64,000 bases of DNA from Nitrospirota bacterium (GTDB taxonomy: Bacteria > Nitrospirota > Thermodesulfovibrionia > Thermodesulfovibrionales > UBA6898), in the NCBI GenBank assembly GCA_016214855.1, contig JACRMT010000004.1, forward strand, positions 806,001 to 870,000. The letters run 5' to 3'. The notes under the pieces were generated by a model, which worked only from the letters and a program-made list of their open reading frames with translations, was not told the DNA's origin and did no database searches. The position numbers and the translations under genes were made by a program. Positions 1 to 64,000 of the stretch are shown here, one piece after another. The first letter of the stretch is position 1, and every line of letters starts with the position of its first letter.

Positions 1-460
1 GAGGGTCGAGCATGGCGCTGATATACATATCTTTCTTGCCTAACTCCTCTGTCTTGGCCCCGAGCGATTCTGCCATGGCGTTGAAGGTGCGCGTCACATC
101 GCCCAGTTCGTCATCGGAAATGACCGGGAGCCTCGTAGCAAGCCTGCCTTCCTGCAGCGCATGCGACCCTTCCTGCAGATTTTTGAGCGAGATCAGCATC
201 TTCCTGAGGAAAAAAATGGCCATGATAAAAGAGAGAACGAGAATATAAAAAACAAAGGGTAGCATCTGCTCGACCAGTTTAGCGGTAAATTCTTTATGCA
301 TAAGACTGTATTCCTCGGACTTGACCGGTTCAAGAGACTCTTCCTTTTCGATCATCTTCTGCACCTGTTTGACCACAGACAGGGAGAAAGGGATGACGAT
401 CATCAGTGCAAAGATCAGAAGCACGGAAACGAAACGATAGAGGATCTTCGTCTTGAACAT
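1..460 (-). CDS. HAMP-domain membrane sensor protein, C-terminus beyond window edge
   Basis: The frame opens with ATG at 460-458 and is still open at base 1, giving at least 153 residues. Two hydrophobic segments (about residues 9-29 and 66-86) enclose a short charged extracytoplasmic loop of about 37 residues. A HAMP linker follows (about 84-138) with D-D-E-L-G-D and T-F-N-A-M-A. The output domain is missing, so it could be a histidine kinase, a cyclase or a chemoreceptor. Its start overlaps the stop of the exporter gene by one base (TGATG), so the two are probably co-translated. With so small a sensing loop, it may sense within the membrane or through a partner protein. Confidence 0.8.
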   Translation of the reverse strand, partial: MFKTKILYRFVSVLLIFALMIVIPFSLSVVKQVQKMIEKEESLEPVKSEEYSLMHKEFTAKLVEQMLPFVFYILVLSFIMAIFFLRKMLISLKNLQEGSHALQEGRLATRLPVISDDELGDVTRTFNAMAESLGAKTEELGKKDMYISAMLDP

Positions 461-1407
461 CAGACCACTGCCTTCAGGAGATAAATGGCAATGAGAACAA
501 CAGCCCAAACAGAAAGAATGACGACCAGGGGGGTCATGCCTTCCTGCACTATAGCGTCAAAGTCAACAGAGAAACCGATAGCGCCAAGCCCGGCGGCAAA
601 ACAGAAGGTGCTGACCGTACGGCTGATATCCTGCAATTGCCGCAGGAGGGGAACCGTATTTACCAGGACGGCAAGGACAAGAAAAACAGCCGCAAACCAG
701 GGGATCTTGACCTTGGCCCCTGATACCCCTGCCCTGAATACTACCAGGGGCAGAACAAAGAAGAGAAATGCGATGCGGACCAGCTTGATCTGAAGCGCGC
801 TTTCGAGACTTTCAGGAGCGACACTGCCTGCAGCAACCTTTACCTGACCTACCATGGGGAGCGTTGTGCCGGCAAAGAAATTGAACTCTTCCCTGCTCAG
901 GGGGGAAAAGTCATAGACAAGAGGATAGAAGATCATGCCGAAGAGGCCGAGCATCATTACAGAAAGTATCGAGATGGACGTCTCCTCCCGCTTTGCCCCT
1001 ATAAGCGGCGAGATGATCGCAATGGCCGAGGCCCCGCAGATCGAGAGTCCGGAGGCAAGGAGCAGAGTAAGATTGCTTCCCAGGGAAAAAACGCGCGAAA
1101 GCAGCATCGTTCCGCCAAAAAGCGCTGAAAAGACCAGGAAGATACTGAGAACAAGACCGGGCTGAAGAGCGCTTATTGAAAGCTGCATGCCATAAAGAGC
1201 GATCCCGACAGGCAGAAGCACCTGCGTCCCGATATCCATGCCGCGCGCCGACGATCTCCGCACGCCGGCCATGTTTCCGATCACCATGCCGATAATGATC
1301 GAAATAACAAGCGCATCAAAAGATGCATGCAGCGAGGCCAGATAGATGGACAACAAGGCGATACCGGTCAGAAGAAAAGCTCCCGGCATGTAATTTTTTA
1401 AGTTCAT
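460..1407 (-). CDS. YeiH/UPF0324 family putative sulfate exporter
   Basis: This 315-residue polytopic membrane protein has about ten hydrophobic segments. It matches the conserved YeiH/YadS family (Cons_hypoth698): L-L-P-V-G-I-A-L-Y-G near residue 70, S-I-C-G-A-S-A-I-A near 122 and a G-Q-V-K-V-A-A-G segment near 190. Members are predicted anion (sulfate) exporters; the substrate is not proven. It is translationally coupled to the HAMP sensor gene, which suggests a sensor/transporter pair. No Shine-Dalgarno is visible. A TAAAAT box at 1418-1423 lies ten bases before the ATG, so the leader would be only a few bases long. Confidence 0.8.
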   Translation of the reverse strand: MNLKNYMPGAFLLTGIALLSIYLASLHASFDALVISIIIGMVIGNMAGVRRSSARGMDIGTQVLLPVGIALYGMQLSISALQPGLVLSIFLVFSALFGGTMLLSRVFSLGSNLTLLLASGLSICGASAIAIISPLIGAKREETSISILSVMMLGLFGMIFYPLVYDFSPLSREEFNFFAGTTLPMVGQVKVAAGSVAPESLESALQIKLVRIAFLFFVLPLVVFRAGVSGAKVKIPWFAAVFLVLAVLVNTVPLLRQLQDISRTVSTFCFAAGLGAIGFSVDFDAIVQEGMTPLVVILSVWAVVLIAIYLLKAVV

Positions 1408-1478
1408 AGCCGCGTGTATTTTACCATAAAAAAAGAGGCGGCAAGATCAAGATAAGAAGGAGCCGCTGTATTACGCGC

Positions 1479-2741
1479 TCAGGGCTGTCCGGCAAGAAAC
1501 GATTCCATGTCGGAAATCCTCAGTTCTCCCTGGCCTGGCTCTGCAAGGTTCTTCCACTTCACCATTCCGGAACGCAGTTCATCGTCTCCCATGATAAAGA
1601 CATGGCGCACTGCCATTCTGTCAGCCCTGCGCATCTGGCTCTTCAGCGAGCTTGCGGCATCACCGACTTCAACCCAGAGGCCCTGTCTTCTCAACTGTTC
1701 AGCAAGAACAAGACAGGCGCTGCCTGCTGCATCGCCGAGTGCAGCAAAAAAAACAGCAGGAGACGGAGGTTTCTGAAGTTCGGTCTTCTTCAACAGCTCG
1801 ATCACCCTCTCCATGCCCAGGGCAAAACCGACAGCAGGCGTCTCAGGCCCGCCGAACTCCTTTACCAGCCGGTCATATCTGCCGCCGGCTGCCACCGCAT
1901 TCTGCGCTCCAAGGCTCTGACTCGTTACCTCAAAAGTGGTTCTGGTGTAGTAATCAAGTCCCCGCACCATATCAGCATTAAGGGAGTAGGGCACCTGAAG
2001 GAGTGTCAGGAATCCCTGGAGTTTTTCAAAGTGAGAGCGGCATCCTTCACAAAGATGGGCGGTTATCTTCGGAGCGCCCTGCCTCTGCTCCCGGCAGGTG
2101 CCTGCCTTGCAATCAAGGATCCTCAGAGGGTTTTTGTCATATCTTCTTTTGCAGTCATCACACAGGTGCTCTTTTTTATCAGCAAAGAAGCCCAGGAGGG
2201 CATCACGATAACCTGGCCTGCACTGCTCACAGCCTATGGAATTGACCTGAAATGAGACACCTTCAAGCCCTATGCCGGTGAGCAGACGTCCCAGCATCGC
2301 AATGATCTCTGCATCCATGCCCGGGCCGGGATCTGCAAAGGCTTCAACACCGATCTGATAGAACTGCCTGAATCTCCCGGACTGGGGCCGTTCATACCGG
2401 AACATGGGGCCAAGGTAATAGAATTTCTGCGGCGCCGCAAGTTTATCGAGATGATTTTCCACATAGCTGCGCACAACAGATGCCGTGCCTTCAGGCCGCA
2501 GGGTAACGCTCCGGTCTCCCTTATCCGTGAAGGTGTACATCTCCTTTTCGACAATATCCGTGCTCTCGCCGATGGAGCGCGAAAAGACCGTCGTGGATTC
2601 CATGATCGGTGTTCTGATCTCCTGAAAACCATAGGTCGAAAAGATCTGCCGGGCAGTCTGCTCGACCTTCTGCCAAATAAAACTGTCAGGCGGCAGGATA
2701 TCCTGCATGCCCTTCAGGGTCTTGTACTGCAGGCTGCTCAC
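1479..2741 (-). CDS. hisS: Histidyl-tRNA synthetase
   Basis: This class II aminoacyl-tRNA synthetase charges tRNA-His in the cytoplasm. The 420-residue length is normal. Visible signatures are motif 2 (F-R-Y-E-R-P-Q-S-G-R-F-R-Q-F near residue 115), the histidine-specific loop G-L-D-Y-Y-T-R-T near 262, the A-A-G-G-R-Y-D motif near 287 and a C-terminal anticodon-binding domain. An insert with several Cys pairs (C-x2-C around 170-235) may bind metal. The ATG overlaps the stop of the DivIVA gene (ATGA), making it the last gene of the yggS-proC-yggT-divIVA-hisS operon. Confidence 0.97.
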   Translation of the reverse strand: MSSLQYKTLKGMQDILPPDSFIWQKVEQTARQIFSTYGFQEIRTPIMESTTVFSRSIGESTDIVEKEMYTFTDKGDRSVTLRPEGTASVVRSYVENHLDKLAAPQKFYYLGPMFRYERPQSGRFRQFYQIGVEAFADPGPGMDAEIIAMLGRLLTGIGLEGVSFQVNSIGCEQCRPGYRDALLGFFADKKEHLCDDCKRRYDKNPLRILDCKAGTCREQRQGAPKITAHLCEGCRSHFEKLQGFLTLLQVPYSLNADMVRGLDYYTRTTFEVTSQSLGAQNAVAAGGRYDRLVKEFGGPETPAVGFALGMERVIELLKKTELQKPPSPAVFFAALGDAAGSACLVLAEQLRRQGLWVEVGDAASSLKSQMRRADRMAVRHVFIMGDDELRSGMVKWKNLAEPGQGELRISDMESFLAGQP

Positions 2742-3217
2742 TCGGGCATTACTTCCCTGTCGCTGGTCTCCCAGCGCTCATCGGTTTCAAGCATCCTCAG
2801 ATGCCCTTCGACCAGCCTCTTCAGCTCTTCCCGGAAATGGCGGCGAATACCCTTCATGTCCGTTATGTCCTCGTGGATCTTTATGACCTTCTCATGCGCT
2901 TCCTTGATCATGATATCAGCCTTGGCCTCTGCTTCCTTCACCAGGAGCTCTGCCTCTTTCCGCGCATTCGTCTTGTAGTCTTCGACCATCTGCTGGGCGG
3001 TCATGAGCGTCTCCTTGAGCGTTATCTCCATGTCGCGGTATTCCCTGATCTGACTCTCCGCCCTCTGGATATTCTCTTTGAGATTCGAGTTCTCTCTGAG
3101 CAGGTCCTCCATCTCTTCACGGACGATCTCAAGAAAACCGAACACCTCCTCGACATCGAATCCCCTGAACTTCATTTTGAACTGCTTCTGCTGGATTTCC
3201 AGCGGCGAGATTCTCAT
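2738..3217 (-). CDS. DivIVA-domain coiled-coil protein
   Basis: This 159-residue protein begins with the DivIVA N-terminal lipid-binding region. It opens I-S-P-L-E-I-Q-Q-K-Q-F and has the F-R-G-F-D-V-E-E-V-F-G-F-L motif near residue 18. Almost continuous heptad-rich helix follows to about residue 140, predicted as a coiled coil. DivIVA proteins mark curved or polar membrane and recruit division or envelope factors. The gene overlaps yggT upstream and hisS downstream by four bases each (ATGA). The yggS-proC-yggT-divIVA order is a classic cell-envelope and division neighbourhood. Confidence 0.9.
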   Translation of the reverse strand: MRISPLEIQQKQFKMKFRGFDVEEVFGFLEIVREEMEDLLRENSNLKENIQRAESQIREYRDMEITLKETLMTAQQMVEDYKTNARKEAELLVKEAEAKADIMIKEAHEKVIKIHEDITDMKGIRRHFREELKRLVEGHLRMLETDERWETSDREVMPE

Positions 3218-3528
3218 ATGACGACTCCCCCTTTGATTTTAATGCCGATCTCAACAAGTGAACGTATGAGCACCATCTGGATGAACAGAATGCCGAGTAT
3301 TACTACAATCGGAGAAATATCTATAGGACCAAGTTTATTGCCAAAAAGCCGCCGAATAGGCCTGAAGACCGGTTCTGTAACATTTCTGAGAAAACGGACA
3401 ACCGGGTTGTACGGGTCAGGACTGACCCAGCTTATCAGTGCAGCAATGATCACGATCCATTTATAGATCTCCAGCAGCATGTCTGCTATTCTTCCGACCG
3501 CCATTAACAGGTTCCCGACAATAAGCAT
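3214..3528 (-). CDS. yggT: YggT family membrane protein
   Basis: This 104-residue protein has two strongly hydrophobic segments (about 5-40 and 75-100). Between them is the YggT hallmark: I-S-W-V-S-P-D-P-Y-N-P-V-V-R-F-L followed by T-E-P-V-F-R-P-I-R-R. The family is conserved beside yggS, proC and divIVA and has been linked to envelope and osmotic functions, but its biochemistry is not settled. The stop overlaps the divIVA start. About 97 bases separate it from proC upstream, with no obvious promoter. Confidence 0.9.
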   Translation of the reverse strand: MLIVGNLLMAVGRIADMLLEIYKWIVIIAALISWVSPDPYNPVVRFLRNVTEPVFRPIRRLFGNKLGPIDISPIVVILGILFIQMVLIRSLVEIGIKIKGGVVI

Positions 3529-3625
3529 TCTTACCTCGATGTTTGATGTTGAAGGCTATTTTACAACGGCATGCTCTTTTTTATCTATGCAGGCAAAGAG
3601 ATGCGCCAGGCTGCAGACATCGCCG

Positions 3626-4414
3626 TCAGGCTTTCTTCCCCAACTCCTCTGCCCTGCTTTTTGCGGCAGACAGCGCATCCAGAACCATAGGTTTCAATCC
3701 TTTTTCCTCAAAAACCTTCAGGCCGGCGGCGGTGGTGCCGCCCGGCGAGGTGACCATCTGTCTGAGTTTTTCCGGCGACATGCCGGTATCAAGCAGCTTT
3801 GCTGTACCAAGAGCGGTCTGGACAGCCAGTTCTGCTGCATCATTTCTGTTCAGTCCGAGCTTCTCGCCGGCCTCGATCATCGCCTCAATGAACAGCGCAA
3901 TAAAGGCAGGGCCGCTGCCCGAGACCGCAGTCACTGCATCCATAAGCCGTTCAGGAAGCGCGATCACCCTGCCGACGGACATCAGGATGCTCTTGACGAT
4001 ATTGATCTCGCTGCCGGTAAAGCATTCGCAGAGCGAGTACACGGACATGCCCTCCTGAATAAGGGCAGGCGTGTTCGGCATTACCCTGATGATCTTACCC
4101 GTCTTCAGCCTGGACTGCAGATAAGAAAGCGTGATGCCTGCGGCGATCGAAACAACCGTTTTCGTATCATCGATAACATCTGCTATCTCATCAAGAACGA
4201 CTTCCATGTTCTGCGGTTTCACTGCCAGTATGATGATATCGCAGAAAGAAGCGACCTCCCTACCCGACTGCAGCGTCTTCACCCCATACGTTTTTTCAAG
4301 CTCCTGCCGCCGCTCCAGCCGGGGCTCCGAGACAACGATATCCTTCATGCCTTCTGCTGTCATACCCTTGATCAGGGCCTCTGCCATATTTCCGCCGCCG
4401 ATAAATCCGATCAT
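3626..4414 (-). CDS. proC: Pyrroline-5-carboxylate reductase
   Basis: The enzyme reduces 1-pyrroline-5-carboxylate to proline with NAD(P)H, the last step of proline synthesis. The 262 residues start at ATG 4414-4412, preceded at good distance by G-G-A-G-A-G-A-G-G. An upstream TTG (4432) in the same frame is less likely, because the ATG product begins directly with the Rossmann strand M-I-G-F-I-G-G-G-N-M. The C-terminal dimerisation domain has the A-V-S-G-S-G-P-A-F motif near residue 160. It starts one base after the yggS stop, in the same operon. Confidence 0.96.
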   Translation of the reverse strand: MIGFIGGGNMAEALIKGMTAEGMKDIVVSEPRLERRQELEKTYGVKTLQSGREVASFCDIIILAVKPQNMEVVLDEIADVIDDTKTVVSIAAGITLSYLQSRLKTGKIIRVMPNTPALIQEGMSVYSLCECFTGSEINIVKSILMSVGRVIALPERLMDAVTAVSGSGPAFIALFIEAMIEAGEKLGLNRNDAAELAVQTALGTAKLLDTGMSPEKLRQMVTSPGGTTAAGLKVFEEKGLKPMVLDALSAAKSRAEELGKKA

Positions 4415-4415
4415 A

Positions 4416-5117
4416 TCAACACCTCTCTCCAAAAATTGCTGTTCCTATTCTGACCATAGTAGCGCCCTGCTCTATGGCTGCCTCATAATCATGGGACATG
4501 CCCATCGAAAGCTCAGGAAGTCTGAACCCGTCCTTCTCTGCCTCATCCCGCAGCTCCCTCAGCCGTCTGAAGTATGGCACAACATCACTGACATTCTCCC
4601 GATAGGGGGGAATGGTCATCAGCCCCTCAAGCCGCAGATGCGTCAGCTGCATAATTCTTTCCAGCAGTTCATGCAGGCCCTCTTCTGATACGCCGCTTTT
4701 TGTTTCTTCGTCGGAGAGCTTTACCTGGACCAGGACCCTTTGCGTCTTGCCAAACCTTTCCGCCTGTCTGTCCAGTTCTTCTGCCAGTTCGATCGTATCG
4801 ACAGAATGGATGACCTCAAAGAGCTGCACCGCGTCCTTTGCCTTGTTCTTCTGAAGGTGGCCGATCAGATGCCATTCGAGCTTCTGGGGGAGAGCCCGGA
4901 TCTCATCGCTCATGATCTTCTTTTTGGCCTCCTGAATCCTGTTTTCCCCAAAGAGCCGCATGCCGCTGTCAACAGCTTCCCGAATAGCTCCTGCGCCGAC
5001 CGTCTTGGTAACCACAATGAGCCGTACCTCCTCAGGGCTGCGGTCAGCCTTCACAGCTCCCCGGGAGATAATGCTGCATACTTTCTGTATATTTTCCAAA
5101 ACAGAACCGCTGTTCAT
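4416..5117 (-). CDS. yggS: YggS family PLP-binding homeostasis protein
   Basis: This 233-residue single-domain alanine-racemase-fold protein keeps pyridoxal phosphate levels balanced and has no known catalytic activity. Markers are the PLP lysine in I-V-V-T-K-T (near 35), G-E-N-R-I-Q-E-A, W-H-L-I-G-H-L-Q-K-N-K and the C-terminal S-M-G-M-S-H-D-Y and R-I-G-T-A-I-F-G motifs. Two ATGs are possible (5123, 5117). A TATAAT box at 5126-5131 is only two bases from the first and eight from the second, and there is no Shine-Dalgarno. A leaderless start at 5117 is preferred. It heads the proC-yggT-divIVA-hisS operon. Confidence 0.94.
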   Translation of the reverse strand: MNSGSVLENIQKVCSIISRGAVKADRSPEEVRLIVVTKTVGAGAIREAVDSGMRLFGENRIQEAKKKIMSDEIRALPQKLEWHLIGHLQKNKAKDAVQLFEVIHSVDTIELAEELDRQAERFGKTQRVLVQVKLSDEETKSGVSEEGLHELLERIMQLTHLRLEGLMTIPPYRENVSDVVPYFRRLRELRDEAEKDGFRLPELSMGMSHDYEAAIEQGATMVRIGTAIFGERC

Positions 5118-5167
5118 TGGCATTAATTATAGGGCAGCAGCATGATGAAAATACAATGCAGCACTTG

Positions 5168-5785
5168 TCATGCAGCCCTGATGAACCAGGCGCCGAAAAA
5201 GATGAGAAAAACTGCGCAGGCCGCCAACACGATCTTATATGCCTTTTCCCCCATGATCTTTCTCCCTTTTGCAGCAGCATAGGAGATAAGGCTGTACCAG
5301 ACAAGGTCTGCAGCGATATGGCCGAGGAAGAACACAACAACACCGGCTATGCCGTATTTCATGGAACTCACCAGATAACCGAGACCGATCGTGGCCCACC
5401 AGATGACCCAGTACGGATTCGCAAGGCTTGCGACAATGCCGGTCAGAACAAGGTTCATCTCTTTTATGCCGCTCTCTGCCGACAGATCAAGCCTGACGCT
5501 GCGCAGGTCCTTCAGAATCATGATACCCATAAACACCAGCATACCGCCGCCGGCCAGACTGATCACATATCTCGTTGTTTCGTGTTTCAAAAAGGGCGAG
5601 AGGCCTGCCAGGATCAGCACAATGATCAGAATCTCAAGGATTGCATGGCCAAGGATCAGGAGAGGACCGGTGGATGCGCCCCGCCGGACTGACTCACTTA
5701 CCGTGATCGTAAAGAGCGGTCCCGGCACCAGAGCTCCTGACAATGCGATCATGAATGAAGAAACCGCTATGACGGCAAGATTCAT
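5168..5785 (-). CDS. LysE/RhtB family amino-acid exporter
   Basis: This 205-residue membrane protein has about six hydrophobic helices. Its N-terminus matches LysE translocators: A-L-S-G-A-L-V-P-G-P-L-F-T in helix 1, then G-P-L-L-I-L-G-H-A-I-L-E and a mid-protein N-P-Y-W-V-I-W-W. Members export amino acids or related small metabolites; the substrate here is unknown. The ATG overlaps the stop of the radical SAM gene (ATGA), so the two are co-translated. It may export a product or by-product of that enzyme, but this is only inference. Confidence 0.88.
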   Translation of the reverse strand: MNLAVIAVSSFMIALSGALVPGPLFTITVSESVRRGASTGPLLILGHAILEILIIVLILAGLSPFLKHETTRYVISLAGGGMLVFMGIMILKDLRSVRLDLSAESGIKEMNLVLTGIVASLANPYWVIWWATIGLGYLVSSMKYGIAGVVVFFLGHIAADLVWYSLISYAAAKGRKIMGEKAYKIVLAACAVFLIFFGAWFIRAA

Positions 5786-7413
5786 CCGTTCAAAGCCTTC
5801 TGGTATTCCGCCCAGAGATGCTCTTTGGTAACTCCGGCATCGATGAAGTCCCAGGGGAGGGGCTCAGCGAAATCCTTCTGACGGTAAATGAAGGAAGCGA
5901 TATCGACATCTGCAGAACCTTTCTTTATGACATCGATATCATCAAGGGCAATGCGCTCTGCTACCCGGCCGACACGTCTGTCCCCCAGGGCGAAAAGTCC
6001 CTGCAGGTGCGCCTGTTTGGGTATATCATGGAGCACCTTGACGCCTTTTTCCCGGGCAAGTCCCTTCTTTATCATCTGAAGTTTTTCCTTGATGCTCTTC
6101 AGCGGCTCCATGGGATGCCACTGAAACGGCGTAAAGGGTTTCGGCACAAAGGTGCTGACGCTCAAACGGATCTGCCCTTTGCGCGTATTCCTGCGAATAG
6201 TCCTGACCAGATCCATCATGCCGTCAATATCTGCCATGGTCTCTGTCGGCAGACCGATCATAAAGTAGAGCCTCAGCGTCTCGACACCGCACTCCAGTAT
6301 CTGTCTTGCGGTCTCAAGGATGTCCTCCTCGCCGATCTTTTTGTTGACCACATCCCTCAGGCGCTGCGTCCCGGCCTCAGGTGCAATGGATATGCTCCTG
6401 TGTCCCTTCATCAGCCGTACAAGTCTTGCACTCTTCGGACTTGCCCGCAATGAGGTGATAGAGAAGTCAACGCCCTCCATCTGCAGTATTTCTTCTGCAT
6501 GCGGATAATCGGAAAGGGACGGCCCGATAAGGCCGATCTTCTGCGTTCGCTGAACTGCGGCCCTGATCTCTGCAGAAAGTTCTGCAAAGTCTTTCTTTCT
6601 CGGCGGGTTATAAATATGGCCTGCAACGCAAAAACGGCAGGACCAGGGGCAGCCCCGCATTGCCTCAAGGAGAAACATGTTAGAGAACTCAGCGTGGGGA
6701 GTCAGGATCGTTGACCTGAGAAAAGACCGCGCAATGTCCTTTATGGTCCTTTTGCATACGGTTTCCGGAGCATGATGAGACACATCCCTTCCCGTGATCT
6801 TTCCTGCCTCGTCATAACGCACAGTATAGAACTCCGGCAGATAAATGCCCTTGACTGCGGTCAGTTTCTCAAGAAGCTCTTCCCGCCCACCTGCTCCACG
6901 ATAATGTGAAAGAAATTCTTCAAGCATCTCCTCTGCCTCGCCGACGAATATGACATCCATGAAATCGGCAAGCGGCTCAGGATTATAAAAAGCAGCTACG
7001 CCTCCCATGATCACCAGAGGATGATGCGACGACCGATCAGAACGCCGCAGAGGGATCCTTGCCATCTTCAGCATCTTTAGCAGGTTCGGGTAATCGTTCT
7101 CAAACGATACGGAAAATGCGATGATATCAAAGGCAGAAAGGGGTCTTTTTGACTCAAGGGAAAAGGGCTCAGAACCTGACTTCTGATATTCCTCCAGATC
7201 TTCCTTGTCAGGAAAAAAAATCCTCTCGCAGACGACATCACTCAAACTGTTGAAAAAGCCATAGATACCCTGAAATCCCAGACTCGACATGGCAACGGAA
7301 TATGTGTTGGGGTAGCAAAGGCCAATATTTATCCTGCCGCCGGGATCCTTGAATATCACACCTTTTTCCTGTGATATCAATGAGTTTGCTTTATCTTTCA
7401 GCTTTCTGTTCAT
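5782..7413 (-). CDS. Radical SAM protein with B12-binding-like N-terminal domain
   Basis: About 543 residues. The N-terminal half (to about 190) resembles the cobalamin-binding-like region of TIGR03960-type proteins: I-G-L-C-Y-P-N-T-Y near residue 30, then F-D-I-I-A-F-S-V and V-I-M-G-G-V-A-A-F. The radical SAM core has C-P-W-S-C-R-F-C (C-x3-C-x2-C) near 250, then S-I-A-P-E-A-G and a (beta-alpha)6-like run. The substrate is unknown. ATG 7413 is chosen; an in-frame GTG at 7425 is the alternative. Neither has a good ribosome site, and a TATAAT box lies near 7440. It is coupled to the LysE exporter. Confidence 0.88.
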   Translation of the reverse strand: MNRKLKDKANSLISQEKGVIFKDPGGRINIGLCYPNTYSVAMSSLGFQGIYGFFNSLSDVVCERIFFPDKEDLEEYQKSGSEPFSLESKRPLSAFDIIAFSVSFENDYPNLLKMLKMARIPLRRSDRSSHHPLVIMGGVAAFYNPEPLADFMDVIFVGEAEEMLEEFLSHYRGAGGREELLEKLTAVKGIYLPEFYTVRYDEAGKITGRDVSHHAPETVCKRTIKDIARSFLRSTILTPHAEFSNMFLLEAMRGCPWSCRFCVAGHIYNPPRKKDFAELSAEIRAAVQRTQKIGLIGPSLSDYPHAEEILQMEGVDFSITSLRASPKSARLVRLMKGHRSISIAPEAGTQRLRDVVNKKIGEEDILETARQILECGVETLRLYFMIGLPTETMADIDGMMDLVRTIRRNTRKGQIRLSVSTFVPKPFTPFQWHPMEPLKSIKEKLQMIKKGLAREKGVKVLHDIPKQAHLQGLFALGDRRVGRVAERIALDDIDVIKKGSADVDIASFIYRQKDFAEPLPWDFIDAGVTKEHLWAEYQKALNG

Positions 7414-7506
7414 AATATGTTGCACATTCCCGCTGAATCATTATACTTGATTCATACATATGTTACTGAACTGACAATGGCATATTAATTGCAGAGATAA
7501 TCACAT

Positions 7507-8382
7507 ATGCAACTTGTTATGGATGATAATGACTTTGCAGCGCTGAAAACGCTTATGGAAGATGAATTCGGACTTTCTCTTAAGGCGCATACCCGGGAGA
7601 GCTTTGCACGGAAGATAAAGCCCCGCCTTGAGGCCCTCCGGATGAGCTCCATGAAAGAGTATCTCCATTATCTCGCCAACGATCCGCTTTCGAAGATCGA
7701 GCTGCATGACCTGCCGAGCTTTGTGATGAACACCGAGAGCTATTTCCTGAGGGAATTTGCTCAGTTCGAGCTTTTTCTGGACCTTTACCGGCAGAAGAGG
7801 AAGAACAAGGTATTGCGATCAGACAAATCGCTTTCCATTCTTTCTGCCGGCTGTTCAGCAGGACAGGAGCCTTACAGCATAGCCATGCTGCTCAGAAACC
7901 AGCCTGAACCCCTGCATGGATGGGACGTCAGGATATTGGGACTCGATATTAACGTGCTGGCACTTGAAAAGGCCAGAAGTGGGGTCTACAGCGCATATTC
8001 CCTCCGCGGCTCCAACATCGACCTCATTGAGAAGTATTTCAAAAGAACCTATTCGGAGACCTGTGAAACACCGAAAGAATGTTTCAGACTGATGCCTGAG
8101 ATCATCAGCAGCATTGAGTATATGCACGGCAACATCCTGCAGCCGTTGGTACTCAAGGGGATCAGCAACCTCGATTTTATTTTCTGCAGAAATCTGCTGA
8201 TGTACATGTCAAAAAAGGCGGCAGACCAGATAGCACTCAGTTTATGGGAAGCGCTTGCTGATGACGGATATCTCTTTATCGGCCAGTCAGAGACCTTACG
8301 AAAGAGGGACGATCTTTTTGAGCCGATGAGTTTCCCGGGTGTGACCATTTACCGGAAGAACCGGTCGGCCGCAGCTGTCTGA
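7507..8382 (+). CDS. cheR: CheR-type protein-glutamate O-methyltransferase
   Basis: CheR methylates glutamates of chemoreceptors using SAM. The 291 residues show a helical CheR N-domain (about 5-75) with N-T-E-S-Y-F-L-R-E near 78. The SAM site I-L-S-A-G-C-S-A-G-Q-E-P-Y-S-I-A is near 115, followed by L-D-I-N-V-L-A-L-E-K-A-R and F-I-F-C-R-N-L-L-M-Y near 215. No chemoreceptor, CheA or CheB lies nearby, so it is an orphan or serves a chemoreceptor elsewhere. A GATAAT box at 7496-7501 lies five bases from the ATG with no Shine-Dalgarno, again suggesting a leaderless transcript. Confidence 0.93.
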   Translation: MQLVMDDNDFAALKTLMEDEFGLSLKAHTRESFARKIKPRLEALRMSSMKEYLHYLANDPLSKIELHDLPSFVMNTESYFLREFAQFELFLDLYRQKRKNKVLRSDKSLSILSAGCSAGQEPYSIAMLLRNQPEPLHGWDVRILGLDINVLALEKARSGVYSAYSLRGSNIDLIEKYFKRTYSETCETPKECFRLMPEIISSIEYMHGNILQPLVLKGISNLDFIFCRNLLMYMSKKAADQIALSLWEALADDGYLFIGQSETLRKRDDLFEPMSFPGVTIYRKNRSAAAV

Positions 8383-8408
8383 TCCGGGAAAAAGACCGTT
8401 GCAAAGTT

Positions 8409-9017
8409 CTACAGAAATATCAGAACTGACATCATGGCAACTGACCAGAGCACGTCTATCGGCAGATGATTTAGTGCCGTTGAATCGAACAGAAGGTCTG
8501 CCCTTGCTTCCCATTCATCATCAGCAAGCCAGAGGATGAGCGTAACCGGAATATGAGCAAACGGCAAGAGCTCGATCGCGACATCGCCGTATTCAACCGC
8601 CCTGCCCCCATGCAAGAGCCCCCGCTCCCTGAACGCCCTCCTGTCGTGAGCATATTTCTTTGCAATACTGTCCAGAGGAAGGACATGAGATCCGCGAAAG
8701 AAGATATCACCACCCGTCATGCCTGACGGCTTGACCAGCATGCCGGCAGGCCTCACATCAGAGGCCTTCACCATATACCAGAGCAGTGAAAGCACAAAAA
8801 AATAGCGCAGACGCGTCAGAAAGATCTCGCCCTCAGGCTCAAGATTCAGGATGATCTTCTTCTGGGGATCTACGGAAAACAGGGTACCAAAGGCCGGAAG
8901 ATCGTATATCTTACTGCGATCGTTATACTGTGCACCGGTTCGTCTGCAGACATCATCAGGCAAAAGTCCTGCAAGGATCTCCCACGCCTTGTCCTCACCT
9001 GATATGATCTCAGCCAT
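8409..9017 (-). CDS. DUF3786 domain protein
   Basis: This 202-residue soluble protein fits DUF3786, a family of unknown function common in anaerobes, often near corrinoid or CO-dehydrogenase genes. The pattern begins with A-W-E-I-L-A-G-L-L-P-D-D-V, then G-A-Q-Y near residue 29, F-F-R-G-S-H-V-L-P near 105 and a C-terminal P-V-T-L-I-L-W-L-A-D-D-E-W. It is convergent with cheR. A perfect TATAAT box (9023-9028) lies five bases before the ATG without a Shine-Dalgarno, predicting a leaderless message. No corrinoid gene is visible here, so the context says little about its role. Confidence 0.8.
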   Translation of the reverse strand: MAEIISGEDKAWEILAGLLPDDVCRRTGAQYNDRSKIYDLPAFGTLFSVDPQKKIILNLEPEGEIFLTRLRYFFVLSLLWYMVKASDVRPAGMLVKPSGMTGGDIFFRGSHVLPLDSIAKKYAHDRRAFRERGLLHGGRAVEYGDVAIELLPFAHIPVTLILWLADDEWEARADLLFDSTALNHLPIDVLWSVAMMSVLIFL

Positions 9018-9140
9018 AGCTCATTATACGACAGAATCAGGGATCATGAACACGTTTTATATTCTGAGAAACAGATGAGCCTGAGGCGCCAGAATCAGGC
9101 GTTTGAAACAAAGTAAAGCCATGCGTGGTATTATTCAGAC

Positions 9141-9593
9141 ATGAAGATCGTCGCACAGAACAGGAAGGCTTTTCATGATTATTTCATAGAAGAGACCCTT
9201 GAGGCCGGGATGGTGCTGACCGGCACTGAGGTCAAGTCTCTTAGAGATGCAAAGGCCAACCTGATGGACAGCTATGTGCTGATCAAAGATAATGAGGTTT
9301 TCCTCTTCAATTGCCACATCAGTCCTTACACGCACGGCAATATCATGAACCATGATCCGGTAAGAACGCGCAAGCTCCTGCTCCACAAGAAAGAATTGGC
9401 GAAACTGCAGGCAAAGGCCGCCCAAAAGGGATATTCCGTCATACCGCTCAAGATCTACTTCAAGAATGGCCGTGCAAAGACAGAGATCGGGCTGGCCAAG
9501 GGCAAGAAGCAGTATGAGAAGCGGGAGACGATAAAGAAGAAAGAGGCTGACCGCGAGATCCAGCGAGCCATGCGATCGAGGAACAAGGACTGA
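9141..9593 (+). CDS. smpB: SsrA-binding protein SmpB
   Basis: SmpB binds the tRNA-like part of tmRNA and delivers it to stalled ribosomes for trans-translation. The 150 residues begin [17 protein letters not shown] and contain G-T-E-V-K-S-L-R near 30, P-Y-T-H-G-N near 72 and a basic C-terminal tail rich in K, R and E that enters the ribosomal mRNA channel. The length is normal. Its partner ssrA lies about 195 bases downstream on the same strand. A TATTAT box six bases before the ATG and the lack of a Shine-Dalgarno hint at a leaderless start. Confidence 0.97.
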
Positions 9594-9636
9594 GGGCAAA
9601 GATAAGGCTGAGGCAAGATCAAGGTCAAGATTAAGG

Positions 9637-9720
9637 TCGAGGTTTGGGTTCAAGGCCAAGGGCAAGCTTGTGCATGACTCGAGGTTTGGGTTCAAGGCCG
9701 AGGGCAAGCTTGTGCATGAC
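9637..9720 (+). repeat. Two tandem 42-bp direct repeats between smpB and ssrA
   Basis: Copy 1 is 9637-9678 and copy 2 is 9679-9720. They are identical except for one base (ccAagg versus ccGagg). The unit is preceded by related AAGGTCAAG/AAGGTCGAG words (9617-9640), so the block looks built by local duplication. Because 42 is a multiple of three, one frame stays open through it, but no ribosome site or family match supports a protein. Confidence 0.85.
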
Positions 9721-9726
9721 CCGCTG

Positions 9727-9735
9727 TGTTATACT
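9727..9735 (+). promoter_or_regulatory. Candidate extended -10 promoter for ssrA
   Basis: TGTTATACT fits an extended -10 element (TGn followed by TATACT). Transcription would begin near 9742, about 47 bases before the mature tmRNA 5' end, consistent with a precursor trimmed by RNase P. No convincing -35 is seen at 17 bases. Confidence 0.4.
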
Positions 9736-9788
9736 ATATATGATCAAAGAGTTCAGTAACTCGACCTTGGCCTTAACCTGTTTTATAC

Positions 9789-10133
9789 GGGGGCGAATGG
9801 TCTCGACGGGGGTTATGAGACTCATGTTGCATGTCGTGGCTCCATCCCCACGTAAAAAGATGGAACAAACACAAACGCCAATAACGAACTGGCACTCGCT
9901 GCTTAATTAAGCAGCACGCTCCTTTGGGATTGTCTGCGACCCTTAGACAGCGTCAATCAGCGGGCTGGCCTTCAGGTGCGCTCCCTGCCTGAAGGCGAGA
10001 CGAAGGGAGATAGGGATTCAGGAAGCCTGTCAGCCGGCGAACTGGGTCCTGAAGCTGAAAATGACTGACTACACATGTAGAAGCATGAGAGTAGTACTTT
10101 CGGACGCGGGTTCGATTCCCGCCGCCTCCACCA
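9789..10133 (+). ncRNA. ssrA: Transfer-messenger RNA (tmRNA)
   Basis: The 5' end GGGGGCGAATGGTCTCGACG and the 3' end with T-arm GGTTCGATTCCC and encoded CCA pair through a seven-base acceptor stem (one G-U), as in one-piece tmRNAs. The tag reading frame runs gcc-aat-aac-gaa-ctg-gca-ctc-gct-gct-taa at 9877-9906, giving a tag ending A-N-N-E-L-A-L-A-A. One or two further residues (T-N) are possible, depending on the resume codon. The remainder folds into the usual pseudoknot region. It rescues stalled ribosomes with SmpB. The gene is intact, and no integrase or duplicated 3' end is seen, so no island is inserted here. Confidence 0.95.
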
Positions 10134-10242
10134 GTAATAAAACCCTCTAATCTCGGCACCTTCAGCAAGGCTGTCCGTGCGGTGATGCAGGGATAGTTTT
10201 CCATCTCTCTGTCGCCTCTCTCTTCATTACAAACCAACCCTG

Positions 10243-10265
10243 AGCGCTGCCTTCAGCGTTTTTTT
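10243..10265 (+). terminator. Rho-independent terminator downstream of ssrA
   Basis: CGCTG-CCTT-CAGCG (10245-10258), extended by A-T and G-T pairs, is followed directly by seven T residues. It sits about 110 bases after the tmRNA CCA and before the amidase gene. Confidence 0.7.
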
Positions 10266-10354
10266 CAAGATGAATAAAAATCTGCAGATACTCGCTGTGG
10301 CGCAAAGTCTGAATATTGCAAAACCGCGTGGTTATATGGAAAATGTATAGTATT

Positions 10355-11461
10355 ATGAAAAAGGGCTTATATATCACGCTAATCCTGTTGTGCGTATCGG
10401 CATCCGTTGCTGCCGAGCGGACGGCTGAGGTGCTCCTGAGGTTCAGCAGGCAGGATACTGTCATAAAGATCGTGCTCGAATCAGATGAAAACGTGATCCG
10501 TAATGCAAACATAACAGCCTCTGCAGCAGGCGTAAAGATTGATTTCATCTCTCCCTTTGACTTGAAGAAACCACAGGATTTCATGTTCGAGACTGCAAGA
10601 GACGCACACACACTGACGATCAAATTCAAAGATGTTACTGATGCAAAAACATATAAGCTCTCTTCGCCAGCAAGGATCGTCCTTGAGTTAAAGGTAAAGC
10701 CCCAGGACCCGGGGCAAAAGCAGCAGGGGCAGAATGAGCCGCAGAAACAGCAGAAAGATACCGGCACTGCACCTCAAAAGACCCTGCCTCCTTCACCGCA
10801 GCAGTCAACGCAAAAAGCAGCCGATGCCGGCAAGCCACAGGGACAGCCGCAATCAACACAGAAGTCGCCTGAGCCGGTCAAGACGCCGGACAGGGCACTT
10901 AAGTTCAGCACGCTCGTCATTGACCCCGGTCATGGAGGCTATGATTACGGTATAGATAAACAGGAGCTTAAGGAAAAAGAGATCAGCCTGAACATCGCCA
11001 AAGACCTTGCCGGCACGCTTCAGAAAAAAGGGCTTAAGGTTCTCCTGACGCGCAGGGTGGACCAGGCCCTTCCTCTTGGAGAGCGGATCAATATCAGCAA
11101 CAGCAAGCCGCCAGACCTTTTCATTACGATCCATGCCACGCTGTCTGACAAGTTCGTCATCACAACGGCAACTGCTGACGAGGGTCCTGTTGATGCGGCG
11201 ATCAGGCCCTACAAGCTCTCTGCCCGCCAAACCCGTCACCTTGACAAGAGCAGGGCCGCGGCAAAAGCCCTTGCTGAAGCCCTGAAGACGGAATTCAAGA
11301 CCGAGACCATCGCGAGAGAGCTTCCGCTGCCGATCCTTACGTCTATCGATGCGGCCGCAGTTCTCATAGAATACCCCCTGGCCGGACAAAAGACCTATGA
11401 TCAAAAGGAGCGTGACAGACTTATCAATGCCATAATAAAGGGGCTGGCCGGATATGAATAA
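10355..11461 (+). CDS. N-acetylmuramoyl-L-alanine amidase (Amidase_3)
   Basis: This periplasmic zinc amidase cleaves the stem peptide from peptidoglycan. ATG 10355 gives 368 residues with a signal peptide (M-K-K-G-L-Y-I-T-L-I-L-L-C ending A-A-E). An AMIN-like beta domain follows (about 22-115), then a Gln/Pro/Lys-rich linker (about 118-185) and the catalytic domain. Zinc ligands are visible in D-P-G-H-G-G, K-E-K-E-I-S and I-H-A, with the late glutamate in L-I-E-Y. The usual S-x-H-x-N is I-H-A-T here, so the Asn after the metal His is missing. It overlaps the GerMN gene by eight bases. Confidence 0.9.
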   Translation: MKKGLYITLILLCVSASVAAERTAEVLLRFSRQDTVIKIVLESDENVIRNANITASAAGVKIDFISPFDLKKPQDFMFETARDAHTLTIKFKDVTDAKTYKLSSPARIVLELKVKPQDPGQKQQGQNEPQKQQKDTGTAPQKTLPPSPQQSTQKAADAGKPQGQPQSTQKSPEPVKTPDRALKFSTLVIDPGHGGYDYGIDKQELKEKEISLNIAKDLAGTLQKKGLKVLLTRRVDQALPLGERINISNSKPPDLFITIHATLSDKFVITTATADEGPVDAAIRPYKLSARQTRHLDKSRAAAKALAEALKTEFKTETIARELPLPILTSIDAAAVLIEYPLAGQKTYDQKERDRLINAIIKGLAGYE

Positions 11462-12038
11462 CAGGACTGTCTGGATAGTCCTGATCGTCGTCTTCTTCAT
11501 GGTCGGCGCTGCAGGCAGCTACGTTTTCATGAGATATTTCGGACCCGCGCAAAACCAGCCTTTGCAGAACGAAGCTCAGACGGGGTCAGTTGAGGGGCAG
11601 GATCTTATGGTCATCAGACTCTTTTTGCCGATGAGCGGAAAGCTTGAGATGATTGAGAAGAAACTCCCGAAAAGGACTAAGAACATTGCCATTGCAGAGG
11701 CGGTGATCGAGGAATTTTTCAAGACACCGGCAAACGGCTCACCTGTTCCGCAGGGCGTGAAGGTGTTAGGTATATACCGGGATGCAGATCTGAATCTTTA
11801 TCTTGATCTTTCTGATGAACTGAGAAGAAACTTCCAGGGCGATGCCCTCGCCGAGTTTCTTGTCCTGAAAGGCATGCATGACAGTCTGCTGGCAAATCTG
11901 CAGGATTTTCAGGATCTGAAGATCCTTGTTGAGGGAAAAGAGATCGAGTCCTTCGGCAGCCACGTTTACCTGAAGTATCCTCTGAAAAGCACCCTCCTCG
12001 GCGAACCAAGGGCAGAAGGCAAGCCTGCTCATGACTGA
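11454..12038 (+). CDS. GerMN-domain membrane-anchored protein
   Basis: These 194 residues start with a signal anchor (about 5-28, W-I-V-L-I-V-V-F-F-M-V-G). A single GerMN domain follows (about 50-180), with I-A-I-A-E-A-V-I-E-E-F-F near 78 and L-N-L-Y-L-D-L-S near 115. GerMN domains occur in germination proteins and in envelope lipoproteins. Here, between a cell-wall amidase and glutamate racemase, a peptidoglycan-related role is likely. It overlaps both neighbours by eight bases and so sits inside one translationally linked operon. Confidence 0.85.
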   Translation: MNNRTVWIVLIVVFFMVGAAGSYVFMRYFGPAQNQPLQNEAQTGSVEGQDLMVIRLFLPMSGKLEMIEKKLPKRTKNIAIAEAVIEEFFKTPANGSPVPQGVKVLGIYRDADLNLYLDLSDELRRNFQGDALAEFLVLKGMHDSLLANLQDFQDLKILVEGKEIESFGSHVYLKYPLKSTLLGEPRAEGKPAHD

Positions 12039-12846
12039 GAAACAGAGGCCGATCGGTATTTTTGATTCAGGGATCGGCGGCCTTACCGTATTAAAAGAGA
12101 TATTCAGCAAGCTCCCGAACGAAAACACCATTTATCTCGGCGACACCGCGCGGGTCCCCTATGGTATCCGTTCGCCTGAGACGGTTACCCGCTATTCGTT
12201 CGAAAACACCAGATTCCTGTCATCAAAGGATGTAAAGATACTCGTCATTGCCTGCAACACTGCATCGTCTGTCAGTCTTGACGCTGTTCGCAGGAATTTT
12301 CCGGTTCCTGTGGTCGGCGTTATCGAGCCAGGAGCAAAGGCTGCCGTTGCAGCCACCGTAAAGAAAAAAATAGGCGTGATCGGCACAGATGCCACGGTCA
12401 GAAGCGGCTCGTACACCCGGGCGATCAAGGCGATCGATGCATCGATCGACGTGTTCGGCATTCCCTGCCCTCTGTTTGTTCCGCTTGTGGAGGAAGGCTG
12501 GATGGACGATCAGATAACAGAGATGATCGCTGAGCGTTATCTGTCTGATATGAAGAAAAAGGATATTGATACGCTGGTCTTGGGATGCACGCACTACCCG
12601 CTCCTGAAGCAGGTGCTTTCAAGGGTCATGGGAAACAGGGTGAGCCTGATCGACTCGGCGATCGAAACAGCTGATACGATCAGCGCTATTCTTGATGCTC
12701 AGGGGCTGCTGAACATGCAGGGGCAGCAGGTCAGGCATGAGTTCTATGTAACAGACTCTCCTCAGAAGTTTCTCTCTGTCGGGGAACGATTCCTCGGCAG
12801 GGCCATAGAGAACATTGAGAAGATACAACTTGAGATGGAGGTTTAG
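12031..12846 (+). CDS. murI: Glutamate racemase
   Basis: MurI converts L-glutamate to D-glutamate for peptidoglycan. The 271 residues carry the N-terminal [11 protein letters not shown]. The two catalytic cysteines are in V-I-A-C-N-T-A-S-S (near 73) and L-G-C-T-H-Y-P-L-L (near 186), with [11 protein letters not shown] near 35. Length and motif order are normal. It follows two envelope genes and is two bases ahead of rph. Confidence 0.97.
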
Positions 12847-12848
12847 AG

Positions 12849-13586
12849 ATGAGGCCTGACAACAGAAAGAACGACCAGCTGAGAAGCATTAAGATAACAA
12901 GAAATTTTATTGATACTGCCGAAGGTTCGGTATTGATCGAGCTGGGCAAGACAAGGGTCATCTGTACCGCATCGATCGAAGAGAGGGTTCCGCAGTTCCT
13001 GAAGGACAAGGGCACCGGCTGGGTGACCGCTGAATATGCCATGCTGCCGCGGGCAACGTCAACGAGGACAACGCGGGAGTCTTCGACCGGCCGAGTCGGC
13101 GGACGAACGCATGAGATCCAGCGTCTTATCGGCAGAGCGCTCCGTTCCGTTGTCAACCTTGGCGCAGTCGGCCAGAGATCGTTCTGGATAGACTGCGATG
13201 TTATCAGGGCTGATGGCGGCACCAGAACCGCTGCCATTACCGGCGCTTATGTATGCCTGCATGACGCGTTCACGTATGCGGTGAAGAAGGGCCTGATTGA
13301 AAAACATCCGATCAAAGACTCTCTGGCTGCCATTAGCGTCGGGGTGGTCAAAGGGCAGCCTGTTTTAGACCTTTGCTATGAGGAAGACTCTGCCGCAGAT
13401 GTGGATATGAACATTGTTATGACAGGGAACGGCAATCTCGTCGAGGTCCAGGGCACCGCTGAAGGTTCACCTTTCTCTTTCCAGACCATGGAGCAATTGT
13501 TGGGTCTTGCAAAACAGGGCATCGGCACTCTCATCGCACTTCAGAATGACCTTCTGCGGTCAGAAGCCTTATCAGTGTCTCAGTAG
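12849..13586 (+). CDS. rph: Ribonuclease PH
   Basis: RNase PH trims tRNA 3' ends with phosphate. The 245 residues contain the family signatures R-P-D-N-R at the start, the [20 protein letters not shown] region near 80, [13 protein letters not shown] near 115 and [15 protein letters not shown] near 175. In many bacteria rdgB follows rph, but here ftsH does. The ATG is preceded by G-A-G-G inside the murI end. Confidence 0.97.
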
Positions 13587-13744
13587 AAGATTAACGCCGA
13601 AATAGTAATCCTTAAGTTACGGGTGCATCATAACTCTTAATGGTTACCCTGAAATACAACTATTGATCGGTTTTCACACCCATTTCTATGGCTGAAATTA
13701 AGTCTTCCCCTGTGGTAAAATATGCAGAATTTACGGAGGTGACT

Positions 13745-15595
13745 TTGAACGCTTACAGAAGTCTATTTATATGGCTCTTGATCGGCATCATGATCATACT
13801 GCTTTTTAATCTGCTTAATACGCCAAAGAAAACACAGGAAGAAATGATCTTTTCCGAGTTCACGACAAAACTTGAGGAAGGCCAGATGGAAGAGGTCGTC
13901 ATCAAGGAAAGCGAGCGGCTGCTCACCGGCCGGCTGAAAGATGGGACGAAATTCAAGGTCTATTTCCCTGATGACCCTGAAGTATACAAGAGCCTCAGAG
14001 CCCTTAAAGTAAAAACTACGGTCAAACCTGCGGACCAAAGCCCATGGTATGTTAATTTTTTCTTCACCTGGGGGCCGATCATCTTCATAGCCGTTGTCTG
14101 GATCTTCTTCATGCGTCAGATGCAGAGCGGCGGCAACAAGGCAATGTCCTTTGGAAAATCGAAGGCAAGACTTGTTTCGGAAAAATCGGTAAAGATCACC
14201 TTCGCTGATGTTGCAGGCGTGGACGAGGCAAAGACCGAGGTCCAGGAGATCATCGACTTTCTGAAAGACCCGAACAAATTCACCAAACTGGGCGGAAAAA
14301 TTCCCCGGGGCGTGCTGCTTGTCGGTTCTCCGGGAACAGGAAAGACCCTGCTGGCAAGGGCAATCGCCGGCGAAGCAGGCGTGCCGTTCTTCAGCATCAG
14401 CGGCTCTGATTTTGTCGAAATGTTCGTGGGTGTCGGCGCATCCCGCGTGCGCGATCTTTTTGAACAGGCAAAGAAAAGTGCCCCCTGCATCATCTTCATT
14501 GACGAGATCGATGCGGTCGGCAGGCACAGGGGTGCAGGTCTCGGCGGCGGCCACGACGAGCGGGAGCAGACGCTCAACCAGCTCCTCGTCGAAATGGACG
14601 GATTTGAAGGAAATGAGGGGATCATTATTATTGCGGCAACGAACAGGCCGGATGTGCTTGACCCTGCGCTGCTGAGACCGGGCAGGTTCGACCGCCAGGT
14701 TGTCGTGCCTCATCCTGATGTCAAGGGCAGACTTGAGATACTAAAGGTGCATACCCGGAAGATCCCGCTCAGCGAGAATGTCGATCTTGATAAAATTGCC
14801 CGGGGCACGCCCGGTTTCTCCGGCGCTGATCTTGCCAATCTCGTAAATGAGGCTGCCTTACTCGCTGCCCGGGTATCCAAGACAACGGTTGAGAATGATG
14901 ATTTTGAGGCGGCGAAAGACAAGGTCCTGATGGGCGTCGAAAGAAAAAGCATGATCATCAGCGATGAGGAGAAGAAAAATACTGCCTATCACGAGGCAGG
15001 TCATGCGCTGGTGGCTAAGCTCACGCCGGGGACCGATCCAGTGCATAAGGTAAGTATCATTCCCCGCGGCCGTGCGCTTGGCATTACTCAGCAGCTGCCC
15101 ATGGATGACAAATATACCTATTCGAAGGATTATCTTATGAAGAGGCTCTATGTGCTGCTGGGCGGCAGGGCTGCTGAAGAGATCATGCTGAACCAGATGA
15201 CGACCGGCGCAGGCAATGACATCGAACGGGCCACTGACCTGGCGCGCAAAATGGTGACCTCGTGGGGCATGAGCGAAAAACTCGGCCCGGTCACCTTCGG
15301 CAAGAAAGAAGAGCATATCTTCCTCGGCAGGGAGATGGGCCAGCATAAGGATTACAGCGAAAAGACAGCTGTTGATATCGATGATGAGGTAAGGCGTTTC
15401 GTGTCAGAGGCCTATGTGGTTGCAAAAGGACTCCTTGAAAAAAATGTCGATATCCTTGAGGCCTTTGCCAGGAAGCTCCTCGAAATAGAGACGATGGACG
15501 GCCCTGATATTGATGCCATGATTGCGTTGGTCCACAAGCCGAAAGAGTCTCAGGCTGCTGAATGCGGAGACACGAGCTGCACCGGTCTGGCCTGA
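13745..15595 (+). CDS. ftsH: ATP-dependent zinc metalloprotease FtsH
   Basis: FtsH is a membrane-anchored AAA+ protease that degrades misfolded membrane proteins and regulators. The TTG at 13745 is taken as the start because a GGAGGTGA ribosome site sits just before it and the product begins [11 protein letters not shown] with the first membrane helix. ATG 13688 would add 19 residues with no ribosome site. The 616 residues contain two membrane helices (about 5-25 and 100-125), Walker A G-S-P-G-T-G-K-T, Walker B I-F-I-D-E-I-D, the second region of homology R-P-G-R-F-D-R and the zinc motif H-E-A-G-H. A strong terminator follows. Confidence 0.96.
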
Positions 15596-15616
15596 CAGCA
15601 CGATCAAGACGTTTAT

Positions 15617-15648
15617 GAACGGCGGGACTGGTTCCCGCCGTTCTTTTT
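15617..15648 (+). terminator. Rho-independent terminator after ftsH
   Basis: GAACGGCGGGA and TCCCGCCGTTC form an 11-bp perfect stem around a short loop, followed by a run of T. It separates the murI-rph-ftsH operon from folP. Confidence 0.9.
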
Positions 15649-15707
15649 TGAAACATGTCCTATAATGACGCTTACTAAAAATTTCACGCGCATGAAGACA
15701 TTTAATT

Positions 15708-15786
15708 TTAAAATCCCTCCTTTCCTCCCTTTGTTAAAGGGAGGGGAAATACCCCTCTTTGACAAAGAGGGGCAAGGGGAGATTTT
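15708..15786 (+). repeat. Palindromic repeat (double hairpin), copy 1, ending at the folP start codon
   Basis: Outer arms AAAATCCCTCC and GGGGAGATTTT enclose two hairpins: CCTCCCTTT-GTT-AAAGGGAGG (15724-15744) and CCCCTCTTT-GAC-AAAGAGGGG (15752-15772). A related, rearranged copy is at 53990-54092. The right outer arm (GGGGAG) sits at Shine-Dalgarno distance from the folP ATG, so the element appears to supply that gene's ribosome site. Confidence 0.85.
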
Positions 15787-16632
15787 ATGAAACTTTCCTG
15801 GTTGCGCTATGACCTGGACCTCTCGAGTAAAACCCATGTCATGGGCATTCTCAATATTACGCCTGATTCGTTCTCGGACGGCGGCCTTCACCTTGATGCG
15901 TCTGCAGCCGTAGAACAGGGGATCAGAATGGTCAATAATGGTGCTGACATTCTGGATATCGGCGGAGAATCAACACGGCCCGGCGCTGAGCCGGTGTCCC
16001 TTGAAGAAGAGCTCAGACGCACCATACCGGTCATCAAGGAACTCGCAAAGAAAGTAACAGTGCCCATTTCGATCGACACGTACAAAGCCGAGGTTGCCCG
16101 ACAGGCCCTTGCTGCAGGCGCCTCGATCGTCAATGATATCAGCGGACTGAGATTCGATCCTGAAATGCCGAAGGTCATCGCTCACTATAGAGTCCCGGTA
16201 GTCATCATGCATATCAAGGGACGGCCGAGAGAGATGCAGCAAAACCCCGTGTATGATGCCCTGATCCCGGAGATCATGGACTACTTCAGGATCAGTATAC
16301 GGCTGGCGAGAAAATTCGGGATCCCTGACGAACTGATGATCCTCGATCCCGGGATCGGCTTTGGCAAGACCTTTGACCATAACCTCGAGATCCTGAACAA
16401 TCTCGAGCAGTTCACCCTTCTTGAAAAACCGCTCCTCGTCGGCCCTTCCCGCAAGGCTTTTCTGGGCAAACTTCTCGGCGGCGTCCCTGCCTCAGACAGG
16501 CTCGAGGGCACAGCAGCATCAGTTGCTGTTGCGATCATGAAAGGCGCCAATATCATCCGTGTGCATGATGTAAAGGAAATGGCAAGGGTGGCAAAGGTCG
16601 TTGATGCGATCAAAAGGGAAAAGGCTGCGTGA
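15787..16632 (+). CDS. folP: Dihydropteroate synthase
   Basis: FolP joins p-aminobenzoate to pterin pyrophosphate in folate synthesis. The 281 residues show the TIM-barrel signatures [14 protein letters not shown] (near 22), [11 protein letters not shown] (near 58), D-P-G-I-G-F-G-K-T (near 188) and G-P-S-R-K-A-F-L-G (near 220). The start at ATG 15787 is supported by GGGGAG six bases upstream, which belongs to the dispersed repeat. The stop overlaps the GTG of the next gene. Confidence 0.96.
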
Positions 16633-18158
16633 AACACTCTGCTGAAGAAATTGAGAGATGCCTTGCCCTGCTCGAAGATCTTACGAACGATTCGGGACAG
16701 CTTGCCAGGCTGCCGGAAAGGCAAAGGATCTCACTCATGAAAGCGGCAGGGGAGCTATCCCGCCCTGACAGAGCTGAAGCAAAGAAGAGAAATAAGGCTG
16801 TCAAGAAGCTACAGGGCCTGACCAGGCTCGAAAAAGACCGGCGCGCCAGGAATACGACTGGCATCCGTAATGCGCGAACTGACGAGGTATATACTGCACC
16901 CGCTGAGATCGAATTCAATCCTGAGGGAGCCTCTGCAAAAAGCGAGGAGCTGAATTCACCGCGCAACTGCTATGTCTGTAAGGAAGAGTTTACGACACTG
17001 CACTTTTTTTATGACACCATGTGCAGGAAATGCGGCGACCTGAATTATCGGAAACGCTTTCAGACAGCTCCTCTCCATGGGAAGGTCGCATTGATCACCG
17101 GTTCACGCCTTAAAATAGGTTATCAGGCAGCTCTGATGATGCTGCGTGCCGGCGCTACCGTGATAGCAACAACCAGATTTCCTGTTGATGCGGCAAGCAG
17201 GTATTCCCGGGAGGAAGGATACGCCGCGTGGGGAGACCGGCTGCATATACATGGTCTTGACCTGAGGCATATTCCGAGCGTTGAAATATTTTCGAGCTAT
17301 ATAGAAGAGCACTATGGCAGGCTTGATCTATTGATCAATAATGCGGCCCAGACCGTAAGAAGGCCCGCAGGTTTTTATGCGCATCTTATGGAAAATGAAA
17401 ATAAAGGACTGAATGCTCTCTCTAAGGAGGCTTCAAAACTTCTTGCTGACCATGAACACTGCAAAAATCAGATCAGAACCCTTTACAAGGATCACGACGG
17501 CCAGAGCGCATCACTTCCGGTCTCTTGGCATAATCAGAACCCCGGGATAGGACTGCGTGAGTCTGCGCGGTTATCGCAGGTCCCGTACAGCCACGATAAT
17601 ACCCTCTCGTCTGAAAAACTGTTTCCGCCAGGAAGGCTGGATGCTGATCTTCAGCAGGTGGATATGCGCAGGACGAACAGCTGGCGTCTGCGTCTGGGCG
17701 AAATACCGACAGCAGAAATGCTCGAAGTGCAGTTAGTGAATTCTGTGGCACCGTTTGTCTTATGCAACAGATTGGCAGATCTTATGAGGCGTGATCATAC
17801 CGGGCAGAAGCATATTGTGAATGTGACCGCCATGGAAGGCAAGTTCTTCAGATTCAGGAAAGATCCACGCCATCCCCATACGAATATGGCCAAAGCAGCC
17901 CTGAATATGCTGACGCACACATCAGCGGAGGATCTTGCCAGGGACGGCATCTATATGAATGCAGTCGATACCGGATGGGTGACGGACGAAGATCCTCTTG
18001 AGCTCTCGCAATGGAAACAGAGGGTTCATGATTTCCAGCCGCCCCTGGATATTGTCGATGGAGCCGCCCGGGTCTGCGATCCCTTCTTTGACGGGATATT
18101 GACCGGCAAGCACTGGTCCGGCAAATTTCTGAAAGATTATTTCCCTATCGATTGGTAG
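16629..18158 (+). CDS. Short-chain dehydrogenase-like protein with N-terminal zinc-ribbon extension
   Basis: The 509 residues start at GTG 16629, overlapping the folP stop. The first 110 residues are charged and helical. A C-x2-C...C-x2-C ribbon follows (C-Y-V-C and C-R-K-C, about 115-138). The Rossmann SDR domain begins [12 protein letters not shown] and has L-L-I-N-N-A-A near 240. A large insert (about 250-360) precedes the active-site region. The catalytic Y-x3-K is not normal: the sequence reads H-T-N-M-A-K-A-A, with Thr where Tyr should be. It may be an atypical or non-catalytic SDR. Substrate unknown; co-translated with folP. Confidence 0.75.
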
Positions 18159-18239
18159 AGAGAAGCGTTCTATCTGCCCGCAAGGGAATGGCAGCAACAA
18201 GTCAACTAATTCAACAACGTCCCTGAAGTGTTGGGTCAT

Positions 18240-18788
18240 TCACTTCCTCGGGTGTTCTTTGCGGTAATCCGAAGGAAGCTGCTTCAGACCGCCCTTGCCC
18301 CAGATGCCGCGTTTATTCTCCCGCGCGATCACCTGGGCAGATGCCAGGCGGTCACTGTGCTTCACATTCGGTGGAAGAGTAAAAAGCACTGCATGCCCAT
18401 TGCGAAGCATTTCCTCGTTGATCAGCTTATTGTCACGGCTCCAGAGATAGGCAAGGACCCGGGCGTATTTGTCCCGTTTCTCAACATCATATTCGATGCG
18501 TGCCTGCCAGCCGGATGCTGAGATCAGTTCTTCCAGGAATTTCTTCGAACGCTTTCCCCAAGGCTTCTGGCTCAGCTCGGGCGCATCAATGCCGATCAAT
18601 CTGATCTGCTCTTTCCTGCCGCGAACATTTGCCTCGACCGAATCGCCGTCAAGGATCTTTTCAATGTATACAGCGTTGTTTTCATCACGCTTCTTCGCCT
18701 CCGCAGCATTCTCTGCCAGCCATCCATAAAGCAGGGCACTCAATGCAAGAAGCGCTATCGAAAAGACCTTTACCTGTTTCCTTGTCAT
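18240..18788 (-). CDS. Exported thermonuclease (SNase-like) family protein
   Basis: This 182-residue protein has an N-terminal signal or anchor (about 5-25) and a staphylococcal-nuclease fold. Catalytic-type residues are visible in I-L-D-G-D-S-V near 46, I-R-L-I-G-I-D-A-P-E near 62 and E-K-R-D-K-Y-A-R-V-L-A near 102, matching the D/D/R-E-R pattern. It probably degrades extracellular or periplasmic nucleic acid. A TATACT box at 18795-18800 is six bases before the ATG with no Shine-Dalgarno, so the message may be leaderless. It is convergent with the SDR gene. Confidence 0.9.
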   Translation of the reverse strand: MTRKQVKVFSIALLALSALLYGWLAENAAEAKKRDENNAVYIEKILDGDSVEANVRGRKEQIRLIGIDAPELSQKPWGKRSKKFLEELISASGWQARIEYDVEKRDKYARVLAYLWSRDNKLINEEMLRNGHAVLFTLPPNVKHSDRLASAQVIARENKRGIWGKGGLKQLPSDYRKEHPRK

Positions 18789-18850
18789 GCTGTTAGTATA
18801 ATTCTTTCATGGAATAAATAAGAATCGCCGGAGACCCGGATGATCTGAAG

Positions 18851-18882
18851 GTTACAGGGTGGAAAACAGCCCACCCTGTAAC
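18851..18882 (-). terminator. Strong hairpin downstream of the Spy-like gene
   Basis: GTTACAGGGTGG and CCACCCTGTAAC form a perfect 12-bp stem with an eight-base loop. It lies 20 bases past the stop of the Spy-like gene. No T tract follows on the minus strand, so it may be a barrier or 3'-end stabiliser rather than an intrinsic terminator. Confidence 0.55.
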
Positions 18883-18901
18883 ACCTGAACGCAATGGCTC
18901 A

Positions 18902-19342
18902 TTACTGCTGTCCGCATCTGCCCATTTTTCCGCAGCCCGCATTGGCCTGCTGGTTAGCGCAAGGTCCATTGCCATTGCAGCCCATTCCCTGGCCACGGCC
19001 CTGACCCATATTACAGTTGGCACCCTGCTGGTTCCCGCAGGCTCCTGGACCTCCGGCCATACCGAATTCAGCCGCTTTCGCCTGGATCTTTGCACGAAGA
19101 GCATCAATATCGCTCTCCAGAGCATCGATCTTGGCCTGATCAGCGCCTGACCTGTAAAGTTCCATCAGCCCGAACCTTTTGTCATGCATCTCTTTTCTCA
19201 GATCCTTTGTTGCATCAAAGAACTGTTTTTGCTCAGCCGAGATAGTTCCTGTATTCTGGCCCATACCCCACGGACGCGCAAAAGCTACTGCAGCTAAAAG
19301 CAATACACTTAATCCCACAAGTACGAATAACATCTTTTTCAT
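18902..19342 (-). CDS. Spy/CpxP-like periplasmic protein with Cys/Gly-rich tail
   Basis: These 146 residues start after a good AGGAGGTG site. A signal peptide (M-K-K-M-L-F-V-L-V-G, cleavage near A-F-A) is followed by a helical region (about 30-92) with the periplasmic heavy-metal-sensor pattern K-D-L-R-K-E-M-H-D-K-R and I-D-A-L-E-S-D-I-D-A-L-R. The tail (about 93-146) is rich in Gly, Gln, Asn and Cys (C-G-N-Q-Q, C-N-M-G, C-N-G, C-A-N, C-G-K, C-G-Q), suggesting metal binding. It may be a periplasmic chaperone or metal scavenger. Confidence 0.75.
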   Translation of the reverse strand: MKKMLFVLVGLSVLLLAAVAFARPWGMGQNTGTISAEQKQFFDATKDLRKEMHDKRFGLMELYRSGADQAKIDALESDIDALRAKIQAKAAEFGMAGGPGACGNQQGANCNMGQGRGQGMGCNGNGPCANQQANAGCGKMGRCGQQ

Positions 19343-19544
19343 CCTGATTCACCTCCTTTCGCATATAGTATTAATTGCAGATACAGCTTATCTTATAATT
19401 ATGAATCAATTATGAAAGGGCTATTATTGACGATTGATGTGGGCGGAATGCTGACCGCAAATAAGGGGGAATATTGTAAAGCAGATCTGCTAATAGAGGA
19501 AACGTGCAGGAGAACAGTTGATACCGCCTGATACCTGCCCGCTC

Positions 19545-19566
19545 GCCGGGAGCATATGCTCCCGGC
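19545..19566. other. Perfect 22-bp palindrome downstream of the cytochrome operon
   Basis: GCCGGGAGCAT followed by its exact reverse complement ATGCTCCCGGC. It lies ten bases beyond the stop of the last gene of the minus-strand cytochrome operon and probably stabilises or ends its mRNA. No T run is present. Confidence 0.5.
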
Positions 19567-19575
19567 AGCGCTGCG

Positions 19576-19875
19576 TCATTTATTCTTGAGGGTATCGATC
19601 GTGAAGGCAAACAGATTTCTGCAGAGCTGCAGTCTTCTCAAATAGACCTTTTTCTGAGTCTCCTCAAGCTGTTCTATCCTTAACTTGAGCTTATCGCATC
19701 GCTCAACGAGAGATACAAGCTCCTCCTTCGGAAGTGTCATGGCCTGATCGGTCTTTGCGCAGATATCATCGAACTCTGCCTTCCAGTCGTCTTGACCAAA
19801 GGCAGCCGCACCGCAGCAAAGGACAGCGGCGACCACCAGGGCCATTATTGCCTTGTGCAAAACGAAATGGTTCAT
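19576..19875 (-). CDS. Small exported helical protein of the cytochrome operon
   Basis: ATG 19875 overlaps the stop of the preceding cytochrome gene (TAATG) and gives 99 residues. An N-terminal signal peptide (about 1-32, V-V-A-A-V-L-C-C-G-A-A-A-F-G) precedes a small, mostly helical domain with three Cys and an amphipathic region L-K-L-R-I-E-Q-L-E-E-T. There is no CxxCH. I do not recognise a family. The tight coupling argues for a periplasmic partner or assembly factor of the two multihaem cytochromes. Confidence 0.65.
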   Translation of the reverse strand: MNHFVLHKAIMALVVAAVLCCGAAAFGQDDWKAEFDDICAKTDQAMTLPKEELVSLVERCDKLKLRIEQLEETQKKVYLRRLQLCRNLFAFTIDTLKNK

Positions 19876-20642
19876 TACTGTCTTATGCCGGGATGACATG
19901 CCTTGCAGTCGTTCATCGGAAATGCCACGGTCAGGTGGCAAACTCCGCAGAACTCTCCTTTCAGATTTCGATCCATAGCGAAATGCTCTGTGGTCTTTTT
20001 CTTGATATTGAATATGTCCGGATGACAGTTGTTGCAGTCGAGCCACTTGATATGGGCCTTATGCGAAAAAACAGCTGGCGGTATATTGGCCCAATTTGCC
20101 GCAAGCTCAAGATTCTTGTCAAAGGAGACATCCGAAGGCTTGAGCGTGAGGTAGTGGAGCGGTGCTATCAGCTCCTTATCAATGGCACGTCTCCAGTTCA
20201 CGCCATTGCCCAGGCCGGTCTTGGGCAATGTCTTCGTAAGCTCCTGAAACCGCTCTTTGCCGTATCCCCTGTTATTGTTGTGGCACTTCTCGCAGTCAGC
20301 CTTGTCCTGATGGCCAAAAGCGACCTTGCCGTCATGGCAGCCGCCCGCTCCGCAGTACCGGCCGGATCTGTTGGCCGCCTCGGTGATCTCGGTCGTATTC
20401 ACCTTCATATTGAATTCAAGCTCGAAATGGCAGACCCTGCAGGTATGCTTCCTGCGATGAACCCAGTGAGAAAATGCAGCCGGCTTCACGCCGTTCTTCT
20501 CAGATGTCCGGCTGATCAGAATGTTGCCGTATTCCTCCTTCGGCAGGGCATTGGGGAAGGTCCACCACGAGTTGCCCGCAGCCATCAGACCTGTTGGCAG
20601 GACAAGCGCCGCAAGGATGCAAAATAGCAGTGCGTATCTCAT
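19875..20642 (-). CDS. Hexahaem c7-type cytochrome, with one Cx4CH haem site
   Basis: ATG 20642 overlaps the stop of the upstream cytochrome (ATGA) and gives 255 residues with a signal peptide (ending near L-M-A-A-G). Five CxxCH sites (C-R-V-C-H, C-E-K-C-H, C-N-N-C-H, C-G-V-C-H, C-K-A-C-H) plus one C-G-A-G-G-C-H (Cx4CH) give up to six haems. Several distal His in F-S-H-W-V-H-R and F-S-H-K-A-H match the c7/c3 triheme repeat, twice per chain. It is likely a periplasmic electron carrier to metals, sulfur compounds or a membrane oxidoreductase. Paralogous to the next gene. Confidence 0.88.
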   Translation of the reverse strand: MRYALLFCILAALVLPTGLMAAGNSWWTFPNALPKEEYGNILISRTSEKNGVKPAAFSHWVHRRKHTCRVCHFELEFNMKVNTTEITEAANRSGRYCGAGGCHDGKVAFGHQDKADCEKCHNNNRGYGKERFQELTKTLPKTGLGNGVNWRRAIDKELIAPLHYLTLKPSDVSFDKNLELAANWANIPPAVFSHKAHIKWLDCNNCHPDIFNIKKKTTEHFAMDRNLKGEFCGVCHLTVAFPMNDCKACHPGIRQ

Positions 20643-21433
20643 GAAACCTGTTTGGTGTGGCATCGCTGGCAGTCCAGTAAGGGGAAAGCGACATTGATAT
20701 GGCAGACACCGCAATACTTTCCATTAAATATCTCGGGCATGGAATACTTTGTCTCTCCCTTTTTGACCCCGACAAAGATCTCCGGGTGACAGACTTCGCA
20801 GCCGTTCCAGACCGTATGCTTCTTGTGCGAGAAGATGATCTCCGGCATCTGGGCAACCTTGGGATTGAGCGAAAAGTCCTTCTGCACCGTCAGCGCCTTC
20901 CGTTTGATCGAGACCCCCTCGATAAAGTCTATGAGCCTGATGTGGCCCTCCTCCTCTGCCTTTTCCCAGTTGATACCGTTGCCGAACCGCTCTTTCGGAA
21001 ATTTTTCGGTAAAGGCATAAAAATCATACTGCTTCTTGACAGTCTTGCCCTGAGAATGACAGCGGTCGCATGTGCCCTGATTCAGTATCACCTTGGCGCA
21101 GGATTCAAAGACCTTTCGGTCACTGACCGCCATTTTGCCGTTATGACAGGTCCCGCAGTAAAAGCCCCTCATATTATCGGCAGCCTTGATGCCGGTCTGC
21201 CCGGCCTTCATCGCAAACCCGATATCCACATGGCAGAGTCTGCAGGTGAATTGCGAGCGGTGGACCCAATGATCAAAGACAACCGGGGCCAAGCCTGCCT
21301 TTTCAGAGTTGTTTGCAATTATAACTCTGCCGTATTCGGGCGGCTGCGGCCTCTTTTTCTTAACGCCGCCCTGGGCAAGGGCAAGGCCGACCGTTACAGC
21401 AATGATCATGATTACTGCAAAAAAACGTTTCAT
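20639..21433 (-). CDS. Hexahaem c7-type cytochrome
   Basis: ATG 21433 (M-K-R-F-F-A-V) has a good GGAGGGG site. The 264 residues begin with a signal peptide (cleavage near A-L-A-Q). Six CxxCH motifs are visible: C-R-L-C-H, C-G-T-C-H, C-D-R-C-H, C-E-V-C-H, C-G-V-C-H and C-Q-R-C-H. They fall in two triheme halves with ligand His in F-D-H-W-V-H-R and F-S-H-K-K-H. It is the first gene of a three-gene operon with a paralogous cytochrome and a small helical protein, pointing to a dedicated periplasmic electron-transfer unit. The redox partner is unknown. Confidence 0.92.
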   Translation of the reverse strand: MKRFFAVIMIIAVTVGLALAQGGVKKKRPQPPEYGRVIIANNSEKAGLAPVVFDHWVHRSQFTCRLCHVDIGFAMKAGQTGIKAADNMRGFYCGTCHNGKMAVSDRKVFESCAKVILNQGTCDRCHSQGKTVKKQYDFYAFTEKFPKERFGNGINWEKAEEEGHIRLIDFIEGVSIKRKALTVQKDFSLNPKVAQMPEIIFSHKKHTVWNGCEVCHPEIFVGVKKGETKYSMPEIFNGKYCGVCHINVAFPLLDCQRCHTKQVS

Positions 21434-21532
21434 AACCCCTCCGAACAATAGAATATGACTCATAATACTCCAGATCAGACCTTCGTTCAAGCTTATTTTG
21501 TTATAAGTTATCAGGAATTAGCGGAAAATAGC

Positions 21533-21567
21533 TTGACAACAACATATCATTATAATAATATGTTGTT
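21533..21567 (+). promoter_or_regulatory. sigma-70 promoter overlapped by a perfect palindromic operator, gntR upstream region
   Basis: TTGACA (21533-21538) and TAATAT (21556-21561) are 17 bases apart. A perfect inverted repeat, AACAACATAT (21538-21547) and ATATGTTGTT (21558-21567) with a ten-base spacer, covers the spacer and -10 and ends at the base before the ATG. This layout fits autorepression by the GntR protein. The predicted transcription start is at or next to the A of the ATG. Confidence 0.75.
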
Positions 21568-22329
21568 ATGTTACACGATGCAACGCATGCGTTACAAAAT
21601 AAAACAGTTGACCGCTTCAACCAGGAGAAGCTTTATATCCAGCTCACGAGAATACTCCTTGACCAGATCAGCTCAGGCAACTGGAAGCTCAACGACAGGA
21701 TACCTTCAGAGGATGAGCTCAGCAAAACCTATCATATCAGCAAGATCACCGTTCGTCAGGCTATAAATAATCTCACGTCAGACGGTTATCTGATGAAGAT
21801 CCAGGGCAAGGGCACCTTTGTTACCAGCGTTATGCCTGTCGTCGGTCTTGCCATGAGGACCCGATTCACAGAAGAGATGTTCGGCGAAGAGGTGCAGGTC
21901 ACGAAAGAGCTGCTCTATAAAGGCACTATTGACCCTCCTTCAGAGGTCAAGGCATATCTAAGAACCGGCGACCCTATATACCAATTTCTCTGCAGACGTA
22001 TTGTGAACAGCAATCCTGCGTATCTGGATGAGTCATATGTTCCGTATCCCATGCTTCCGGGCATAGAAGGCATTGACATCATCAATGCCTCGCTCTACGC
22101 CATCCTGCAGGAAAAGGCGGTCATGAAGATCTTCAAGATGATCCAAACCGTCGAAATCCTGAATGTTGACGAAAGCTCAGCAAAATATCTTGATATTCAA
22201 CCGGGCGTCCCTGCGCTTGCAGTCCACAGACTCCTGCTCAGCTCAGACAGTACGCCGGTTGGGTACACCCGCTTCATCGGCCGCAGCGACAGATACAAGT
22301 TTCAGACAGAATTTGAAAGGATAAGATAA
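21568..22329 (+). CDS. GntR family transcriptional regulator (HutC-like, UTRA domain)
   Basis: This 253-residue regulator has an N-terminal winged helix (about 18-85), with Q-I-S-S-G-N-W-K-L-N-D-R-I-P-S-E-D-E-L and I-T-V-R-Q-A-I-N-N-L. A UTRA effector domain follows (about 105-250), with Y-Q-F-L-C-R-R and Y-L-D-E-S-Y-V-P. No in-frame start lies downstream before the HTH and no Shine-Dalgarno precedes the ATG, so it is probably translated from a leaderless mRNA. It likely represses itself and the permease-Usp genes 26 bases downstream. The effector is unknown. Confidence 0.92.
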   Translation: MLHDATHALQNKTVDRFNQEKLYIQLTRILLDQISSGNWKLNDRIPSEDELSKTYHISKITVRQAINNLTSDGYLMKIQGKGTFVTSVMPVVGLAMRTRFTEEMFGEEVQVTKELLYKGTIDPPSEVKAYLRTGDPIYQFLCRRIVNSNPAYLDESYVPYPMLPGIEGIDIINASLYAILQEKAVMKIFKMIQTVEILNVDESSAKYLDIQPGVPALAVHRLLLSSDSTPVGYTRFIGRSDRYKFQTEFERIR

Positions 22330-22355
22330 AAATCATGATAAAGGAGGAAGGTTTA

Positions 22356-23327
22356 ATGGTAAAGCAAAACGTAAAAACAGTGCTGTTACTGCTGGTTATT
22401 ACAGGCTTTCTTGTATTGGCCGGCTCTGTAATGGCATCGACCGAACCGGTGGCAGCAGCACCGGCGGCAGTTCAGTCATCCATGCCGTGGTGGGGGTGGC
22501 CACTGCTTCTGTTCGTCGTAACATTTGTTCTGGGTATCGTGGCTGTATTAGGGGGCGTCGGCGGCGGCGTGCTCTTTGTTCCGATCATAGGAGGCTTTTT
22601 CCCGTTCCATATCGACTTTGTCAGAGGAGCAGGCCTTCTGGTTGCCCTTGCCGGTGCACTTGCCGCAGGCCCCGGTCTTCTGAAAAAAGGCATGGCTGAT
22701 CTCAGACTCGCCCTGCCTGTTGCGCTGATCGCATCGTCCTGCGCCATAGTCGGCGCCATGATCGGCCTTGCACTGCCGGCGAAAGTGGTGAATATCGCTC
22801 TCGGCGGCACGATCCTCGGTATTGTGGCTATCATGCTCATGGCAAAGAAGTCAGAATATCCTGATGTACAGAAGCCGGACAACCTTTCAACAGCTCTCAG
22901 GATCAGCGGCGTCTATTACGAACCTTCATTAGGCGAAAACATCAACTGGCAGATCCACAGGACACCTCAGGGGCTTGCAACCTTCATTATCATCGGCGTG
23001 ATGGCAGGCATGTTCGGTCTCGGTGCAGGCTGGGCCAATGTGCCGGTACTTAACCTTATGATGGGAGCACCTCTGAAGGTCTCGGTTGCAACGAGCAAAT
23101 TTCTGCTTTCGATCACCGACACCTCTGCTGCCTGGATCTATGTCAACAACGGCGCAGTGCTGCCGATGATGGTCGTCCCCTCGATCATCGGCATCATGTT
23201 AGGCTCGATCGTCGGCGTAAGGATACTGGCAAAGACAAAACCTGCAGCGATCCGGTATATGGTCATCGGTCTGCTGTCATTCGCAGGACTGAGAGCATTG
23301 CTCAAAGGTCTTGAAATCTGGAATTAG
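22356..23327 (+). CDS. TauE/SafE family anion permease (cassette A)
   Basis: ATG 22356 is chosen for its A-A-G-G-A-G-G-A-A-G-G site. The 323 residues contain an N-terminal signal-like helix and about eight membrane segments. The glycine-rich family motif G-G-V-G-G-G-V-L-F-V-P is near 70, and the second-half counterpart G-L-G-A-G-W-A-N-V-P is near 225. TauE/SafE proteins export sulfite, sulfoacetate or related organosulfur anions. It is followed by a small membrane protein and a Usp, and preceded by a GntR regulator that likely controls it. Confidence 0.92.
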   Translation: MVKQNVKTVLLLLVITGFLVLAGSVMASTEPVAAAPAAVQSSMPWWGWPLLLFVVTFVLGIVAVLGGVGGGVLFVPIIGGFFPFHIDFVRGAGLLVALAGALAAGPGLLKKGMADLRLALPVALIASSCAIVGAMIGLALPAKVVNIALGGTILGIVAIMLMAKKSEYPDVQKPDNLSTALRISGVYYEPSLGENINWQIHRTPQGLATFIIIGVMAGMFGLGAGWANVPVLNLMMGAPLKVSVATSKFLLSITDTSAAWIYVNNGAVLPMMVVPSIIGIMLGSIVGVRILAKTKPAAIRYMVIGLLSFAGLRALLKGLEIWN

Positions 23328-23337
23328 GGAGAAAACC

Positions 23338-23754
23338 ATGGCTGATAAATTACAGGCAACAGAAGAACAGCTTGAATATGCAAAACTTCTCAATATCGGC
23401 ATGAAGCTCGGACTGCTCATGCTCCTCATCTCCTTTACGATCTACGTTCTCGGCATCTTCACCCCTCACGTGCCGGTAGGCGACCTGCCGAAGTACTGGT
23501 CCATGCCGGTCAAGGATTACCTCAAGGCAACAGACATTCATACCGGCTGGTCCTGGATCCATCTGTTGGGCAAGGGAGATTTTCTCAATTTCGTGGGCAT
23601 CGCTTTCCTCTCAGGCGTCACGATCCTCTGTTACATAAGGATCATCCCGATCCTCTTTAAAAAGAAAGACACGGTCTATGCAGTGCTCGCCATCATCGAG
23701 GTGCTCGTGCTGGTGCTGGCTGCGTCGGGCGTACTTAAAGCAGGAGGTCACTGA
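23338..23754 (+). CDS. Small membrane protein, DUF1634-like (TauE partner)
   Basis: ATG 23338, ten bases after the permease stop, gives 138 residues with three hydrophobic segments (about 22-42, 82-107, 113-133). The segment G-I-A-F-L-S-G-V-T followed by a charged loop K-K-K-D-T-V-Y-A-V resembles DUF1634 proteins, which often accompany TauE/SafE permeases. The match is by pattern only. It is likely an accessory subunit of the permease. Confidence 0.75.
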   Translation: MADKLQATEEQLEYAKLLNIGMKLGLLMLLISFTIYVLGIFTPHVPVGDLPKYWSMPVKDYLKATDIHTGWSWIHLLGKGDFLNFVGIAFLSGVTILCYIRIIPILFKKKDTVYAVLAIIEVLVLVLAASGVLKAGGH

Positions 23755-23755
23755 T

Positions 23756-24202
23756 ATGACAGATGCATGTCCCATAACCGGACTCAAGAATATTCTGATC
23801 GCAACCGACGGGTCGCTCCATAGCGAAAAGGCATTGCATGAGGCGATCAATCTTGCCAAGTCTTGCGGCACAAAACTGCATGTCATGTCAGTGGTCGAGG
23901 TGAACGAAGAATATGAGGCGCTTGCGCCCCAGGTCGTAGAAAAGGCTGACGAGGAAGCAAAGATGTTCCTCGACGCAGCGCAGAAATGCGCCGAGCGCGA
24001 GAAGGTCGATGTCAGCATCATAGTACACCGGGGAGAGGACCCCGCTCATTTTATTGTCGAAGAGGCAGAGAAGCTGAAGGCCGATATGATCGTAATGGGC
24101 AAGCACGGCAGAAGAAAAGGTCTGAAAAAACTTTTTGTGGGAAGTGTCACCGCCAAGGTTATCTCTCATGCGCATTGCAAGATACTGGTCGTGCCGAGCT
24201 GA
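23756..24202 (+). CDS. Universal stress protein, single domain (cassette A)
   Basis: These 148 residues form one UspA alpha/beta domain: I-L-I-A-T-D-G-S near 16, M-S-V-V-E-V near 45 and D-M-I-V-M-G-K-H-G-R near 110. The ATP loop G-x2-G-x9-G-S carries one extra residue here (G-K-H-G-R-R-K-G-L-K-K-L-F-V-G-S). It starts one base after the stop of the DUF1634-like gene, with GGAGGTCA upstream. A strong bidirectional terminator closes the operon. Confidence 0.93.
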   Translation: MTDACPITGLKNILIATDGSLHSEKALHEAINLAKSCGTKLHVMSVVEVNEEYEALAPQVVEKADEEAKMFLDAAQKCAEREKVDVSIIVHRGEDPAHFIVEEAEKLKADMIVMGKHGRRKGLKKLFVGSVTAKVISHAHCKILVVPS

Positions 24203-24223
24203 ACATATATTTACATCAACCTG

Positions 24224-24266
24224 TTATAACAAAAAAGCCCCGTTCGTCGGGGCTTTTTTGTTATAA
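24224..24266. terminator. Bidirectional rho-independent terminator
   Basis: An 18-bp perfect inverted repeat (GCCCC stem flanked by A6 and T6, with TTATAAC ends) surrounds a seven-base loop. It lies between the usp gene (+) and hsdR (-), both ending towards it, and works in either direction. Confidence 0.93.
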
Positions 24267-24295
24267 GCTCTCGCAGCAGAGATTCTGTTTGCGTT

Positions 24296-27286
24296 CTATC
24301 CTGCTGTCAGACTAACAACCATATCAGTCACAAATCTCTTGAATGAATCGTTCTGAACAAACTGCTTGTAGAATTCAGTGTCGTCTTTCAGCAAAGGGCC
24401 GACCACGCGCATTAGGGCAGCGTCCAACTCAATTCGAGCAGCGTTCGGCGTGTTCTTCTTTGCATTTTGATAGGGTTGATCTCCTGCTACTTTTGGAGCA
24501 ATGTCTTCGGTGATCCGGCGGATAATACGATCGCCGTCGGTAAAGAGAGTTCCGAATTGTTCATTGAACACCTTGAGGATATTGCTTAGCCGGTCCATTT
24601 CAGGCTCAGATTTTTTGCGACCTTCGTCAACCGGCATAGGGTTGATCTCTGCGTTCTCGTCAGGGAGTACAATTTTCATGGCAGCCTTCTTCTCGGTTCT
24701 GTAGCTGTCCATGTCGATAGATGCGAGGATTCCCCTGGAAAGGTCTTCGTCCTTGGGCGCAGGCAGTTTCGGTATGAGAAATGTCAGGAATATAGAGAGT
24801 TTTTCCCACCCTGCGTTGTTGTATGGAAGAATCGACGCAAGGAAGTCATATGTACGGGTAAAGGCCTTGGCGTTGCCCTTGAACTCCACCTGCCCATCCT
24901 CGTCGAGTCGCTCTTTGTAAACCGCCACACATATGTCGAGAATTGGGTCCAGCTTATCCCTGTCAGCCCCCTCAAGGTAAAGTGATACAAGCTTTTCGAT
25001 CTGATCAGGGGCATAGACCTGATAGCTATCCAGCACCATCTTTAAGTCGTGGAGTTTGTTTGGATCTGTCTCCTCGCTGAGAACGGTAGTCCGATAATAG
25101 TCTGCAAAGGCCTCTGTAATAGTCTTTGTGTCGTTCATAAAATCCAGAACAAATACGTCGCGCTTAATATTCCCAAGCGCACGATTCAGTCGAGAGAGAG
25201 TCTGCACGGCCTTGATGCCGGACAATATCTTGTCCACATACATTGTGTGGAGCAAAGGCTCATCATATCCGGTCTGGAACTTATCCGCACAGATGAGGAA
25301 GCGATACGGATCTTCCTGAATCTTATCCGTTATATCATTACTCGAAAAGCCATTTAGCGATGCCTCGCTGACCTTCGCTCCGCCGTATTCATGCTCTCCG
25401 GAAAAGGCGACGATGGCCTGATAGGGGCTTTTCCGTTCCTGGAGATACTCGCGGAAGGCATGGAAATACTGGATGGCCCGTTCGACACCGCTGCATACTA
25501 CCATTGCCCGTGCCTGACCGCCGATTTTATTCATGCCGATTATCTGTTCATGAAAATGGTCTACCATGATTTCGGCTTTCAAGCGGATAGCGTGAGCGTG
25601 ACTCTCCACATACCGACGCAGCTTCTTTTTCGCCCTCTTTGTATCAAACTCCGGGTCAGCCTCGACGGTTTTTACCAGCTTGTAATAACTGTCGACTGGG
25701 GTATAGCTTTTGAGTACATCGAGAATGAACCCCTCCTGTATCGCCTGCTTCATAGTGTAGCTGTGGAAGGGATGATGCTTGATCTTGCCTTCCTCGCCCG
25801 GACCGGGCTCGCCGAACATCTCCAGAGTCTTGTTCTTGGGCGTGGCGGTGAAGGCAAAGTAGCTCGCATTAGGGAGCATCTTGCGCGCTGCCATGCGTTT
25901 TTCCAATGCATCGTTGATCGTGTCTTCCGGATCGGACAGCACCTCACTCAGAGCCGCAGATGTCTTGCCCCCCTGACTGGAATGGGCTTCGTCAATAATG
26001 ATGGCAAAGCTTCGGCCCCGATGTTCGTCCCCGATCTCATCAAGGATAAAGGGGAACTTCTGCACTGTGCTGATGATAATCTTCTTGCCGCTCTCAATAA
26101 AATTCCTCAGGTCGCCAGACCGAGCGGCGTGTCCAACAGTGGACGCAACCTGCATAAACCCCTTGATCGTGTCCTTGATCTGCTTATCCAGGATTCGCCG
26201 GTCGGTAATGACTATCACCGAGTCAAATATATTTTTCTCATCCTTGCGTAACCCAATAAGCTGATGTGCAAGCCATGCGATAGAGTTCGACTTTCCACTC
26301 CCGGCAGAATGCTGGACGAGATACCGCTTTCCGGCGCCTCGTTCCGCTACATCGGCTAAAAGTTTGCGCACCACGTCGAGCTGGTGATATCGTGGAAAAA
26401 CCTGCTTTAACCTCTTTTTCCCTGTCTTCTCGTTCTTCTCTTCAACAATCTGGGCATAGTTTTCTATGATGTCGGTGATACCTTGCGGGGTCAGAATCTT
26501 CTTCCACAGATAATCAGTCTTTAACCCATCCGGGTTAGGAGGATTACCCGCACCGTCGTTCCACCCTTGGTTGAGCGGAAGGAACCACGAACCCCTGCCC
26601 TTAAGATGTGTGCACATCCGTACCTCGTGATCATCCAAAGCGAGATGCACTATGCAGCGCCCGAACTCAAACAGCTTTTCTCTCGGATCGCGATCACGTC
26701 GGTATTGCTCGATGGCATCCTCAACTGTCTGCTTTGTCAGGCTATTTTTCAACTCGAAAGTGGCGATGGGCAGGCCATTGATAAACAGGCACAGGTCCAA
26801 TGCCCGGCGTGTTTCGTCAAGGCTATAGCGAAGCTGGCGGGAAATACTAAATCGGTTGGCAGAGAATAACAGAGCCGCCTTGTCATTGCCCGGCGACGGT
26901 GTGCCATAAAACAGGTCAAAAGAAAGCGCCCCATGTCTGATGCCGTGCCGCAGCACGTCAATCACTCCGCGCTTGGCAATCTCACCGCTTAAACGAGCGA
27001 AAAACTTCAGACGTGCAATATCCTTTGTGTCTTTGTAATTTCCGAAACCGAGTTTTTGGAACTCATCAGGTTGGGTATCCTTAAGAAAGGCAAAGAGTTG
27101 TACCGGATCAAGCGCGTGAGCCCGATCGTAGGAGCCGGCATCCCCTGCAAACCAACCGCTGCCAGCGGCAGGAATATGAGGCTCAGCTGCCTTTTCGACA
27201 TCAGCCTCCGGCGCCAAGCCATCGGTCCCGGTCATGTAACGCATGATCAGAGTTTCGAGGCCTTTTTCGCTGGTGTCGGTGTTCAG
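24296..27286 (-). CDS. hsdR: Type I restriction enzyme R subunit
   Basis: HsdR is the motor-nuclease subunit. The frame from ATG 27244 gives 982 residues. However, 14 more in-frame codons upstream encode L-N-T-D-T-S-E-K-G-L-E-T-L-I, the usual family N-terminus, opening at CTG 27286 with AGGAGG four bases before it. No ATG, GTG or TTG lies between this CTG and the upstream stop, so a CTG start (996 residues) is proposed. Domains: nuclease motif with F-E-L-K near 180, Walker A A-G-S-G-K-S near 325, I-I-D-E-A-H near 425, then helicase lobe 2 and a helical C-terminus. Confidence 0.93.
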   Translation of the reverse strand: MNTDTSEKGLETLIMRYMTGTDGLAPEADVEKAAEPHIPAAGSGWFAGDAGSYDRAHALDPVQLFAFLKDTQPDEFQKLGFGNYKDTKDIARLKFFARLSGEIAKRGVIDVLRHGIRHGALSFDLFYGTPSPGNDKAALLFSANRFSISRQLRYSLDETRRALDLCLFINGLPIATFELKNSLTKQTVEDAIEQYRRDRDPREKLFEFGRCIVHLALDDHEVRMCTHLKGRGSWFLPLNQGWNDGAGNPPNPDGLKTDYLWKKILTPQGITDIIENYAQIVEEKNEKTGKKRLKQVFPRYHQLDVVRKLLADVAERGAGKRYLVQHSAGSGKSNSIAWLAHQLIGLRKDEKNIFDSVIVITDRRILDKQIKDTIKGFMQVASTVGHAARSGDLRNFIESGKKIIISTVQKFPFILDEIGDEHRGRSFAIIIDEAHSSQGGKTSAALSEVLSDPEDTINDALEKRMAARKMLPNASYFAFTATPKNKTLEMFGEPGPGEEGKIKHHPFHSYTMKQAIQEGFILDVLKSYTPVDSYYKLVKTVEADPEFDTKRAKKKLRRYVESHAHAIRLKAEIMVDHFHEQIIGMNKIGGQARAMVVCSGVERAIQYFHAFREYLQERKSPYQAIVAFSGEHEYGGAKVSEASLNGFSSNDITDKIQEDPYRFLICADKFQTGYDEPLLHTMYVDKILSGIKAVQTLSRLNRALGNIKRDVFVLDFMNDTKTITEAFADYYRTTVLSEETDPNKLHDLKMVLDSYQVYAPDQIEKLVSLYLEGADRDKLDPILDICVAVYKERLDEDGQVEFKGNAKAFTRTYDFLASILPYNNAGWEKLSIFLTFLIPKLPAPKDEDLSRGILASIDMDSYRTEKKAAMKIVLPDENAEINPMPVDEGRKKSEPEMDRLSNILKVFNEQFGTLFTDGDRIIRRITEDIAPKVAGDQPYQNAKKNTPNAARIELDAALMRVVGPLLKDDTEFYKQFVQNDSFKRFVTDMVVSLTAG

Positions 27287-27374
27287 TTTGCCTCCTGTTC
27301 CTGCATTTCCATCAAGTAAATTATTACTTTAATAACGAAGACTTACGCCTCAGCGTCCGCCTGATTAGGCCTCT

Positions 27375-27487
27375 CCAGTCAACTACCCGTCAACTAAAAA
27401 CCATATACTTAACACATTGAATTTACAGCATTTTCCTGCTTCCCATCCCACAGTAATGACTATCCAGTCTACTACCTGTCAACTAAA
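27375..27487. repeat. Two 24-bp direct repeats between the AlbA_2 gene and hsdR
   Basis: Copies at 27375-27398 and 27464-27487 share the frame CCAGTC-ACTACC-GTCAACTAAA with two mismatches. On the minus strand both read TTTAGTTGAC..., and one contains TTGACA. They fill the 204-bp gap upstream of hsdR and could be regulator sites or part of an hsdR promoter. No clear -10 was found. Confidence 0.5.
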
Positions 27488-27490
27488 TTT

Positions 27491-28957
27491 CTACACCCAG
27501 TAAGGAACATATTTCCTCAACTTTGGTGCGGCATCTTCGTCATAGGGTCTTATTGCATTTGCCTCCAAGGCCTCTCTAATATATCGTGAGGCCATGGCTT
27601 TATTCGAGGGCTCAATGCCGAAACGACCCCGAACCGACGTGTTGGTCATGTAATCCCTATTTACATACCGAAGGCAAGCATGAAGATAACAAGCACGGAC
27701 GCGGTCCGCCTTGTCCATTTTTGCCAAGGGCCTATGAGCAAATAGCACTGCTTTAGTATTATCGTCAACCACCTCGAAAGCAGGTGCTGGAAGCTGGTAA
27801 TACTCTGTCTGAAATACCACTTTATCAACTCCACTTCCACGTTCTTCGCAAACACCGATGCGCCGCATGAAGGAAGCGAGAGCCTCATTACGGGAGCGCG
27901 GCGGCGTGTCGAGAAATCTTTCAGTTTCAACAAGTGGTTTGCCTGGATTGGATATCTCCATTCTGTCACCGAAAATCTCCACCATCGGTCCACTTCCGGT
28001 GATGAAAAAATCTTGATGAATTAAAGCATTCACAACCAATTCTCTTACGGCAAGCTCGGGATACATGGGCACAGTTTTCCGGAGGGCCTGTTCGATGACC
28101 TCATTGGTCGGTATCAGACCGTTGATGAACCCGATTAGCCTCTCAAAGCCAGTTGCATATCCTTTTGTGCCTTCCTGTTCGCGAATAGTCTCTACACGGC
28201 TGTTGCCCTTATAAACAATGACCCTCACAGCCTTGCGCTTGAGGGAATGGAAATCCCCCAGTTTTTTTGCCAGAAGAATGGCTCCCAGATTCGTAATGTT
28301 CCACTTGCCACTGTCTGTTCGGACAATCAGCTCGTCAGCAGCCAGTGCCTGGAGGATGCCAGCGCGCGCTTCAGGAAGCGGGATTTTCAAGAGATCAAAG
28401 TATATGGAATAGTCCAGCAACTTAAGCACTTCCTCGGTTGGAAGTTCCTCAGTAGCCACAAGTTTTTCAAAGGGTGTTTGGTCGAAGATGCGCCACAATG
28501 CACGCTCTTTTTCTGCAAACTCTTTCAGCCTCTTCTTATAAGAGCCGACCCGAATAAACTCCTGGCCCTTAAATTGGACGGGATGTCTGAAGGCTCGCCC
28601 GACTTCAAGCAATACAATTGAAGCCCCATTAACTTCAAACTCGAAAAAGCGAAAGTGGATCTTCGGCGACAACAGCCTTAACAACCAGTTCTCAAGTTCT
28701 TCATTGCCGATCTTCGCTGCGGAGGGAGAAAAGGTTGTGCCGACAATGTCATGAGAACTGTCTTCAATGCCCCAAACGAGATAAGCAAAAGCTTTCCCGC
28801 ATAACGCAGCGGAATTAGCCAGTGCCGATTGATACTCGCCGATATCCTCTGGTTCAGCGTCATTCCGCTTGAACTCCACCCATTCTGTTTCTCTGGGAAG
28901 CTTGCACAGTTCATGAACAAGGCTGATCAGATACTCAGGCGTGCGGTCTGTAGTCAT
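27491..28957 (-). CDS. AlbA_2 / ATP-binding domain regulator-like protein in the RM operon
   Basis: This 488-residue protein has an N-terminal AlbA_2 (Schlafen AlbA-like) domain (about 10-150), with E-T-E-W-V-E-F-K-R-N and Y-L-V-W-G-I-E. A middle region follows, then a GHKL-type ATPase-like domain (about 290-400), with R-E-L-V-V-N-A-L-I-H-Q-D-F and V-E-I-F-G-D-R-M-E-I-S-N-P-G. Such proteins are frequent inside type I RM loci; a regulatory or anti-phage role has been suggested but not established. It overlaps the HigA-like gene by four bases (ATGA). Confidence 0.85.
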   Translation of the reverse strand: MTTDRTPEYLISLVHELCKLPRETEWVEFKRNDAEPEDIGEYQSALANSAALCGKAFAYLVWGIEDSSHDIVGTTFSPSAAKIGNEELENWLLRLLSPKIHFRFFEFEVNGASIVLLEVGRAFRHPVQFKGQEFIRVGSYKKRLKEFAEKERALWRIFDQTPFEKLVATEELPTEEVLKLLDYSIYFDLLKIPLPEARAGILQALAADELIVRTDSGKWNITNLGAILLAKKLGDFHSLKRKAVRVIVYKGNSRVETIREQEGTKGYATGFERLIGFINGLIPTNEVIEQALRKTVPMYPELAVRELVVNALIHQDFFITGSGPMVEIFGDRMEISNPGKPLVETERFLDTPPRSRNEALASFMRRIGVCEERGSGVDKVVFQTEYYQLPAPAFEVVDDNTKAVLFAHRPLAKMDKADRVRACYLHACLRYVNRDYMTNTSVRGRFGIEPSNKAMASRYIREALEANAIRPYDEDAAPKLRKYVPYWV

Positions 28958-29157
28958 GTCTTTGCGTTCTCAGTTCCTGCATCTATCTCCGGCAAGTCAA
29001 TTGGAAATGCCCAGGCCTCGTAACCTTCCACCAAAGTAGCGAGCAGCTCAAGCTCGGTGCCTTCCGGTGTATTGGGAACGGCATCGAAAATCTCTTCAAT
29101 ACGAGTCAGCGCTGCCTTATAATCAGCCTCAGCTTTTATAATTTTAAGTTTCATCAT
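28954..29157 (-). CDS. HigA-like antitoxin N-terminal fragment without HTH
   Basis: This 67-residue protein matches only the N-terminal part of HigA/XRE-type antitoxins: I-K-A-E-A-D-Y-K-A-A-L-T-R-I-E and T-P-E-G-T-E-L-E-L-L-A-T-L-V-E-G-Y-E. Family members usually continue into a helix-turn-helix domain, but here the chain ends after D-L-P-E-I-D-A-G-T-E. No HigB toxin lies beside it. It is coupled to the AlbA_2 gene and sits 65 bases after hsdS. It may be a remnant, or a small regulatory or bridging peptide for the RM system. Confidence 0.7.
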   Translation of the reverse strand: MMKLKIIKAEADYKAALTRIEEIFDAVPNTPEGTELELLATLVEGYEAWAFPIDLPEIDAGTENAKT

Positions 29158-29222
29158 TTTCGTTTATCAATTCCCGTTTAATTTTAACACTTCTGCAACA
29201 AAGCAGTATCACGATATTACGC

Positions 29223-30620
29223 TCACTCGACTATCTCCTCCATTTCATCGGCGCCTTCAACCTCATCAAATCCTTCGGGGAGAGTCTCTTGCTCAACTTC
29301 CGCTGGCAGCTTCTTCGCCGCTTCACGCACATCCAGTTTGCCCGTCACAACATCGGCGATCAGCCGGGTGCGGTACTCGCGGAGGCGGGCGATTTCTCGC
29401 TCGGTACGGGAGATGGCGGCGGTGAGAGGAACTGTTGTCTCTTCAATATAACGGACGATAACGCATTGTTCATCAATTGGCGGCAGAGGAATTCCCATTG
29501 CACCGATACGTTCCACATTCAAGTTGCCTTGGGTGTTCACAGGTGCCTCCCTAAGCAGGTCTGGTTTCATACAGAGGAAAACCGAATAGAGATAATCCTG
29601 GTTGATTTCCTTAAAGGGCACAAATCCGACAATGGAGTCTGGAAAACACGCATCAAAAGTCAAAACCGCCACGTTTCCGATATTAGCTGCTATCGTCATT
29701 ACCAGCGTGCCTTTTGGAAAGAGTTTGCTCACGGCCAAGCCTTTTTCGTTAAGTGTCTGAGTGTAGCTGGCAATAAACTTCTTTGCTTGCGCCACCGCTC
29801 CTGTTTGAATAAATGGATAAATACCGTCATAAAGCGACTGGTCATTACGAGGTCGGTGAGAGAACTTACCGCGAAGAATCCTTGATGTTTGCTTTACTCG
29901 CCTTGATTCCCAATGCTCAGGTATATCCCCAAGCCAGGGAATGCCAGAGGGTTTAAGTGGGACGGTTAGATCAAGGCCACGGGTGACGGCGCGGTGGATA
30001 ATGGCCTGCTTCTGCTCATTCAGCAGCGCGATCACCTTCCGTTTCGCTCTAATGGTACGATCAAGCCGACGATTTGCGTGGTTGAGAAACCGCACGATTG
30101 TGACTTGCTCGTCGAGGGGTGGCAGAAGTGATTCAAGCCGGTAAAGATCGTCGGAGTAGAGACGAAGACGGCTCTCAACCACACCGGTTGAAACAGCCTT
30201 GATGCGACCCTTATAGATCGGCGATCTTAGAAGATGATGGAAATACCACGGGTGAGCCTCCTGCCCAAAGCGATAGACGCAGTACGCAGGACTTGCAATG
30301 CCCACATAGCGTGATATACCGAGGCTTCCGTTCCATGCCAGCATTATGTTGATGACCAATTCGTCTGGCTGCACAACTTTGTAGCCGACAAGGGATTCTG
30401 CTCGCGTATCTGGTTCGTCTATTCCGTTAACACTGAGACGCTTGGTAACACCCGTATATTGAGAAACTCGGAGCAATTGTTCTTTACCGCCGGTTGATCG
30501 CAAATCCTTCTCGCGAAGGAGATATTTCATTCGTCTCACTACCCAATGCTTCGGCACCTGACCCAGCCAATCCGTGCCCGACGCCCTATATTCAGCATAG
30601 GGTTTGAGATTGGCGATCAT
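29223..30620 (-). CDS. hsdS: Type I restriction enzyme S (specificity) subunit
   Basis: HsdS sets the bipartite DNA target. The 465 residues show two target-recognition domains. TRD1 opens with G-T-D-W-L-G-Q-V-P-K-H-W near 14 and TRD2 with G-I-P-W-L-G-D-I-P-E-H-W near 225. Each is followed by a conserved helix containing L-P-P-L-D-E-Q or L-P-P-I-D-E-Q and a coiled region. The C-terminus is acidic. It overlaps hsdM (ATGA), the usual order. Confidence 0.95.
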   Translation of the reverse strand: MIANLKPYAEYRASGTDWLGQVPKHWVVRRMKYLLREKDLRSTGGKEQLLRVSQYTGVTKRLSVNGIDEPDTRAESLVGYKVVQPDELVINIMLAWNGSLGISRYVGIASPAYCVYRFGQEAHPWYFHHLLRSPIYKGRIKAVSTGVVESRLRLYSDDLYRLESLLPPLDEQVTIVRFLNHANRRLDRTIRAKRKVIALLNEQKQAIIHRAVTRGLDLTVPLKPSGIPWLGDIPEHWESRRVKQTSRILRGKFSHRPRNDQSLYDGIYPFIQTGAVAQAKKFIASYTQTLNEKGLAVSKLFPKGTLVMTIAANIGNVAVLTFDACFPDSIVGFVPFKEINQDYLYSVFLCMKPDLLREAPVNTQGNLNVERIGAMGIPLPPIDEQCVIVRYIEETTVPLTAAISRTEREIARLREYRTRLIADVVTGKLDVREAAKKLPAEVEQETLPEGFDEVEGADEMEEIVE

Positions 30621-32959
30621 TTCGTCGCTCCCTTTAGAAGTTCATCAAGCAGTCCTTCGGCTTCTTGTTCCACGGCGAGAATATCGGCTCGGATTTCATC
30701 CAGCGTTCTTAAAGGCTGGGGCTTGTAAAAGTGGCGGGCAAAGCTGATTTCATAACCGATCTTTGTGGCGTCTTCCTTTATCCATGCATCGGGCGTGTAT
30801 GGCAACACTTCGCGGCGAATGAATGCTTCGATGCCGCCAGGCTCAATGAGCGGTATCTGCTCAGTGTCGCGCAGGTCGCTGTCAGGCTCGTATTCGACAA
30901 TACATTTCTTGCCGTCTGATTTTGACTCATATCGGCCGTGTAAGGGATTGGCTTTAATTTTGCCGGGTTTGTGCACCTTGGTAATGACCGGAGGTGCAGC
31001 TTCAACTCTCCAACTTACGGCACGGAGGATAATCTTCAAATCACTTGCAGAGACTTTTTGCCCACGATTCTTAAGCGCCGTTTCAACAACCTTGCGAAAA
31101 ACATTATGATCTTCGAAAAGATCACCGCCAAGCTCCTGCCTCAGGTCTGTAGCAATCTGCACCAGCCGGGCATCACGCTCCCATGTCTTTGCATCGATGA
31201 GTCTCTTCTTTTTCTTTTCCGGAATTCCCTTCGTCATAGTCGCGCCATCTTCAGCATCGTCCTCTTCATCGCCCGCGCCCCAGTCCGCCAGCCGTTTCGA
31301 CAAGGCTTCCTCTACTCTGGCAAAGTCCTCAAACAGTGCATCGCCGAACTCGTCATAAAGCTGAGAGCGGATCTCTTCGTCCCCGGAAGCAAAACGCAGC
31401 GATTCGATGGCTTTAACTGTAAGCTGGCTGTGCAGGCGCAACGGACGCTCCACAACAACTTTCCAATAGCCGAAGTGCTCGTTGGGGAATAGCTTCGACT
31501 GCTCTGTTTCCTCAAAGGTAAGATAGGTATCGCAGATGCGTTTTATGTCTTCCTCTGAAAGCTCGCAGTTCTTCTTACCGAGATTCTTTCTCAAAGGCTT
31601 AAACCACTGAGTAGCATCTATAAGCTGCACCTTGCCTTTACGATGTTCAGGCTTCCGGTTCGTGAGCACCCATATATATGTTGCGATGCCGGTATTGTAG
31701 AAAAGGTTCAGAGGCAGGGCGACAATTGCCTCAAGCCAATCGTTTTCGATGATCCATCTGCGGATGTTACTTTCACCCTGCCCTGCGTCACCGGTAAAAA
31801 GAGAGGAACCGTTGTGAACTTCTGCTATGCGACTGCCAAGCAGGGTCCGGTGATTCATCTTACTGACCATATTTGCGAGAAAGAGCATCTGGCCGTCACT
31901 GGAGCGGGTCACGAGGGAGTAGTCGGGCTCGTCAGCGTGGGTGATCTTGAAGCGCGGATCGCGCATGCCGTCTTTACCGCCCATAGCTTCGAGGTCTTTT
32001 TTCCAGCTCTTGCCGTAAGGCGGGTTGGAGAGCATAAAGTCGAACTCCTGTGCAGGAAAGGCATCGTGCGAAAGTGTAGACCATTCGGCGCCGCCGATAA
32101 TGTGGTCAGCGTTCTCGCCTTCACCTTTAAGCAGCATGTCAGCCTTGCATATTGCATAGGTCTCAGGATTGATCTCCTGCCCATAGAGATGCGTAATAAC
32201 TTGCTTGCCGTGTTTGACTGCAAGGCTTTGAAAAGTTTCCTCTCCCTCGGTCAGCATGCCGCCAGTTCCGCACACTCCATCGTAGAACAGGTATGATCCG
32301 GACTGTATCTTGTCGGCAATGGGCAGAAAGATAAGGTTTGCCATCAATTTGACCGCGTCGCGTGGTGTCCAGTGTTCACCAGCTTCTTCGTTGTTCTCCT
32401 CGTTAAATTTGCGGACGAGTTCCTCGAAAACAGTACCCATGGAATGGTTGTCCATGACTGGCTGCTTTACCGAGCCGTCGTTATTCAGCACAGGATTAGG
32501 ACTGAGATTAATATCCGGATCGAGAAACTTTTCGATCAGCGTGCCGAGGGAATCGGACTTCGAGAGCGTGGAGATCTGGTTGCGGAATTTGAAGTTTTCA
32601 AGGATGTCCTGAACGTTGGGAGAGAAGCCGTCGAGATAGGCTTCAAAGTCGGCCTTGAGCTGCTGCTGGCTGCCACGGGATTGCAGATCGCGAAGTGTAA
32701 ACTTCGAGGTATTGTAGAAAGCCTGACCGGCAGCCTGACAAAGTGCGGCGCGTTGCTCGGTGATACCAGCCTTGTCGAGCATCTCCTTTGTTTCGAGCAC
32801 AGCTTTTTTCGTTGGCTCCAGCACTGCATCGAGCCTGCGAAGGACACACATCGGTAAAATAACGTCGGGGTATTTGCCACGCTTGAACAGGTCGCGGAGG
32901 ACATCGTCAGCAATGCCCCATATGAAGGAAACGATCTTGTTATGTGCGGCCTGGTCCAT
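30617..32959 (-). CDS. hsdM: Type I restriction-modification M (methyltransferase) subunit
   Basis: HsdM is an N6-adenine DNA methyltransferase. The start at ATG 32959 (M-D-Q-A-A-H-N-K-I-V-S-F-I-W) is the usual family start, with AAGGAAA upstream. ATG 33001 and TTG 33070 are in-frame alternatives. The 780 residues contain the SAM motif D-G-V-C-G-T-G-G-M-L, the catalytic N-P-P-Y in L-S-N-P-P-Y-G-K-S-W, and a long C-terminal region (about 560-780) that is charged and extended compared with short HsdM forms. It is the first gene of the RM operon. Confidence 0.95.
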   Translation of the reverse strand: MDQAAHNKIVSFIWGIADDVLRDLFKRGKYPDVILPMCVLRRLDAVLEPTKKAVLETKEMLDKAGITEQRAALCQAAGQAFYNTSKFTLRDLQSRGSQQQLKADFEAYLDGFSPNVQDILENFKFRNQISTLSKSDSLGTLIEKFLDPDINLSPNPVLNNDGSVKQPVMDNHSMGTVFEELVRKFNEENNEEAGEHWTPRDAVKLMANLIFLPIADKIQSGSYLFYDGVCGTGGMLTEGEETFQSLAVKHGKQVITHLYGQEINPETYAICKADMLLKGEGENADHIIGGAEWSTLSHDAFPAQEFDFMLSNPPYGKSWKKDLEAMGGKDGMRDPRFKITHADEPDYSLVTRSSDGQMLFLANMVSKMNHRTLLGSRIAEVHNGSSLFTGDAGQGESNIRRWIIENDWLEAIVALPLNLFYNTGIATYIWVLTNRKPEHRKGKVQLIDATQWFKPLRKNLGKKNCELSEEDIKRICDTYLTFEETEQSKLFPNEHFGYWKVVVERPLRLHSQLTVKAIESLRFASGDEEIRSQLYDEFGDALFEDFARVEEALSKRLADWGAGDEEDDAEDGATMTKGIPEKKKKRLIDAKTWERDARLVQIATDLRQELGGDLFEDHNVFRKVVETALKNRGQKVSASDLKIILRAVSWRVEAAPPVITKVHKPGKIKANPLHGRYESKSDGKKCIVEYEPDSDLRDTEQIPLIEPGGIEAFIRREVLPYTPDAWIKEDATKIGYEISFARHFYKPQPLRTLDEIRADILAVEQEAEGLLDELLKGATK

Positions 32960-33024
32960 GTCAGTTGAGATTTCCTTTAATTTTACTTTGGATGATAGCA
33001 TATTGACCAGTTCTTTAGAATAAA

Positions 33025-33040
33025 AGAATTGATCAATTCT
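33025..33040. promoter_or_regulatory. Perfect 16-bp palindrome upstream of hsdM
   Basis: AGAATTGATCAATTCT is an exact 16-base palindrome. It lies 65-80 bases upstream of the chosen hsdM start (or 24-39 bases before the ATG at 33001). The position fits an operator controlling RM expression. No controller protein gene is adjacent. Confidence 0.4.
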
Positions 33041-33187
33041 CATTAAATAATCAGCCGTAGGTGGCAACAATACTAATGATAAAGGAGCTCTTGATCGATT
33101 CTGGCCCCGGCATCTAAAAATAATACCTATTGTGCCTAACTGAATATCTTCTTAACAATGCCTTGCCGTCCATTAAGGCTTTCTTTT

Positions 33188-33196
33188 TGCTATAAT
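33188..33196 (+). promoter_or_regulatory. Extended -10 promoter of the tandem usp gene
   Basis: TGCTATAAT is an ideal extended -10 element. Transcription would start near 33203, leaving a 20-base leader that includes the AGGAGGG ribosome site before ATG 33223. No good -35 is present at 17 bases, as is common for extended -10 promoters. Confidence 0.65.
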
Positions 33197-33222
33197 CTCC
33201 CTAACACAAAGGAGGGCATTCA

Positions 33223-34089
33223 ATGATTTCCCATATTGTCATCTGCACAGACGGTTCTGAATATAGTGAGGGGGCTGTCCGCGAAGGCATCGGCCTTGCA
33301 AAGAAGAACAATGCGCGGGTCACCGCTCTTTCGGTCATAGATTTCAATGCGGAATTCGACGCGCTTGCGCCTGATCTTCTCGAAAAGATGGAGGAACAGG
33401 CTGCAGGCCATGTTCGTGCAGTGAAAGCTCTTGCTGAAAAGGAAGGTCTTGTCTCCAATGCCTTTGTCGTAAGAAGCGAGAACGCCTATCTTGCAATCGC
33501 AGAAGAGGCAGCGAAGCTCAAGGCCGACATGATCATCATGGGAAGGCGCGGTAAGACCGGCCTGAAGCGGCTGCTCGTCGGCAGTGTGGCAAAGAGGACC
33601 ATCGGCCATGCGCACTGCAATGTGCTGGTGATCCCGCGCAACGCCGTCCTCACCTGCAAAAATATCCTTGTCGCCACAGACGGCTCAAAATTCAGTGAGG
33701 CAGCAGCAACAGAGGCTGTTGGCATGGCAAAGAACTGCCGCGCGGAACTTATTGTCGTGACTGCGGTGCATGCCGAATCTTTGGCGCCGCTTGATGTCGT
33801 CAGCTCGCAGATGCAGAAAGACCTGATCGCAGGCGTGGAGATGGCAGCAGCAGATAAGAGCATTACGTTCGTGAGGGAGCTTGCAGAAAAAGAACAGGTA
33901 AAGATCTCTGCCCTTACCTATGCGGGCAGCCCGGCAGATGTGATCATCCATACTGCCCAGGAGAAGAAGGCCGACCTCATTGTTGTCGGGAGCCACGGCA
34001 GGACAGGCATTGACCGGCTGCTTCTGGGCAGCGTGGCCGAACGGGTGATCGGCACCGCAGACTGCGCAACACTGGTGGTCAAGGGCTGA
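33223..34089 (+). CDS. Tandem-domain universal stress protein
   Basis: The 288 residues hold two UspA domains (about 1-142 and 145-288). Both ATP-binding loops are complete: G-R-R-G-K-T-G-L-K-R-L-L-V-G-S near 105 and G-S-H-G-R-T-G-I-D-R-L-L-L-G-S near 250. The strands I-V-I-C-T-D-G-S and I-L-V-A-T-D-G-S open each domain. It has its own promoter and is convergent with the sigma-54 activator gene. Confidence 0.95.
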   Translation: MISHIVICTDGSEYSEGAVREGIGLAKKNNARVTALSVIDFNAEFDALAPDLLEKMEEQAAGHVRAVKALAEKEGLVSNAFVVRSENAYLAIAEEAAKLKADMIIMGRRGKTGLKRLLVGSVAKRTIGHAHCNVLVIPRNAVLTCKNILVATDGSKFSEAAATEAVGMAKNCRAELIVVTAVHAESLAPLDVVSSQMQKDLIAGVEMAAADKSITFVRELAEKEQVKISALTYAGSPADVIIHTAQEKKADLIVVGSHGRTGIDRLLLGSVAERVIGTADCATLVVKG

Positions 34090-34120
34090 AGAGTTCCTGC
34101 AGTTACTCCTCTTCCAGCCC
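34083..34120. terminator. Hairpin across the convergent ends of usp and the activator gene
   Basis: GGGCTGAAGAG and CTCTTCCAGCCC pair with a single bulge around a 15-base loop. The stem uses the last codons of both convergent genes and may act as a shared transcription barrier. Confidence 0.4.
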
Positions 34121-35464
34121 GTATTTCTTAAGTTTTCTCCAGAGCGAGACCCTGTCAATGCCGAGGATCTGTGCAGCAATGGTCTTGTTGCCGCCCACCT
34201 CATGCAGCACCCACTTGATATAGGTCATCTCCTGGTCGTCAAGAGACGGATACTTGCCTTCTTTCTTTCTGAAGGTCCTGATGCTCAGTTCTTTAAGGTC
34301 CTCGGGAAGATGCGCGGTCTCAACCACACCGTCGTGGCTGAGTGCAATGCCCCGCTCAATGATGTTCTCGAGTTCTCTCACATTACCCGGGAAATCATAA
34401 TTCATAAGGAGAGCTATCACTTCCTGAGAGATTTCCGAAACAGCCTTTTTCTGCATCACGCTGTGCTTATTCAGGAAATAGTAGCTGAGCAGCGGTATAT
34501 CGTCCTTCCTCTCTGAAAGAGGCGGTATCCTGAATGAAACAACATTGAGTCTGAAATAGAGGTCTTGCCGGAACTGACCCTCCTTGATCATCTCGTGAAG
34601 ATCACGGTTCGTGGCTGCCAGGAATCTTACATCGATCTTGATCGGTTCCGTGCTGCCGAGCCTGAGCACTTCCCGTTCCTGGATCACCCGCAGAAGCTTG
34701 ACCTGCATAGAGGGAGGCATCTCCGTGATCTCGTCAAGGAACAGGGTTCCGCCTTTCGCCATCTCTATAAGACCTTTTTTCAGGCTCATTGCGCCGGTAA
34801 ATGCCCCTTTCTCATGTCCGAAGAGCTCATTGGTCAACAGTTCCTCTGTAAAGGCCCCACAGTTGACGGCAATAAACGGGCCGTCAGCCCTCTGACTCAT
34901 AAAATGCATATACCTGGCTAACAGTTCCTTGCCGGTGCCGCTCTCGCCCGTAATGATCACGCTGCAATCGGTCGGCGCAATCTGACGGGCTGTGTCCAGC
35001 AGCCTCTGCATATTAGGATTCTGGGTGATGAACTTCACCTTGCCTGCAAACTTCTCGATCTGCTCCCTGAGCTGATGGTTCTCCTTCTTGAGCGCTACCT
35101 TCTCAAGGGCTTCTTTAACCACCTTGCGAACCTCGTCAAGCTTAAAGGGCTTGGTCACGTAGTCATAAGCCCCCTTCTTCATCACCTGGATAGCAGACTG
35201 AAGGCTCGCATATCCCGTGATCATGATCACTTCCGTATCAGGAGAAAGCTCCTTGCAGCGCTTGAGAATCTGGTTGCCGTCAACTTTTTCCATCTTAAGG
35301 TCTGTAAGCACAAGATCGAACTGCTGCTCCTCAAGAAGCTTAAGAGCATTCTGACCGCTCTGCGTGGAGGTGACCTCATACCCTTCTTTTTTCATAATAT
35401 GCTCCAGATTGCGCAGCGCGATCTGTTCATCATCAACGATCAATATCCTGTTTCTATTGCTCAC
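34103..35464 (-). CDS. Sigma-54-dependent response regulator (pair 1)
   Basis: GTG 35464, three bases past the kinase stop and preceded by AGGGAGA, gives 453 residues. The receiver domain has the phosphorylation site in V-L-T-D-L-K-M near 52 and K in V-T-K-P-F-K near 104. A sigma-54 AAA+ domain follows (about 140-380), with G-E-S-G-T-G-K-E and the sigma-54 contact loop G-A-F-T-G-A. The C-terminus is a Fis-type HTH (A-A-Q-I-L-G-I-D-R-V-S-L-W-R-K-L). It is paired with the upstream kinase and lies divergent from cassette B, its likely target. Confidence 0.95.
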   Translation of the reverse strand: MSNRNRILIVDDEQIALRNLEHIMKKEGYEVTSTQSGQNALKLLEEQQFDLVLTDLKMEKVDGNQILKRCKELSPDTEVIMITGYASLQSAIQVMKKGAYDYVTKPFKLDEVRKVVKEALEKVALKKENHQLREQIEKFAGKVKFITQNPNMQRLLDTARQIAPTDCSVIITGESGTGKELLARYMHFMSQRADGPFIAVNCGAFTEELLTNELFGHEKGAFTGAMSLKKGLIEMAKGGTLFLDEITEMPPSMQVKLLRVIQEREVLRLGSTEPIKIDVRFLAATNRDLHEMIKEGQFRQDLYFRLNVVSFRIPPLSERKDDIPLLSYYFLNKHSVMQKKAVSEISQEVIALLMNYDFPGNVRELENIIERGIALSHDGVVETAHLPEDLKELSIRTFRKKEGKYPSLDDQEMTYIKWVLHEVGGNKTIAAQILGIDRVSLWRKLKKYGLEEE

Positions 35465-35465
35465 G

Positions 35466-36890
35466 CTATATCTCCCTGAAAGGCAGTGTGATCGTAAAGG
35501 TAGTACCTTCACCATGGTCGCTCTCGACCTCTATCTTTCCCTCATGGTCCTCAATGATCTGACGCGTAATGAAGAGACCCAGCCCGGAACCCTTCCCATC
35601 TTCCTTCGTCGTATAAAAAGGATCGAATATGGTTGCAAGCTTGTCCTGGTCTATACCGGTACCCGTATCGCAGATCCCGATCCTCACGACCCCCTCATCC
35701 CTGAACTCCCGCGCCGAGATCGTCACTGAGCCCTCTTCCGCAATGGCATCGACAGCATTTTTGACAAGATTAAGGATCACCTGCTCAATGCGCTGTTTGT
35801 TGACAAAGACCCAGATACGCTCCGGAATGCTGGCAGTGACCGTGACCTTTGCGGGCAGTTCGCCATGTATCAACCTGATGGCCTCGTCCACGATGTATTT
35901 AAGGGCATAGGGCTTCCGCTCAAACTCGGTCTTTCTGGAAAAATCAAGGAGAGACTTTGACATGGTCCTGGCACGCTCGATCTCGTCGTGGATCTGCTGG
36001 AGAAGGAGCTTCTTATAGTCCAGGTCTCCTTCAGCGATCTCCTCCTGAAGGATCTGACAGGAGCTGTAGATATTGGAAAGAGGATTATTAAGCTCATGGG
36101 CAACTCCCGATATCATCGTCCCGAGCGAGACCAGCCTTTCAGACTGCATCATGAACTTCTTCTGCCGCAGTTCGATCTCATGGATCATTCTGCTGCAGGC
36201 GCTGCTCAGGGAAACGATCTCCGTATCAGGCGACTGGATCTGAAGTTTCTCGAACTTCCCCTCAGCAATGCGCTGCATGTTATCTTCCAGGTCCTTAAGA
36301 GGCCTCACCACCATTTTGGAAAAATACTGGCCTATGAGCACACCTGCCGCGATCACCAGGATCACGGATACTAAAATAACCTTCTTTGAGAAGGAGATCA
36401 TCTCAAGGATATAGCTGCGTTCAGCGATCGCTATGCCCTCGGTTGCCTCTACAATTTTCTTCCCCGTCTCCCTTATTGAATTTTCCAGCCCTTCTGTTGA
36501 GCCGTCACCCTGCAAAAACTTCTCCTTATGGTATCGGCTGAGCAGCCCCTTATATGTCCGGATATGTCCCTCGATGGCGCCGACATCCGTGGAAGGGGAA
36601 AGGTTCTTGATCGCATCACTGTTCGTATGAAACAGTCTCTCTACCTTCTCCGTGTAGTGAAAGTTCTCCTCATACTCACGTTGTTCCCGGTAAAGAAAAT
36701 AGTTCTTTTCAAAGCGCCGCATCTCAAGGGTCGCCTCAAAGATATCGGAGATAATGAAACTGAAGGTGAGTTTCTTGTCGATGGCACGAAGATTAAAGTA
36801 ATTCAGGAACGCAATGAAGATGATCATGGCGATACAAATATAATATCCATACCGCACCTTGTTCTGGATACTGGACCGCCCGCTGAACAT
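35466..36890 (-). CDS. Sensor histidine kinase (pair 1)
   Basis: ATG 36890 gives 474 residues: membrane helix (about 18-38), helical extracytoplasmic sensor (about 40-155) with M-R-R-F-E-K-N-Y-F-L-Y, second helix, HAMP linker, HisKA with [10 protein letters not shown] and an HATPase domain (N-box L-N-L-V-K-N-A, D-T-G-T-G-I and G-S-G-L-G-L). Promoter TACAAT at 36896-36901 with a TGC extension lies five bases from the ATG, so the mRNA is probably leaderless; longer starts (36911, 36962) are possible but would lie inside the promoter. It phosphorylates the neighbouring sigma-54 regulator. Confidence 0.93.
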   Translation of the reverse strand: MFSGRSSIQNKVRYGYYICIAMIIFIAFLNYFNLRAIDKKLTFSFIISDIFEATLEMRRFEKNYFLYREQREYEENFHYTEKVERLFHTNSDAIKNLSPSTDVGAIEGHIRTYKGLLSRYHKEKFLQGDGSTEGLENSIRETGKKIVEATEGIAIAERSYILEMISFSKKVILVSVILVIAAGVLIGQYFSKMVVRPLKDLEDNMQRIAEGKFEKLQIQSPDTEIVSLSSACSRMIHEIELRQKKFMMQSERLVSLGTMISGVAHELNNPLSNIYSSCQILQEEIAEGDLDYKKLLLQQIHDEIERARTMSKSLLDFSRKTEFERKPYALKYIVDEAIRLIHGELPAKVTVTASIPERIWVFVNKQRIEQVILNLVKNAVDAIAEEGSVTISAREFRDEGVVRIGICDTGTGIDQDKLATIFDPFYTTKEDGKGSGLGLFITRQIIEDHEGKIEVESDHGEGTTFTITLPFREI

Positions 36891-37195
36891 AGGCGATTGT
36901 AGCACTATCATATTGCATTTTGCAATGTGCTTACTGTTTCTGCAACAGACCTTCAAACCCATTGATATCGCATACTAATTTATAAAATAACTTCTCACGT
37001 GTTGCAATAAGCAACTCATGTATTTCTCGGCTGCGGTGCTGCTTCGCATGCTGGTATCCTGCAAATTCAAGCACTTGCTCATGCCCGGGAGGGTTGGCAC
37101 GGATCGTGAAATAGAAGGCAAGGACGTTTCCTTGAAACAGACATTCCAAGAAAGCGGAGAATGACCGAGATGTTGAAAGACCGGAGGACAGCAGC
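36891..37195. promoter_or_regulatory. Divergent regulatory region between kinase 1 and cassette B
   Basis: This 305-base gap has no gene. It holds three inverted repeats: TTGCATTTTGCAA (36913-36925), CTGTTTCTGCAACAG (36934-36948) and GTTGCAATAAGCAAC (37001-37015). The first overlaps the kinase promoter. At 37095-37110, TGGCAC-GGATC-GTGAA has a perfect -24 but poor -12 sigma-54 element, 101 bases before the cassette B start. The dyads are candidate binding sites for response regulator 1. Confidence 0.45.
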
Positions 37196-37675
37196 ATGAA
37201 CAACGAACGATTCGACGACCTGATGTCAGCGGCAACATTCGCGCAGGCAGGAGAACACGAAGAGGCGCTGAGGCTGATGCGGGGCAGGGACAGTGTCCTG
37301 CTTGCGGTTTCTGACGTTTACTTCGATACGAGCGTATTCTCCTATGCACTGAACATATGCAAGAGGACTGCGGCAGGCCTCGCTATCCTCTATCTCACCA
37401 AAACAGAGCTGCATAAGGATGAAATTCAGGAATTCACGGCAAAGGCATCCCGCGAAGGCATTACCTGCTCTGTCATAAAAAAGGACGGCTGCATGAAGCA
37501 GGCGATCCTGGATCACACCACAAAGAACAAGGCGATACTTTTTGTGGTGGTCGGAACAACACCAGAGCTCGACATTGAGTGCAAGAGCGGAGAGAAGTCA
37601 CTTTCAGAAGCATGGAAAAAATTGAAGTGCCCCCTGGTTCTGGTATCAAAAGGCGATATGCCTTCAGTTGCTTAA
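37196..37675 (+). CDS. Usp-like protein with N-terminal FAE module (cassette B)
   Basis: The first 28 of 159 residues are the FAE module (R-F-D-D-L-M-S-A-A-T-F-A-Q-A-G-E-H near 5-21). A degenerate Usp-like alpha/beta domain follows (about 32-155): S-V-L-L-A-V-S, L-A-I-L-Y-L-T, A-I-L-F-V-V-V-G-T-T and C-P-L-V-L-V-S-K. The ATP loop is missing. Start at ATG 37196 after C-C-G-G-A-G-G. No named family is recognised. It is the first gene of a TauE/Usp cassette; two relatives (53483, 62953) hold the same position in cassettes C and D. Confidence 0.85.
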   Translation: MNNERFDDLMSAATFAQAGEHEEALRLMRGRDSVLLAVSDVYFDTSVFSYALNICKRTAAGLAILYLTKTELHKDEIQEFTAKASREGITCSVIKKDGCMKQAILDHTTKNKAILFVVVGTTPELDIECKSGEKSLSEAWKKLKCPLVLVSKGDMPSVA

Positions 37676-37708
37676 TAAAAAACCATTCAATACAAAGGAG
37701 GACGCAGC

Positions 37709-38995
37709 ATGAACGTAGCAAGAAGAGTTTACGAATTTCTCAAAATGGGCTCACAGGCCCACGCACAATGGGACTTTGAGGTGTCCATGAGCATTCTTAA
37801 AAGCAGGAAGAAGCTTCTGATCCTTTTGGCATTACTGCTCCCGATCTGTGCCGTATCGTTCCTTGAGGCAGGAGATATGATCGGCAGCAAGACCGCCTAT
37901 GCACCGGCATTCTACTCAACCAACATATTCCTCATATCCATCGCAATAGGTCTTTGCGCAGGACTGATCACCGGCTGTATCGGTGCAGGGGGAGGCTTTG
38001 TGATCACACCGGCGCTCATGGCAGCAGGAGTAAAAGGCATCCTGGCGGTCGGCACCGACCTCTTCCACATCTTCGCCAAGGCGATCATGGGAACTGCTGT
38101 GCACAAGAAACTGGGCAATGTCTCGGTCAAACTGGCCATGGCGTTCCTGGTCGGCTCAGGCGCAGGCACGTTCATCGGCGGGTACATCAACAAGTCGCTG
38201 TATGACTATGATCCTCTGTTGAGCGAACTGTTCATCAGCCTGGTCTATGCCGTGCTTCTGGGATTTCTCGGCTTTTATGCCCTTATCGACTTCCTTAAAG
38301 CCCGGAAATCGAATGACACGGGCGATGCCCATGGCAGCAGTTCAACCGGCATGACCGGACTTGCCGTAGCCGTCCAGAAGGTGAAGATCGCCCCGATGAT
38401 CACCTTTGACGAAGACTTTGTTCCGGGCGGCAGGAAGATATCAGGCGTTATCGTAGCATTGGGCGGCATTGTCGTCGGACTTATGGCAGCGATCATGGGC
38501 GTTGGCGGCGGCTTTATCACCTTCCCCATGTTCGTCTATGCATTCGGCGTCTCTTCCATGACAACGGTCGGCACCGACATCCTTCAGATCATCTTCACCG
38601 CAGGACTTGCTGCGATGCCTCAGTATGCCATCTACGGATACGTATTCTACACATTGGCCATGGGTATGCTCCTCGGTTCGCTTATCGGCATACAGGTCGG
38701 CGCGCTCACCACAAAGGTCGTAAAAGGCATCCACATCAGAGGCTTCTATGCAGTATCCATACTCGCCGGCTTCATCAACAGGGCAGCAACGCTTCCGAAA
38801 AAACTGGTTGAACTGGAATACGTGAACATGTCCAAGCCGGTCGTAAACATGATCGAATCGGTCGGCAATGTAGTGTTCTGGGTAGTTGTCAGCTTCTTCG
38901 CAATCTGGGTAATCGGTATGTTTGTGGCCAATATCGGCAAGCTGCGCGGTGAGGACGAAAGCGTCGTACCAGTTCTGGTCAAGGAGGAGGCATAA
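37709..38995 (+). CDS. TauE/SafE family permease (cassette B)
   Basis: The 428 residues start at ATG 37709 after AAGGAGG. An N-terminal soluble stretch (about 1-30) and a signal-like helix precede eight or more membrane helices. The two inverted halves carry T-G-C-I-G-A-G-G-G-F-V-I-T-P-A-L (near 90) and I-M-G-V-G-G-G-F-I-T-F-P (near 265). The loop between halves is long. It is predicted to export sulfite or other small anions across the inner membrane. It lies 33 bases after the FAE/Usp-like gene, clearly one operon. Confidence 0.93.
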   Translation: MNVARRVYEFLKMGSQAHAQWDFEVSMSILKSRKKLLILLALLLPICAVSFLEAGDMIGSKTAYAPAFYSTNIFLISIAIGLCAGLITGCIGAGGGFVITPALMAAGVKGILAVGTDLFHIFAKAIMGTAVHKKLGNVSVKLAMAFLVGSGAGTFIGGYINKSLYDYDPLLSELFISLVYAVLLGFLGFYALIDFLKARKSNDTGDAHGSSSTGMTGLAVAVQKVKIAPMITFDEDFVPGGRKISGVIVALGGIVVGLMAAIMGVGGGFITFPMFVYAFGVSSMTTVGTDILQIIFTAGLAAMPQYAIYGYVFYTLAMGMLLGSLIGIQVGALTTKVVKGIHIRGFYAVSILAGFINRAATLPKKLVELEYVNMSKPVVNMIESVGNVVFWVVVSFFAIWVIGMFVANIGKLRGEDESVVPVLVKEEA

Positions 38996-38996
38996 C

Positions 38997-39707
38997 ATGT
39001 TAATACGCAACAAGAAGATGTTCAGTATAGGATCTTTTCTCGCAACGACATTCCTGGGCGTACTGCTGCTGATCTTTTCGCCGGTGTTCAACGGCAAGAA
39101 CGGTCTTCAGTTCGCTGATGACAGTTTCAACAGACTCTCCAAGGGATCATCCTATTTCATACCAAAGGTGTCAAAATCTGTTGAAAAGGTCATCGGCAAA
39201 CAGCTTTCGCAGGTCATAACATTCGATAAAGCGGATGACGCCCAGACCGCGGCAAAACTCTTCTCTACTGCCGGCGCAAAGACAGAAGCACAGGAAACGA
39301 AGGTTTCGCTGGAAGGCGACCTGGCTGCAATACTCAAGAGCACGGTTGCCGATGCAGACGCCATGTTCAAGAATGACGGCAAGGTCGTTGCCGACAAGTA
39401 CGGCATGGACGAGAAGAAGGCCATGAAGAGCTGGTGGATGGCGCTCGGCAAGATCGAGAAGAATATGAAAAAAGAAAAGCAGATCGAGGAAGCAAAGGTA
39501 GTCTCAGAGGTCAACAAGAAGGCGGTCGAGCCTGCATATAACTTCTATAAGATCGAAGGCGAAAAAGTCGCTGACCACGCAGGCATGCTTTCCGGCCTTC
39601 TTATCTTCTATGTCGCATACACCATGTGGTGGGGATATTCGATCTTCTATCTGTTCGATGCATTCGGTCTCAGCATGAAAAAAGCAAAGGTCAAGAAGGA
39701 GGCTTAG
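38997..39707 (+). CDS. Unrecognised two-helix membrane protein (cassette B accessory)
   Basis: ATG 38997, directly after the permease stop, gives 236 residues. Helix 1 (about 8-28) and helix 2 (about 195-222, L-L-I-F-Y-V-A-Y-T-M-W-W-G-Y) enclose about 165 residues of Lys/Ala/Glu-rich, mostly helical sequence, likely extracytoplasmic. There is a short charged C-terminal tail. I know no family. It occupies the slot taken by the TIGR02186 protein in cassette C and the DUF1634-like protein in cassette A, so it is probably a permease partner. Confidence 0.75.
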   Translation: MLIRNKKMFSIGSFLATTFLGVLLLIFSPVFNGKNGLQFADDSFNRLSKGSSYFIPKVSKSVEKVIGKQLSQVITFDKADDAQTAAKLFSTAGAKTEAQETKVSLEGDLAAILKSTVADADAMFKNDGKVVADKYGMDEKKAMKSWWMALGKIEKNMKKEKQIEEAKVVSEVNKKAVEPAYNFYKIEGEKVADHAGMLSGLLIFYVAYTMWWGYSIFYLFDAFGLSMKKAKVKKEA

Positions 39708-39729
39708 GCCGACTTTCTGAGGGGCGCGA

Positions 39730-40602
39730 ATGACCATGGAACGTTACAGAAAGATACTTGTCGCAGTCGACGGCTCTGAATCAAGCAGGAATGCGTTCAG
39801 GCAGGCCTGCAGGATCGTAAAGCACGACAAGAGCTGGATAACGGCTATCACGGTCATTCCGCCCTATCAGGACCAGTTCCAGACCCTGAGCATCAAAGAA
39901 AAAGTGAGCAAGGCTCTCAGGGATGACGGTGACAGGATCCTTGCTGATATTCAGAGCATCGCAAAGGAAGAGGATGTATACGTCAAGTTCAGGCTTGAAG
40001 AGGGCAGTCCTGTTGACTCTATCCTCGACATTGCCGAGGAGAACTTCTTCGATCTTGTCGTAACAGGCCGCAGGGGCATGACCCGCACCGACAAATCGCT
40101 CATAGGCACTGTTACCGGACGGATCATCGGACACAGTACTTGTGATGTCCTTGTTGTCCCCCGGGACACGAACGTGACATGGAACACCCTGCTGGTGCCT
40201 ACCGATGGTTCCCGGTTCAGCGAAGGCTCAACCGGAAAGGCTATCGGGCTTGCAAAGGTCTACGGTGCGCAGTTGAAGATCATCTCCATTGTGGACGTTA
40301 CGGATGAATTCCAGGCGCAGGCTCCTGATGCCGTTGAAAGTCTCGTGAACCAGGCCAGGCAGCATGTTGAAGATGTCGCCGAAAGGGCAAGAGAACGGGG
40401 TCTGCAGGCCGACACCTTTGTCAGGGAAGGCGAGTCCTACAAGGTCATCACCGCCCTGGCAAAGAAACAGAACGCGGACATGATCATTATGGGAAGCCAC
40501 GGAAGGACCGGCGTCAAACGGCTCTTTATGGGCAGTGTTACCGAAAAAGTGATCGGCCATGCACCCTGTCCGGTGCTTGTGGTCAAGATGTACGAACCCT
40601 AA
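39730..40602 (+). CDS. Tandem-domain universal stress protein (cassette B)
   Basis: The 290 residues contain two UspA domains. The ATP loops are G-R-R-G-M-T-R-T-D-K-S-L-I-G-T near 115 and G-S-H-G-R-T-G-V-K-R-L-F-M-G-S near 258. ATG 39730 is preferred over ATG 39736 because of GAGGGG five bases upstream. It is in the same operon as the permease and ahead of the small FAE gene. Tandem Usp proteins bind ATP and act in stress or membrane-process regulation. Confidence 0.94.
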   Translation: MTMERYRKILVAVDGSESSRNAFRQACRIVKHDKSWITAITVIPPYQDQFQTLSIKEKVSKALRDDGDRILADIQSIAKEEDVYVKFRLEEGSPVDSILDIAEENFFDLVVTGRRGMTRTDKSLIGTVTGRIIGHSTCDVLVVPRDTNVTWNTLLVPTDGSRFSEGSTGKAIGLAKVYGAQLKIISIVDVTDEFQAQAPDAVESLVNQARQHVEDVAERARERGLQADTFVREGESYKVITALAKKQNADMIIMGSHGRTGVKRLFMGSVTEKVIGHAPCPVLVVKMYEP

Positions 40603-40625
40603 CAACTTCTTACCAGGAGGATACC

Positions 40626-40802
40626 ATGAAAGGCCTGAGTGAAAAATTCGAAAAGATCATGCTGGCAATCACCTTCGCTGAATCCGGTGAGCACGAAACT
40701 GCACGGGAATTCTTAAGAGAAGCCGACCGCAAGGACATTGACCGGCCGACAATAGCAAAAAGGCCGAGGAAAGAGTATCGGGCAGAAACCCCGGGGAGAT
40801 AA
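40626..40802 (+). CDS. Stand-alone FAE-module protein, 58 residues (cassette B)
   Basis: ATG 40626 follows an AGGAGG site seven bases upstream. The 58 residues are essentially one FAE module (K-F-E-K-I-M-L-A-I-T-F-A-E-S-G-E-H at 7-23, then T-A-R-E-F-L-R-E) plus a basic tail rich in R, K and P. It is closely similar to the 57-residue protein at 63453. It is shorter than common gene-calling limits, but ribosome site, operon position and a homologue support it. No function is known; an adaptor or regulator of the Usp/permease module is plausible. Confidence 0.85.
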   Translation: MKGLSEKFEKIMLAITFAESGEHETAREFLREADRKDIDRPTIAKRPRKEYRAETPGR

Positions 40803-40845
40803 TCAGAACAGCTGCATACCACAGACAAACAGCTGACATTTTCAG

Positions 40846-40892
40846 ATGACGGCGTGCGTTGCCGGGATAAGACAGGCAAGGCACACCGTCAT
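40846..40892. terminator. Long hairpin ending cassette B
   Basis: Two 18-base arms (ATGACGGCGTGC... and ...GCACACCGTCAT) pair with two mismatches around an 11-base loop. The hairpin lies between the convergent ends of the small FAE gene and the ABC permease gene. No T tract follows. Confidence 0.6.
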
Positions 40893-40910
40893 ATATAGCG
40901 GATGATTATC

Positions 40911-42128
40911 TCATTCCGCTCTCAATGCCTCTATCGGGTCAAGACTCGCAGCCTTTACAGCCGGGTACACACCGAATATCAGGCCGATCACGGCCGAAAA
41001 CAGGAAGGCCGCCATGATCGCCGGAAGGGAAAGACTCAAAGACCATCTCGTGAAATAGGATGCGCTCACGGACAGCACCACGCCAAGCAGTATCCCGATG
41101 ATGCCTCCAAGCAGGCTCAGTGTCAGTGATTCCGCGATAAACTGGAGCAGAAGATCTCTTTTCAGCGCCCCAACCGCCCGTCTCAACCCGATCTCACGCG
41201 TTCGCTCCTTTATCGATATGAGCATTATCGCAAGAATACCGACACCGCCGACCAGGAGGGATATGCCCGCAACCGTGCTCAGCAGGTTTGTGAAGGTCTG
41301 TGTTGTCTCTCTTTCACTCTTCAATATTTCTGTCTGGCTCTGGATCGTGAAATCATCAGGTTTGCCGCTCAACCGGTGCTTTTCCCTCAGAATCTCTGTT
41401 ATCTCCGAGGCCGCTTTTTCTATATGCCGGGAACTCTTTGCCTGTACATAGATATTGTTGATGTACGTGATATTGAGAAGGCGTCTGAGGGCGGTATTGA
41501 TCGGTATGTAAATGACATCGTCCTGGTCGGCTCCGACAAGATCCGTGCCTTTTCTGTCGAGAACGCCGATCACATCGAACGAGACCTTTCCGATGCGGAT
41601 ACCCTCACCGACAGGACTTCTGTTCCCAAAAAGATTTTTCACTACAGTCTCGCCGACCACCGCGACGCGCTGGGCTGTTCTGTCTTCGTCATCCGTGAAG
41701 AACCGGCCTCTGGTGATGCGGAGGTCCCGTACCGGGATGACTGCCTCTGTTGTGCCGATAATGTTCGTTGTCGTATTTACCGCTTCGTATTTGACAAGCA
41801 TTTTTTTACCCTGTGCAGGGGCGGCCGCCTTTATGTTCTGTGCCTCCTCTGTTATCGCCCTGGCATCTCTCATGGTGAGGGTGGAAACGTTGCCTGTCTG
41901 CCGCTGCCGTCCGGCGATCGTCTTCACCTGCCCTGCGGTCACCATGACAAGGTCTGTCCCCATAGCACGTATCTTCGAGAGCACCTGCTGCTGTGCGCCG
42001 TCGCCGAGCGCCACCATTACGATCACAGAGCAGATCCCCACAACGATACCGATCATCGCAAGGGCAGTCCTCAGTTTATGACTGAAAAGAGCCTTGAAGG
42101 CTATTCTTGTACCTTTAATTAGTTTCAT
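40911..42128 (-). CDS. MacB-type ABC transporter permease, second copy
   Basis: The 405 residues have an N-terminal helix (R-T-A-L-A-M-I-G-I-V-V-G near 18-40), a periplasmic MacB_PCD domain (about 45-255) and three C-terminal FtsX helices (about 280-400) with E-R-T-R-E-I-G-L-R-R-A-V-G-A. It is a paralogue of the next permease. There is no ATPase domain, so it must use the separate ATPase of this operon. It is likely part of a tripartite efflux or lipoprotein-release pump. Confidence 0.92.
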   Translation of the reverse strand: MKLIKGTRIAFKALFSHKLRTALAMIGIVVGICSVIVMVALGDGAQQQVLSKIRAMGTDLVMVTAGQVKTIAGRQRQTGNVSTLTMRDARAITEEAQNIKAAAPAQGKKMLVKYEAVNTTTNIIGTTEAVIPVRDLRITRGRFFTDDEDRTAQRVAVVGETVVKNLFGNRSPVGEGIRIGKVSFDVIGVLDRKGTDLVGADQDDVIYIPINTALRRLLNITYINNIYVQAKSSRHIEKAASEITEILREKHRLSGKPDDFTIQSQTEILKSERETTQTFTNLLSTVAGISLLVGGVGILAIMLISIKERTREIGLRRAVGALKRDLLLQFIAESLTLSLLGGIIGILLGVVLSVSASYFTRWSLSLSLPAIMAAFLFSAVIGLIFGVYPAVKAASLDPIEALRAE

Positions 42129-42139
42129 TCTGTTTGTAA

Positions 42140-42235
42140 AGCGTTCAGCTATAAGCTTTCAGCGATCAGCAAAAAAACCGGGAGATGCTGCTTCTTCTCC
42201 CTATTTTTAAAGCTGATCACTGATTGCTGAACGCT
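42140..42235. repeat. Imperfect palindromic repeat between the two permease genes
   Basis: Ends AGCGTTCAGC (42140) and GCTGAACGCT (42226) are exact reverse complements. Inner GATCAGC/GCTGATC and GGGAGA/TCTCCC pairs add further stems. Part of the right arm (42202-42224) recurs, inverted, inside the signal peptide region of the gene at 55070. Confidence 0.8.
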
Positions 42236-42240
42236 AATGG

Positions 42241-43452
42241 CTATCCCCTTATCGCATTCACAGGATCGAGCGCAGCGGCGCGTTTTGCCGGCTGAATTCC
42301 GGCAATAAGACCGACAGCTGTTGAGAAGACAATGGCAAGCGCAAAAGGCTCCCAAGACAGCACTACCGGCATTTTTTTCATTGCCGACATGCCCTGTGAA
42401 ACAAATACGCCCAGAACAGATCCGATGATGCCTCCCCCGATGGTGACGAACAGCGCCTCACCAAGGAACTGTTTCTTTATATCGCCCGCTGTGGCACCGA
42501 AGGCCCGCCTGATGCCTATCTCCTTTTTCCGTTCATTGACCGAAATGAACATGATATTGGCGATAACAATACCGCCGACCGCAAGAGAGATCAACGACAG
42601 CAGGGCGAGAAATGTCCCCAGAGTCTTTGAAACTCCCTTGGCCATAGTTGCCATGGACATCGTATTCGTCACCCTGAAATCGTCTTCCTGGGGCGGTGTG
42701 ATATGGTGGCGCTCCTTCAAAATTGCCGCGACCGACCTTGAGACCTCATCAAGTCTTGACGCATCGTCAATATATATCCTGATCATCCCCACATAGGTCA
42801 CATTGAAAAGCCTCTTCATGGCCGTGGCAAGAGGGACCATTACCCTTCTGTCCATGTCCATGCCCATGGGGCTTGTTCCGCGCTTGCTCAGGACGCCGAT
42901 GACCTTGAAATTCGTGTTATTGACCCTTATTGTTTCCCCTACCGGGTCCTGGTCGCCGAATAACTCTTTCACAACGGTCTGACCGAGCATACAGTTCTTG
43001 GACATGGAGGCGTTGTCTTCGTCACTTATGAAATCGCCCGCCGACGCATACCACTGCCAGGCGTCTGCAAATTCAGGCGTCACCCCCACCACCGGGGCTG
43101 TTGCATTCCTGTTCCCATAAATAATGCTCTGTTCGAGATTTGTCGTAAAAGAAGACAGCGCTTTAATTCCCTTTATCGACTCCCTTATGGCATTGGCATC
43201 CTCAAGTGTCAGGGTGGTCACCTTGTCGTCAGGTGGTCCGAACATCTTCCCCCCTCCGGCGGAGACCATGACCGCATTCGGTCCGAAACTCTGAATGCCT
43301 GTCATGACCTTCTTCTGCATGCCTTTACTGGCGGACACGATAACGGTCAGTGTTGCGATCCCGATTATGATACCGAGCATCATCAGGAACGTGCGCATCT
43401 TGTATTTCGAAAGTCCCTTCAGTGAAATAGTTATGACTTTTGAAAGAAGCAT
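42241..43452 (-). CDS. MacB-type ABC transporter permease, first copy
   Basis: The 403 residues have the same plan as the permease at 40911: a helix near 18-40 (R-T-F-L-M-M-L-G-I-I-I-G), a periplasmic domain (about 45-255) and three FtsX helices with E-R-K-K-E-I-G-I-R-R-A-F-G-A. The stop of the ATPase gene overlaps its ATG by one base. Two permeases could form a heterodimer, like LolC/LolE, or alternative homodimers. Confidence 0.92.
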   Translation of the reverse strand: MLLSKVITISLKGLSKYKMRTFLMMLGIIIGIATLTVIVSASKGMQKKVMTGIQSFGPNAVMVSAGGGKMFGPPDDKVTTLTLEDANAIRESIKGIKALSSFTTNLEQSIIYGNRNATAPVVGVTPEFADAWQWYASAGDFISDEDNASMSKNCMLGQTVVKELFGDQDPVGETIRVNNTNFKVIGVLSKRGTSPMGMDMDRRVMVPLATAMKRLFNVTYVGMIRIYIDDASRLDEVSRSVAAILKERHHITPPQEDDFRVTNTMSMATMAKGVSKTLGTFLALLSLISLAVGGIVIANIMFISVNERKKEIGIRRAFGATAGDIKKQFLGEALFVTIGGGIIGSVLGVFVSQGMSAMKKMPVVLSWEPFALAIVFSTAVGLIAGIQPAKRAAALDPVNAIRG

Positions 43453-44132
43453 TATGCAGCCCTCCTTTCGTCGCTCAGGATCTTGCCGTCCTTCATTTTT
43501 ATGATCCGATCCGCCTCTGCTGCGACATCTAATTCATGGGTGACAAGGACAATGGTGCGGCCCTCCCGGTTCAACTTTCTGAAAATATTCATGACCTCCT
43601 GACTTGACAGCGTGTCAAGGTTGCCGGTCGGCTCATCAGCAAGAATCAGAGCAGGGTCATTTACCAGTGCCCTTGCTATAGCAACCCTCTGCTGCTGACC
43701 TCCGGAGAGTTCGGACGGCACGTGGTCAATTCTGTCACCAAGACCCACGGCCTCAAGCGCTGCCTTTGCCTTTGCTTTCAGGTCAACATCCTCGGCCGAA
43801 TAGATCAGGGGCAGCTCGACATTTTCGAGCGCAGTCGTCTTCGACAGGAGATTGAACGACTGGAAGACAAAACCTATCTTCTTGTTTCGCGTGCGGGACA
43901 GCTGGTCGTCGTTCATGCTTACAACTTCCGTTCCGTCGAGAAAATACTGTCCGTTGCTCGGCCTGTCGAGACAGCCGATAATGTTCATGAGCGTGGATTT
44001 GCCCATGCCGGACGGCGCCATGATCGCAACGAATTCACCTTTTCTGATCTCCAGGTCTATGCCCTGCAGCACCTTGACCTCCAGAGAACCATTTTTTTTG
44101 TATGTCTTTGTTATGCCTTTCAGTTCTATCAT
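43452..44132 (-). CDS. MacB/LolD-type ABC transporter ATPase
   Basis: This 226-residue ATPase energises the adjacent permeases. It has Walker A A-P-S-G-M-G-K-S-T near 40, a Q-loop, the signature L-S-G-G-Q-Q-Q-R-V near 142 and Walker B A-L-I-L-A-D-E-P-T-G-N-L-D near 165, followed by the H-loop V-T-H-E. It is coupled to the downstream permease and lies 16 bases after the adaptor gene. Confidence 0.96.
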   Translation of the reverse strand: MIELKGITKTYKKNGSLEVKVLQGIDLEIRKGEFVAIMAPSGMGKSTLMNIIGCLDRPSNGQYFLDGTEVVSMNDDQLSRTRNKKIGFVFQSFNLLSKTTALENVELPLIYSAEDVDLKAKAKAALEAVGLGDRIDHVPSELSGGQQQRVAIARALVNDPALILADEPTGNLDTLSSQEVMNIFRKLNREGRTIVLVTHELDVAAEADRIIKMKDGKILSDERRAA

Positions 44133-44148
44133 GGGTAAGTCTCCTTTA

Positions 44149-45225
44149 TCAAAATCCTTCTTCTTTTTTTGTTATTTCCCCTGTTATGACGTTATCCCCT
44201 TCCTTCAGTCCTTCTACAATTTCCGTGTAAGCGCCGTCCTTCCATCCGGTCTTGACGGCTTTCTGTACCGGTTTATTATTTTCAAGCACCGTAACGACCT
44301 TCTTTCCGCCTTCTCTTTTTATCGCTTTACTGGGGACTGCAAGCACATTCTCGCGCTTATTCAAAAGTATCGTGGCATTCACAGTCATGTCGGGCTTCAG
44401 CTTGCCCTCCGGGTTCTCGATGGAGATGACCGTTATGTAATAGACCACATTGTCCTGGATCGTCGCCTTCGGATATATGGCGGTAACCTCGCCCCTGAAG
44501 TCCTTATCGGGGAATGAATCAACGGCAAAGGTGGCCTCAAGTCCTGGCTTTATCTTGCCGATATCGGTCTCATCGACATAGGCATAGATCTCAAGACGGT
44601 GCAGGTCAACGATCGTAACGAATGTCGGGACATTCAGAGCTGATGCCGATATCGTCTCTCCCTGCTGGGTGGCCACAGAGGCAATGACACCGGATATCGG
44701 AGCATATATGTTCGCATAGGACATCTGGGTTTCGAAGAACCTGATCGTTTCCCTGATCTGATTCACCTGGGCTGTCGTCACCCGGTAGTCCTTTTCCGCC
44801 ACATCAACGATGTCTTTTGCAATATAGTCCTTCGCATAGAGGCTCTGCATGCGCTGGAGGTTCTTCTGTGCAAGATCAAGGGTTGCCTCATTGATCCTGA
44901 GGTTCATCTTCGTCTCATTGACCTTTGCCTGAAGGTCCTCCTGCTCAAGCCGCGCAATTAGCTGCCCCTTCTTCACCACATCCCCGATATTGGCATAGAG
45001 CTTTTCGACCCTGCCGGATATTCTGGCGCCGACCTTTACCTCTGCTCCGATCTTTGCCCTGATAACGCCGGTTGCCTGGACAGAGGAGGCTATATCGCGC
45101 CTTTTCACCGTCTCGGTCGGAACACTCACTTCTTTCCTGTCTTTAAATAAAGACATTTTGTACGCTCCGAATGAGACTGCAGCAGCAAGCACGACAATGA
45201 TCATAACGATCCACTTCTTTTTCAT
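44149..45225 (-). CDS. Periplasmic adaptor subunit of efflux pump (MacA/HlyD type)
   Basis: The 358 residues have an N-terminal membrane anchor (about 5-23), a lipoyl/beta-barrel region with G-A-R-I-S-G-R-V-E-K-L-Y and I-G-D-V-V-K-K-G-Q-L-I-A-R-L near 70-100, a helical hairpin (about 105-180) and C-terminal beta-barrel and membrane-proximal domains. It bridges the inner-membrane MacB-like pump and an outer-membrane channel. No TolC gene is present here. It is the first gene of the adaptor-ATPase-permease-permease operon. Confidence 0.94.
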   Translation of the reverse strand: MKKKWIVMIIVVLAAAVSFGAYKMSLFKDRKEVSVPTETVKRRDIASSVQATGVIRAKIGAEVKVGARISGRVEKLYANIGDVVKKGQLIARLEQEDLQAKVNETKMNLRINEATLDLAQKNLQRMQSLYAKDYIAKDIVDVAEKDYRVTTAQVNQIRETIRFFETQMSYANIYAPISGVIASVATQQGETISASALNVPTFVTIVDLHRLEIYAYVDETDIGKIKPGLEATFAVDSFPDKDFRGEVTAIYPKATIQDNVVYYITVISIENPEGKLKPDMTVNATILLNKRENVLAVPSKAIKREGGKKVVTVLENNKPVQKAVKTGWKDGAYTEIVEGLKEGDNVITGEITKKEEGF

Positions 45226-45447
45226 GTAGTTGTTTCCTCCATCTTTTCTTTCCCTATGGCAATCCCGGGTTCTGCATCAGGGGACATTCTATCTGCCTCC
45301 CTTCTGTCATGGCCTTTTCTTCTGCATCGAGGAACTCGTTATTGCTGCAGTGTGACGAAAAGAGCCTTCTCTTCATAACGTTGAACAGCAATATTCCTCT
45401 GCACCCTGCTGATTATGGTCTTAAGTCTTCAGGCACTCTGATAAGGA

Positions 45448-45777
45448 TCAGACTACAGGAGGCTTTATCGTGGGTTTTTTGAAGGGGTCTTTATAACTGT
45501 CTGAAAACAGGGGCGTGTAAGCAGCATATTCCCGGAAGCAGAGCGTTATCCTCTGCACATCAGGAACAGAAAACAGAAACGCCGGATAAAGCATTTTGAC
45601 CGTTTTGTCGCCAACAGAGTCCTGATCTCTGTCAGGGGACTGCTGGTTCTTCTGATACGGACAGTCATGAGTGTAAAAGGCAGCAAAAGCGGTCTTTCCG
45701 GCAAAACCATAAGGGCAGGTATTCTGCACCATAAGCGAGAAAGCAAGGAGAAAAAAGAACAGCCTCATCAATTTCAT
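45448..45777 (-). CDS. Small exported protein upstream of the efflux operon
   Basis: These 109 residues begin with a signal peptide (R-L-F-F-F-L-L-A-F-S-L-M). Short motifs C-P-Y occur twice (C-P-Y-G-F and H-D-C-P-Y-Q-K) and the tail is Pro-rich. No family is recognised. A perfect TATAAT at 45785-45790 with TTCACA 18 bases upstream lies seven bases before the ATG, without Shine-Dalgarno, predicting a leaderless transcript. It is 222 bases from the adaptor gene; that gap holds nothing clear. Confidence 0.6.
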   Translation of the reverse strand: MKLMRLFFFLLAFSLMVQNTCPYGFAGKTAFAAFYTHDCPYQKNQQSPDRDQDSVGDKTVKMLYPAFLFSVPDVQRITLCFREYAAYTPLFSDSYKDPFKKPTIKPPVV

Positions 45778-45865
45778 GAGTTATATTATAGCGAAACTAT
45801 GAAATAATTGTGAAGGAACAAAAAATAGTTACTGTTACGCCGGATTCGAGTGAATCCTGCCGCTA

Positions 45866-47872
45866 TTATTGAGCATTTCCGAGCACGAGTTCGACTGCCT
45901 CGCTTATCCTGTCTATGTAGCTGACCTTAAGGCCCTTGAGTATTTCAGGAGGAAGGTTCTCGATATCGACCCTGTTTTTGAGAGGCAGGATAACATGCTT
46001 CACCCCTGCCCTGTGCGCTGCAAGAAGCTTTTCCCTGATCCCTCCCACAGGAAGCACTCTGCCGCTCAGGGTGATCTCGCCGCTCAGCGCAACATCCCTC
46101 CGCGCCGGTCTGCCGGTGAGCAGAGAAAGCAGCGCAAGCACTATGGTGCTGCCTGCAGAAGGCCCATCCTTCGGGATCGCGCCTGCCGGCACATGGATAT
46201 GGATATCATGGTTCTCGAAAAAATGTTCCTCTATGCCGAACTGCGCTGCATTGCTCCTGATATAGCTCAACGCCGCCCGGGCCGACTCCTTCATGATATC
46301 GCCGAGGGACCCGGTCAGGATCAGCTCCTGTTTCCCGGCCATCTTCGCTGCCTCGACAAAAATGATCTCGCCGCCGATATCTGTCCAGACAAGCCCCGTA
46401 GTAACGCCGATCCGATCCTGTTCGTCTGCCACCTCAAAGTAGAACTTCCTCGGCCCCAGAAGTTTTTCGACCATCACCGGGGTGACGGTCATAGCCTCAA
46501 CATGATCAGCATGCTGAACAAAATCCTTTGCGATCTTCCTGCAGACAGAGGCGATCTCCCTGCTCAGCCCCCGGATTCCCGCTTCATGGGTATACTCCTG
46601 CACAATCTTGTATAGTGCCGCTTCGTTAAACAGCGGAGGACTGTCCCTAAGGCCGTTCTCCCTGATCTGTCTCGGCACAAGGAAGTTCGCCGCAATATTG
46701 ACCTTCTCTTCTTCCGTATACCCCGAAAAGTGGATCACCTCCATACGGTCCCTGAGAGGCCCCGGGATATTCTCTGCCACATTCGCGGTGATGATGAACA
46801 TCACTCCCGAAAGATCGAACGGCATATCCAGGTAATGGTCAAGATAGCCGGCATTCTGTTCAGGATCCAGGACCTCCAGAAGGGCTGAAGCCGGATCTCC
46901 CTTGAAGTCATGGCCGATCTTATCGAGCTCGTCGAGAATGATGACAGGATTGCAGACACCCACCCGCCTGATCTCGTCTATAATCCTGCCGGGCATGGCG
47001 CCTGCATACGTCCGTCTGTGTCCCCGTATCTCAGCCTCATCTTTTATGCCGCCAAGGGATATCTTCGCAAATTTTCTGCCGACAGCGCGGGCAATAGACC
47101 TGCCCAGAGATGTCTTGCCGGTTCCGGGCGGCCCTGAAAAACAGAGCACTGATCCCCGCGTATCCTGCCGTACAGCCCTCTTTTCGAGGGCCTGGTTCAC
47201 AACATGTCTGACGTCATCCAGTTTGAAGGGCTTTGCAATATAATGAAAAGCTCCTTTTTTCATCGCCTCGACTGCAGTATGGATCGTTGCGTACCCGGTG
47301 ATCATGATCACCTGTGTACTCGGGGACCTGGTCTTGATCTTTCCGAGCACCTCAAGACCGTCCATCTTCTCCATCTTGAAATCGGTCAGCACAACATCGA
47401 ACTCCGTATTTTCAATCGCAGCAAGGGCCTCATAACCGTCCTTTGCCGTCTGGACCGTGTAATTCTCCTTGAGCAGGACATGAGACATGTTCCTGCGGAC
47501 GATCTCCTCATCATCAACAACGAGTATCTGCGGCCTCCTGCTCATCTTCAGTTTTTTCACTGCGAGATGTTCAAGGATGCGCTCCTTGATCTGGGTAAGT
47601 CCGTAGTGCTCTTCATTAAGTATCCGCTCTGCCAGTTCAAGGTCAAGGATATCCTCGGTCCTCGTCTTCCAGGGCATGGACAGGAGGTATTCGATGTATG
47701 TCAGGCCTATGGTATATTCTGAGGTCGAGGGGCCTATTCTGAAGAGCAGTTCGAGTTCCCTGTCGATGACCTCTTTTACATGGTTCCCCAGGTCGGTATT
47801 TGTAACTTTTTCCCTCAGTTTGTCGAGAACAGGGTCCTGCTGCGGTTCATCATTTCTTCCGAACAGTTTCAT
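45866..47872 (-). CDS. Lon-like ATP-dependent protease with an inserted receiver domain
   Basis: The 668 residues lack the usual Lon N-terminal substrate domain. Order: helical segment with the Lon motif Y-I-E-Y-L-L-S-M-P-W (near 60) and L-N-E-E-H-Y-G-L (near 88); a receiver domain (about 115-230), phosphorylation site V-L-T-D-F-K-M; Lon AAA+ (about 240-430) with G-P-P-G-T-G-K-T and I-I-L-D-E-L-D-K; and the Ser-Lys protease domain with K-D-G-P-S-A-G (near 575) and the catalytic Lys in G-V-K-H-V. It is divergent from kinase 2. TACAAT six bases before the ATG suggests a leaderless message. Confidence 0.93.
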   Translation of the reverse strand: MKLFGRNDEPQQDPVLDKLREKVTNTDLGNHVKEVIDRELELLFRIGPSTSEYTIGLTYIEYLLSMPWKTRTEDILDLELAERILNEEHYGLTQIKERILEHLAVKKLKMSRRPQILVVDDEEIVRRNMSHVLLKENYTVQTAKDGYEALAAIENTEFDVVLTDFKMEKMDGLEVLGKIKTRSPSTQVIMITGYATIHTAVEAMKKGAFHYIAKPFKLDDVRHVVNQALEKRAVRQDTRGSVLCFSGPPGTGKTSLGRSIARAVGRKFAKISLGGIKDEAEIRGHRRTYAGAMPGRIIDEIRRVGVCNPVIILDELDKIGHDFKGDPASALLEVLDPEQNAGYLDHYLDMPFDLSGVMFIITANVAENIPGPLRDRMEVIHFSGYTEEEKVNIAANFLVPRQIRENGLRDSPPLFNEAALYKIVQEYTHEAGIRGLSREIASVCRKIAKDFVQHADHVEAMTVTPVMVEKLLGPRKFYFEVADEQDRIGVTTGLVWTDIGGEIIFVEAAKMAGKQELILTGSLGDIMKESARAALSYIRSNAAQFGIEEHFFENHDIHIHVPAGAIPKDGPSAGSTIVLALLSLLTGRPARRDVALSGEITLSGRVLPVGGIREKLLAAHRAGVKHVILPLKNRVDIENLPPEILKGLKVSYIDRISEAVELVLGNAQ

Positions 47873-47962
47873 GGATTTATTGTATAAGATTGCAGCTGCT
47901 TTATAAACAGAATATTTGGCAGGTTTTATTTTGCTTCAGTTCCGGTGCTAATATAAGGCCAT

Positions 47963-49516
47963 ATGTCGCTCAAGAAGAAAATAGTGCTCAGCTTCCTTGT
48001 CAGCGCAGGCATTATAGCAATGCTTTCTGCCTTCCTGTATCTGAACTTTATAGAGATAAAAAAGGAAACGATCTTCCTCGAGCTGACCGATACCATACGG
48101 TCCAAATCCCTGCAGCTCAGGCGTCATGAAAAGAACTACTTTCTCTATGCGCCTGAGCATGCCGCAGACGAATCCAAAGCGATCTACGGGTATCTGACCG
48201 AGCTGGACGACCTGCTCAACAGTGCAAAGACACCGGCAATGAACCGGGCGGCTTCACTGAGGGGCCTTTTTCAGGAATACCGGGACCAGTTCAGCAGGAT
48301 CGAGTCGCTCGTGGCAGGTGTAGATTCCGAATCCAACAAACTGAAGAGTTCATTGCCCGCATATCGCCGCGTGAGCGACCTCATAGAGGCAAACTTTCTG
48401 GACAAACCCCTGGAAGACATCGCCTATCTCCGGGATACGCTCGCACTGCAGCCGGACCATTCGATAGTCGTAATACTTGGTGAACTTGATGCCGGGATCA
48501 CTACACTCCGGAAGACAGGAGAAAATATTCTTGTTGCCTCAAAGGAACTTGATAAAGAGGCGCGCGAAAAAGTTGACCGTTTTATTCATCTCTCGCGAAT
48601 CGCCATACTGGTATTCTTTCCCCTTTTCCTCATAGCCGGCTTCGGCACGACTCTGTTCATTATCAGTAATGTTGTCAAGAGATTGCATCTGCTCACCGCT
48701 CTTATTGAAAAAACAGGATCAGGGAATTACTTCCATCTTGAGGAACCACCGTCCTCATGGAGCGGGGACGAAGTGGGCCAGCTCATCAGGACATTCAACG
48801 ACATGGAGGACCAGCTCAGCCAGAGGGAAAAGGAGCTGCTGCAGTCCAAGAAGCTGGCTGCCATCGGCACCCTCGCATCAGGTGTTGCCCATGAGCTGAA
48901 CAACCCGCTTAATAATATTTATACCACCGCACAGAGGCTTATGAAGAAGGCTGGTGACGACAGTCCCGAGTATATAACAAAAGGGCTCAACGACATCTTC
49001 GGCCAGACCATGCGCGTAAAGAGCATTGTCGGCGACCTGCTCGAATTCGCACGCGGAAGAGAACCCCATCTTATGGCAGTAGAATTACGCGGACTTATTC
49101 TTGAAGCGTACAAACACCTCGAAAATACCCGGGATATGCAGGGTATCCGACTCTCCCTTGAGCTGACGCCTGAGGAGATAGTCCTGTACGCAGATACGAA
49201 ACAGCTCGAACAGGTATTCATCAATATTTTTTCGAACGCCCTGGATGCCATGTCCGGCCGGGGAGAGCTTTTGATAAAGGCAAAGGAAGATGAGAGCAGG
49301 ATCGCCATGCGGATCACTGATACCGGCAGCGGCATCCCAAAAGACGCGCTCGACAAGATATTTGAGCCCTTCTTCACCACAAAGGACAAAGGAACAGGTC
49401 TCGGCCTTGCTATCGTATTCAACATCATCCAGAAACATCACGGAGAATTGACCGTTGAGAGCGAAGAAGGAAAAGGCACCACATTTATTATCTCATTGCC
49501 GAAAAATCACCGGTAA
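47963..49516 (+). CDS. Sensor histidine kinase (pair 2)
   Basis: The 517 residues run: membrane helix (about 9-29), helical sensor domain (about 32-205) with [13 protein letters not shown], second helix (about 212-235), HAMP, HisKA with [12 protein letters not shown] near 305, and HATPase ([20 protein letters not shown]). It is strongly similar to kinase 3 at 58194, including the N-terminus. TGCTAATAT ends seven bases before the ATG and no ribosome site is present, so it is probably leaderless. Partner of the activator downstream. Confidence 0.95.
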
Positions 49517-49532
49517 AGGAAGACTATATTCC

Positions 49533-50864
49533 ATGGCATTCAGGATACTCATAGCAGAAGACGAAGAGATCACGCTGAACAACATTCTCGATACCCTGAA
49601 GGATGAGGGTTACGATGTTACAGCCACAAAGGACGGCAGCACAGCCCTCCAAAAACTCCAGCAGGAGCATTTCGACGTTCTTATCACCGACATCAAGATG
49701 CCCGGCATGACCGGCATCGAGCTCCTTGAACACGTTAAAGAGCAGTACGCCGCAACGGAAGTGATCCTTATCACAGGATTTGGCAGCATCGGCTCTGCAG
49801 TGGAGGCGATGCAGAAGGGAGCATATGACTACATCACAAAGCCTTTTGATCTTGACGAGCTTGTGCTGCGGGTCAGGAAGATCCTGGAGCAGAAGGCACT
49901 AAAGAAAGAGAATCTCGCGCTCAGGACCTATTTCGGCATGGATAAGAAGGTCTCGATCATAGCCAAGAGCGACAGCATGAAGCGCATCCTCGAAACCATT
50001 GAAGGGATAAAGGATTCAGACATCAACATGCTCCTTACGGGCGAGACAGGCGTGGGCAAGAGCCTGATCGCGAAGATCATCCATTTCACCAGCAGGAGAC
50101 AGCAGCGACCTTTTCTGGCCATCAACTGCGCAACCCTCACTGAAGACCTCCTTGCAAGCGAACTGTTCGGCCATGAAAAAGGCGCATTCACCGGGGCCAT
50201 ATCTACAAAGCAGGGGCTTGTCGAAATCGCCGATTCCGGCACCCTATTCCTTGACGAAATAGCAGAGCTCTCTCCAAACCTTCAGGCAAAGCTCCTGAAG
50301 GTTGTAGAGGAAGGCGAGTTTTACCGCGTAGGTGGCACGAAACCGCAGAAGGTTGATGTCCGTTTCATCGCTGCGACAAATCAGAATGTAAAAAGCCTGA
50401 TGGCAGAGGGAAAGTTCAGGGAGGATCTGTACTACCGGATCAATGTGATGGATATATTCATTGCTCCCCTGCGTGAACGGCAGGACGACATCCGTCCGCT
50501 TAGCAAATACTTTCTCCAGAAGCATCTTCCCAAGGCAGGCAAGAAATTGTCCGGCATATCTGATGAGGCAATGGAGATCCTCCTGCATTACAGCTTTCCG
50601 GGCAATGTACGTGAGCTCGAAAATATCATCGAGCGCGCCATCATTCTTGAAAAAAGCCCTGCCATCACGCCCGAGAGTTTGCCACATGGCATACGGGTGC
50701 TTCAGATCGAGACCTTTGACCCTGACAAGATAAAGACTATCGATGAGATCTCCAGGGATTACGCTGAGAAGGTCACGAAGATGTTAGGCGGCAACCGGTC
50801 AAAAGCGTGTGAACTGTTAGGCATATCAAGAACGAGTTTGTGGAAGATACTAAAGGAAGAGTAA
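49533..50864 (+). CDS. Sigma-54-dependent response regulator (pair 2)
   Basis: ATG 49533 follows AAAGGAAG and yields 443 residues. The receiver has V-L-I-T-D-I-K-M (Asp near 52) and I-T-K-P-F-D. The AAA+ domain has G-E-T-G-V-G-K-S and G-A-F-T-G-A. The Fis-type HTH ends A-C-E-L-L-G-I-S-R-T-S-L-W-K-I-L. It is similar throughout to the regulator at 59747. Likely targets are sigma-54 promoters such as the one upstream of cassette C, 2.6 kb downstream. Confidence 0.95.
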   Translation: MAFRILIAEDEEITLNNILDTLKDEGYDVTATKDGSTALQKLQQEHFDVLITDIKMPGMTGIELLEHVKEQYAATEVILITGFGSIGSAVEAMQKGAYDYITKPFDLDELVLRVRKILEQKALKKENLALRTYFGMDKKVSIIAKSDSMKRILETIEGIKDSDINMLLTGETGVGKSLIAKIIHFTSRRQQRPFLAINCATLTEDLLASELFGHEKGAFTGAISTKQGLVEIADSGTLFLDEIAELSPNLQAKLLKVVEEGEFYRVGGTKPQKVDVRFIAATNQNVKSLMAEGKFREDLYYRINVMDIFIAPLRERQDDIRPLSKYFLQKHLPKAGKKLSGISDEAMEILLHYSFPGNVRELENIIERAIILEKSPAITPESLPHGIRVLQIETFDPDKIKTIDEISRDYAEKVTKMLGGNRSKACELLGISRTSLWKILKEE

Positions 50865-50967
50865 TACGTAGCTCACAACTGCTTTTACTGTCGGGGATTT
50901 CTTTTCTTGAGTGACACAACTACCTTCAAAGCATGACAATTTCAGTGATAACGGTCACACCAACGCC

Positions 50968-50996
50968 TTGACAAATACTGTCATACATTGTAAACA
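50968..50996 (+). promoter_or_regulatory. Candidate promoter of the toxin-antitoxin pair
   Basis: TTGACA (50968-50973), a 17-base spacer and TAAACA (50991-50996) with TG one base before it. It lies a few bases upstream of ATG 51003, leaving almost no leader. Confidence 0.4.
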
Positions 50997-51002
50997 TATA
51001 AC

Positions 51003-51272
51003 ATGGTTTTTTATGAAGAAACCGTTAAGAAGGCCGTTTCCAAGGGTTCTTTACCCAAAGATATTTTTCATAAATTCAGCAATGTTTTCATTGCATTGGA
51101 TACAACTCACGACTTGAGCCTCTTTGACATCAGGAGGTTAAAGTCATCTGAAACGAGAACCTACTATCGCGTCAGGAAAGGGAAATACAGGGCCATATTC
51201 TATATTGAAGATAACAGCTATTTTGTTATCACCATCGCCAAAAGAGAGGAGGTATACGATAAATGGGAGTGA
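51003..51272 (+). CDS. RelE/ParE-like toxin
   Basis: These 89 residues have a helical N-terminus and the RelE-type core R-R-L-K-S-S-E-T-R-T-Y-Y-R-V-R-K-G-K-Y-R, then A-I-F-Y-I-E-D and I-T-I-A-K-R-E-E-V-Y. This family includes ribosome-dependent mRNases (RelE) and gyrase poisons (ParE). The gene overlaps the ribbon-helix-helix antitoxin by ten bases, with the toxin first (reverse order, as in higBA). Confidence 0.8.
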   Translation: MVFYEETVKKAVSKGSLPKDIFHKFSNVFIALDTTHDLSLFDIRRLKSSETRTYYRVRKGKYRAIFYIEDNSYFVITIAKREEVYDKWE

Positions 51273-51478
51273 TCTCGATAAGATTGAATAAAGACGAGGA
51301 AAAGATCCTGAAAAAATTGTCCGACCATTTTCATGAAGACAAGTCAGCGCTGGTAAAGAAATCACTGCTTGAATTGTATGAACATACTTTAGATTTGAAT
51401 GAGATTAAGAAGTTCGAAACCAGGGAGCATAAGGGAAAGACTGCTTTTTACACAGCTGAGGATATTTTAAAATCATAG
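51263..51478 (+). CDS. Ribbon-helix-helix antitoxin
   Basis: These 71 residues start I-S-I-R-L-N-K-D-E-E-K-I-L-K-K-L, the RHH beta strand and helix, followed by D-K-S-A-L-V-K-K-S-L-L-E-L-Y-E. The C-terminal part likely neutralises the RelE-like toxin. Its AGGAGG site lies inside the toxin gene. RHH antitoxins usually also repress their own operon. Confidence 0.82.
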   Translation: MGVISIRLNKDEEKILKKLSDHFHEDKSALVKKSLLELYEHTLDLNEIKKFETREHKGKTAFYTAEDILKS

Positions 51479-51552
51479 AAAGGCAGACCTGCCCGGCTTA
51501 TCAAGAACAAGTCTTTGGAAGATCAGCCGAAACGTTAGAGCGCGAATAATAA

Positions 51553-52020
51553 ATGAAAAAGAAAATAGAAAATATCATTAAAATCGATTATTGGCCATCA
51601 GCACATGCAAAAAAAGCTTATGCCGATGGTTATTACATTGAAGCTATTCAGGTTGAACATGCCTGCATTGAGCGTCAACTTCGTGAACTGTTATTTCTCA
51701 CAAGGACAAAGCCTGGCCCACATGACAACTTTGATTTAGCCTATGACTCAATGCTGGAAATTCCATTCAATACGTCTGTAAAGGTACTCTTTATTCAAAA
51801 AACAATATCACAGAGAGTCCGTGACAGATTATTAGCATTCAACAAGACAAGAAATAATATTATTCACAAAATATTTTTCGATTCAGCAAGCGGCGACTGG
51901 CATGGTTACCCAAAGACTCAATATGATCGGGCCTTCAAGGACGGTTTGAATTTGATGAATCTATTGGAAGACAAAGTTCACAATTACGATTTAAATAAGG
52001 CTGAAAAGGATAACAAATGA
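51553..52020 (+). CDS. HEPN-like protein
   Basis: This 155-residue, AT-rich, mostly helical protein has E-A-I-Q-V-E-H-A-C-I-E-R-Q-L near 32 and an R-N-N-I-I-H motif near 103, which fits the R-x4-6-H signature of HEPN domains (RNases or toxins). It is coupled to the next gene (ATGA). The pair follows a toxin-antitoxin operon and may be a toxin or defence module. Assignment is by motif only. Confidence 0.6.
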   Translation: MKKKIENIIKIDYWPSAHAKKAYADGYYIEAIQVEHACIERQLRELLFLTRTKPGPHDNFDLAYDSMLEIPFNTSVKVLFIQKTISQRVRDRLLAFNKTRNNIIHKIFFDSASGDWHGYPKTQYDRAFKDGLNLMNLLEDKVHNYDLNKAEKDNK

Positions 52021-52508
52021 TGACATCAAGACAATGTGAAATTGCAGCAGAGTCTTATGCTGCGTGTCTGCTCGCCCAAGCAGGTTATGATGTTTTGGTT
52101 CAATATGGCGCGAATCAGCCGCATTATGATCTTGTGGCAAACAAAGACAGGAGATTTTTGCCAATATCGGTAAAAGGCAGTCAAGATGGCGGTTGGATGC
52201 TGGCAGTGCGTTACAAGAAAGAGGACTCAAGCTATCACGATGCTATCGATAGCTGGCTTGCTTCGCAGCGCGATGACGTCATTTTTCTCTTTGTTCAGTT
52301 TATTCACGTCTCTATCGGTGACGCCCCAAGGGTCTACATTGCAAGACCCGCCGAAATAGCAGACCATATGAAAGGCCAGTGTCACGGCCGGGGGCATGGC
52401 GCTTTACAGGAAGACTATCAGCGCGATCATCCCAATTCAAAGTATGATCATAAGGTGCCTCAAGCATGGCTGTTTTCTCAGAAACGAATAGATGAAATAA
52501 AGCTCTAA
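52017..52508 (+). CDS. Restriction-endonuclease-like (PD-(D/E)XK type) protein
   Basis: The 163 residues (ATG 52017; ATG 52020 also possible) begin with a helix (C-E-I-A-A-E-S-Y-A-A-C-L-L-A-Q-A-G-Y), then V-L-V-Q-Y-G-A, H-Y-D-L-V-A and F-L-P-I-S-V-K-G-S. The D...x-V-K arrangement resembles PD-(D/E)XK nucleases, but the acidic residue before V-K is Ser. It may be inactive or use another acid. It is translationally coupled to the HEPN-like gene and ends shortly before a palindromic non-coding stretch. Confidence 0.55.
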   Translation: MMTSRQCEIAAESYAACLLAQAGYDVLVQYGANQPHYDLVANKDRRFLPISVKGSQDGGWMLAVRYKKEDSSYHDAIDSWLASQRDDVIFLFVQFIHVSIGDAPRVYIARPAEIADHMKGQCHGRGHGALQEDYQRDHPNSKYDHKVPQAWLFSQKRIDEIKL

Positions 52509-52778
52509 TCGGGTAGCCGGGGGTAGTTAACCCCCAGCCCCCACAACACCCCGCATGCGGGTCTCCTCCAGAGGACAGGCGCAGTGGGCGGTTCGCAGAA
52601 ATCATCGGGCCTTGGCCGGATAGTGAATCCTGCTCCACAATGTTCGTATGGAAGTAAGCCCCTGCTTTTTTAAAAATAGACGATGGGGTCAGCCCGTTGA
52701 CATAGGACAAAATAACGGCTAATTCTAACCAGATGTTCGAGCCGCCAAGCGGCTCATCTGACGCATTGGACAGATAGA
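52509..52778. other. Non-coding stretch with palindromes, possible mobile-element remnant
   Basis: No protein is supported. GGGGGTAGTTAACCCCC (52519-52535 region) and CCCGCATGCGGG are palindromes. A candidate promoter TTGACA (52697-52702) with TAATTC (52720-52725) follows, and then a hairpin CAGATG-GAGCCG / CGGCTC-ATCTG at 52730-52760. The phrase GGGGTCAGCCCGTTGACAT near 52685 looks like sequence often found beside REP-type transposases, but no transposase is left. Confidence 0.4.
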
Positions 52779-52790
52779 TTGATCGAACCT

Positions 52791-53177
52791 ATGGATCCTG
52801 AAACACTCACATTCCTGCTAAGACGCGGGCATATTGATATGCCCGAAAGAATTGAGCGCGGGTTATGGCCGCATCCGCCGCTTAAGTATTCTGATGTTGT
52901 CCGTCACCTTGCCCACGTCCTTCAATCCGAAAAATGGTTTCCACGTGAATGGAAGCCTGCTGTTCCCGGTGAGTCAGTATGGGAAGGCGGCGTAATCGAG
53001 CGCAAGGCCAGATGGCTCTATATCTATCGGACACAGAGGCATCATCCTCTGGATCCAACCGTTTTCGTCGAAAAGGCCACCTTGATATTTTTCTCGCCCA
53101 AGGCAGCCGCAAGATATTACCTGAAATGGGACTTGAATCTTCCGGGGTATCTGGATGGCTGGAAGGTTGAAAGATAG
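52791..53177 (+). CDS. Hypothetical protein of the accessory region
   Basis: ATG 52791 gives 128 residues; TTG 52779 would add four. It is a soluble protein with many aromatic residues: W-F-P-R-E-W-K-P near 50, W-L-Y-I-Y-R-T near 74 and A-A-R-Y-Y-L-K-W-D-L-N near 105. There are no membrane helices and no recognised motif. It has no clear ribosome site. It lies alone between the HEPN pair and cassette C, and could be an immunity or adaptor protein, but nothing proves that. Confidence 0.5.
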   Translation: MDPETLTFLLRRGHIDMPERIERGLWPHPPLKYSDVVRHLAHVLQSEKWFPREWKPAVPGESVWEGGVIERKARWLYIYRTQRHHPLDPTVFVEKATLIFFSPKAAARYYLKWDLNLPGYLDGWKVER

Positions 53178-53482
53178 TATTTTTTTAAAAAAACGTCGGC
53201 TCGTTTCACTTGGCTCAATGCTGCTGTTAAGACTGTTCATAATCTAAACACCACCTTTTATTCTTCCAAAAGCCATCTCACTCTCGTCAATTTATCCCAA
53301 TTTTTCAAGACGTTAAATGTTCTGTTCCGTATATGGACAGCATTTAAAACTGCATGAATCTGCTGTTCATATTCTAAACACAACAATACCTCATATCGTT
53401 TTTTATATGTAAATTCAAAGAGTTATAGTCTGGCATTCAACATGCTCTATAGGTAATAGATTTTGGAGCAAGGAGGATGGAA
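53178..53482 (+). promoter_or_regulatory. Upstream activating region of cassette C with three TGT-N11-ACA dyads
   Basis: This 305-base AT-rich gap has no gene. Three 17-base dyads of form TGT-N11-ACA occur: TGTTCATAATCTAAACA (53234-53250), TGTTCCGTATATGGACA (53323-53339) and TGTTCATATTCTAAACA (53364-53380). They lie about 200, 110 and 70 bases upstream of the sigma-54-like promoter, typical for activator sites. The first and third extend to near-identical 22-base direct repeats. Confidence 0.65.
53431..53446 (+). promoter_or_regulatory. Sigma-54 (-24/-12) promoter of cassette C
   Basis: TGGCAT-TCAAC-ATGCT keeps the invariant GG (53432-53433) and GC (53444-53445) exactly ten bases apart, close to the consensus TGGCAC-N5-TTGCA. 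Transcription would begin near 53457. The start codon is 52 bases after the first T. Confidence 0.65.
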
Positions 53483-53956
53483 ATGAAGCGGAATCTATTA
53501 TTTGTGACTTACAAAGACGGAGAGATTGACGAAGGTCTCAACTACGCCCTTGATCTGGCAAAGATGACGGACAAAGGCATGGCAGTCCTTTTGGTGAATA
53601 AGAAAAAGCTCTCCGGAAAGCTTGAGCAGATCATGTCAGCAGTGGCCTTTGCTGAGGAGAACGAGCCTGAAACAGCAAGACAGATCATGAATTCCTCGGA
53701 AGCCGGGACGAACCTCACGAGCGCTATTGAGGAAAAATGCAGGACCTCGGGCGTGGCGACCGCAATTCATACAGCCATTCAGGATGCGGCAACCTCCGTA
53801 AAGGACTACCTGAAACAGAACAGCAGCATCGACATGGTTCTGCTCAGCCCTGACATCACAGAAGACGGGAACATCTCTTCGCGCGAGCTCAGCAGACTTG
53901 TACGCACATCATCAAGGCCGATCGTGACCATGGCCAAACAGCCGCAAACAGCATAA
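53483..53956 (+). CDS. Usp-like protein with internal FAE module (cassette C)
   Basis: ATG 53483 is preferred over ATG 53477 because GGAGG touches the first but is six bases from the second. The 157 residues form a Usp-like fold (N-L-L-F-V-T-Y-K-D-G, then I-D-M-V-L-L-S-P and R-P-I-V-T-M-A-K) without the ATP loop. The FAE module is inserted at about 43-69 (L-E-Q-I-M-S-A-V-A-F-A-E-E-N-E). The protein at 62953 has the module at the same residues. First gene of cassette C, 37 bases after the predicted sigma-54 promoter -12 element. Confidence 0.85.
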   Translation: MKRNLLFVTYKDGEIDEGLNYALDLAKMTDKGMAVLLVNKKKLSGKLEQIMSAVAFAEENEPETARQIMNSSEAGTNLTSAIEEKCRTSGVATAIHTAIQDAATSVKDYLKQNSSIDMVLLSPDITEDGNISSRELSRLVRTSSRPIVTMAKQPQTA

Positions 53957-53989
53957 CATCGGGCACAAAATTGAAACTACATCTGTTTG

Positions 53990-54092
53990 AAAAATCCCTC
54001 CTAACCTCCCTTTACCAAAGGGAGGAATCATTGGACCACACTCTTAAAGCACTTACTTCTGGTTGATAAAGAGGGGAACGGGGAGATTTTTC
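53990..54092 (+). repeat. Palindromic repeat, copy 2 (rearranged), inside cassette C
   Basis: AAAAATCCCTCC and hairpin CCTCCCTTT-ACC-AAAGGGAGG (54005-54025) match copy 1 at 15708. The right part (GATAAAGAGGGG...GGGGAGATTTTT, 54065-54091) also matches. The left arm of the second hairpin is replaced by unrelated sequence. It lies between the FAE/Usp-like gene and the permease gene. Confidence 0.75.
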
Positions 54093-54147
54093 AGCATAAA
54101 TCCTATTTCAAGATTGCATATATCAGAAAAAACGGAGGAAACAAGGA

Positions 54148-55068
54148 ATGTATTTGTATTTACCGGTAGCACTGACCAGTATCAACATCTTCATCCCTGT
54201 AGGGCTCGGTCTGGCGGTCGGCCTGCTCTCAGGCCTGTTCGGCGTCGGAGGCGGCTTTCTTATGACCCCCCTTCTGATCATGTTCGGCATACCCTCAACC
54301 GTAGCAGCTGCAACTGACTCGAACCAGATCGTTGCAGCTTCCACCTCAGGCACCTATGCCCACTGGAAGGTCGGCAATGTGGACTTCAAGATGGGTTTTC
54401 ATCTCCTGATCGGCGGGTTCATCGGCGGGCTCGTCGGCGTTCAGGGCATCAAGGTGCTTAATGCCATGGGCAATGCCGATTTTGTGATCAAGATGACCTA
54501 TGTGCTGATGTTGGGCATAGTCGGCACGTACATGTTCATCGAGAGTCTGAGCAGCATAAGAAAAAAGAACGTGCAGGAAGTGAAGTCAGAGGAAAAGGAG
54601 TCAGCATTCTCAAAGCTCCTCAAGACCCTGCCGCTTCAGACAGAGTATGTAAAATCAGGCGTCACCCATTCGATGCTTCTTCCTATCATCTTCGGTGGGT
54701 TTGTAGGGATTCTTGCAGCGATCATGGGCGTGGGCGGCGGATTCCTTATGGTCCCGGTCATGGTCTATATCCTCAGGATGCCGATGCATGTTGTGGTCGG
54801 CACGAGCCTCTTTCAGATCCTCTTCAACTGCATCGAGGTGACCTTTCTTCAGGCCTACACCAACCATAACGTGGACTTTATCCTCGCGGTGCTGCTTCTG
54901 CTTGGCTCCACCATCGGCGCGCAGGTGGGCGCAGTATTTGGAAGAAAGCTCAAGGGGGAACAGCTCAAGATCATTCTTGCGGTCATCGTTCTTCTGGTTA
55001 CCGTAAAGATCGTCTTCGATCTCACGCTCAGCCCCTCAATACTCTTATCACAGGCAGGAGGACACTAA
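54148..55068 (+). CDS. TauE/SafE family permease (cassette C)
   Basis: The 306 residues start at ATG 54148 after an AAGGA/GGAGG site. About eight membrane helices lie in two halves with L-F-G-V-G-G-G-F-L-M-T-P-L-L (near 30) and I-M-G-V-G-G-G-F-L-M-V-P-V (near 195). A central cytoplasmic loop (about 135-165) is rich in Lys and Glu. It exports small anions, probably sulfite-like. The next gene starts one base after its stop. Confidence 0.94.
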   Translation: MYLYLPVALTSINIFIPVGLGLAVGLLSGLFGVGGGFLMTPLLIMFGIPSTVAAATDSNQIVAASTSGTYAHWKVGNVDFKMGFHLLIGGFIGGLVGVQGIKVLNAMGNADFVIKMTYVLMLGIVGTYMFIESLSSIRKKNVQEVKSEEKESAFSKLLKTLPLQTEYVKSGVTHSMLLPIIFGGFVGILAAIMGVGGGFLMVPVMVYILRMPMHVVVGTSLFQILFNCIEVTFLQAYTNHNVDFILAVLLLLGSTIGAQVGAVFGRKLKGEQLKIILAVIVLLVTVKIVFDLTLSPSILLSQAGGH

Positions 55069-55069
55069 T

Positions 55070-55876
55070 ATGAAAACAGTGAACAGTAATCAGTTATCAG
55101 TGATCAGCTTAAAAATAATAAAACCGATACTCATCGTTATCAGCCTGATCGTAACGATCGGGACGGCATCGGCAGAATTGACGGCAAAGGCGAACCATGA
55201 CCATATCAAGGTCGATTTCTTTTATCACGGAAGCACGGTCAGCGTAAGCGGCATTGCAGATAAAGGAACAGACCTGATCATCAAGATCGCCTCACCAGAA
55301 GGTCATGAGGCACTCAAGCAGAAAGGCAAGGTCGGCGGTCTGCTCTGGATGAATGTGGGCGCCCTGAATTTCGAGGACGTGCCGAACCTCTATTCTATCC
55401 ACAGCACCCGGAAGGTCGAAGACCTGATCGACCAGAATGAACAGGATCGATTCGTCATAGGCTATCCTGCACTTGGCAGACATGTACAGCTGAGCCCGGC
55501 AGCAGACGAACAGGAGAAGGCAAAATGGTTCGGAGAGTTTTTGAAGTACAAGGAATCATCCAGACTCTATACGACATCAGCCGGCAGGATCGACCTGAAA
55601 GAAAAGGACGGCAAACAGTCGTATTACATCAATACTGAATGGCCGTATCAGGCACCTCCCGGAGACTACCTGGTTACCGTATATGCAGTCAAAGACGGAA
55701 AGATCGTCGATACTGCGGTCTCAAAAGTGCTGGTCGAGCAGGTCGGCATTGTAAAGACACTCGCCGGCATGGCAAAGAACAATGCCTCGATCTACGGGAT
55801 CATATCGATACTCTCTGCCCTGGGAGCAGGCTTTGGAGTCGGACTGGTATTCAGAAAAGGCGGAGGTGCTCATTAA
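55070..55876 (+). CDS. TIGR02186 family exported/membrane protein (cassette C accessory)
   Basis: The 268 residues have a signal peptide unusually long at its N-end: residues 5-13 (N-S-N-Q-L-S-V-I-S) are encoded by a dispersed DNA repeat. The extracytoplasmic beta-rich domain (about 35-235) has H-I-K-V-D-F-F-Y-H-G and G-L-L-W-M-N-V, and ends with a C-terminal helix (about 240-262). This matches TIGR02186 (Alph_Pro_TM), typically found beside TauE/SafE permeases. It is probably a periplasmic partner. ATG 55070 is one base after the permease stop. Confidence 0.85.
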   Translation: MKTVNSNQLSVISLKIIKPILIVISLIVTIGTASAELTAKANHDHIKVDFFYHGSTVSVSGIADKGTDLIIKIASPEGHEALKQKGKVGGLLWMNVGALNFEDVPNLYSIHSTRKVEDLIDQNEQDRFVIGYPALGRHVQLSPAADEQEKAKWFGEFLKYKESSRLYTTSAGRIDLKEKDGKQSYYINTEWPYQAPPGDYLVTVYAVKDGKIVDTAVSKVLVEQVGIVKTLAGMAKNNASIYGIISILSALGAGFGVGLVFRKGGGAH

Positions 55877-55877
55877 T

Positions 55878-56738
55878 ATGTATGACACACTGCTCGTAGG
55901 CTTCGACGATTCGTTATCAAGCAAGGCAGCGCTCATCGAGGCATCCAATCATGTAAAAAAACATGGCGGAAGGGTCATCCTGGCCCATGCGGTCTTTTTC
56001 GACACAGAGGAATTCGGCATTGCACCTGAACAGCTCGAAAAAAGGTTGAAGATCGGTGAAAAGGCATGCATTCAGTCTAAAAATATGATCGCTGCCGAAT
56101 TCGGCATCAATGTCCAGTCGCTCCTCTGCGAGGGCGATCCTGCCGACGTGATCCTCGATGTGGCAGAAGGCAAAAAGGCCGACCTTATTGTTCTGGGGAC
56201 GTATGGAAGGAAAGGTCTCAACCGGCTGCTCATGGGAAGCGTCACGTCCCGCGTTATAGCGGATGCGCCGACAGACGTCCTGGTTGTAAAAAAACCCTGC
56301 ATTGAATGCACCGGTGAATATCGGTCGATCCTCGTGCCTTTTGACGGGTCAGACTTCAGCAAGAGGGCGCTGGCCAGGGCCTGTGAACTGTCAAAACCCG
56401 ACCATGCATCTGTGACAGTGCTCTATGTCATCCCCCGCTACGAGGAGATGATAGATTTTTTCAGGACCGAGTCTATCAGGAAGAGCCTTTATCAGGAGGC
56501 TGATAAGATCATGAAAACCGCCACTGAACTTGCGGCTGTCCAGAAGGTAGATCAGATAACGACAAAGATCGAAGAAGGGCCGTCTGCTGACAGGATCATA
56601 GAGACTGCAGGCAGGATGAAGAACGATCTCATCATAATGGGAAGCCACGGATATCGCGGCGTGAACAAGGCGATCATGGGGAGCACAACAGAACGCGTCA
56701 TCATGACCGCAACCTGTCCGATCCTGGTTGTGAGGTAA
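55878..56738 (+). CDS. Tandem-domain universal stress protein (cassette C)
   Basis: ATG 55878 follows GGAGGTG. The 286 residues form two UspA domains with complete ATP loops G-T-Y-G-R-K-G-L-N-R-L-L-M-G-S and G-S-H-G-Y-R-G-V-N-K-A-I-M-G-S. It starts immediately after the TIGR02186 gene, one operon. Likely an ATP-binding regulator of the permease module or of stress physiology. Confidence 0.95.
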   Translation: MYDTLLVGFDDSLSSKAALIEASNHVKKHGGRVILAHAVFFDTEEFGIAPEQLEKRLKIGEKACIQSKNMIAAEFGINVQSLLCEGDPADVILDVAEGKKADLIVLGTYGRKGLNRLLMGSVTSRVIADAPTDVLVVKKPCIECTGEYRSILVPFDGSDFSKRALARACELSKPDHASVTVLYVIPRYEEMIDFFRTESIRKSLYQEADKIMKTATELAAVQKVDQITTKIEEGPSADRIIETAGRMKNDLIIMGSHGYRGVNKAIMGSTTERVIMTATCPILVVR

Positions 56739-56743
56739 AAGCA

Positions 56744-57163
56744 ATGAAAGGATACAGAAAGGTCCTGATAGCAGTGAACGGATCAAAAGAGGTGCTTGCC
56801 AGGGGGATCAGCCTTGCCTGCGACGAACAGTGCTGGATAACCGTGGTCAAGGTCCTGCCTGCAAACGAAGGCGATCTGAACCTGACCGGCGTGAAGAATA
56901 TCGAGGACCTGCTCGACAATGGGTCCCGCCTCGAAACCGCCGAGATCAGAAGGGTTGCCGAAAGAGAAGGATTACTGGTAAAGACAAGGATCGAGGAAGG
57001 CAATGTCTCGCAAAGGATCCTTGAAGTGGCAGCAGAAGAGCGGTGCGATGTCATCGTCATGGGTGCAAAAAAGAGGAACTGGCTAAGAAGGATCTTCGGC
57101 GACAACACTGTCGGGAAAGTGATACATCAGTCACCCTGTCCTGTCTTTGTGGTTTCTGCCTGA
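56744..57163 (+). CDS. Universal stress protein, degenerate ATP loop (cassette C)
   Basis: These 139 residues form one UspA domain: V-L-I-A-V-N-G-S near 10, T-V-V-K-V-L-P near 35, D-V-I-V-M-G-A-K-K-R near 110. The G-x2-G-x9-G-S loop is lost (G-A-K-K-R-N-W-L-R-R-I-F-G-D), so it probably does not bind ATP. Short and basic at the C-terminus. Five bases after the tandem usp; a terminator follows. Confidence 0.92.
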   Translation: MKGYRKVLIAVNGSKEVLARGISLACDEQCWITVVKVLPANEGDLNLTGVKNIEDLLDNGSRLETAEIRRVAEREGLLVKTRIEEGNVSQRILEVAAEERCDVIVMGAKKRNWLRRIFGDNTVGKVIHQSPCPVFVVSA

Positions 57164-57172
57164 ATGAATTTC

Positions 57173-57203
57173 AACGGGGACCCAATAAGTCCCCGTTCTT
57201 TTT
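57173..57203 (+). terminator. Rho-independent terminator of cassette C
   Basis: AACGGGGAC-CCAATAA-GTCCCCGTT (nine-base stem) followed by CTTTTT. It closes the operon from the FAE/Usp-like gene to the last usp. Confidence 0.9.
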
Positions 57204-57256
57204 CCTCGGCATAGTGCCGATCAGACTGCCGGCCTCAAGGATGTTCTGCCTGATTA

Positions 57257-57529
57257 TCAGCTCTTCAGATAAACAAGCCGGAAGGACGGCCATTCCTCTT
57301 CCTGCACGGTCCTGCGAAAATCACAGTCGCTGCAGATCAGGACCTTTTCCGCGTACGTGCCCTGCACCCTGCCATGGCAGTGCGTACCTGCAACAGCCCA
57401 GCAGACCCTGCCGCCATTATTGCCGCGGTTCAGCTTATGAGCCCTTGTCTCGGTTCGGGCCGGGCATGTTCCCTGACCTTTCATGCCGCCACTGCTGCAG
57501 TTCATATATTCCCAGCAATTCTGTCTCAT
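57257..57529 (-). CDS. Two-CW domain cysteine-rich protein
   Basis: ATG 57529 follows AAAGAGGT. The 90 residues show the two C-W motifs (N-C-W-E-Y-M-N-C near 4 and R-V-C-W-A-V-A-G-T-H-C near 42), Q-G-T-Y-A-E-K and C-S-D-C-D-F near 67-72. About eight Cys suggest a metal or disulfide-bonded fold. This small domain occurs alone or in signalling proteins; its function is unknown. It lies downstream of cassette C, on the opposite strand. Confidence 0.8.
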   Translation of the reverse strand: MRQNCWEYMNCSSGGMKGQGTCPARTETRAHKLNRGNNGGRVCWAVAGTHCHGRVQGTYAEKVLICSDCDFRRTVQEEEWPSFRLVYLKS

Positions 57530-57616
57530 TGTTGTACCTCTTTTTGTTGATGGCAGCAAAAGGACTTATTACTGCCGTTGAACGAAAACGCCACTATCCC
57601 TATTTTCTGAAGGAGG

Positions 57617-58036
57617 TTATAGAGAATAGAGAGCAGGCGGTGAGTGCAGGAACAGGCGGTAACATAAGATCGTCCGGGATAAGGTCTTGCCCCTTTTATA
57701 GACATATTTCAGCGCCATGGATAAGACCGCTACCAGGACATTCAGAGAAAGGAGAGACTCTGTCATTCCCACGCCATCAAGGAAAAGCGTTTCACTCATT
57801 TGAAAGATAAGCTGATCAAATAGCCAGGCAACTGATCCGAACAGATAGTCTGTCGCATTGCGCAGATGAGCATACAGTGCCTCGTGAATGAGAACGATCA
57901 GATCGGTCTGCAGATGCGCCTGAGAGGTGAGAAGTGCAGTTGCCGGGAGAAGGTCTTCAACATGAAGACATGAGAGCGGCATGATCGTCAGAACAGCACA
58001 ATAAAACACGAGAATTATTTTGGCAAGGTCCCTCAT
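57617..58036 (-). CDS. Small hydrophobic protein of unknown function
   Basis: ATG 58036 gives 139 residues; a GTG at 58123 would add 29. A hydrophobic N-terminal segment (I-I-L-V-F-Y-C-A-V-L near 7-20) may be a signal or anchor. Further hydrophobic stretches follow near 50-60 and 100-115, and the C-terminus is basic. No family, no strong ribosome site. Divergent from kinase 3. Reality of the gene rests mainly on ORF length and the signal-like start. Confidence 0.45.
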   Translation of the reverse strand: MRDLAKIILVFYCAVLTIMPLSCLHVEDLLPATALLTSQAHLQTDLIVLIHEALYAHLRNATDYLFGSVAWLFDQLIFQMSETLFLDGVGMTESLLSLNVLVAVLSMALKYVYKRGKTLSRTILCYRLFLHSPPALYSL

Positions 58037-58193
58037 GCGTTTGCTTAAGTCCACGCTCAATATAACCACCGCAGAAGCTGCAATGTCAATATAAATAATG
58101 CCCTTAGCCGGCCGGATATTCACATTTCCCGGACCGCAGACCGCTGCACCGGAATTTCAGTTTTCAGAGGTGAAGGTGCTAATATAATCCATC

Positions 58194-59750
58194 ATGTCCC
58201 TGCAGAAGAAGATCATACTCAGTTTTCTGATCAGCTCCGCTCTCATAGCCATTTTTGCGATCTTTGCCTATGTGAACTTCATCGAGATCAGAAAGGAGAT
58301 ACTGAACCTCGAACTGTCCGATACACTTCGCAGCAAAACGCTTCAGCTCAGGCGGCATGAAAAGAACTTCCTTCTGTACAGGGATGTCCGCGAGATCGAA
58401 AGTGTGCATGCGTATATCAAAGAGATCAAGGCCATCCTTGAGAAGAATAAACCCCGTGATACGAACGGGCAGATCCTTAACCTGCAGGCAAGCATCGAGG
58501 ATTACAGCCGGCGTTTCAGCAGAATCGAAACCCTTGCGTGGGAGTTCCTCGACAATATTGAAAAACTGAAGAAACGAAACACTCAATATGCACTGTTTTT
58601 CCCCCTTATGGAAGCAACGTTCCTCGAAAGTCCTGCGGTCAATGCAAGACAGATCGAGATACTCTTTAAGCCGGGCGCGGATTCGGCTATACTCAATAAT
58701 CTCAGGGATCTGGATACGGAGATCACAGCGCTGAGAAAGATCGGGGAGGAGATCCTGACACTTTCAAAGGGCCTTGATACGGTGACTCGGGAGAAGGTTG
58801 ACCGCACGATCAGGATCTCACAGACCGCGCTTCTTATTCTCTTTCCCCTCTTTCTTATCGTCGGATTTTCCGCTCTGCTGGTTATCGTACGCAGCACGGT
58901 CAGACAGATGAAGATGCTCACGAGCGCGATAGAAAAGACCGGTAAAGGAGATTTCTCTTCCCTGCCGGCCCCGGACAAGCATGATGAGGTCGGGGTCCTG
59001 ATCGATGCCTTCAATAAAATGGAGAATGACCTCATTGCCCGGGACCACGAGATCGAAAAGAAGAACGAGGAACTCCTCCAGAGCCGGAAGCTCGCTTCTC
59101 TCGGCACGCTGGCATCAGGCGTTGCCCATGAACTGAACAATCCGCTGAACAATATCTATCTTGCAGCGCAGATCCTTACCAAAGAGATCGATACCGAGAC
59201 CTGTCCCGGCATAATCAAAGAGACGGTCGGTGATATCTATTCTCAGACGCTGAGGGTGAAGAGGATCGTGAGCGATCTGCTTGCCTTTGCCCGGGAAAAA
59301 CCGCCTGAGCTTGCCCCTGTTCAGATAACCGTTCTGATAAAGGGCATCCTGACCCAGATGGCAGCGACCGATGACCTGGGAGACGTCCGGTACGCTATTC
59401 AGGCGCAGGAAGATGCCACGGTGCTGGCCGACAGCCACATGATGGAACAGGTCTTCATTAACCTGTTCAACAATGCGGTGGACGCCATGGAGGGCAAGGG
59501 TCTCCTGACCATAACTATTGACCGTGACGGCCCCATAATTAAGATCTCGGTCTCAGATACCGGCAAGGGTATACCCAAAGAAAAGCTCCAGAGGATCTTC
59601 GATCCATTTTTTACGACCAAGGACCACGGAACAGGCTTAGGCCTTGCCATTGTTTACAGTATACTAGAGAAGCACAAAGGCAGGATCGATCTGCAGCATA
59701 CCTCTGAAAAAGGTTCGACCTTTCTGATCACACTGCCTGGAGGAGTATGA
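58194..59750 (+). CDS. Sensor histidine kinase (pair 3)
   Basis: The 518 residues have the same layout as kinase 2: membrane helix (about 9-29), helical sensor domain with [13 protein letters not shown], second helix (about 213-235), HAMP, HisKA with [12 protein letters not shown] near 308, and HATPase with [14 protein letters not shown] and G-T-G-L-G-L. TGCTAATAT/TATAAT at 58177-58188 is five to eight bases from the ATG without a ribosome site: probably leaderless. The stop overlaps the regulator start (ATGA). Confidence 0.95.
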
Positions 59751-61075
59751 GCCAGAGAATATTAATAGCAGAAGATGAGACGATATCCCTGAAACACCTC
59801 ACCTATGCCCTCGAAAAGGAAGGCTACGAGGTCACCGGCACAAAGGACGGCCTGTCTGCCTTCGCTCTTTTCGAAAAGAACGCCTATGATGTGATCATAG
59901 CTGACATCAAGATGCCGGAGATGGACGGGCTCACCCTGCTCGAAAAGATCAAAGCCAGGGAGCCCGACGCAGAGGTGATCATCATCACCGGCTTCGGCAG
60001 CATTGAATCAGCGGTCATTGCCATGAAGAAAGGCGCATCGGAATATGTTACCAAGCCCTTTAATCTTGACGAGCTGAACATCAAGATAAAGAAGGTTCTG
60101 GAAAAAAAAAGGATAGAGAAAGAGAACACCGCTCTTAAGGTCTCCCTCGGCATAGACCAGGAATTTCCGTTCATCGCAAAGAGCCATACCATGCAGCGCG
60201 TCGTCGAAGTGATCAGAAGCATAACGAATTCAGACTGCAATGTGCTGCTTACCGGAGAAAGCGGCGTAGGGAAAGATCTGGTCGCAAAGATCATCCATCA
60301 TACCAGTGCCCGGAAAGACAAACCGTTCCTCGGCCTGAACTGTGCCATCTTCACCGAAGAGCTTCTTGCCAGTGAACTTTTCGGCCATGAAAAAGGGGCC
60401 TTCACCGGCGCTGTAGCTTCGAAGAAAGGACTGATCGAGGTTGCGGATACCGGAACGCTTTTTCTTGACGAGATCGCAGAGATGACGCCCTCACTCCAGG
60501 CCAAGCTTCTGAAGGTGATCGAAGACAAGGAATTCATGCGTGTGGGCGGAACACGGCTGATCAAGGTTGATGTCCGGCTTATCGCTGCCACGAACCAGAA
60601 TCTTTCGACGCTCATCAAGGAAGGCAAATTCAGAGAGGATCTGTACTACCGGCTTAATGTCATGGATGTGTTCATCCCGCCTCTCAGGGAAAGAAAAGAA
60701 GATATCACGCCTCTTATCAAACACTTTCTGCTGAAGTATGCAAAAAAAGAGAACAAGAGGATAACCGCCTTCAGCAAAGAAGCTATGGATATTCTGATCT
60801 CCTACGGCTTTCCCGGGAATGTGAGGGAACTGGAGAATATCATCGAAAGAGCGGTGATCCTGGAGAAGTCCTCGACAATCCAACCGGAGAATCTTCCGCA
60901 GACTATCAAGCTTTTTGAGGTCGAGACCATTTCACCGAACAGGGTCAAAACGATCGACGAACTGAACAGGGATTATGCAGAAAGAATTCTCGATTTCGTG
61001 GACAACAACCGCTCAAAGGCAGCCGAACTCCTCGGTATTTCACGCACCAGCCTCTGGAGGATACTGAAGAAGTAG
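59747..61075 (+). CDS. Sigma-54-dependent response regulator (pair 3)
   Basis: The 442 residues: receiver with V-I-I-A-D-I-K-M (Asp near 50) and V-T-K-P-F-N; AAA+ domain with G-E-S-G-V-G-K-D and G-A-F-T-G-A near 215; C-terminal HTH A-A-E-L-L-G-I-S-R-T-S-L-W-R-I-L. It is co-translated with kinase 3 and similar to the regulator at 49533. The nearest sigma-54-like promoter is upstream of cassette D, about 1.8 kb downstream. Confidence 0.95.
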   Translation: MSQRILIAEDETISLKHLTYALEKEGYEVTGTKDGLSAFALFEKNAYDVIIADIKMPEMDGLTLLEKIKAREPDAEVIIITGFGSIESAVIAMKKGASEYVTKPFNLDELNIKIKKVLEKKRIEKENTALKVSLGIDQEFPFIAKSHTMQRVVEVIRSITNSDCNVLLTGESGVGKDLVAKIIHHTSARKDKPFLGLNCAIFTEELLASELFGHEKGAFTGAVASKKGLIEVADTGTLFLDEIAEMTPSLQAKLLKVIEDKEFMRVGGTRLIKVDVRLIAATNQNLSTLIKEGKFREDLYYRLNVMDVFIPPLRERKEDITPLIKHFLLKYAKKENKRITAFSKEAMDILISYGFPGNVRELENIIERAVILEKSSTIQPENLPQTIKLFEVETISPNRVKTIDELNRDYAERILDFVDNNRSKAAELLGISRTSLWRILKK

Positions 61076-61145
61076 GCCTTGTATTAGCCTAATCGGTAGC
61101 AAGAAATCTGGAAGGCGTCAGGGCTGGCAGGACAAGACACTTCAT

Positions 61146-61367
61146 TTACAGATAATCTCTGAATTCCTCAATACTTAAACCAGTGCCTTTGATGATCTGG
61201 TGCAGCGTCCCTTTCTTAAGGTCTTTGCTATGATATGGAACAATGGCCTGCATTGCTCCTTTTACATAGATCTTATGACTTCCCTTCTGCCTGAAAAACT
61301 CAAAGCCTATTTTCTCCAATGCCTTTATAACCTGCTTTGGCGTTAGGGATGGAAGCTCCTTACTCAT
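61146..61367 (-). CDS. hicA: HicA-type mRNA interferase toxin
   Basis: These 73 residues have the HicA fold: S-L-T-P-K-Q-V-I-K-A-L-E-K-I-G-F, then F-R-Q-K-G-S-H-K-I-Y with the catalytic His, and I-V-P-Y-H-S-K-D-L-K-K-G-T-L. The double-stranded RNA-binding-like domain cleaves mRNA during translation. ATG overlaps the hicB stop by four bases. Antitoxin precedes toxin here. Confidence 0.93.
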   Translation of the reverse strand: MSKELPSLTPKQVIKALEKIGFEFFRQKGSHKIYVKGAMQAIVPYHSKDLKKGTLHQIIKGTGLSIEEFRDYL

Positions 61368-61588
61368 ACGAAAACATGAAGCTCTGCTATGTGGGTAGTA
61401 TCAGGCTTGACCTTGCGTCTTCTTTCTTTCAGGGTCTCAAGGTAAAGCTCCAGAGCCTCTTTCATGTTGCTCATTGTTTCTTCGTATGTCTCACCCTCAG
61501 TGACACAGCCCGGAAGACTCGGCACATAAGCTGTGAAACCGCCCTCATCCTGCGGCTCAATCACCGCTTTGTAGTAATAATCTTTCAT
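61364..61588 (-). CDS. hicB: HicB-type antitoxin
   Basis: ATG 61588 (M-K-D-Y-Y-Y-K-A-V-I) with GGAGAC upstream gives 74 residues; earlier in-frame starts lack support. E-G-G-F-T-A-Y-V-P-S-L-P-G-C-V-T-E-G is the HicB core that blocks HicA. A C-terminal DNA-binding part is absent or minimal, so autoregulation is uncertain. Together with hicA it forms a normal type II module. Confidence 0.93.
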   Translation of the reverse strand: MKDYYYKAVIEPQDEGGFTAYVPSLPGCVTEGETYEETMSNMKEALELYLETLKERRRKVKPDTTHIAELHVFV

Positions 61589-61753
61589 CGTCTGAGTCTC
61601 CTTTTCCGAATATTGCAAGGTCTTTTTTGAAGGCATAATTTCAAACCAGTGCCTATTTTATACGAAAGCCAAAAACTTTGCAGTCGTAAGTTTGGGAACT
61701 TTAGTTATGGCAGCGGGCTCTATTTGCTATTTTATTTCAAGGCAGTTCTGCTG

Positions 61754-62185
61754 TTACAGGCTGTGCATAAGGTAGATGACCAGAAACGCGCCGATGATCA
61801 GCAGTGAGAGCATCAGCATCACGTCAAGAATGCGCGAAGGCTGATAGGTATCGTCATCGATCTGCTTCGCCACCTTCTTATATCTGATGAACGCAAGCAC
61901 TCCCATAACCGCACCGAACCCAACGAGCAGAATGCCTAAAATCGACGAGTATCCCTGGGGCTGACTGACCGCGGACTGCAGTCCTGCCTTATGGGCAATA
62001 TCAGCCTGGGAAAGAAAGTAGGAAAACTGCCTCACAAAGAGCCCGAACTTCTCGACCACAAAGCCAAAGGCCATGATCGCAATACTGGTTCTGATCCAGG
62101 CGAGAAAGGTCCGCTCATTCGCCATATGAACACGCCGGTTTCTCACCTGCGGGATAGCGCTGTCTTCCGGTTTCTTCATCTCCAT
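61754..62185 (-). CDS. DUF202/YidH family membrane protein
   Basis: The 143 residues contain the DUF202 signature N-E-R-T-F-L-A-W-I-R-T-S near 25-35 and three membrane helices (about 35-55, 85-105, 122-142). The function of this family is unknown. ATG 62185 is chosen; TATAAT (62196-62201) lies ten bases upstream, so the leader would be about four bases. A second ATG at 62179 is possible. Confidence 0.88.
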   Translation of the reverse strand: MEMKKPEDSAIPQVRNRRVHMANERTFLAWIRTSIAIMAFGFVVEKFGLFVRQFSYFLSQADIAHKAGLQSAVSQPQGYSSILGILLVGFGAVMGVLAFIRYKKVAKQIDDDTYQPSRILDVMLMLSLLIIGAFLVIYLMHSL

Positions 62186-62231
62186 AGTTATGGATATTAT
62201 ACCGCGCAGCGCTACAACTGAGTTAGACAAT

Positions 62232-62270
62232 AAAAGAGGCTCTGCTCCGGCTCAAGGCAGGGCCTCTTTT
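62232..62270 (-). terminator. Rho-independent terminator of the exported-protein gene
   Basis: AAAAGAGGC and GCCTCTTTT form the stem with further pairing inside. On the minus strand it is followed by T residues. It lies just after the stop of the gene at 62283. Confidence 0.85.
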
Positions 62271-62282
62271 CGCCTGAAACGT

Positions 62283-62729
62283 TTATCGCCGCCACCCTGC
62301 CCAGGCCGGAACACCTGCACTATCCCTGAGGATGAGCGTATTATCTCCCTTTTTGACTTCCTGCGCGATAATGACCTGCTTTCCTGCCATGGTCACTCGT
62401 GAGCCCTTGACCTCAACCTTATCTCCCTTCTCGATCCTGGTATCAAGCCTCTCGATATACCATCCAGGGCCGAGATGCACTTCAAGTGACTCCTTTTCCG
62501 TCTTCACTATGATATGCATTCCGTAATACATGCCCTTCATCGGCTTTGTCTGCTCAACAGATACTACTGTGCCTGAGACGCTCTCCACAGTTGAGACATT
62601 AAAATTTCTTTGATACGGTGAACCCATGCCCCATCCCCCGCTTCCCTTCCAGGGCGCAGCCATGGCAAGCGATGTCCCAAAAAAGAGTGCCACTACAAAA
62701 ACAGACCCTATTCTCATCCATTTTCTCAT
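62283..62729 (-). CDS. Exported beta-rich protein of unknown function
   Basis: ATG 62729 lies five bases after AGGAGG; a GTG at 62732 is the alternative. The 148 residues have a signal peptide (V-F-V-V-A-L-F-F-G-T, cleavage near A-M-A-A). An OB-like beta domain follows (about 45-130), with S-V-S-G-T-V-V-S-V, L-E-V-H-L-G-P-G-W and G-D-K-V-E-V-K-G-S. It resembles small periplasmic DUF5666-type or nickel/cobalt-associated proteins only in general pattern. Function unknown. Confidence 0.75.
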   Translation of the reverse strand: MRKWMRIGSVFVVALFFGTSLAMAAPWKGSGGWGMGSPYQRNFNVSTVESVSGTVVSVEQTKPMKGMYYGMHIIVKTEKESLEVHLGPGWYIERLDTRIEKGDKVEVKGSRVTMAGKQVIIAQEVKKGDNTLILRDSAGVPAWAGWRR

Positions 62730-62757
62730 CACAACCTCCTTAAGCCGTTTATTTCAA

Positions 62758-62785
62758 ATCATAGCACAACCCCTATTAATTACAA
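62758..62785 (-). promoter_or_regulatory. Promoter of the exported-protein gene
   Basis: On the minus strand TTGTAA (62785-62780), a 16-base spacer and TATGAT (62763-62758) with a TGC extension. The leader of about 20 bases contains the AGGAGG site. Confidence 0.5.
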
Positions 62786-62830
62786 CTTTAGAGCTGGGAG
62801 CTGCCCGAGCGTGCCATGACGTTGCACTAT

Positions 62831-62916
62831 AGTTTCAGTTTGAAACAGTTACTGATGCATACCCAATAGCATTATTCTTTATTTACATAAGGTTATACGC
62901 TGGCATGAAGTTTGGA
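62831..62916 (+). promoter_or_regulatory. Candidate sigma-54 promoter and activator site upstream of cassette D
   Basis: TGGCAT-GAAGT-TTGGA (62901-62916) has a good -24 element but GG in place of the -12 GC. It sits 52 bases before the start codon, exactly as in cassette C. Upstream, AGTTTCAGTTTGAAACA (62831-62847) reads TGT-N11-ACT on the other strand, close to the TGT-N11-ACA dyads of cassette C. Confidence 0.4.
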
Positions 62917-62952
62917 ATGTATATCGCGAATTTCCAAAAAGGAGAAACGCAG

Positions 62953-63438
62953 ATGAAAGATAAGATCTTATTCGTAACCAAAGGAGGTGAGCAATGCGAC
63001 GAAGGCTTTTCTTATGCCCTTGAACTGGCAAAAACCCTCAATGTCTCCATAGAGACGCTGATCATGCAACCTGCCGATCTGACAACGCAGTTTGAAGACA
63101 TTATGGCAGCTGCAGCATTTGCAGAGGCAGGCGACCTGAAGACCATGAAAGAGATCATGGAATGTGAGCAGAAGACATGCAGGGAAAAACTTAACAACAG
63201 AATTGCAGAATTGGCCCGGAAAGCAGAAGAAACAGAGATCACCATGCTCTGCCACACATCGGAAGGTGACGTAGCAGCAGCAATAAAGGCATTCCTGAAG
63301 GACAGGCCCAATATCGACATGGTCCTGATCAGCCCTTCACTCTCAGAAAATAAAAAGACCATTGATATAAAAAAGCTTTTAAAGAATATTTCAAAACCCA
63401 TTGTACATATCTCAAGACCGGCAACGGCAGAGATATAA
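62953..63438 (+). CDS. Usp-like protein with internal FAE module (cassette D)
   Basis: ATG 62953 follows AAGGAGAAA. The 161 residues mirror the protein at 53483: I-L-F-V-T-K-G-G at the start, the FAE module at about 43-69 (F-E-D-I-M-A-A-A-A-F-A-E-A-G-D), then V-L-I-S-P near 134 and K-P-I-V-H-I-S at the end. No ATP loop. It opens cassette D. Confidence 0.85.
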   Translation: MKDKILFVTKGGEQCDEGFSYALELAKTLNVSIETLIMQPADLTTQFEDIMAAAAFAEAGDLKTMKEIMECEQKTCREKLNNRIAELARKAEETEITMLCHTSEGDVAAAIKAFLKDRPNIDMVLISPSLSENKKTIDIKKLLKNISKPIVHISRPATAEI

Positions 63439-63452
63439 GAAAGGAGATCACC

Positions 63453-63626
63453 ATGAAAGCAGCAGTATTTACAAAGTTTGACAGACTTATGGCAGCAGTA
63501 ACCTTTGCAGAGGCAAATGAACACGCAACAGCCCGGGAATTCCTGCGCGAAGAAGAGCGCCCGGACAGAAGAGCAACGAACAGACCGGAGCTTCGTAAGA
63601 AGCAGACGATACAGAAATCACGCTAA
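63453..63626 (+). CDS. Stand-alone FAE-module protein, 57 residues (cassette D)
   Basis: ATG 63453 follows AAAGGAGA. The 57 residues contain the FAE module (K-F-D-R-L-M-A-A-V-T-F-A-E-A-N-E-H at 8-24, then T-A-R-E-F-L-R-E) and a basic tail (R-R-A-T-N-R-P...K-K). It matches the 58-residue protein at 40626 in length and sequence. It lies between the FAE/Usp-like gene and a small membrane protein. Too short for many gene finders. Confidence 0.85.
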   Translation: MKAAVFTKFDRLMAAVTFAEANEHATAREFLREEERPDRRATNRPELRKKQTIQKSR

Positions 63627-63642
63627 TAAGAACGGAGGGACC

Positions 63643-63900
63643 ATGACAACAAGCGAGCAGAAAAAGAGAAAGAAACCTGTAACACCCCTTATCCTCACCG
63701 GCATAGTTTCGGCCGGATTGTATATTGCCTTGCTCTCAAATCAGGATTTCCTGAACAACACCTTCGGCAAGGGCGGGCTCTTTGCCTTTCTGCCGATTAT
63801 CACAGCATTCGTCTTCTCATACTTCCACGGCACATTTACCGGCCATTTCTGGACAATGCTCGGAATTGAGGCTTCAAAAAAGAAAATGGAGGTCAAATAA
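63643..63900 (+). CDS. Small two-helix membrane protein (cassette D)
   Basis: ATG 63643 follows CGGAGGG. The 85 residues have a basic N-terminus (K-K-R-K-K), helix 1 (about 14-30), helix 2 (about 45-62, F-A-F-L-P-I-I-T-A-F-V-F-S-Y-F) and F-T-G-H-F-W-T-M-L-G-I-E-A before a charged tail. No family recognised. It precedes the TauE permease by two bases, so it may be a permease subunit. Confidence 0.75.
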   Translation: MTTSEQKKRKKPVTPLILTGIVSAGLYIALLSNQDFLNNTFGKGGLFAFLPIITAFVFSYFHGTFTGHFWTMLGIEASKKKMEVK

Positions 63901-63902
63901 TA

Positions 63903-64000
63903 ATGCACGATTTAGCTTCAGCAGCAGCGAATTTCATAAACCTTGATCCTATAACCATCATCTATCTGTTCCTTGTCGGTTTTGTAGGAGGTCTTGTCAG
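63903..64000 (+). CDS. TauE/SafE family permease, 5' part only (cassette D)
   Basis: The frame opens at ATG 63903, two bases after the previous stop, and runs off the window after 32 residues. I-T-I-I-Y-L-F-L-V-G-F-V-G-G-L-V-S is the first membrane helix, ending in the glycine-rich start of the TauE/SafE motif. Position in a fourth cassette supports the call; the rest of the gene lies beyond the window. Confidence 0.75.
   Translation, partial: MHDLASAAANFINLDPITIIYLFLVGFVGGLV

What the first reader, a model, noticed from the sequence alone, without database searches (positions are those of the whole stretch)
51003..52508. Possible new toxin or defence pair: HEPN-like gene coupled to a PD-(D/E)XK-like gene
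The protein at 51553 has an R-N-N-I-I-H motif in a helical context, typical of HEPN RNases. The next gene, overlapping by four bases, has a D...S-V-K pattern of restriction-like nucleases with a changed acid. They sit directly after a RelE/RHH toxin-antitoxin pair, in an AT-rich accessory stretch. Neither partner gives me a family name.
Basis: partly seen in the sequence, partly recalled or inferred. Interest (0 to 1): 0.6.

Follow-up and report, generated by a model that had tools for sequence, protein, structure and literature searches.

The report
Mobile lone nuclease beside orphan gene
Two small overlapping genes that look like a toxin or defence pair are probably chance neighbours: one is a widely travelled, strongly conserved stand-alone DNA-cutting-type protein whose missing catalytic acid was probably moved to another place in the fold, the other an orphan with an RNase-like motif.

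Summary
In detail: gene A (51553-52020, RNNIIH) overlaps gene B (52017-52508, D...SVK) by four bases, behind a RelE/RHH pair, inside an insert of about 2.36 kb that two sister genomes lack. The pairing is not supported. B has close relatives at 12 other loci (several bacterial phyla, a prophage-like region, two viral contigs); A stands next to none, and B's neighbours differ at each. B is the real unit. It has a confidently predicted PD-(D/E)XK fold (pLDDT 89.5), closest to I-Ssp6803I, the SPARDA DREN nuclease and Hjc, and is under strong purifying selection. Its 'changed acid' is a family hallmark: S51 in all 10 full-length members aligned, each with an extra helix bearing D78. Three remote relatives without that helix keep D or Q at the S51 place. 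The acid has therefore probably moved (PD...SxK...D, like the permuted PD...K...D/E of CCGG-family restriction enzymes), so B is probably catalytic. A has both HEPN sequence motifs but no confirmed homologue, family match or usable model: HEPN stays a lead. Verdict: unnamed variant of a known nuclease kind beside an orphan; modest interest. B's role (defence, phage competition, repair) is inferred, not shown.

The parts
52017..52508 (+). Gene B: 163-aa PD-(D/E)XK-fold protein, predicted active site E12, D38, S51-V-K53, D78; stand-alone mobile family
52167..52175 (+). codons of S51-V52-K53 (motif III with serine for the acid)
   Evidence: coordinates follow from the ORF start at 52017
52248..52250 (+). 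codon of D78, conserved acid in the extra helix after beta-3; candidate relocated catalytic acid
   Evidence: coordinates follow from the ORF start at 52017
51553..52020 (+). Gene A: 155-aa orphan, predicted mostly helical (low confidence), R100-NNII-H105 and E40-x3-R44 (HEPN-type motifs); no clear Shine-Dalgarno-like string before its start
51003..51272 (+). RelE/ParE-like toxin of the neighbouring TA pair (sub-threshold match)
51263..51478 (+). RHH antitoxin, DUF6290
50865..53223 (.). accessory insert after the NtrC-type regulator gene; absent from sister genomes G004 and G007
51486..51523 (+). 38-nt scrap like the 3' end of an ntrC-type gene (79% to 50811-50848), between RHH and A

Best explanation
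B is a stand-alone, horizontally mobile nuclease-type protein with the I-Ssp6803I/DREN/Hjc kind of PD-(D/E)XK fold. It most likely cuts DNA in a metal-dependent way with a permuted active site: motif I E12, motif II D38, motif III S51-x-K53 and a relocated acid D78 in an extra helix after beta-3. It travels as a single gene, found in bacterial accessory stretches and among phage tail and late genes, where it probably acts against foreign DNA or a competing phage (role inferred). A is an unrelated orphan, perhaps a HEPN-type RNase, that came to lie upstream of B in an insertion hotspot behind an NtrC-type regulator gene; the ATGA overlap is local stacking, not a conserved module. Shown by computation: predicted fold, conservation of the residues, serine/helix association, purifying selection, absence of A from other B loci, the insert. 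Inferred: catalysis, the role of D78, the biological role, the HEPN nature of A.
For: B relatives: 8 loci in bacterial genome contigs (66-81% identity in the 7 full-length ones, one truncated), 1 in a same-phylum genome (85%), 1 in a prophage-like region (38%), 2 in viral contigs (39%, and a 55% fragment). DNA similarity ends at the ORF; neighbours differ at each locus. Fold: AlphaFold pLDDT 89.5; VIA-align 2ost_B Z 12.2 (135 residues, 4.3 A), SPARDA 9qcc_Y Z 10.9 (120, 3.2 A), Hjc 2wj0_A Z 9.9 (115, 3.1 A). Sequence: PDDEXK_5 at 3.6e-5, below its cut-off. Active site: S51 together with the D78 helix in 10 of 10 full-length members aligned; D or Q and no helix in 3 of 3 remote relatives aligned. 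Precedents: permuted PD...K...D/E (PMC6344858, passages); PD-XXK-E (PMC551604, passages); DREN residues D41/Q60/K62 (PMC12205087, passages). Selection. Against a pair: A absent beside 12 of 12 other B loci; G+C differs.
Against: The serine/helix association rests on one evolutionary contrast, and the three remote relatives are only 17-27% identical. S51 could equally mark a DNA-binding protein that does not cut. There are no activity data. The 4-base overlap and a purine-rich AAAAGGA string in A's 3' end before B's ATG would fit translational coupling in this genome. Defence-like genes lie near B in a minority of loci only.
Confidence: 0.6

Rival explanations
1. A and B are a true two-gene module (for instance HEPN RNase toxin plus a PD-(D/E)XK partner acting as antitoxin or second effector), rare or lineage-specific.
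For: Four-base ATGA overlap and a purine-rich string before B's start inside A; both HEPN motifs in A; position behind a TA pair. At one B locus (L006) two genes with RNxxxH lie close by: 5218-5943 - (weak RTasHEPN match, 0.0025) and 4290-5165 +.
Against: A beside 0 of 12 other B loci; not found in the 8 B-bearing genomes (best E 0.28). B is conserved without A. Base composition differs. The RNxxxH genes at L006 show no significant similarity to A (5218-5943: BLASTP E 0.48) and L006 has no tblastn hit to A.
Confidence: 0.1
2. B is a DNA-binding protein that has lost catalysis (a dead PD-(D/E)XK fold), for example a regulator or decoy.
For: Serine in place of the motif III acid or amide in 10 of 10 full-length members.
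Against: E12, D38 and K53 are kept in all 10 of these, unusual for a dead site; an alternative conserved acid D78 appears exactly in the serine-bearing group.
Confidence: 0.2
3. B is a free-standing homing endonuclease of the I-Ssp6803I type.
For: I-Ssp6803I is the best solved match (Z 12.2); mobile single gene of similar length.
Against: No Rfam match, so no group I intron, at 50800-53600; DNA similarity stops at the ORF and the neighbours differ, so no common target site is seen.
Confidence: 0.1

Closest known systems
I-Ssp6803I (PDB 2ost; homing endonuclease, PDDEXK_5-like)
   Same: Fold, size and order of E/D/xK motifs; best VIA-align Z 12.2 over 135 residues. PDDEXK_5 is the only Pfam match of B.
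   Different: No intron and no common insertion site; B has serine at the third position and an extra D78 helix. That I-Ssp6803I has glutamine there is recalled, not from a call.
SPARDA DREN nuclease domain
   Same: PD-(D/E)XK fold, Z 10.9; active site with a non-acidic third residue (D41, Q60, K62; PMC12205087, passages).
   Different: DREN is fused to APAZ and works with a short Argonaute; B is a single domain of 163 aa.
CCGG-family restriction enzymes (Cfr10I, NgoMIV, BsaWI)
   Same: Proposed permuted site PD...K...D/E with the acid after the lysine (PMC6344858, passages). That Cfr10I has Ser-Val-Lys there is recalled.
   Different: B is much smaller, has no detectable sequence relation, longer K-to-acid spacing (25 residues) and no paired methylase of conserved kind.
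PHROG 5018 (phage proteins of unknown function)
   Same: 9 of 10 members of alignment A2 match, best 9.4e-9.
   Different: Window B matches over residues 1-93 only; function unknown, so no mechanism follows.
HEPN_MAE_28990 (PF18737), for gene A
   Same: RNNxxH stretch; weak bridge through L051 (A to L051 E 0.0088 in one genome; L051 to PF18737 5.6e-4).
   Different: A itself matches no Pfam family; the bridge is not significant over the genomes searched.

Membership tests
[quoted passage not shown]
   Model pLDDT 89.5 with H4-21, E25-28, E39-43, E46-55, H73-82, E89-94, E105-109; best solved matches are PD-(D/E)XK nucleases, Z up to 12.2
PD-(D/E)XK superfamily (gene B) | motif I glutamate, motif II aspartate, motif III lysine | tested here: met
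   E12 in 12 of 13 rows, D38 and K53 in 13 of 13
PD-(D/E)XK superfamily (gene B) | acid (D/E) two residues before the motif III lysine | tested here: not met
   S51 in 10 of 10 B-type rows; D, Q and D in the 3 remote relatives
permuted PD...K...D/E site (CCGG-family type) | acid relocated downstream of the lysine, in space at the metal site | tested here: inconclusive
   D78 conserved in 10 of 10 B-type rows, its helix missing in 3 of 3 acid- or Q-type rows; no coordinates to measure distances
PDDEXK_5 (PF11645) | score above the curated cut-off | tested here: not met
   24.3 bits against 26.1; other B members also below it
nuclease function | metal-dependent cleavage | not testable with these tools
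   needs purified protein
HEPN superfamily (gene A) | Rx4-6H with N, D or H after R | tested here: met
   R100-N-N-I-I-H105; definition from PMC3710099 (passages). Conservation not testable without homologues
HEPN superfamily (gene A) | upstream Ex3[KR] | tested here: met
   E40-RQL-R44; both motifs together arise in 4.9% of shuffles
HEPN superfamily (gene A) | HEPN helical-bundle fold | tested here: inconclusive
   all-helical model but pLDDT 46.9; no Foldseek match with E <= 0.001
HEPN superfamily (gene A) | profile match to a HEPN family | tested here: not met
   0 Pfam families up to E 10, 0 PADLOC; best NCBIfam 0.077 to MPN403_MG284_C
two-gene TA or defence module | conserved adjacency of A and B | tested here: not met
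   0 of 12 other B loci
known defence systems in PADLOC-DB 2.0.0 | profile match | tested here: not met
   0 families for A, B, RelE and RHH
homing endonuclease (functional class) | gene inside an intron or intein, or at a common target site | tested here: not met
   no Rfam match at 50800-53600; flanks of B not shared between loci

The most novel reading that the evidence does not exclude
B founds an undescribed family of single-gene, mobile anti-phage or phage-against-phage nucleases whose PD-(D/E)XK active site was rebuilt as PD...SxK...D by gaining a helix with the metal-binding acid, and which circulates between phage tail and late modules and bacterial accessory stretches across several phyla.
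Probability: 0.2. Interest if true: 0.5.

Novelty: new variant of a known kind. Interest (0 to 1): 0.3.

Why it matters
It corrects a tempting toxin/defence-pair reading and replaces it with a testable one. The family gives a compact natural case of how a PD-(D/E)XK site can move its acid, with remote relatives that keep the older arrangement, so a few point mutants could show whether the move preserved catalysis. Its wide spread as a single gene under strong purifying selection also makes it a candidate for a small defence or phage-competition nuclease that family libraries currently miss (B falls just under the PDDEXK_5 cut-off).

Tried and rejected
A as member of a named family: no Pfam, PADLOC or significant NCBIfam match; weak PHROG matches up to 0.0079 judged chance-level. 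A homologues: none confirmed in genome contigs, viral contigs, plasmids, phages, or by whole-genome search beyond its own genome at E <= 0.001 in 101 genomes; at E <= 0.05, 4 other genomes of 295, 0 of 154 and 10 of 277, several with in-frame stops or in unrelated ORFs; only L051 shares the RNNxxH stretch. The genome sets overlap in part. PDB by sequence: nothing for A; the profile A3 gave only weak unrelated hits. Foldseek on A's poor model: nothing meaningful.

B in phage and plasmid records: tblastn with window B, with the L016 member (phages only) and with the L045 member found nothing. A conserved partner of B: none. An adenine-type methylase gene lies near B at 2 of 2 phage- or prophage-borne loci with full-length B (L016 adjacent, L045 about 0.75 kb away); phages often carry such genes, so I did not build a restriction-modification reading on it. 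Homing endonuclease rejected as the main reading for lack of intron and common site. Solved-structure search by sequence for B reached only a UPF0102 protein (0.27, 0.0077). Rows left out before the serine/helix count: L005 (identical to L004), L010 and L017 (truncated), L060 (in-frame stop). Of the seven sister genomes, 2 show the empty site (G004, G007), 1 another insert of about 4.6 kb at the same place (G003), 1 a contig end soon after (G005), and in 3 (G001, G002, G006) other sequence follows. Literature: six answered searches gave no description that I recognised as this family; titles and abstract starts were all that I saw except for the passages cited; PMC1913061 and PMC548270 were also seen as passages.

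Full report
What is there. The four ORFs named or implied by the finding are real open frames at the given coordinates. A (51553-52020) carries R100-NNII-H105; B (52017-52508) starts in the ATGA overlap and carries D38 and S51-V-K53. Upstream lie a RelE/ParE-like toxin gene (sub-threshold, 0.017) and an RHH antitoxin gene (DUF6290, 6.6e-14). A, RelE and RHH are AT-rich (G+C 0.36-0.39); B is not as far from its surroundings (0.467). The window is G000:C4:806001-870000 of a 3.3-Mb genome.

The insert. Eight of eight genomes of the genus, own included, have the upstream NtrC-type regulator gene. In G004 and G007 its end is followed almost directly by the sequence that begins at 53224 (G004) or by 53410 onward (G007), so that 50865-53223 is extra in this genome; in G003 a different stretch of about 4.6 kb sits at the same place. 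The other four of the seven sisters show a contig end (G005) or other sequence (G001, G002, G006). A 38-nt copy of the 3' end of an ntrC-type gene lies between RHH and A (51486-51523 against 50811-50848, 79%; 84% to the G002 gene), a trace of earlier recombination at this spot.

B is a family of its own. One scan of genome contigs found eight relatives, seven full length at 66-81% identity, in MAGs labelled Syntrophaceae, Acidobacteriota (two identical), Aquabacterium, Ignavibacteriales, Proteobacteria and Blastocatellia, plus a truncated one in Desulfobulbaceae. Profile searches added G159 (same phylum, 85%; 2 of 295 genomes hit, own included), G480 in a prophage-like region (2 of 300 genomes of the order of G104, the centre included) and a remote one, G361 (2 of 155, the centre included); the phylum of G102 gave only its centre (1 of 297). 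Viral contigs gave L016 (39%) and a fragment, L017, both among tail genes. Seven named congeners searched lack it. Synonymous sites are saturated while non-synonymous change is low in 4 of 4 comparisons: an old, selected gene, sporadically distributed, hence horizontally mobile.

B is not tied to A. DNA similarity between loci stops at the ends of B. A has no tblastn hit next to any of the 12 other B loci (for L004 and L005 only 335 bases upstream exist). In the eight genomes behind L003-L010 the best match to A had E 0.28. The gene in front of B differs each time: response regulator, methylase, antitermination-like protein, nothing close (names from my reading of the sequences except the methylase). 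Across all whole-genome searches A matched only its own genome at E <= 0.001. itself warns that an empty answer without a positive control shows little; searches contain the own-genome control.

Fold and active site of B. The model built on ten relatives has pLDDT 89.5 and the order of elements of the PD-(D/E)XK core. Foldseek and VIA-align rank I-Ssp6803I (Z 12.2), SPARDA DREN (Z 10.9) and Hjc (Z 9.9) first. By sequence B reaches PDDEXK_5 only below its cut-off and PHROG 5018. In an alignment of 13 proteins, 10 of 10 B-type members have S51, K53, D38, E12 and an extra helix (residues 73-82 of the model) with D78; 3 of 3 remote relatives (L046, L059, L061) lack that helix and have D, Q and D at the S51 position. 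Two published patterns make sense of this: motif IV residues in the helix after beta-3 contribute to the site (PMC1913061, passages), and CCGG-family restriction enzymes carry the acid after the lysine, PD...K...D/E, with E, Q or D (PMC6344858, passages; PMC551604, passages). I therefore propose that B kept catalysis by moving the acid to D78. This is one evolutionary contrast and has no distance measurement behind it.

What A is. A has no family, no confirmed homologue and a poor helical model. It does carry the two sequence features given for HEPN RNases: Rx4-6H with N after R, and an upstream Ex3[KR] (PMC3710099, passages). Shuffles of A show both in 4.9% of cases, so the motifs alone are weak. 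The best outside lead, L051 (E 0.0088 in one of 277 genomes), aligns RNNIIH with RNNLAH and itself matches HEPN_MAE_28990 at 5.6e-4, below cut-off. With many hundreds of genomes searched, such an E-value is expected by chance, so I count it as a lead only.

Function. For B I favour a metal-dependent DNA endonuclease acting on foreign or competing DNA. The grounds are the fold, the kept catalytic residues, the selection, the mobility, the presence in phage modules and defence-like neighbours at a minority of loci: a TIR-type gene (PADLOC PDC-S35, 2.5e-47) in L003 and an AriA/OLD-like ATPase gene in L016. A review table links PF11645 with several phage-defence systems (PMC10952713, one passage), but B matched none of the PADLOC models. 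Repair or recombination (Hjc-like) is not excluded.

Verdict. B is an unnamed variant of a known kind with a nice active-site puzzle; A is an orphan with a HEPN-type motif.

Noticed in passing
window 45866-47872 (-): A 668-aa Lon-type protease carries a response-regulator receiver domain (residues 116-225, PF00072 2.5e-31) directly before its AAA+ domain: a Lon protease apparently under two-component control, next to a histidine kinase-like gene (47963-49516) and an NtrC-type regulator gene (49533-50864).
   Followed up: partly
window 53233-53251 and 53363-53381: Two copies of CTGTTCATAWTCTAAACAC, 0 expected by chance, before the 53477 gene; similar copies follow the regulator gene in siblings L031-L033. 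They look like binding sites of the adjacent NtrC-type regulator, with a sigma-54-like promoter near 53430 (my reading).
   Followed up: partly
G003 contig C65 (L028), about 1266-5889 on the reverse strand: A different insert of about 4.6 kb at the same place behind the NtrC-type gene: this gap is an insertion hotspot in the genus.
   Followed up: no
L006:5218-5943 (-) and L006:4290-5165 (+): Two genes with RNxxxH motifs next to B in the Aquabacterium MAG (the first with a weak RTasHEPN match, 0.0025), not recognisably related to A.
   Followed up: partly
L016:4985-8295: In a viral contig B sits between a D12-class adenine methylase gene and an AriA/OLD-like ATPase gene among tail genes: a possible accessory cluster.
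   Followed up: partly
window 50811-50848 and 51486-51523: A scrap of an ntrC-type 3' end behind the TA pair suggests that recombination used the 3' end of this regulator gene.
   Followed up: partly

Follow-up and report, generated by a model that had tools for sequence, protein, structure and literature searches.

A candidate enhancer and sigma-54 promoter conserved upstream of a universal stress protein operon in the Nitrospirota

The neighbouring operon DVU3302-3298 of Desulfovibrio vulgaris, which includes genes for UspA-domain proteins, is targeted by DVU3305, a DNA-binding response regulator that works with the kinase DVU3304 and the Lon-receiver protein DVU3303 (PMC3333781). Further reports on the DVU3303-DVU3304-DVU3305 three-component system (PMC4641369, PMC10102598) include the cofitness of the three regulatory genes and the importance in chlorate stress of DVU3299, a putative anion transporter (PMC10102598). 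Orthologues of DVU3305 were noted in a 2011 study in Thermodesulfovibrio yellowstonii and other organisms, most of which also have a conserved Lon partner and binding site (PMC3333781). At the level of promoter layout, the D. vulgaris orp1 and orp2 promoters share with the region described here a palindromic activator site, an IHF site at about -43, and then a -24/-12 promoter, but are served by another activator (DVU2106) and belong to other genes (PMC3897727). The sites of NmpR in Myxococcus xanthus offer a further likeness, in that an NtrC-type regulator binds paired 5-N5-5 dyads (GCGCA-N5-TGCGC), though the half-site and regulon are different and the dyads are closer together (14 bp at mxan_4236; PMC11841059).

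The window, a 64 kb stretch of DNA from a Nitrospirota genome, resembles DVU3303-3305 in encoding a Lon-receiver fusion, a kinase, and a sigma-54 activator together (45866-50864). These are a Lon protease into which a receiver domain is inserted (45866-47872, minus strand; Lon_C, AAA, Response_reg), the divergently oriented membrane histidine kinase HK1 (47963-49516, plus strand; HisKA, HATPase_c, HAMP), and its cognate sigma-54 response regulator RR1 (49533-50864, plus strand; Response_reg, Sigma54_activat, HTH_8). As in D. vulgaris, the proposed target operon combines Usp domains with a putative anion transporter, and all five of its genes lie on the plus strand: a divergent universal-stress-like protein (USPL, 53483-53956), a TauE/SafE (TSUP) permease (54148-55068; PF01925), an Alph_Pro_TM/TIGR02186 membrane protein (55070-55876; PF09608), a tandem universal stress protein with two stretches matching PF00582 (55863-56738), and a further universal stress protein (56744-57163; PF00582). 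USPL itself has no match in Pfam or NCBIfam, and is called Usp-like because its paralogue at 62953 has a weak Pfam match to Usp. The TSUP permease is mostly 80-93% identical across relatives, far above the other genes of the operon.

There are also differences from the Desulfovibrio system. RR1 carries GAFTGA where DVU3305 has GAFSGA; DVU3305 regulates its own operon, while no dyad was seen before that of RR1, the HK1/Lon intergenic region being without a TGT-N11-ACA dyad; and among relatives of the window the Lon fusion was found in a few only, adjoining HK1 in some and not as a general feature. Judged by gene content and the published descriptions, the window system is most likely a member of the DVU3303-3305 type, and probably represents in the Nitrospirota a stress system familiar from Desulfovibrio, the Thermodesulfovibrio counterpart of which has already been reported (PMC3333781). 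The sequence-only reading did not mention the Desulfovibrio system.

The promoter proposed for the operon, TGGCATTCAACATGCT (53431-53446, plus strand), was identified by direct reading and by conservation in relatives. The sequence-only reading had described it as TGGCAT-N5-ATGCT with canonical GG/GC spacing, and the bases bear this out, with GG at -24, GC at -12, and ten bases between them, as in sigma-54 promoters. Sites of this quality are scarce, with three in the 64 kb window scoring at least 6/7. The transcription start that had been predicted near 53457 agrees in position with the promoter, and the likely start codon of the first gene is the ATG at 53483, with AGGAGG at 53471-53476. The genome has one rpoN gene (431.5 bits, over the cut-off). 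Elsewhere in the window, a near-perfect sigma-54 site, TGGCATATTAATTGCA (7478-7493), lies directly 5' of an ORF at 7507 for a CheR methyltransferase; with a leader of only ~3 bases after it, the CheR start codon may lie further in.

Three candidate activator dyads, all on the plus strand, precede the promoter: a distal dyad TGTTCATAATCTAAACA (53234-53250), a middle, weaker dyad TGTTCCGTATATGGACA (53323-53339), and a proximal dyad TGTTCATATTCTAAACA (53364-53380). Their distances from the -24 box, given earlier as about 200, 110, and 70 bases, measure 197, 108, and 67 bp, placing the distal dyad 130 bp from the proximal. The outer two lie inside 22-base repeats (53233-53254 and 53363-53384) that were rightly called near-identical, matching at 20 of 22 positions. 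The motif that had been claimed, TGT-N11-ACA, does occur, but the form that is conserved is instead yGTTCA-N5-TrAACr. While TGT-N11-ACA has 12 occurrences in the 64 kb window, the three at the promoter are the only ones of the TGTTC type, and the Poisson probability of three within 150 bp is ~4e-6. Being inverted repeats upstream of the promoter, in more than one copy and conserved, the dyads are by sequence candidate sites for an NtrC-type enhancer. The middle dyad, which has two mismatches, is the weakest of the three; it is recognisable in most congeners and was not seen outside the genus in the upstream regions of the relatives compared, which suggests an auxiliary site specific to the genus. 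Among single dyads followed elsewhere in the genome, a back-to-back pair at C11:51797-51826 was set aside; it lies where a small gene with an HTH-like N-terminus begins, and resembles an ordinary operator. At L137:3298-3327, two GTTCA-N5-TGAAC dyads that stand back to back have the same position relative to a gene of this kind and are probably an operator as well.

Two sites with the IHF consensus had been overlooked by the sequence-only reading. Both are copies on the plus strand of the element WWTCAA-N4-TTR, one, TTTCAAGACGTTA (53303-53315), between the distal and proximal dyads and the other, ATTCAAAGAGTTA (53413-53425), 18 bp before the -24 box. The latter 13-mer deviates from the consensus WATCARNNNNTTR, which has been applied to the Desulfovibrio orp promoters (PMC3897727), at one base (the second), and in several relatives the match is exact. 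The element near the promoter is present in 43 of 55 promoters of the operon type at 53483 (cassette 1), nearly always 17-18 bp from the TGG, a spacing seen in most promoters of both cassettes (see below for cassette 2), and the inter-dyad element recurs in most relatives. The genome encodes an IHF-alpha that scores over the curated cut-off, together with a protein resembling IHF-beta. By consensus, both elements resemble IHF sites and are treated here as putative. The window differs from orp1/orp2 in having the extra IHF-like site between two activator dyads. In Escherichia coli, the sigma-54 promoter of pspA, an envelope-stress operon, has two activator sites and, adjoining the -24 box, a site for IHF. 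This layout resembles that of the window promoter, while the pspA operon differs in gene content and its activator, PspF, is not a response regulator, unlike RR1.

Conservation was assessed among named relatives, comprising Thermodesulfovibrionia and other Nitrospirota metagenome-assembled genomes (MAGs). Of 61 genomes from the same order, 42 contain a match to USPL; 66 loci were drawn from the named genome collection, and 61 orthologous loci, mostly Nitrospirota (Thermodesulfovibrionia), were compared. Most of these loci share the gene order HK1-RR1-USPL-TauE-TIGR02186-USPx2-USP. A -24/-12 site stands in front of USPL in 58 of the 61, at -42 to -64 from the start codon, and at every one of these 58 sites the -12 base, which played no part in the selection, is C (the one further site listed, in L115, is false). 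In the three exceptions, L100, L121, and L115, the USP gene of the operon has moved ahead of USPL, and there the dyads, IHF-like element, and sigma-54 site precede the USP gene, with the relocated site in L115 reading TGGCGC-N5-TTGCT. Both the dyads and a proper sigma-54 site are missing from USPL homologues outside the cluster (L087, L097, L098, and L119). Among the 52 non-redundant promoters, 46 reached sigma-54 scores of at least 9/10, against a mean of 0.25 and a maximum of 2 in shuffles. At least one dyad was present in 45 of the 52 and at least two in 38, compared to 0.245 and 0.005 in shuffles; the dyad pattern was derived from the same sequences as were tested, so that the shuffle controls overstate significance somewhat, and the effect is nevertheless very large. 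Phylogenetic footprinting thus backs the earlier reading of a sigma-54 promoter with activator dyads.

Spacing is conserved along with sequence. The distance from the start of the proximal dyad to the -24 box is 65-70 bp in 45 of the 52 non-redundant promoters; in the distant loci L112, L122, and L124, no proximal dyad scored at the usual spacing. The distal dyad lies ~85, 95, 105, 117, or 129 bp above the proximal in most relatives (with outliers such as 155 and 177), and a helical phasing test on the distance classes 85, 94.5, 105.5, 116.5, and 128 gave p ~0.02 with five classes, so that steps of about one helical turn are suggestive only. A combined dyad, spacer, and sigma-54 pattern returned 16 matches across 61 whole genomes (reversed control, 0), and, with all 16 located before this operon, this strict pattern points to a single-target local regulon. 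RR1, USPL, and a sigma-54 site (TTGCT) are also present in L122 and L124, from MAGs labelled Actinomycetes and Thermoleophilia, which may reflect horizontal transfer or misbinning.

Three sigma-54 activators had been reported within 20 kb, and these are found at 49533 (RR1), at 59747 (RR2), and at 34106-35515 on the minus strand. The proposal that the regulator at 49533 acts here draws support from its conserved adjacency to the promoter: in 35 of 44 loci, 129-331 bp separate the 3' end of RR1 from USPL downstream. It has the receiver, sigma-54 AAA+ domain with GAFTGA, and Fis-type HTH of an NtrC-type activator. RR1 and USPL are 0.8 to 4.9 kb apart in the window and several relatives, owing to insertions, and the dyads remain with the promoter. 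The insert in the window (51003-53177, plus strand), absent in most relatives and overlooked by the first reading, holds unrelated small genes, among them a toxin-antitoxin-like pair (51003-51477) in which a gene for 89 aa with no family match is followed by DUF6290. At 51486-51523 the insert also contains a degraded 38-base copy of the RR1 3' end, 30 of 38 bases being identical to 50811-50848.

The best reading of the region is as enhancer plus sigma-54 promoter for a stress operon of five genes, activated by RR1 with bending by IHF, for which we put the probability at roughly 0.88. This model builds on what was observed directly, namely the sequence elements with their conservation and spacing, the linkage of the genes, and the rpoN and IHF genes of the genome. 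HK1 may sense an envelope or periplasmic signal and phosphorylate RR1, an oligomer of which would occupy the distal and proximal dyads. IHF, bending the DNA at two sites, one between the dyads and one in the stretch from the proximal dyad to the promoter, would let RR1 touch an RNA polymerase-sigma-54 complex presumed to wait at 53431-53446, and ATP hydrolysis by RR1 would then open the promoter, with transcription from ~53457. The physiological role is probably in anion or envelope stress.

Three rival readings were weighed. The WATCAA-N4-TTR repeats might be the sites of a second regulator or an extended sigma-54 element instead of IHF sites, as the rigid placement 17-18 bp from the -24 box, tighter than IHF needs, and the frequent T in place of A at the second base would allow; we regard this as doubtful, given that the element fits the consensus used for the orp promoters, where the IHF sites are at -42 and -43 (PMC3897727) compared to ~-44 to -32 here, and that IHF subunits are encoded in the genome. 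Activation of the promoter, taken as sigma-54 dependent, by RR2, or by RR1 and RR2 together, with the sister systems cross-regulating each other, appears distinctly unlikely. RR2 is encoded within the same 14 kb, TGTT-N9-AACA-type dyads are common to both operons, and the C-terminal HTHs are near-identical (SRTSLWKILKEE and SRTSLWRILKK), and with recognition helices so alike cross-binding is possible; against this, the dyads differ systematically, GTTCA-N5-TrAAC in cassette 1 and GTTyCA-N3-TGAAAC in cassette 2, and it is RR1, not RR2, that adjoins cassette 1 in relatives. As the region is AT-rich and intergenic, a promoter-like site and repeats could also have arisen from chance or background composition, but position, spacing, and sequence are conserved across ~60 loci, with shuffle and reversed-pattern controls near zero, and this conservation refutes a chance origin, leaving it a negligible probability.

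The second system, cassette 2, lies ~10 kb downstream, with HK2-RR2 at 58194-61075 and its target gene at 62953. The promoter of this sister operon (62832-62953) has the non-canonical -12 element TGGCATGAAGTTTGGA; the listed ORF start, 62905, overlaps the promoter, and the true start is probably 62953. The dyad, GTTyCA-N3-TGAAAC, is located 67-70 bp before TGGCAC, and the architecture is otherwise as in cassette 1. Most of the cassette-2 promoters upstream of USPL2 genes (L156-L183) have a further GTTyCA half-site, roughly a helical turn above the dyad. The -12 element, compared in ~37 loci, is nearly always TTGG, TTGA, or TTGT, once TTTC, and TTGC in none. The sister promoters therefore differ consistently at -12, where all cassette-1 sites and no cassette-2 sites have the GC described as a hallmark of sigma-54 promoters (PMC7910581, PMC2725144). 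In a genus-wide scan for TGGCAC-N5-TTGN, counts were too close to background to judge how frequent TTGG promoters are elsewhere. We give even odds to the suggestion that a putative sigma-54 class, TGGCAC-N5-TTG(G/A)W, drives cassette 2 across the Thermodesulfovibrionia and that the -12 base gives the sister operons different basal or activated states. This conserved odd -12 element is the part that would surprise specialists.

As a candidate, the region offers a mapped, testable enhancer-promoter unit for a widespread, largely uncultured lineage, and ties that lineage to a stress system whose phenotypes are known in Desulfovibrio. Alike save for the -12 base and the dyad spacing, the paralogous promoters form a natural comparison, both of the role of -12 in sigma-54 transcription and of how sister activators may keep their targets apart.
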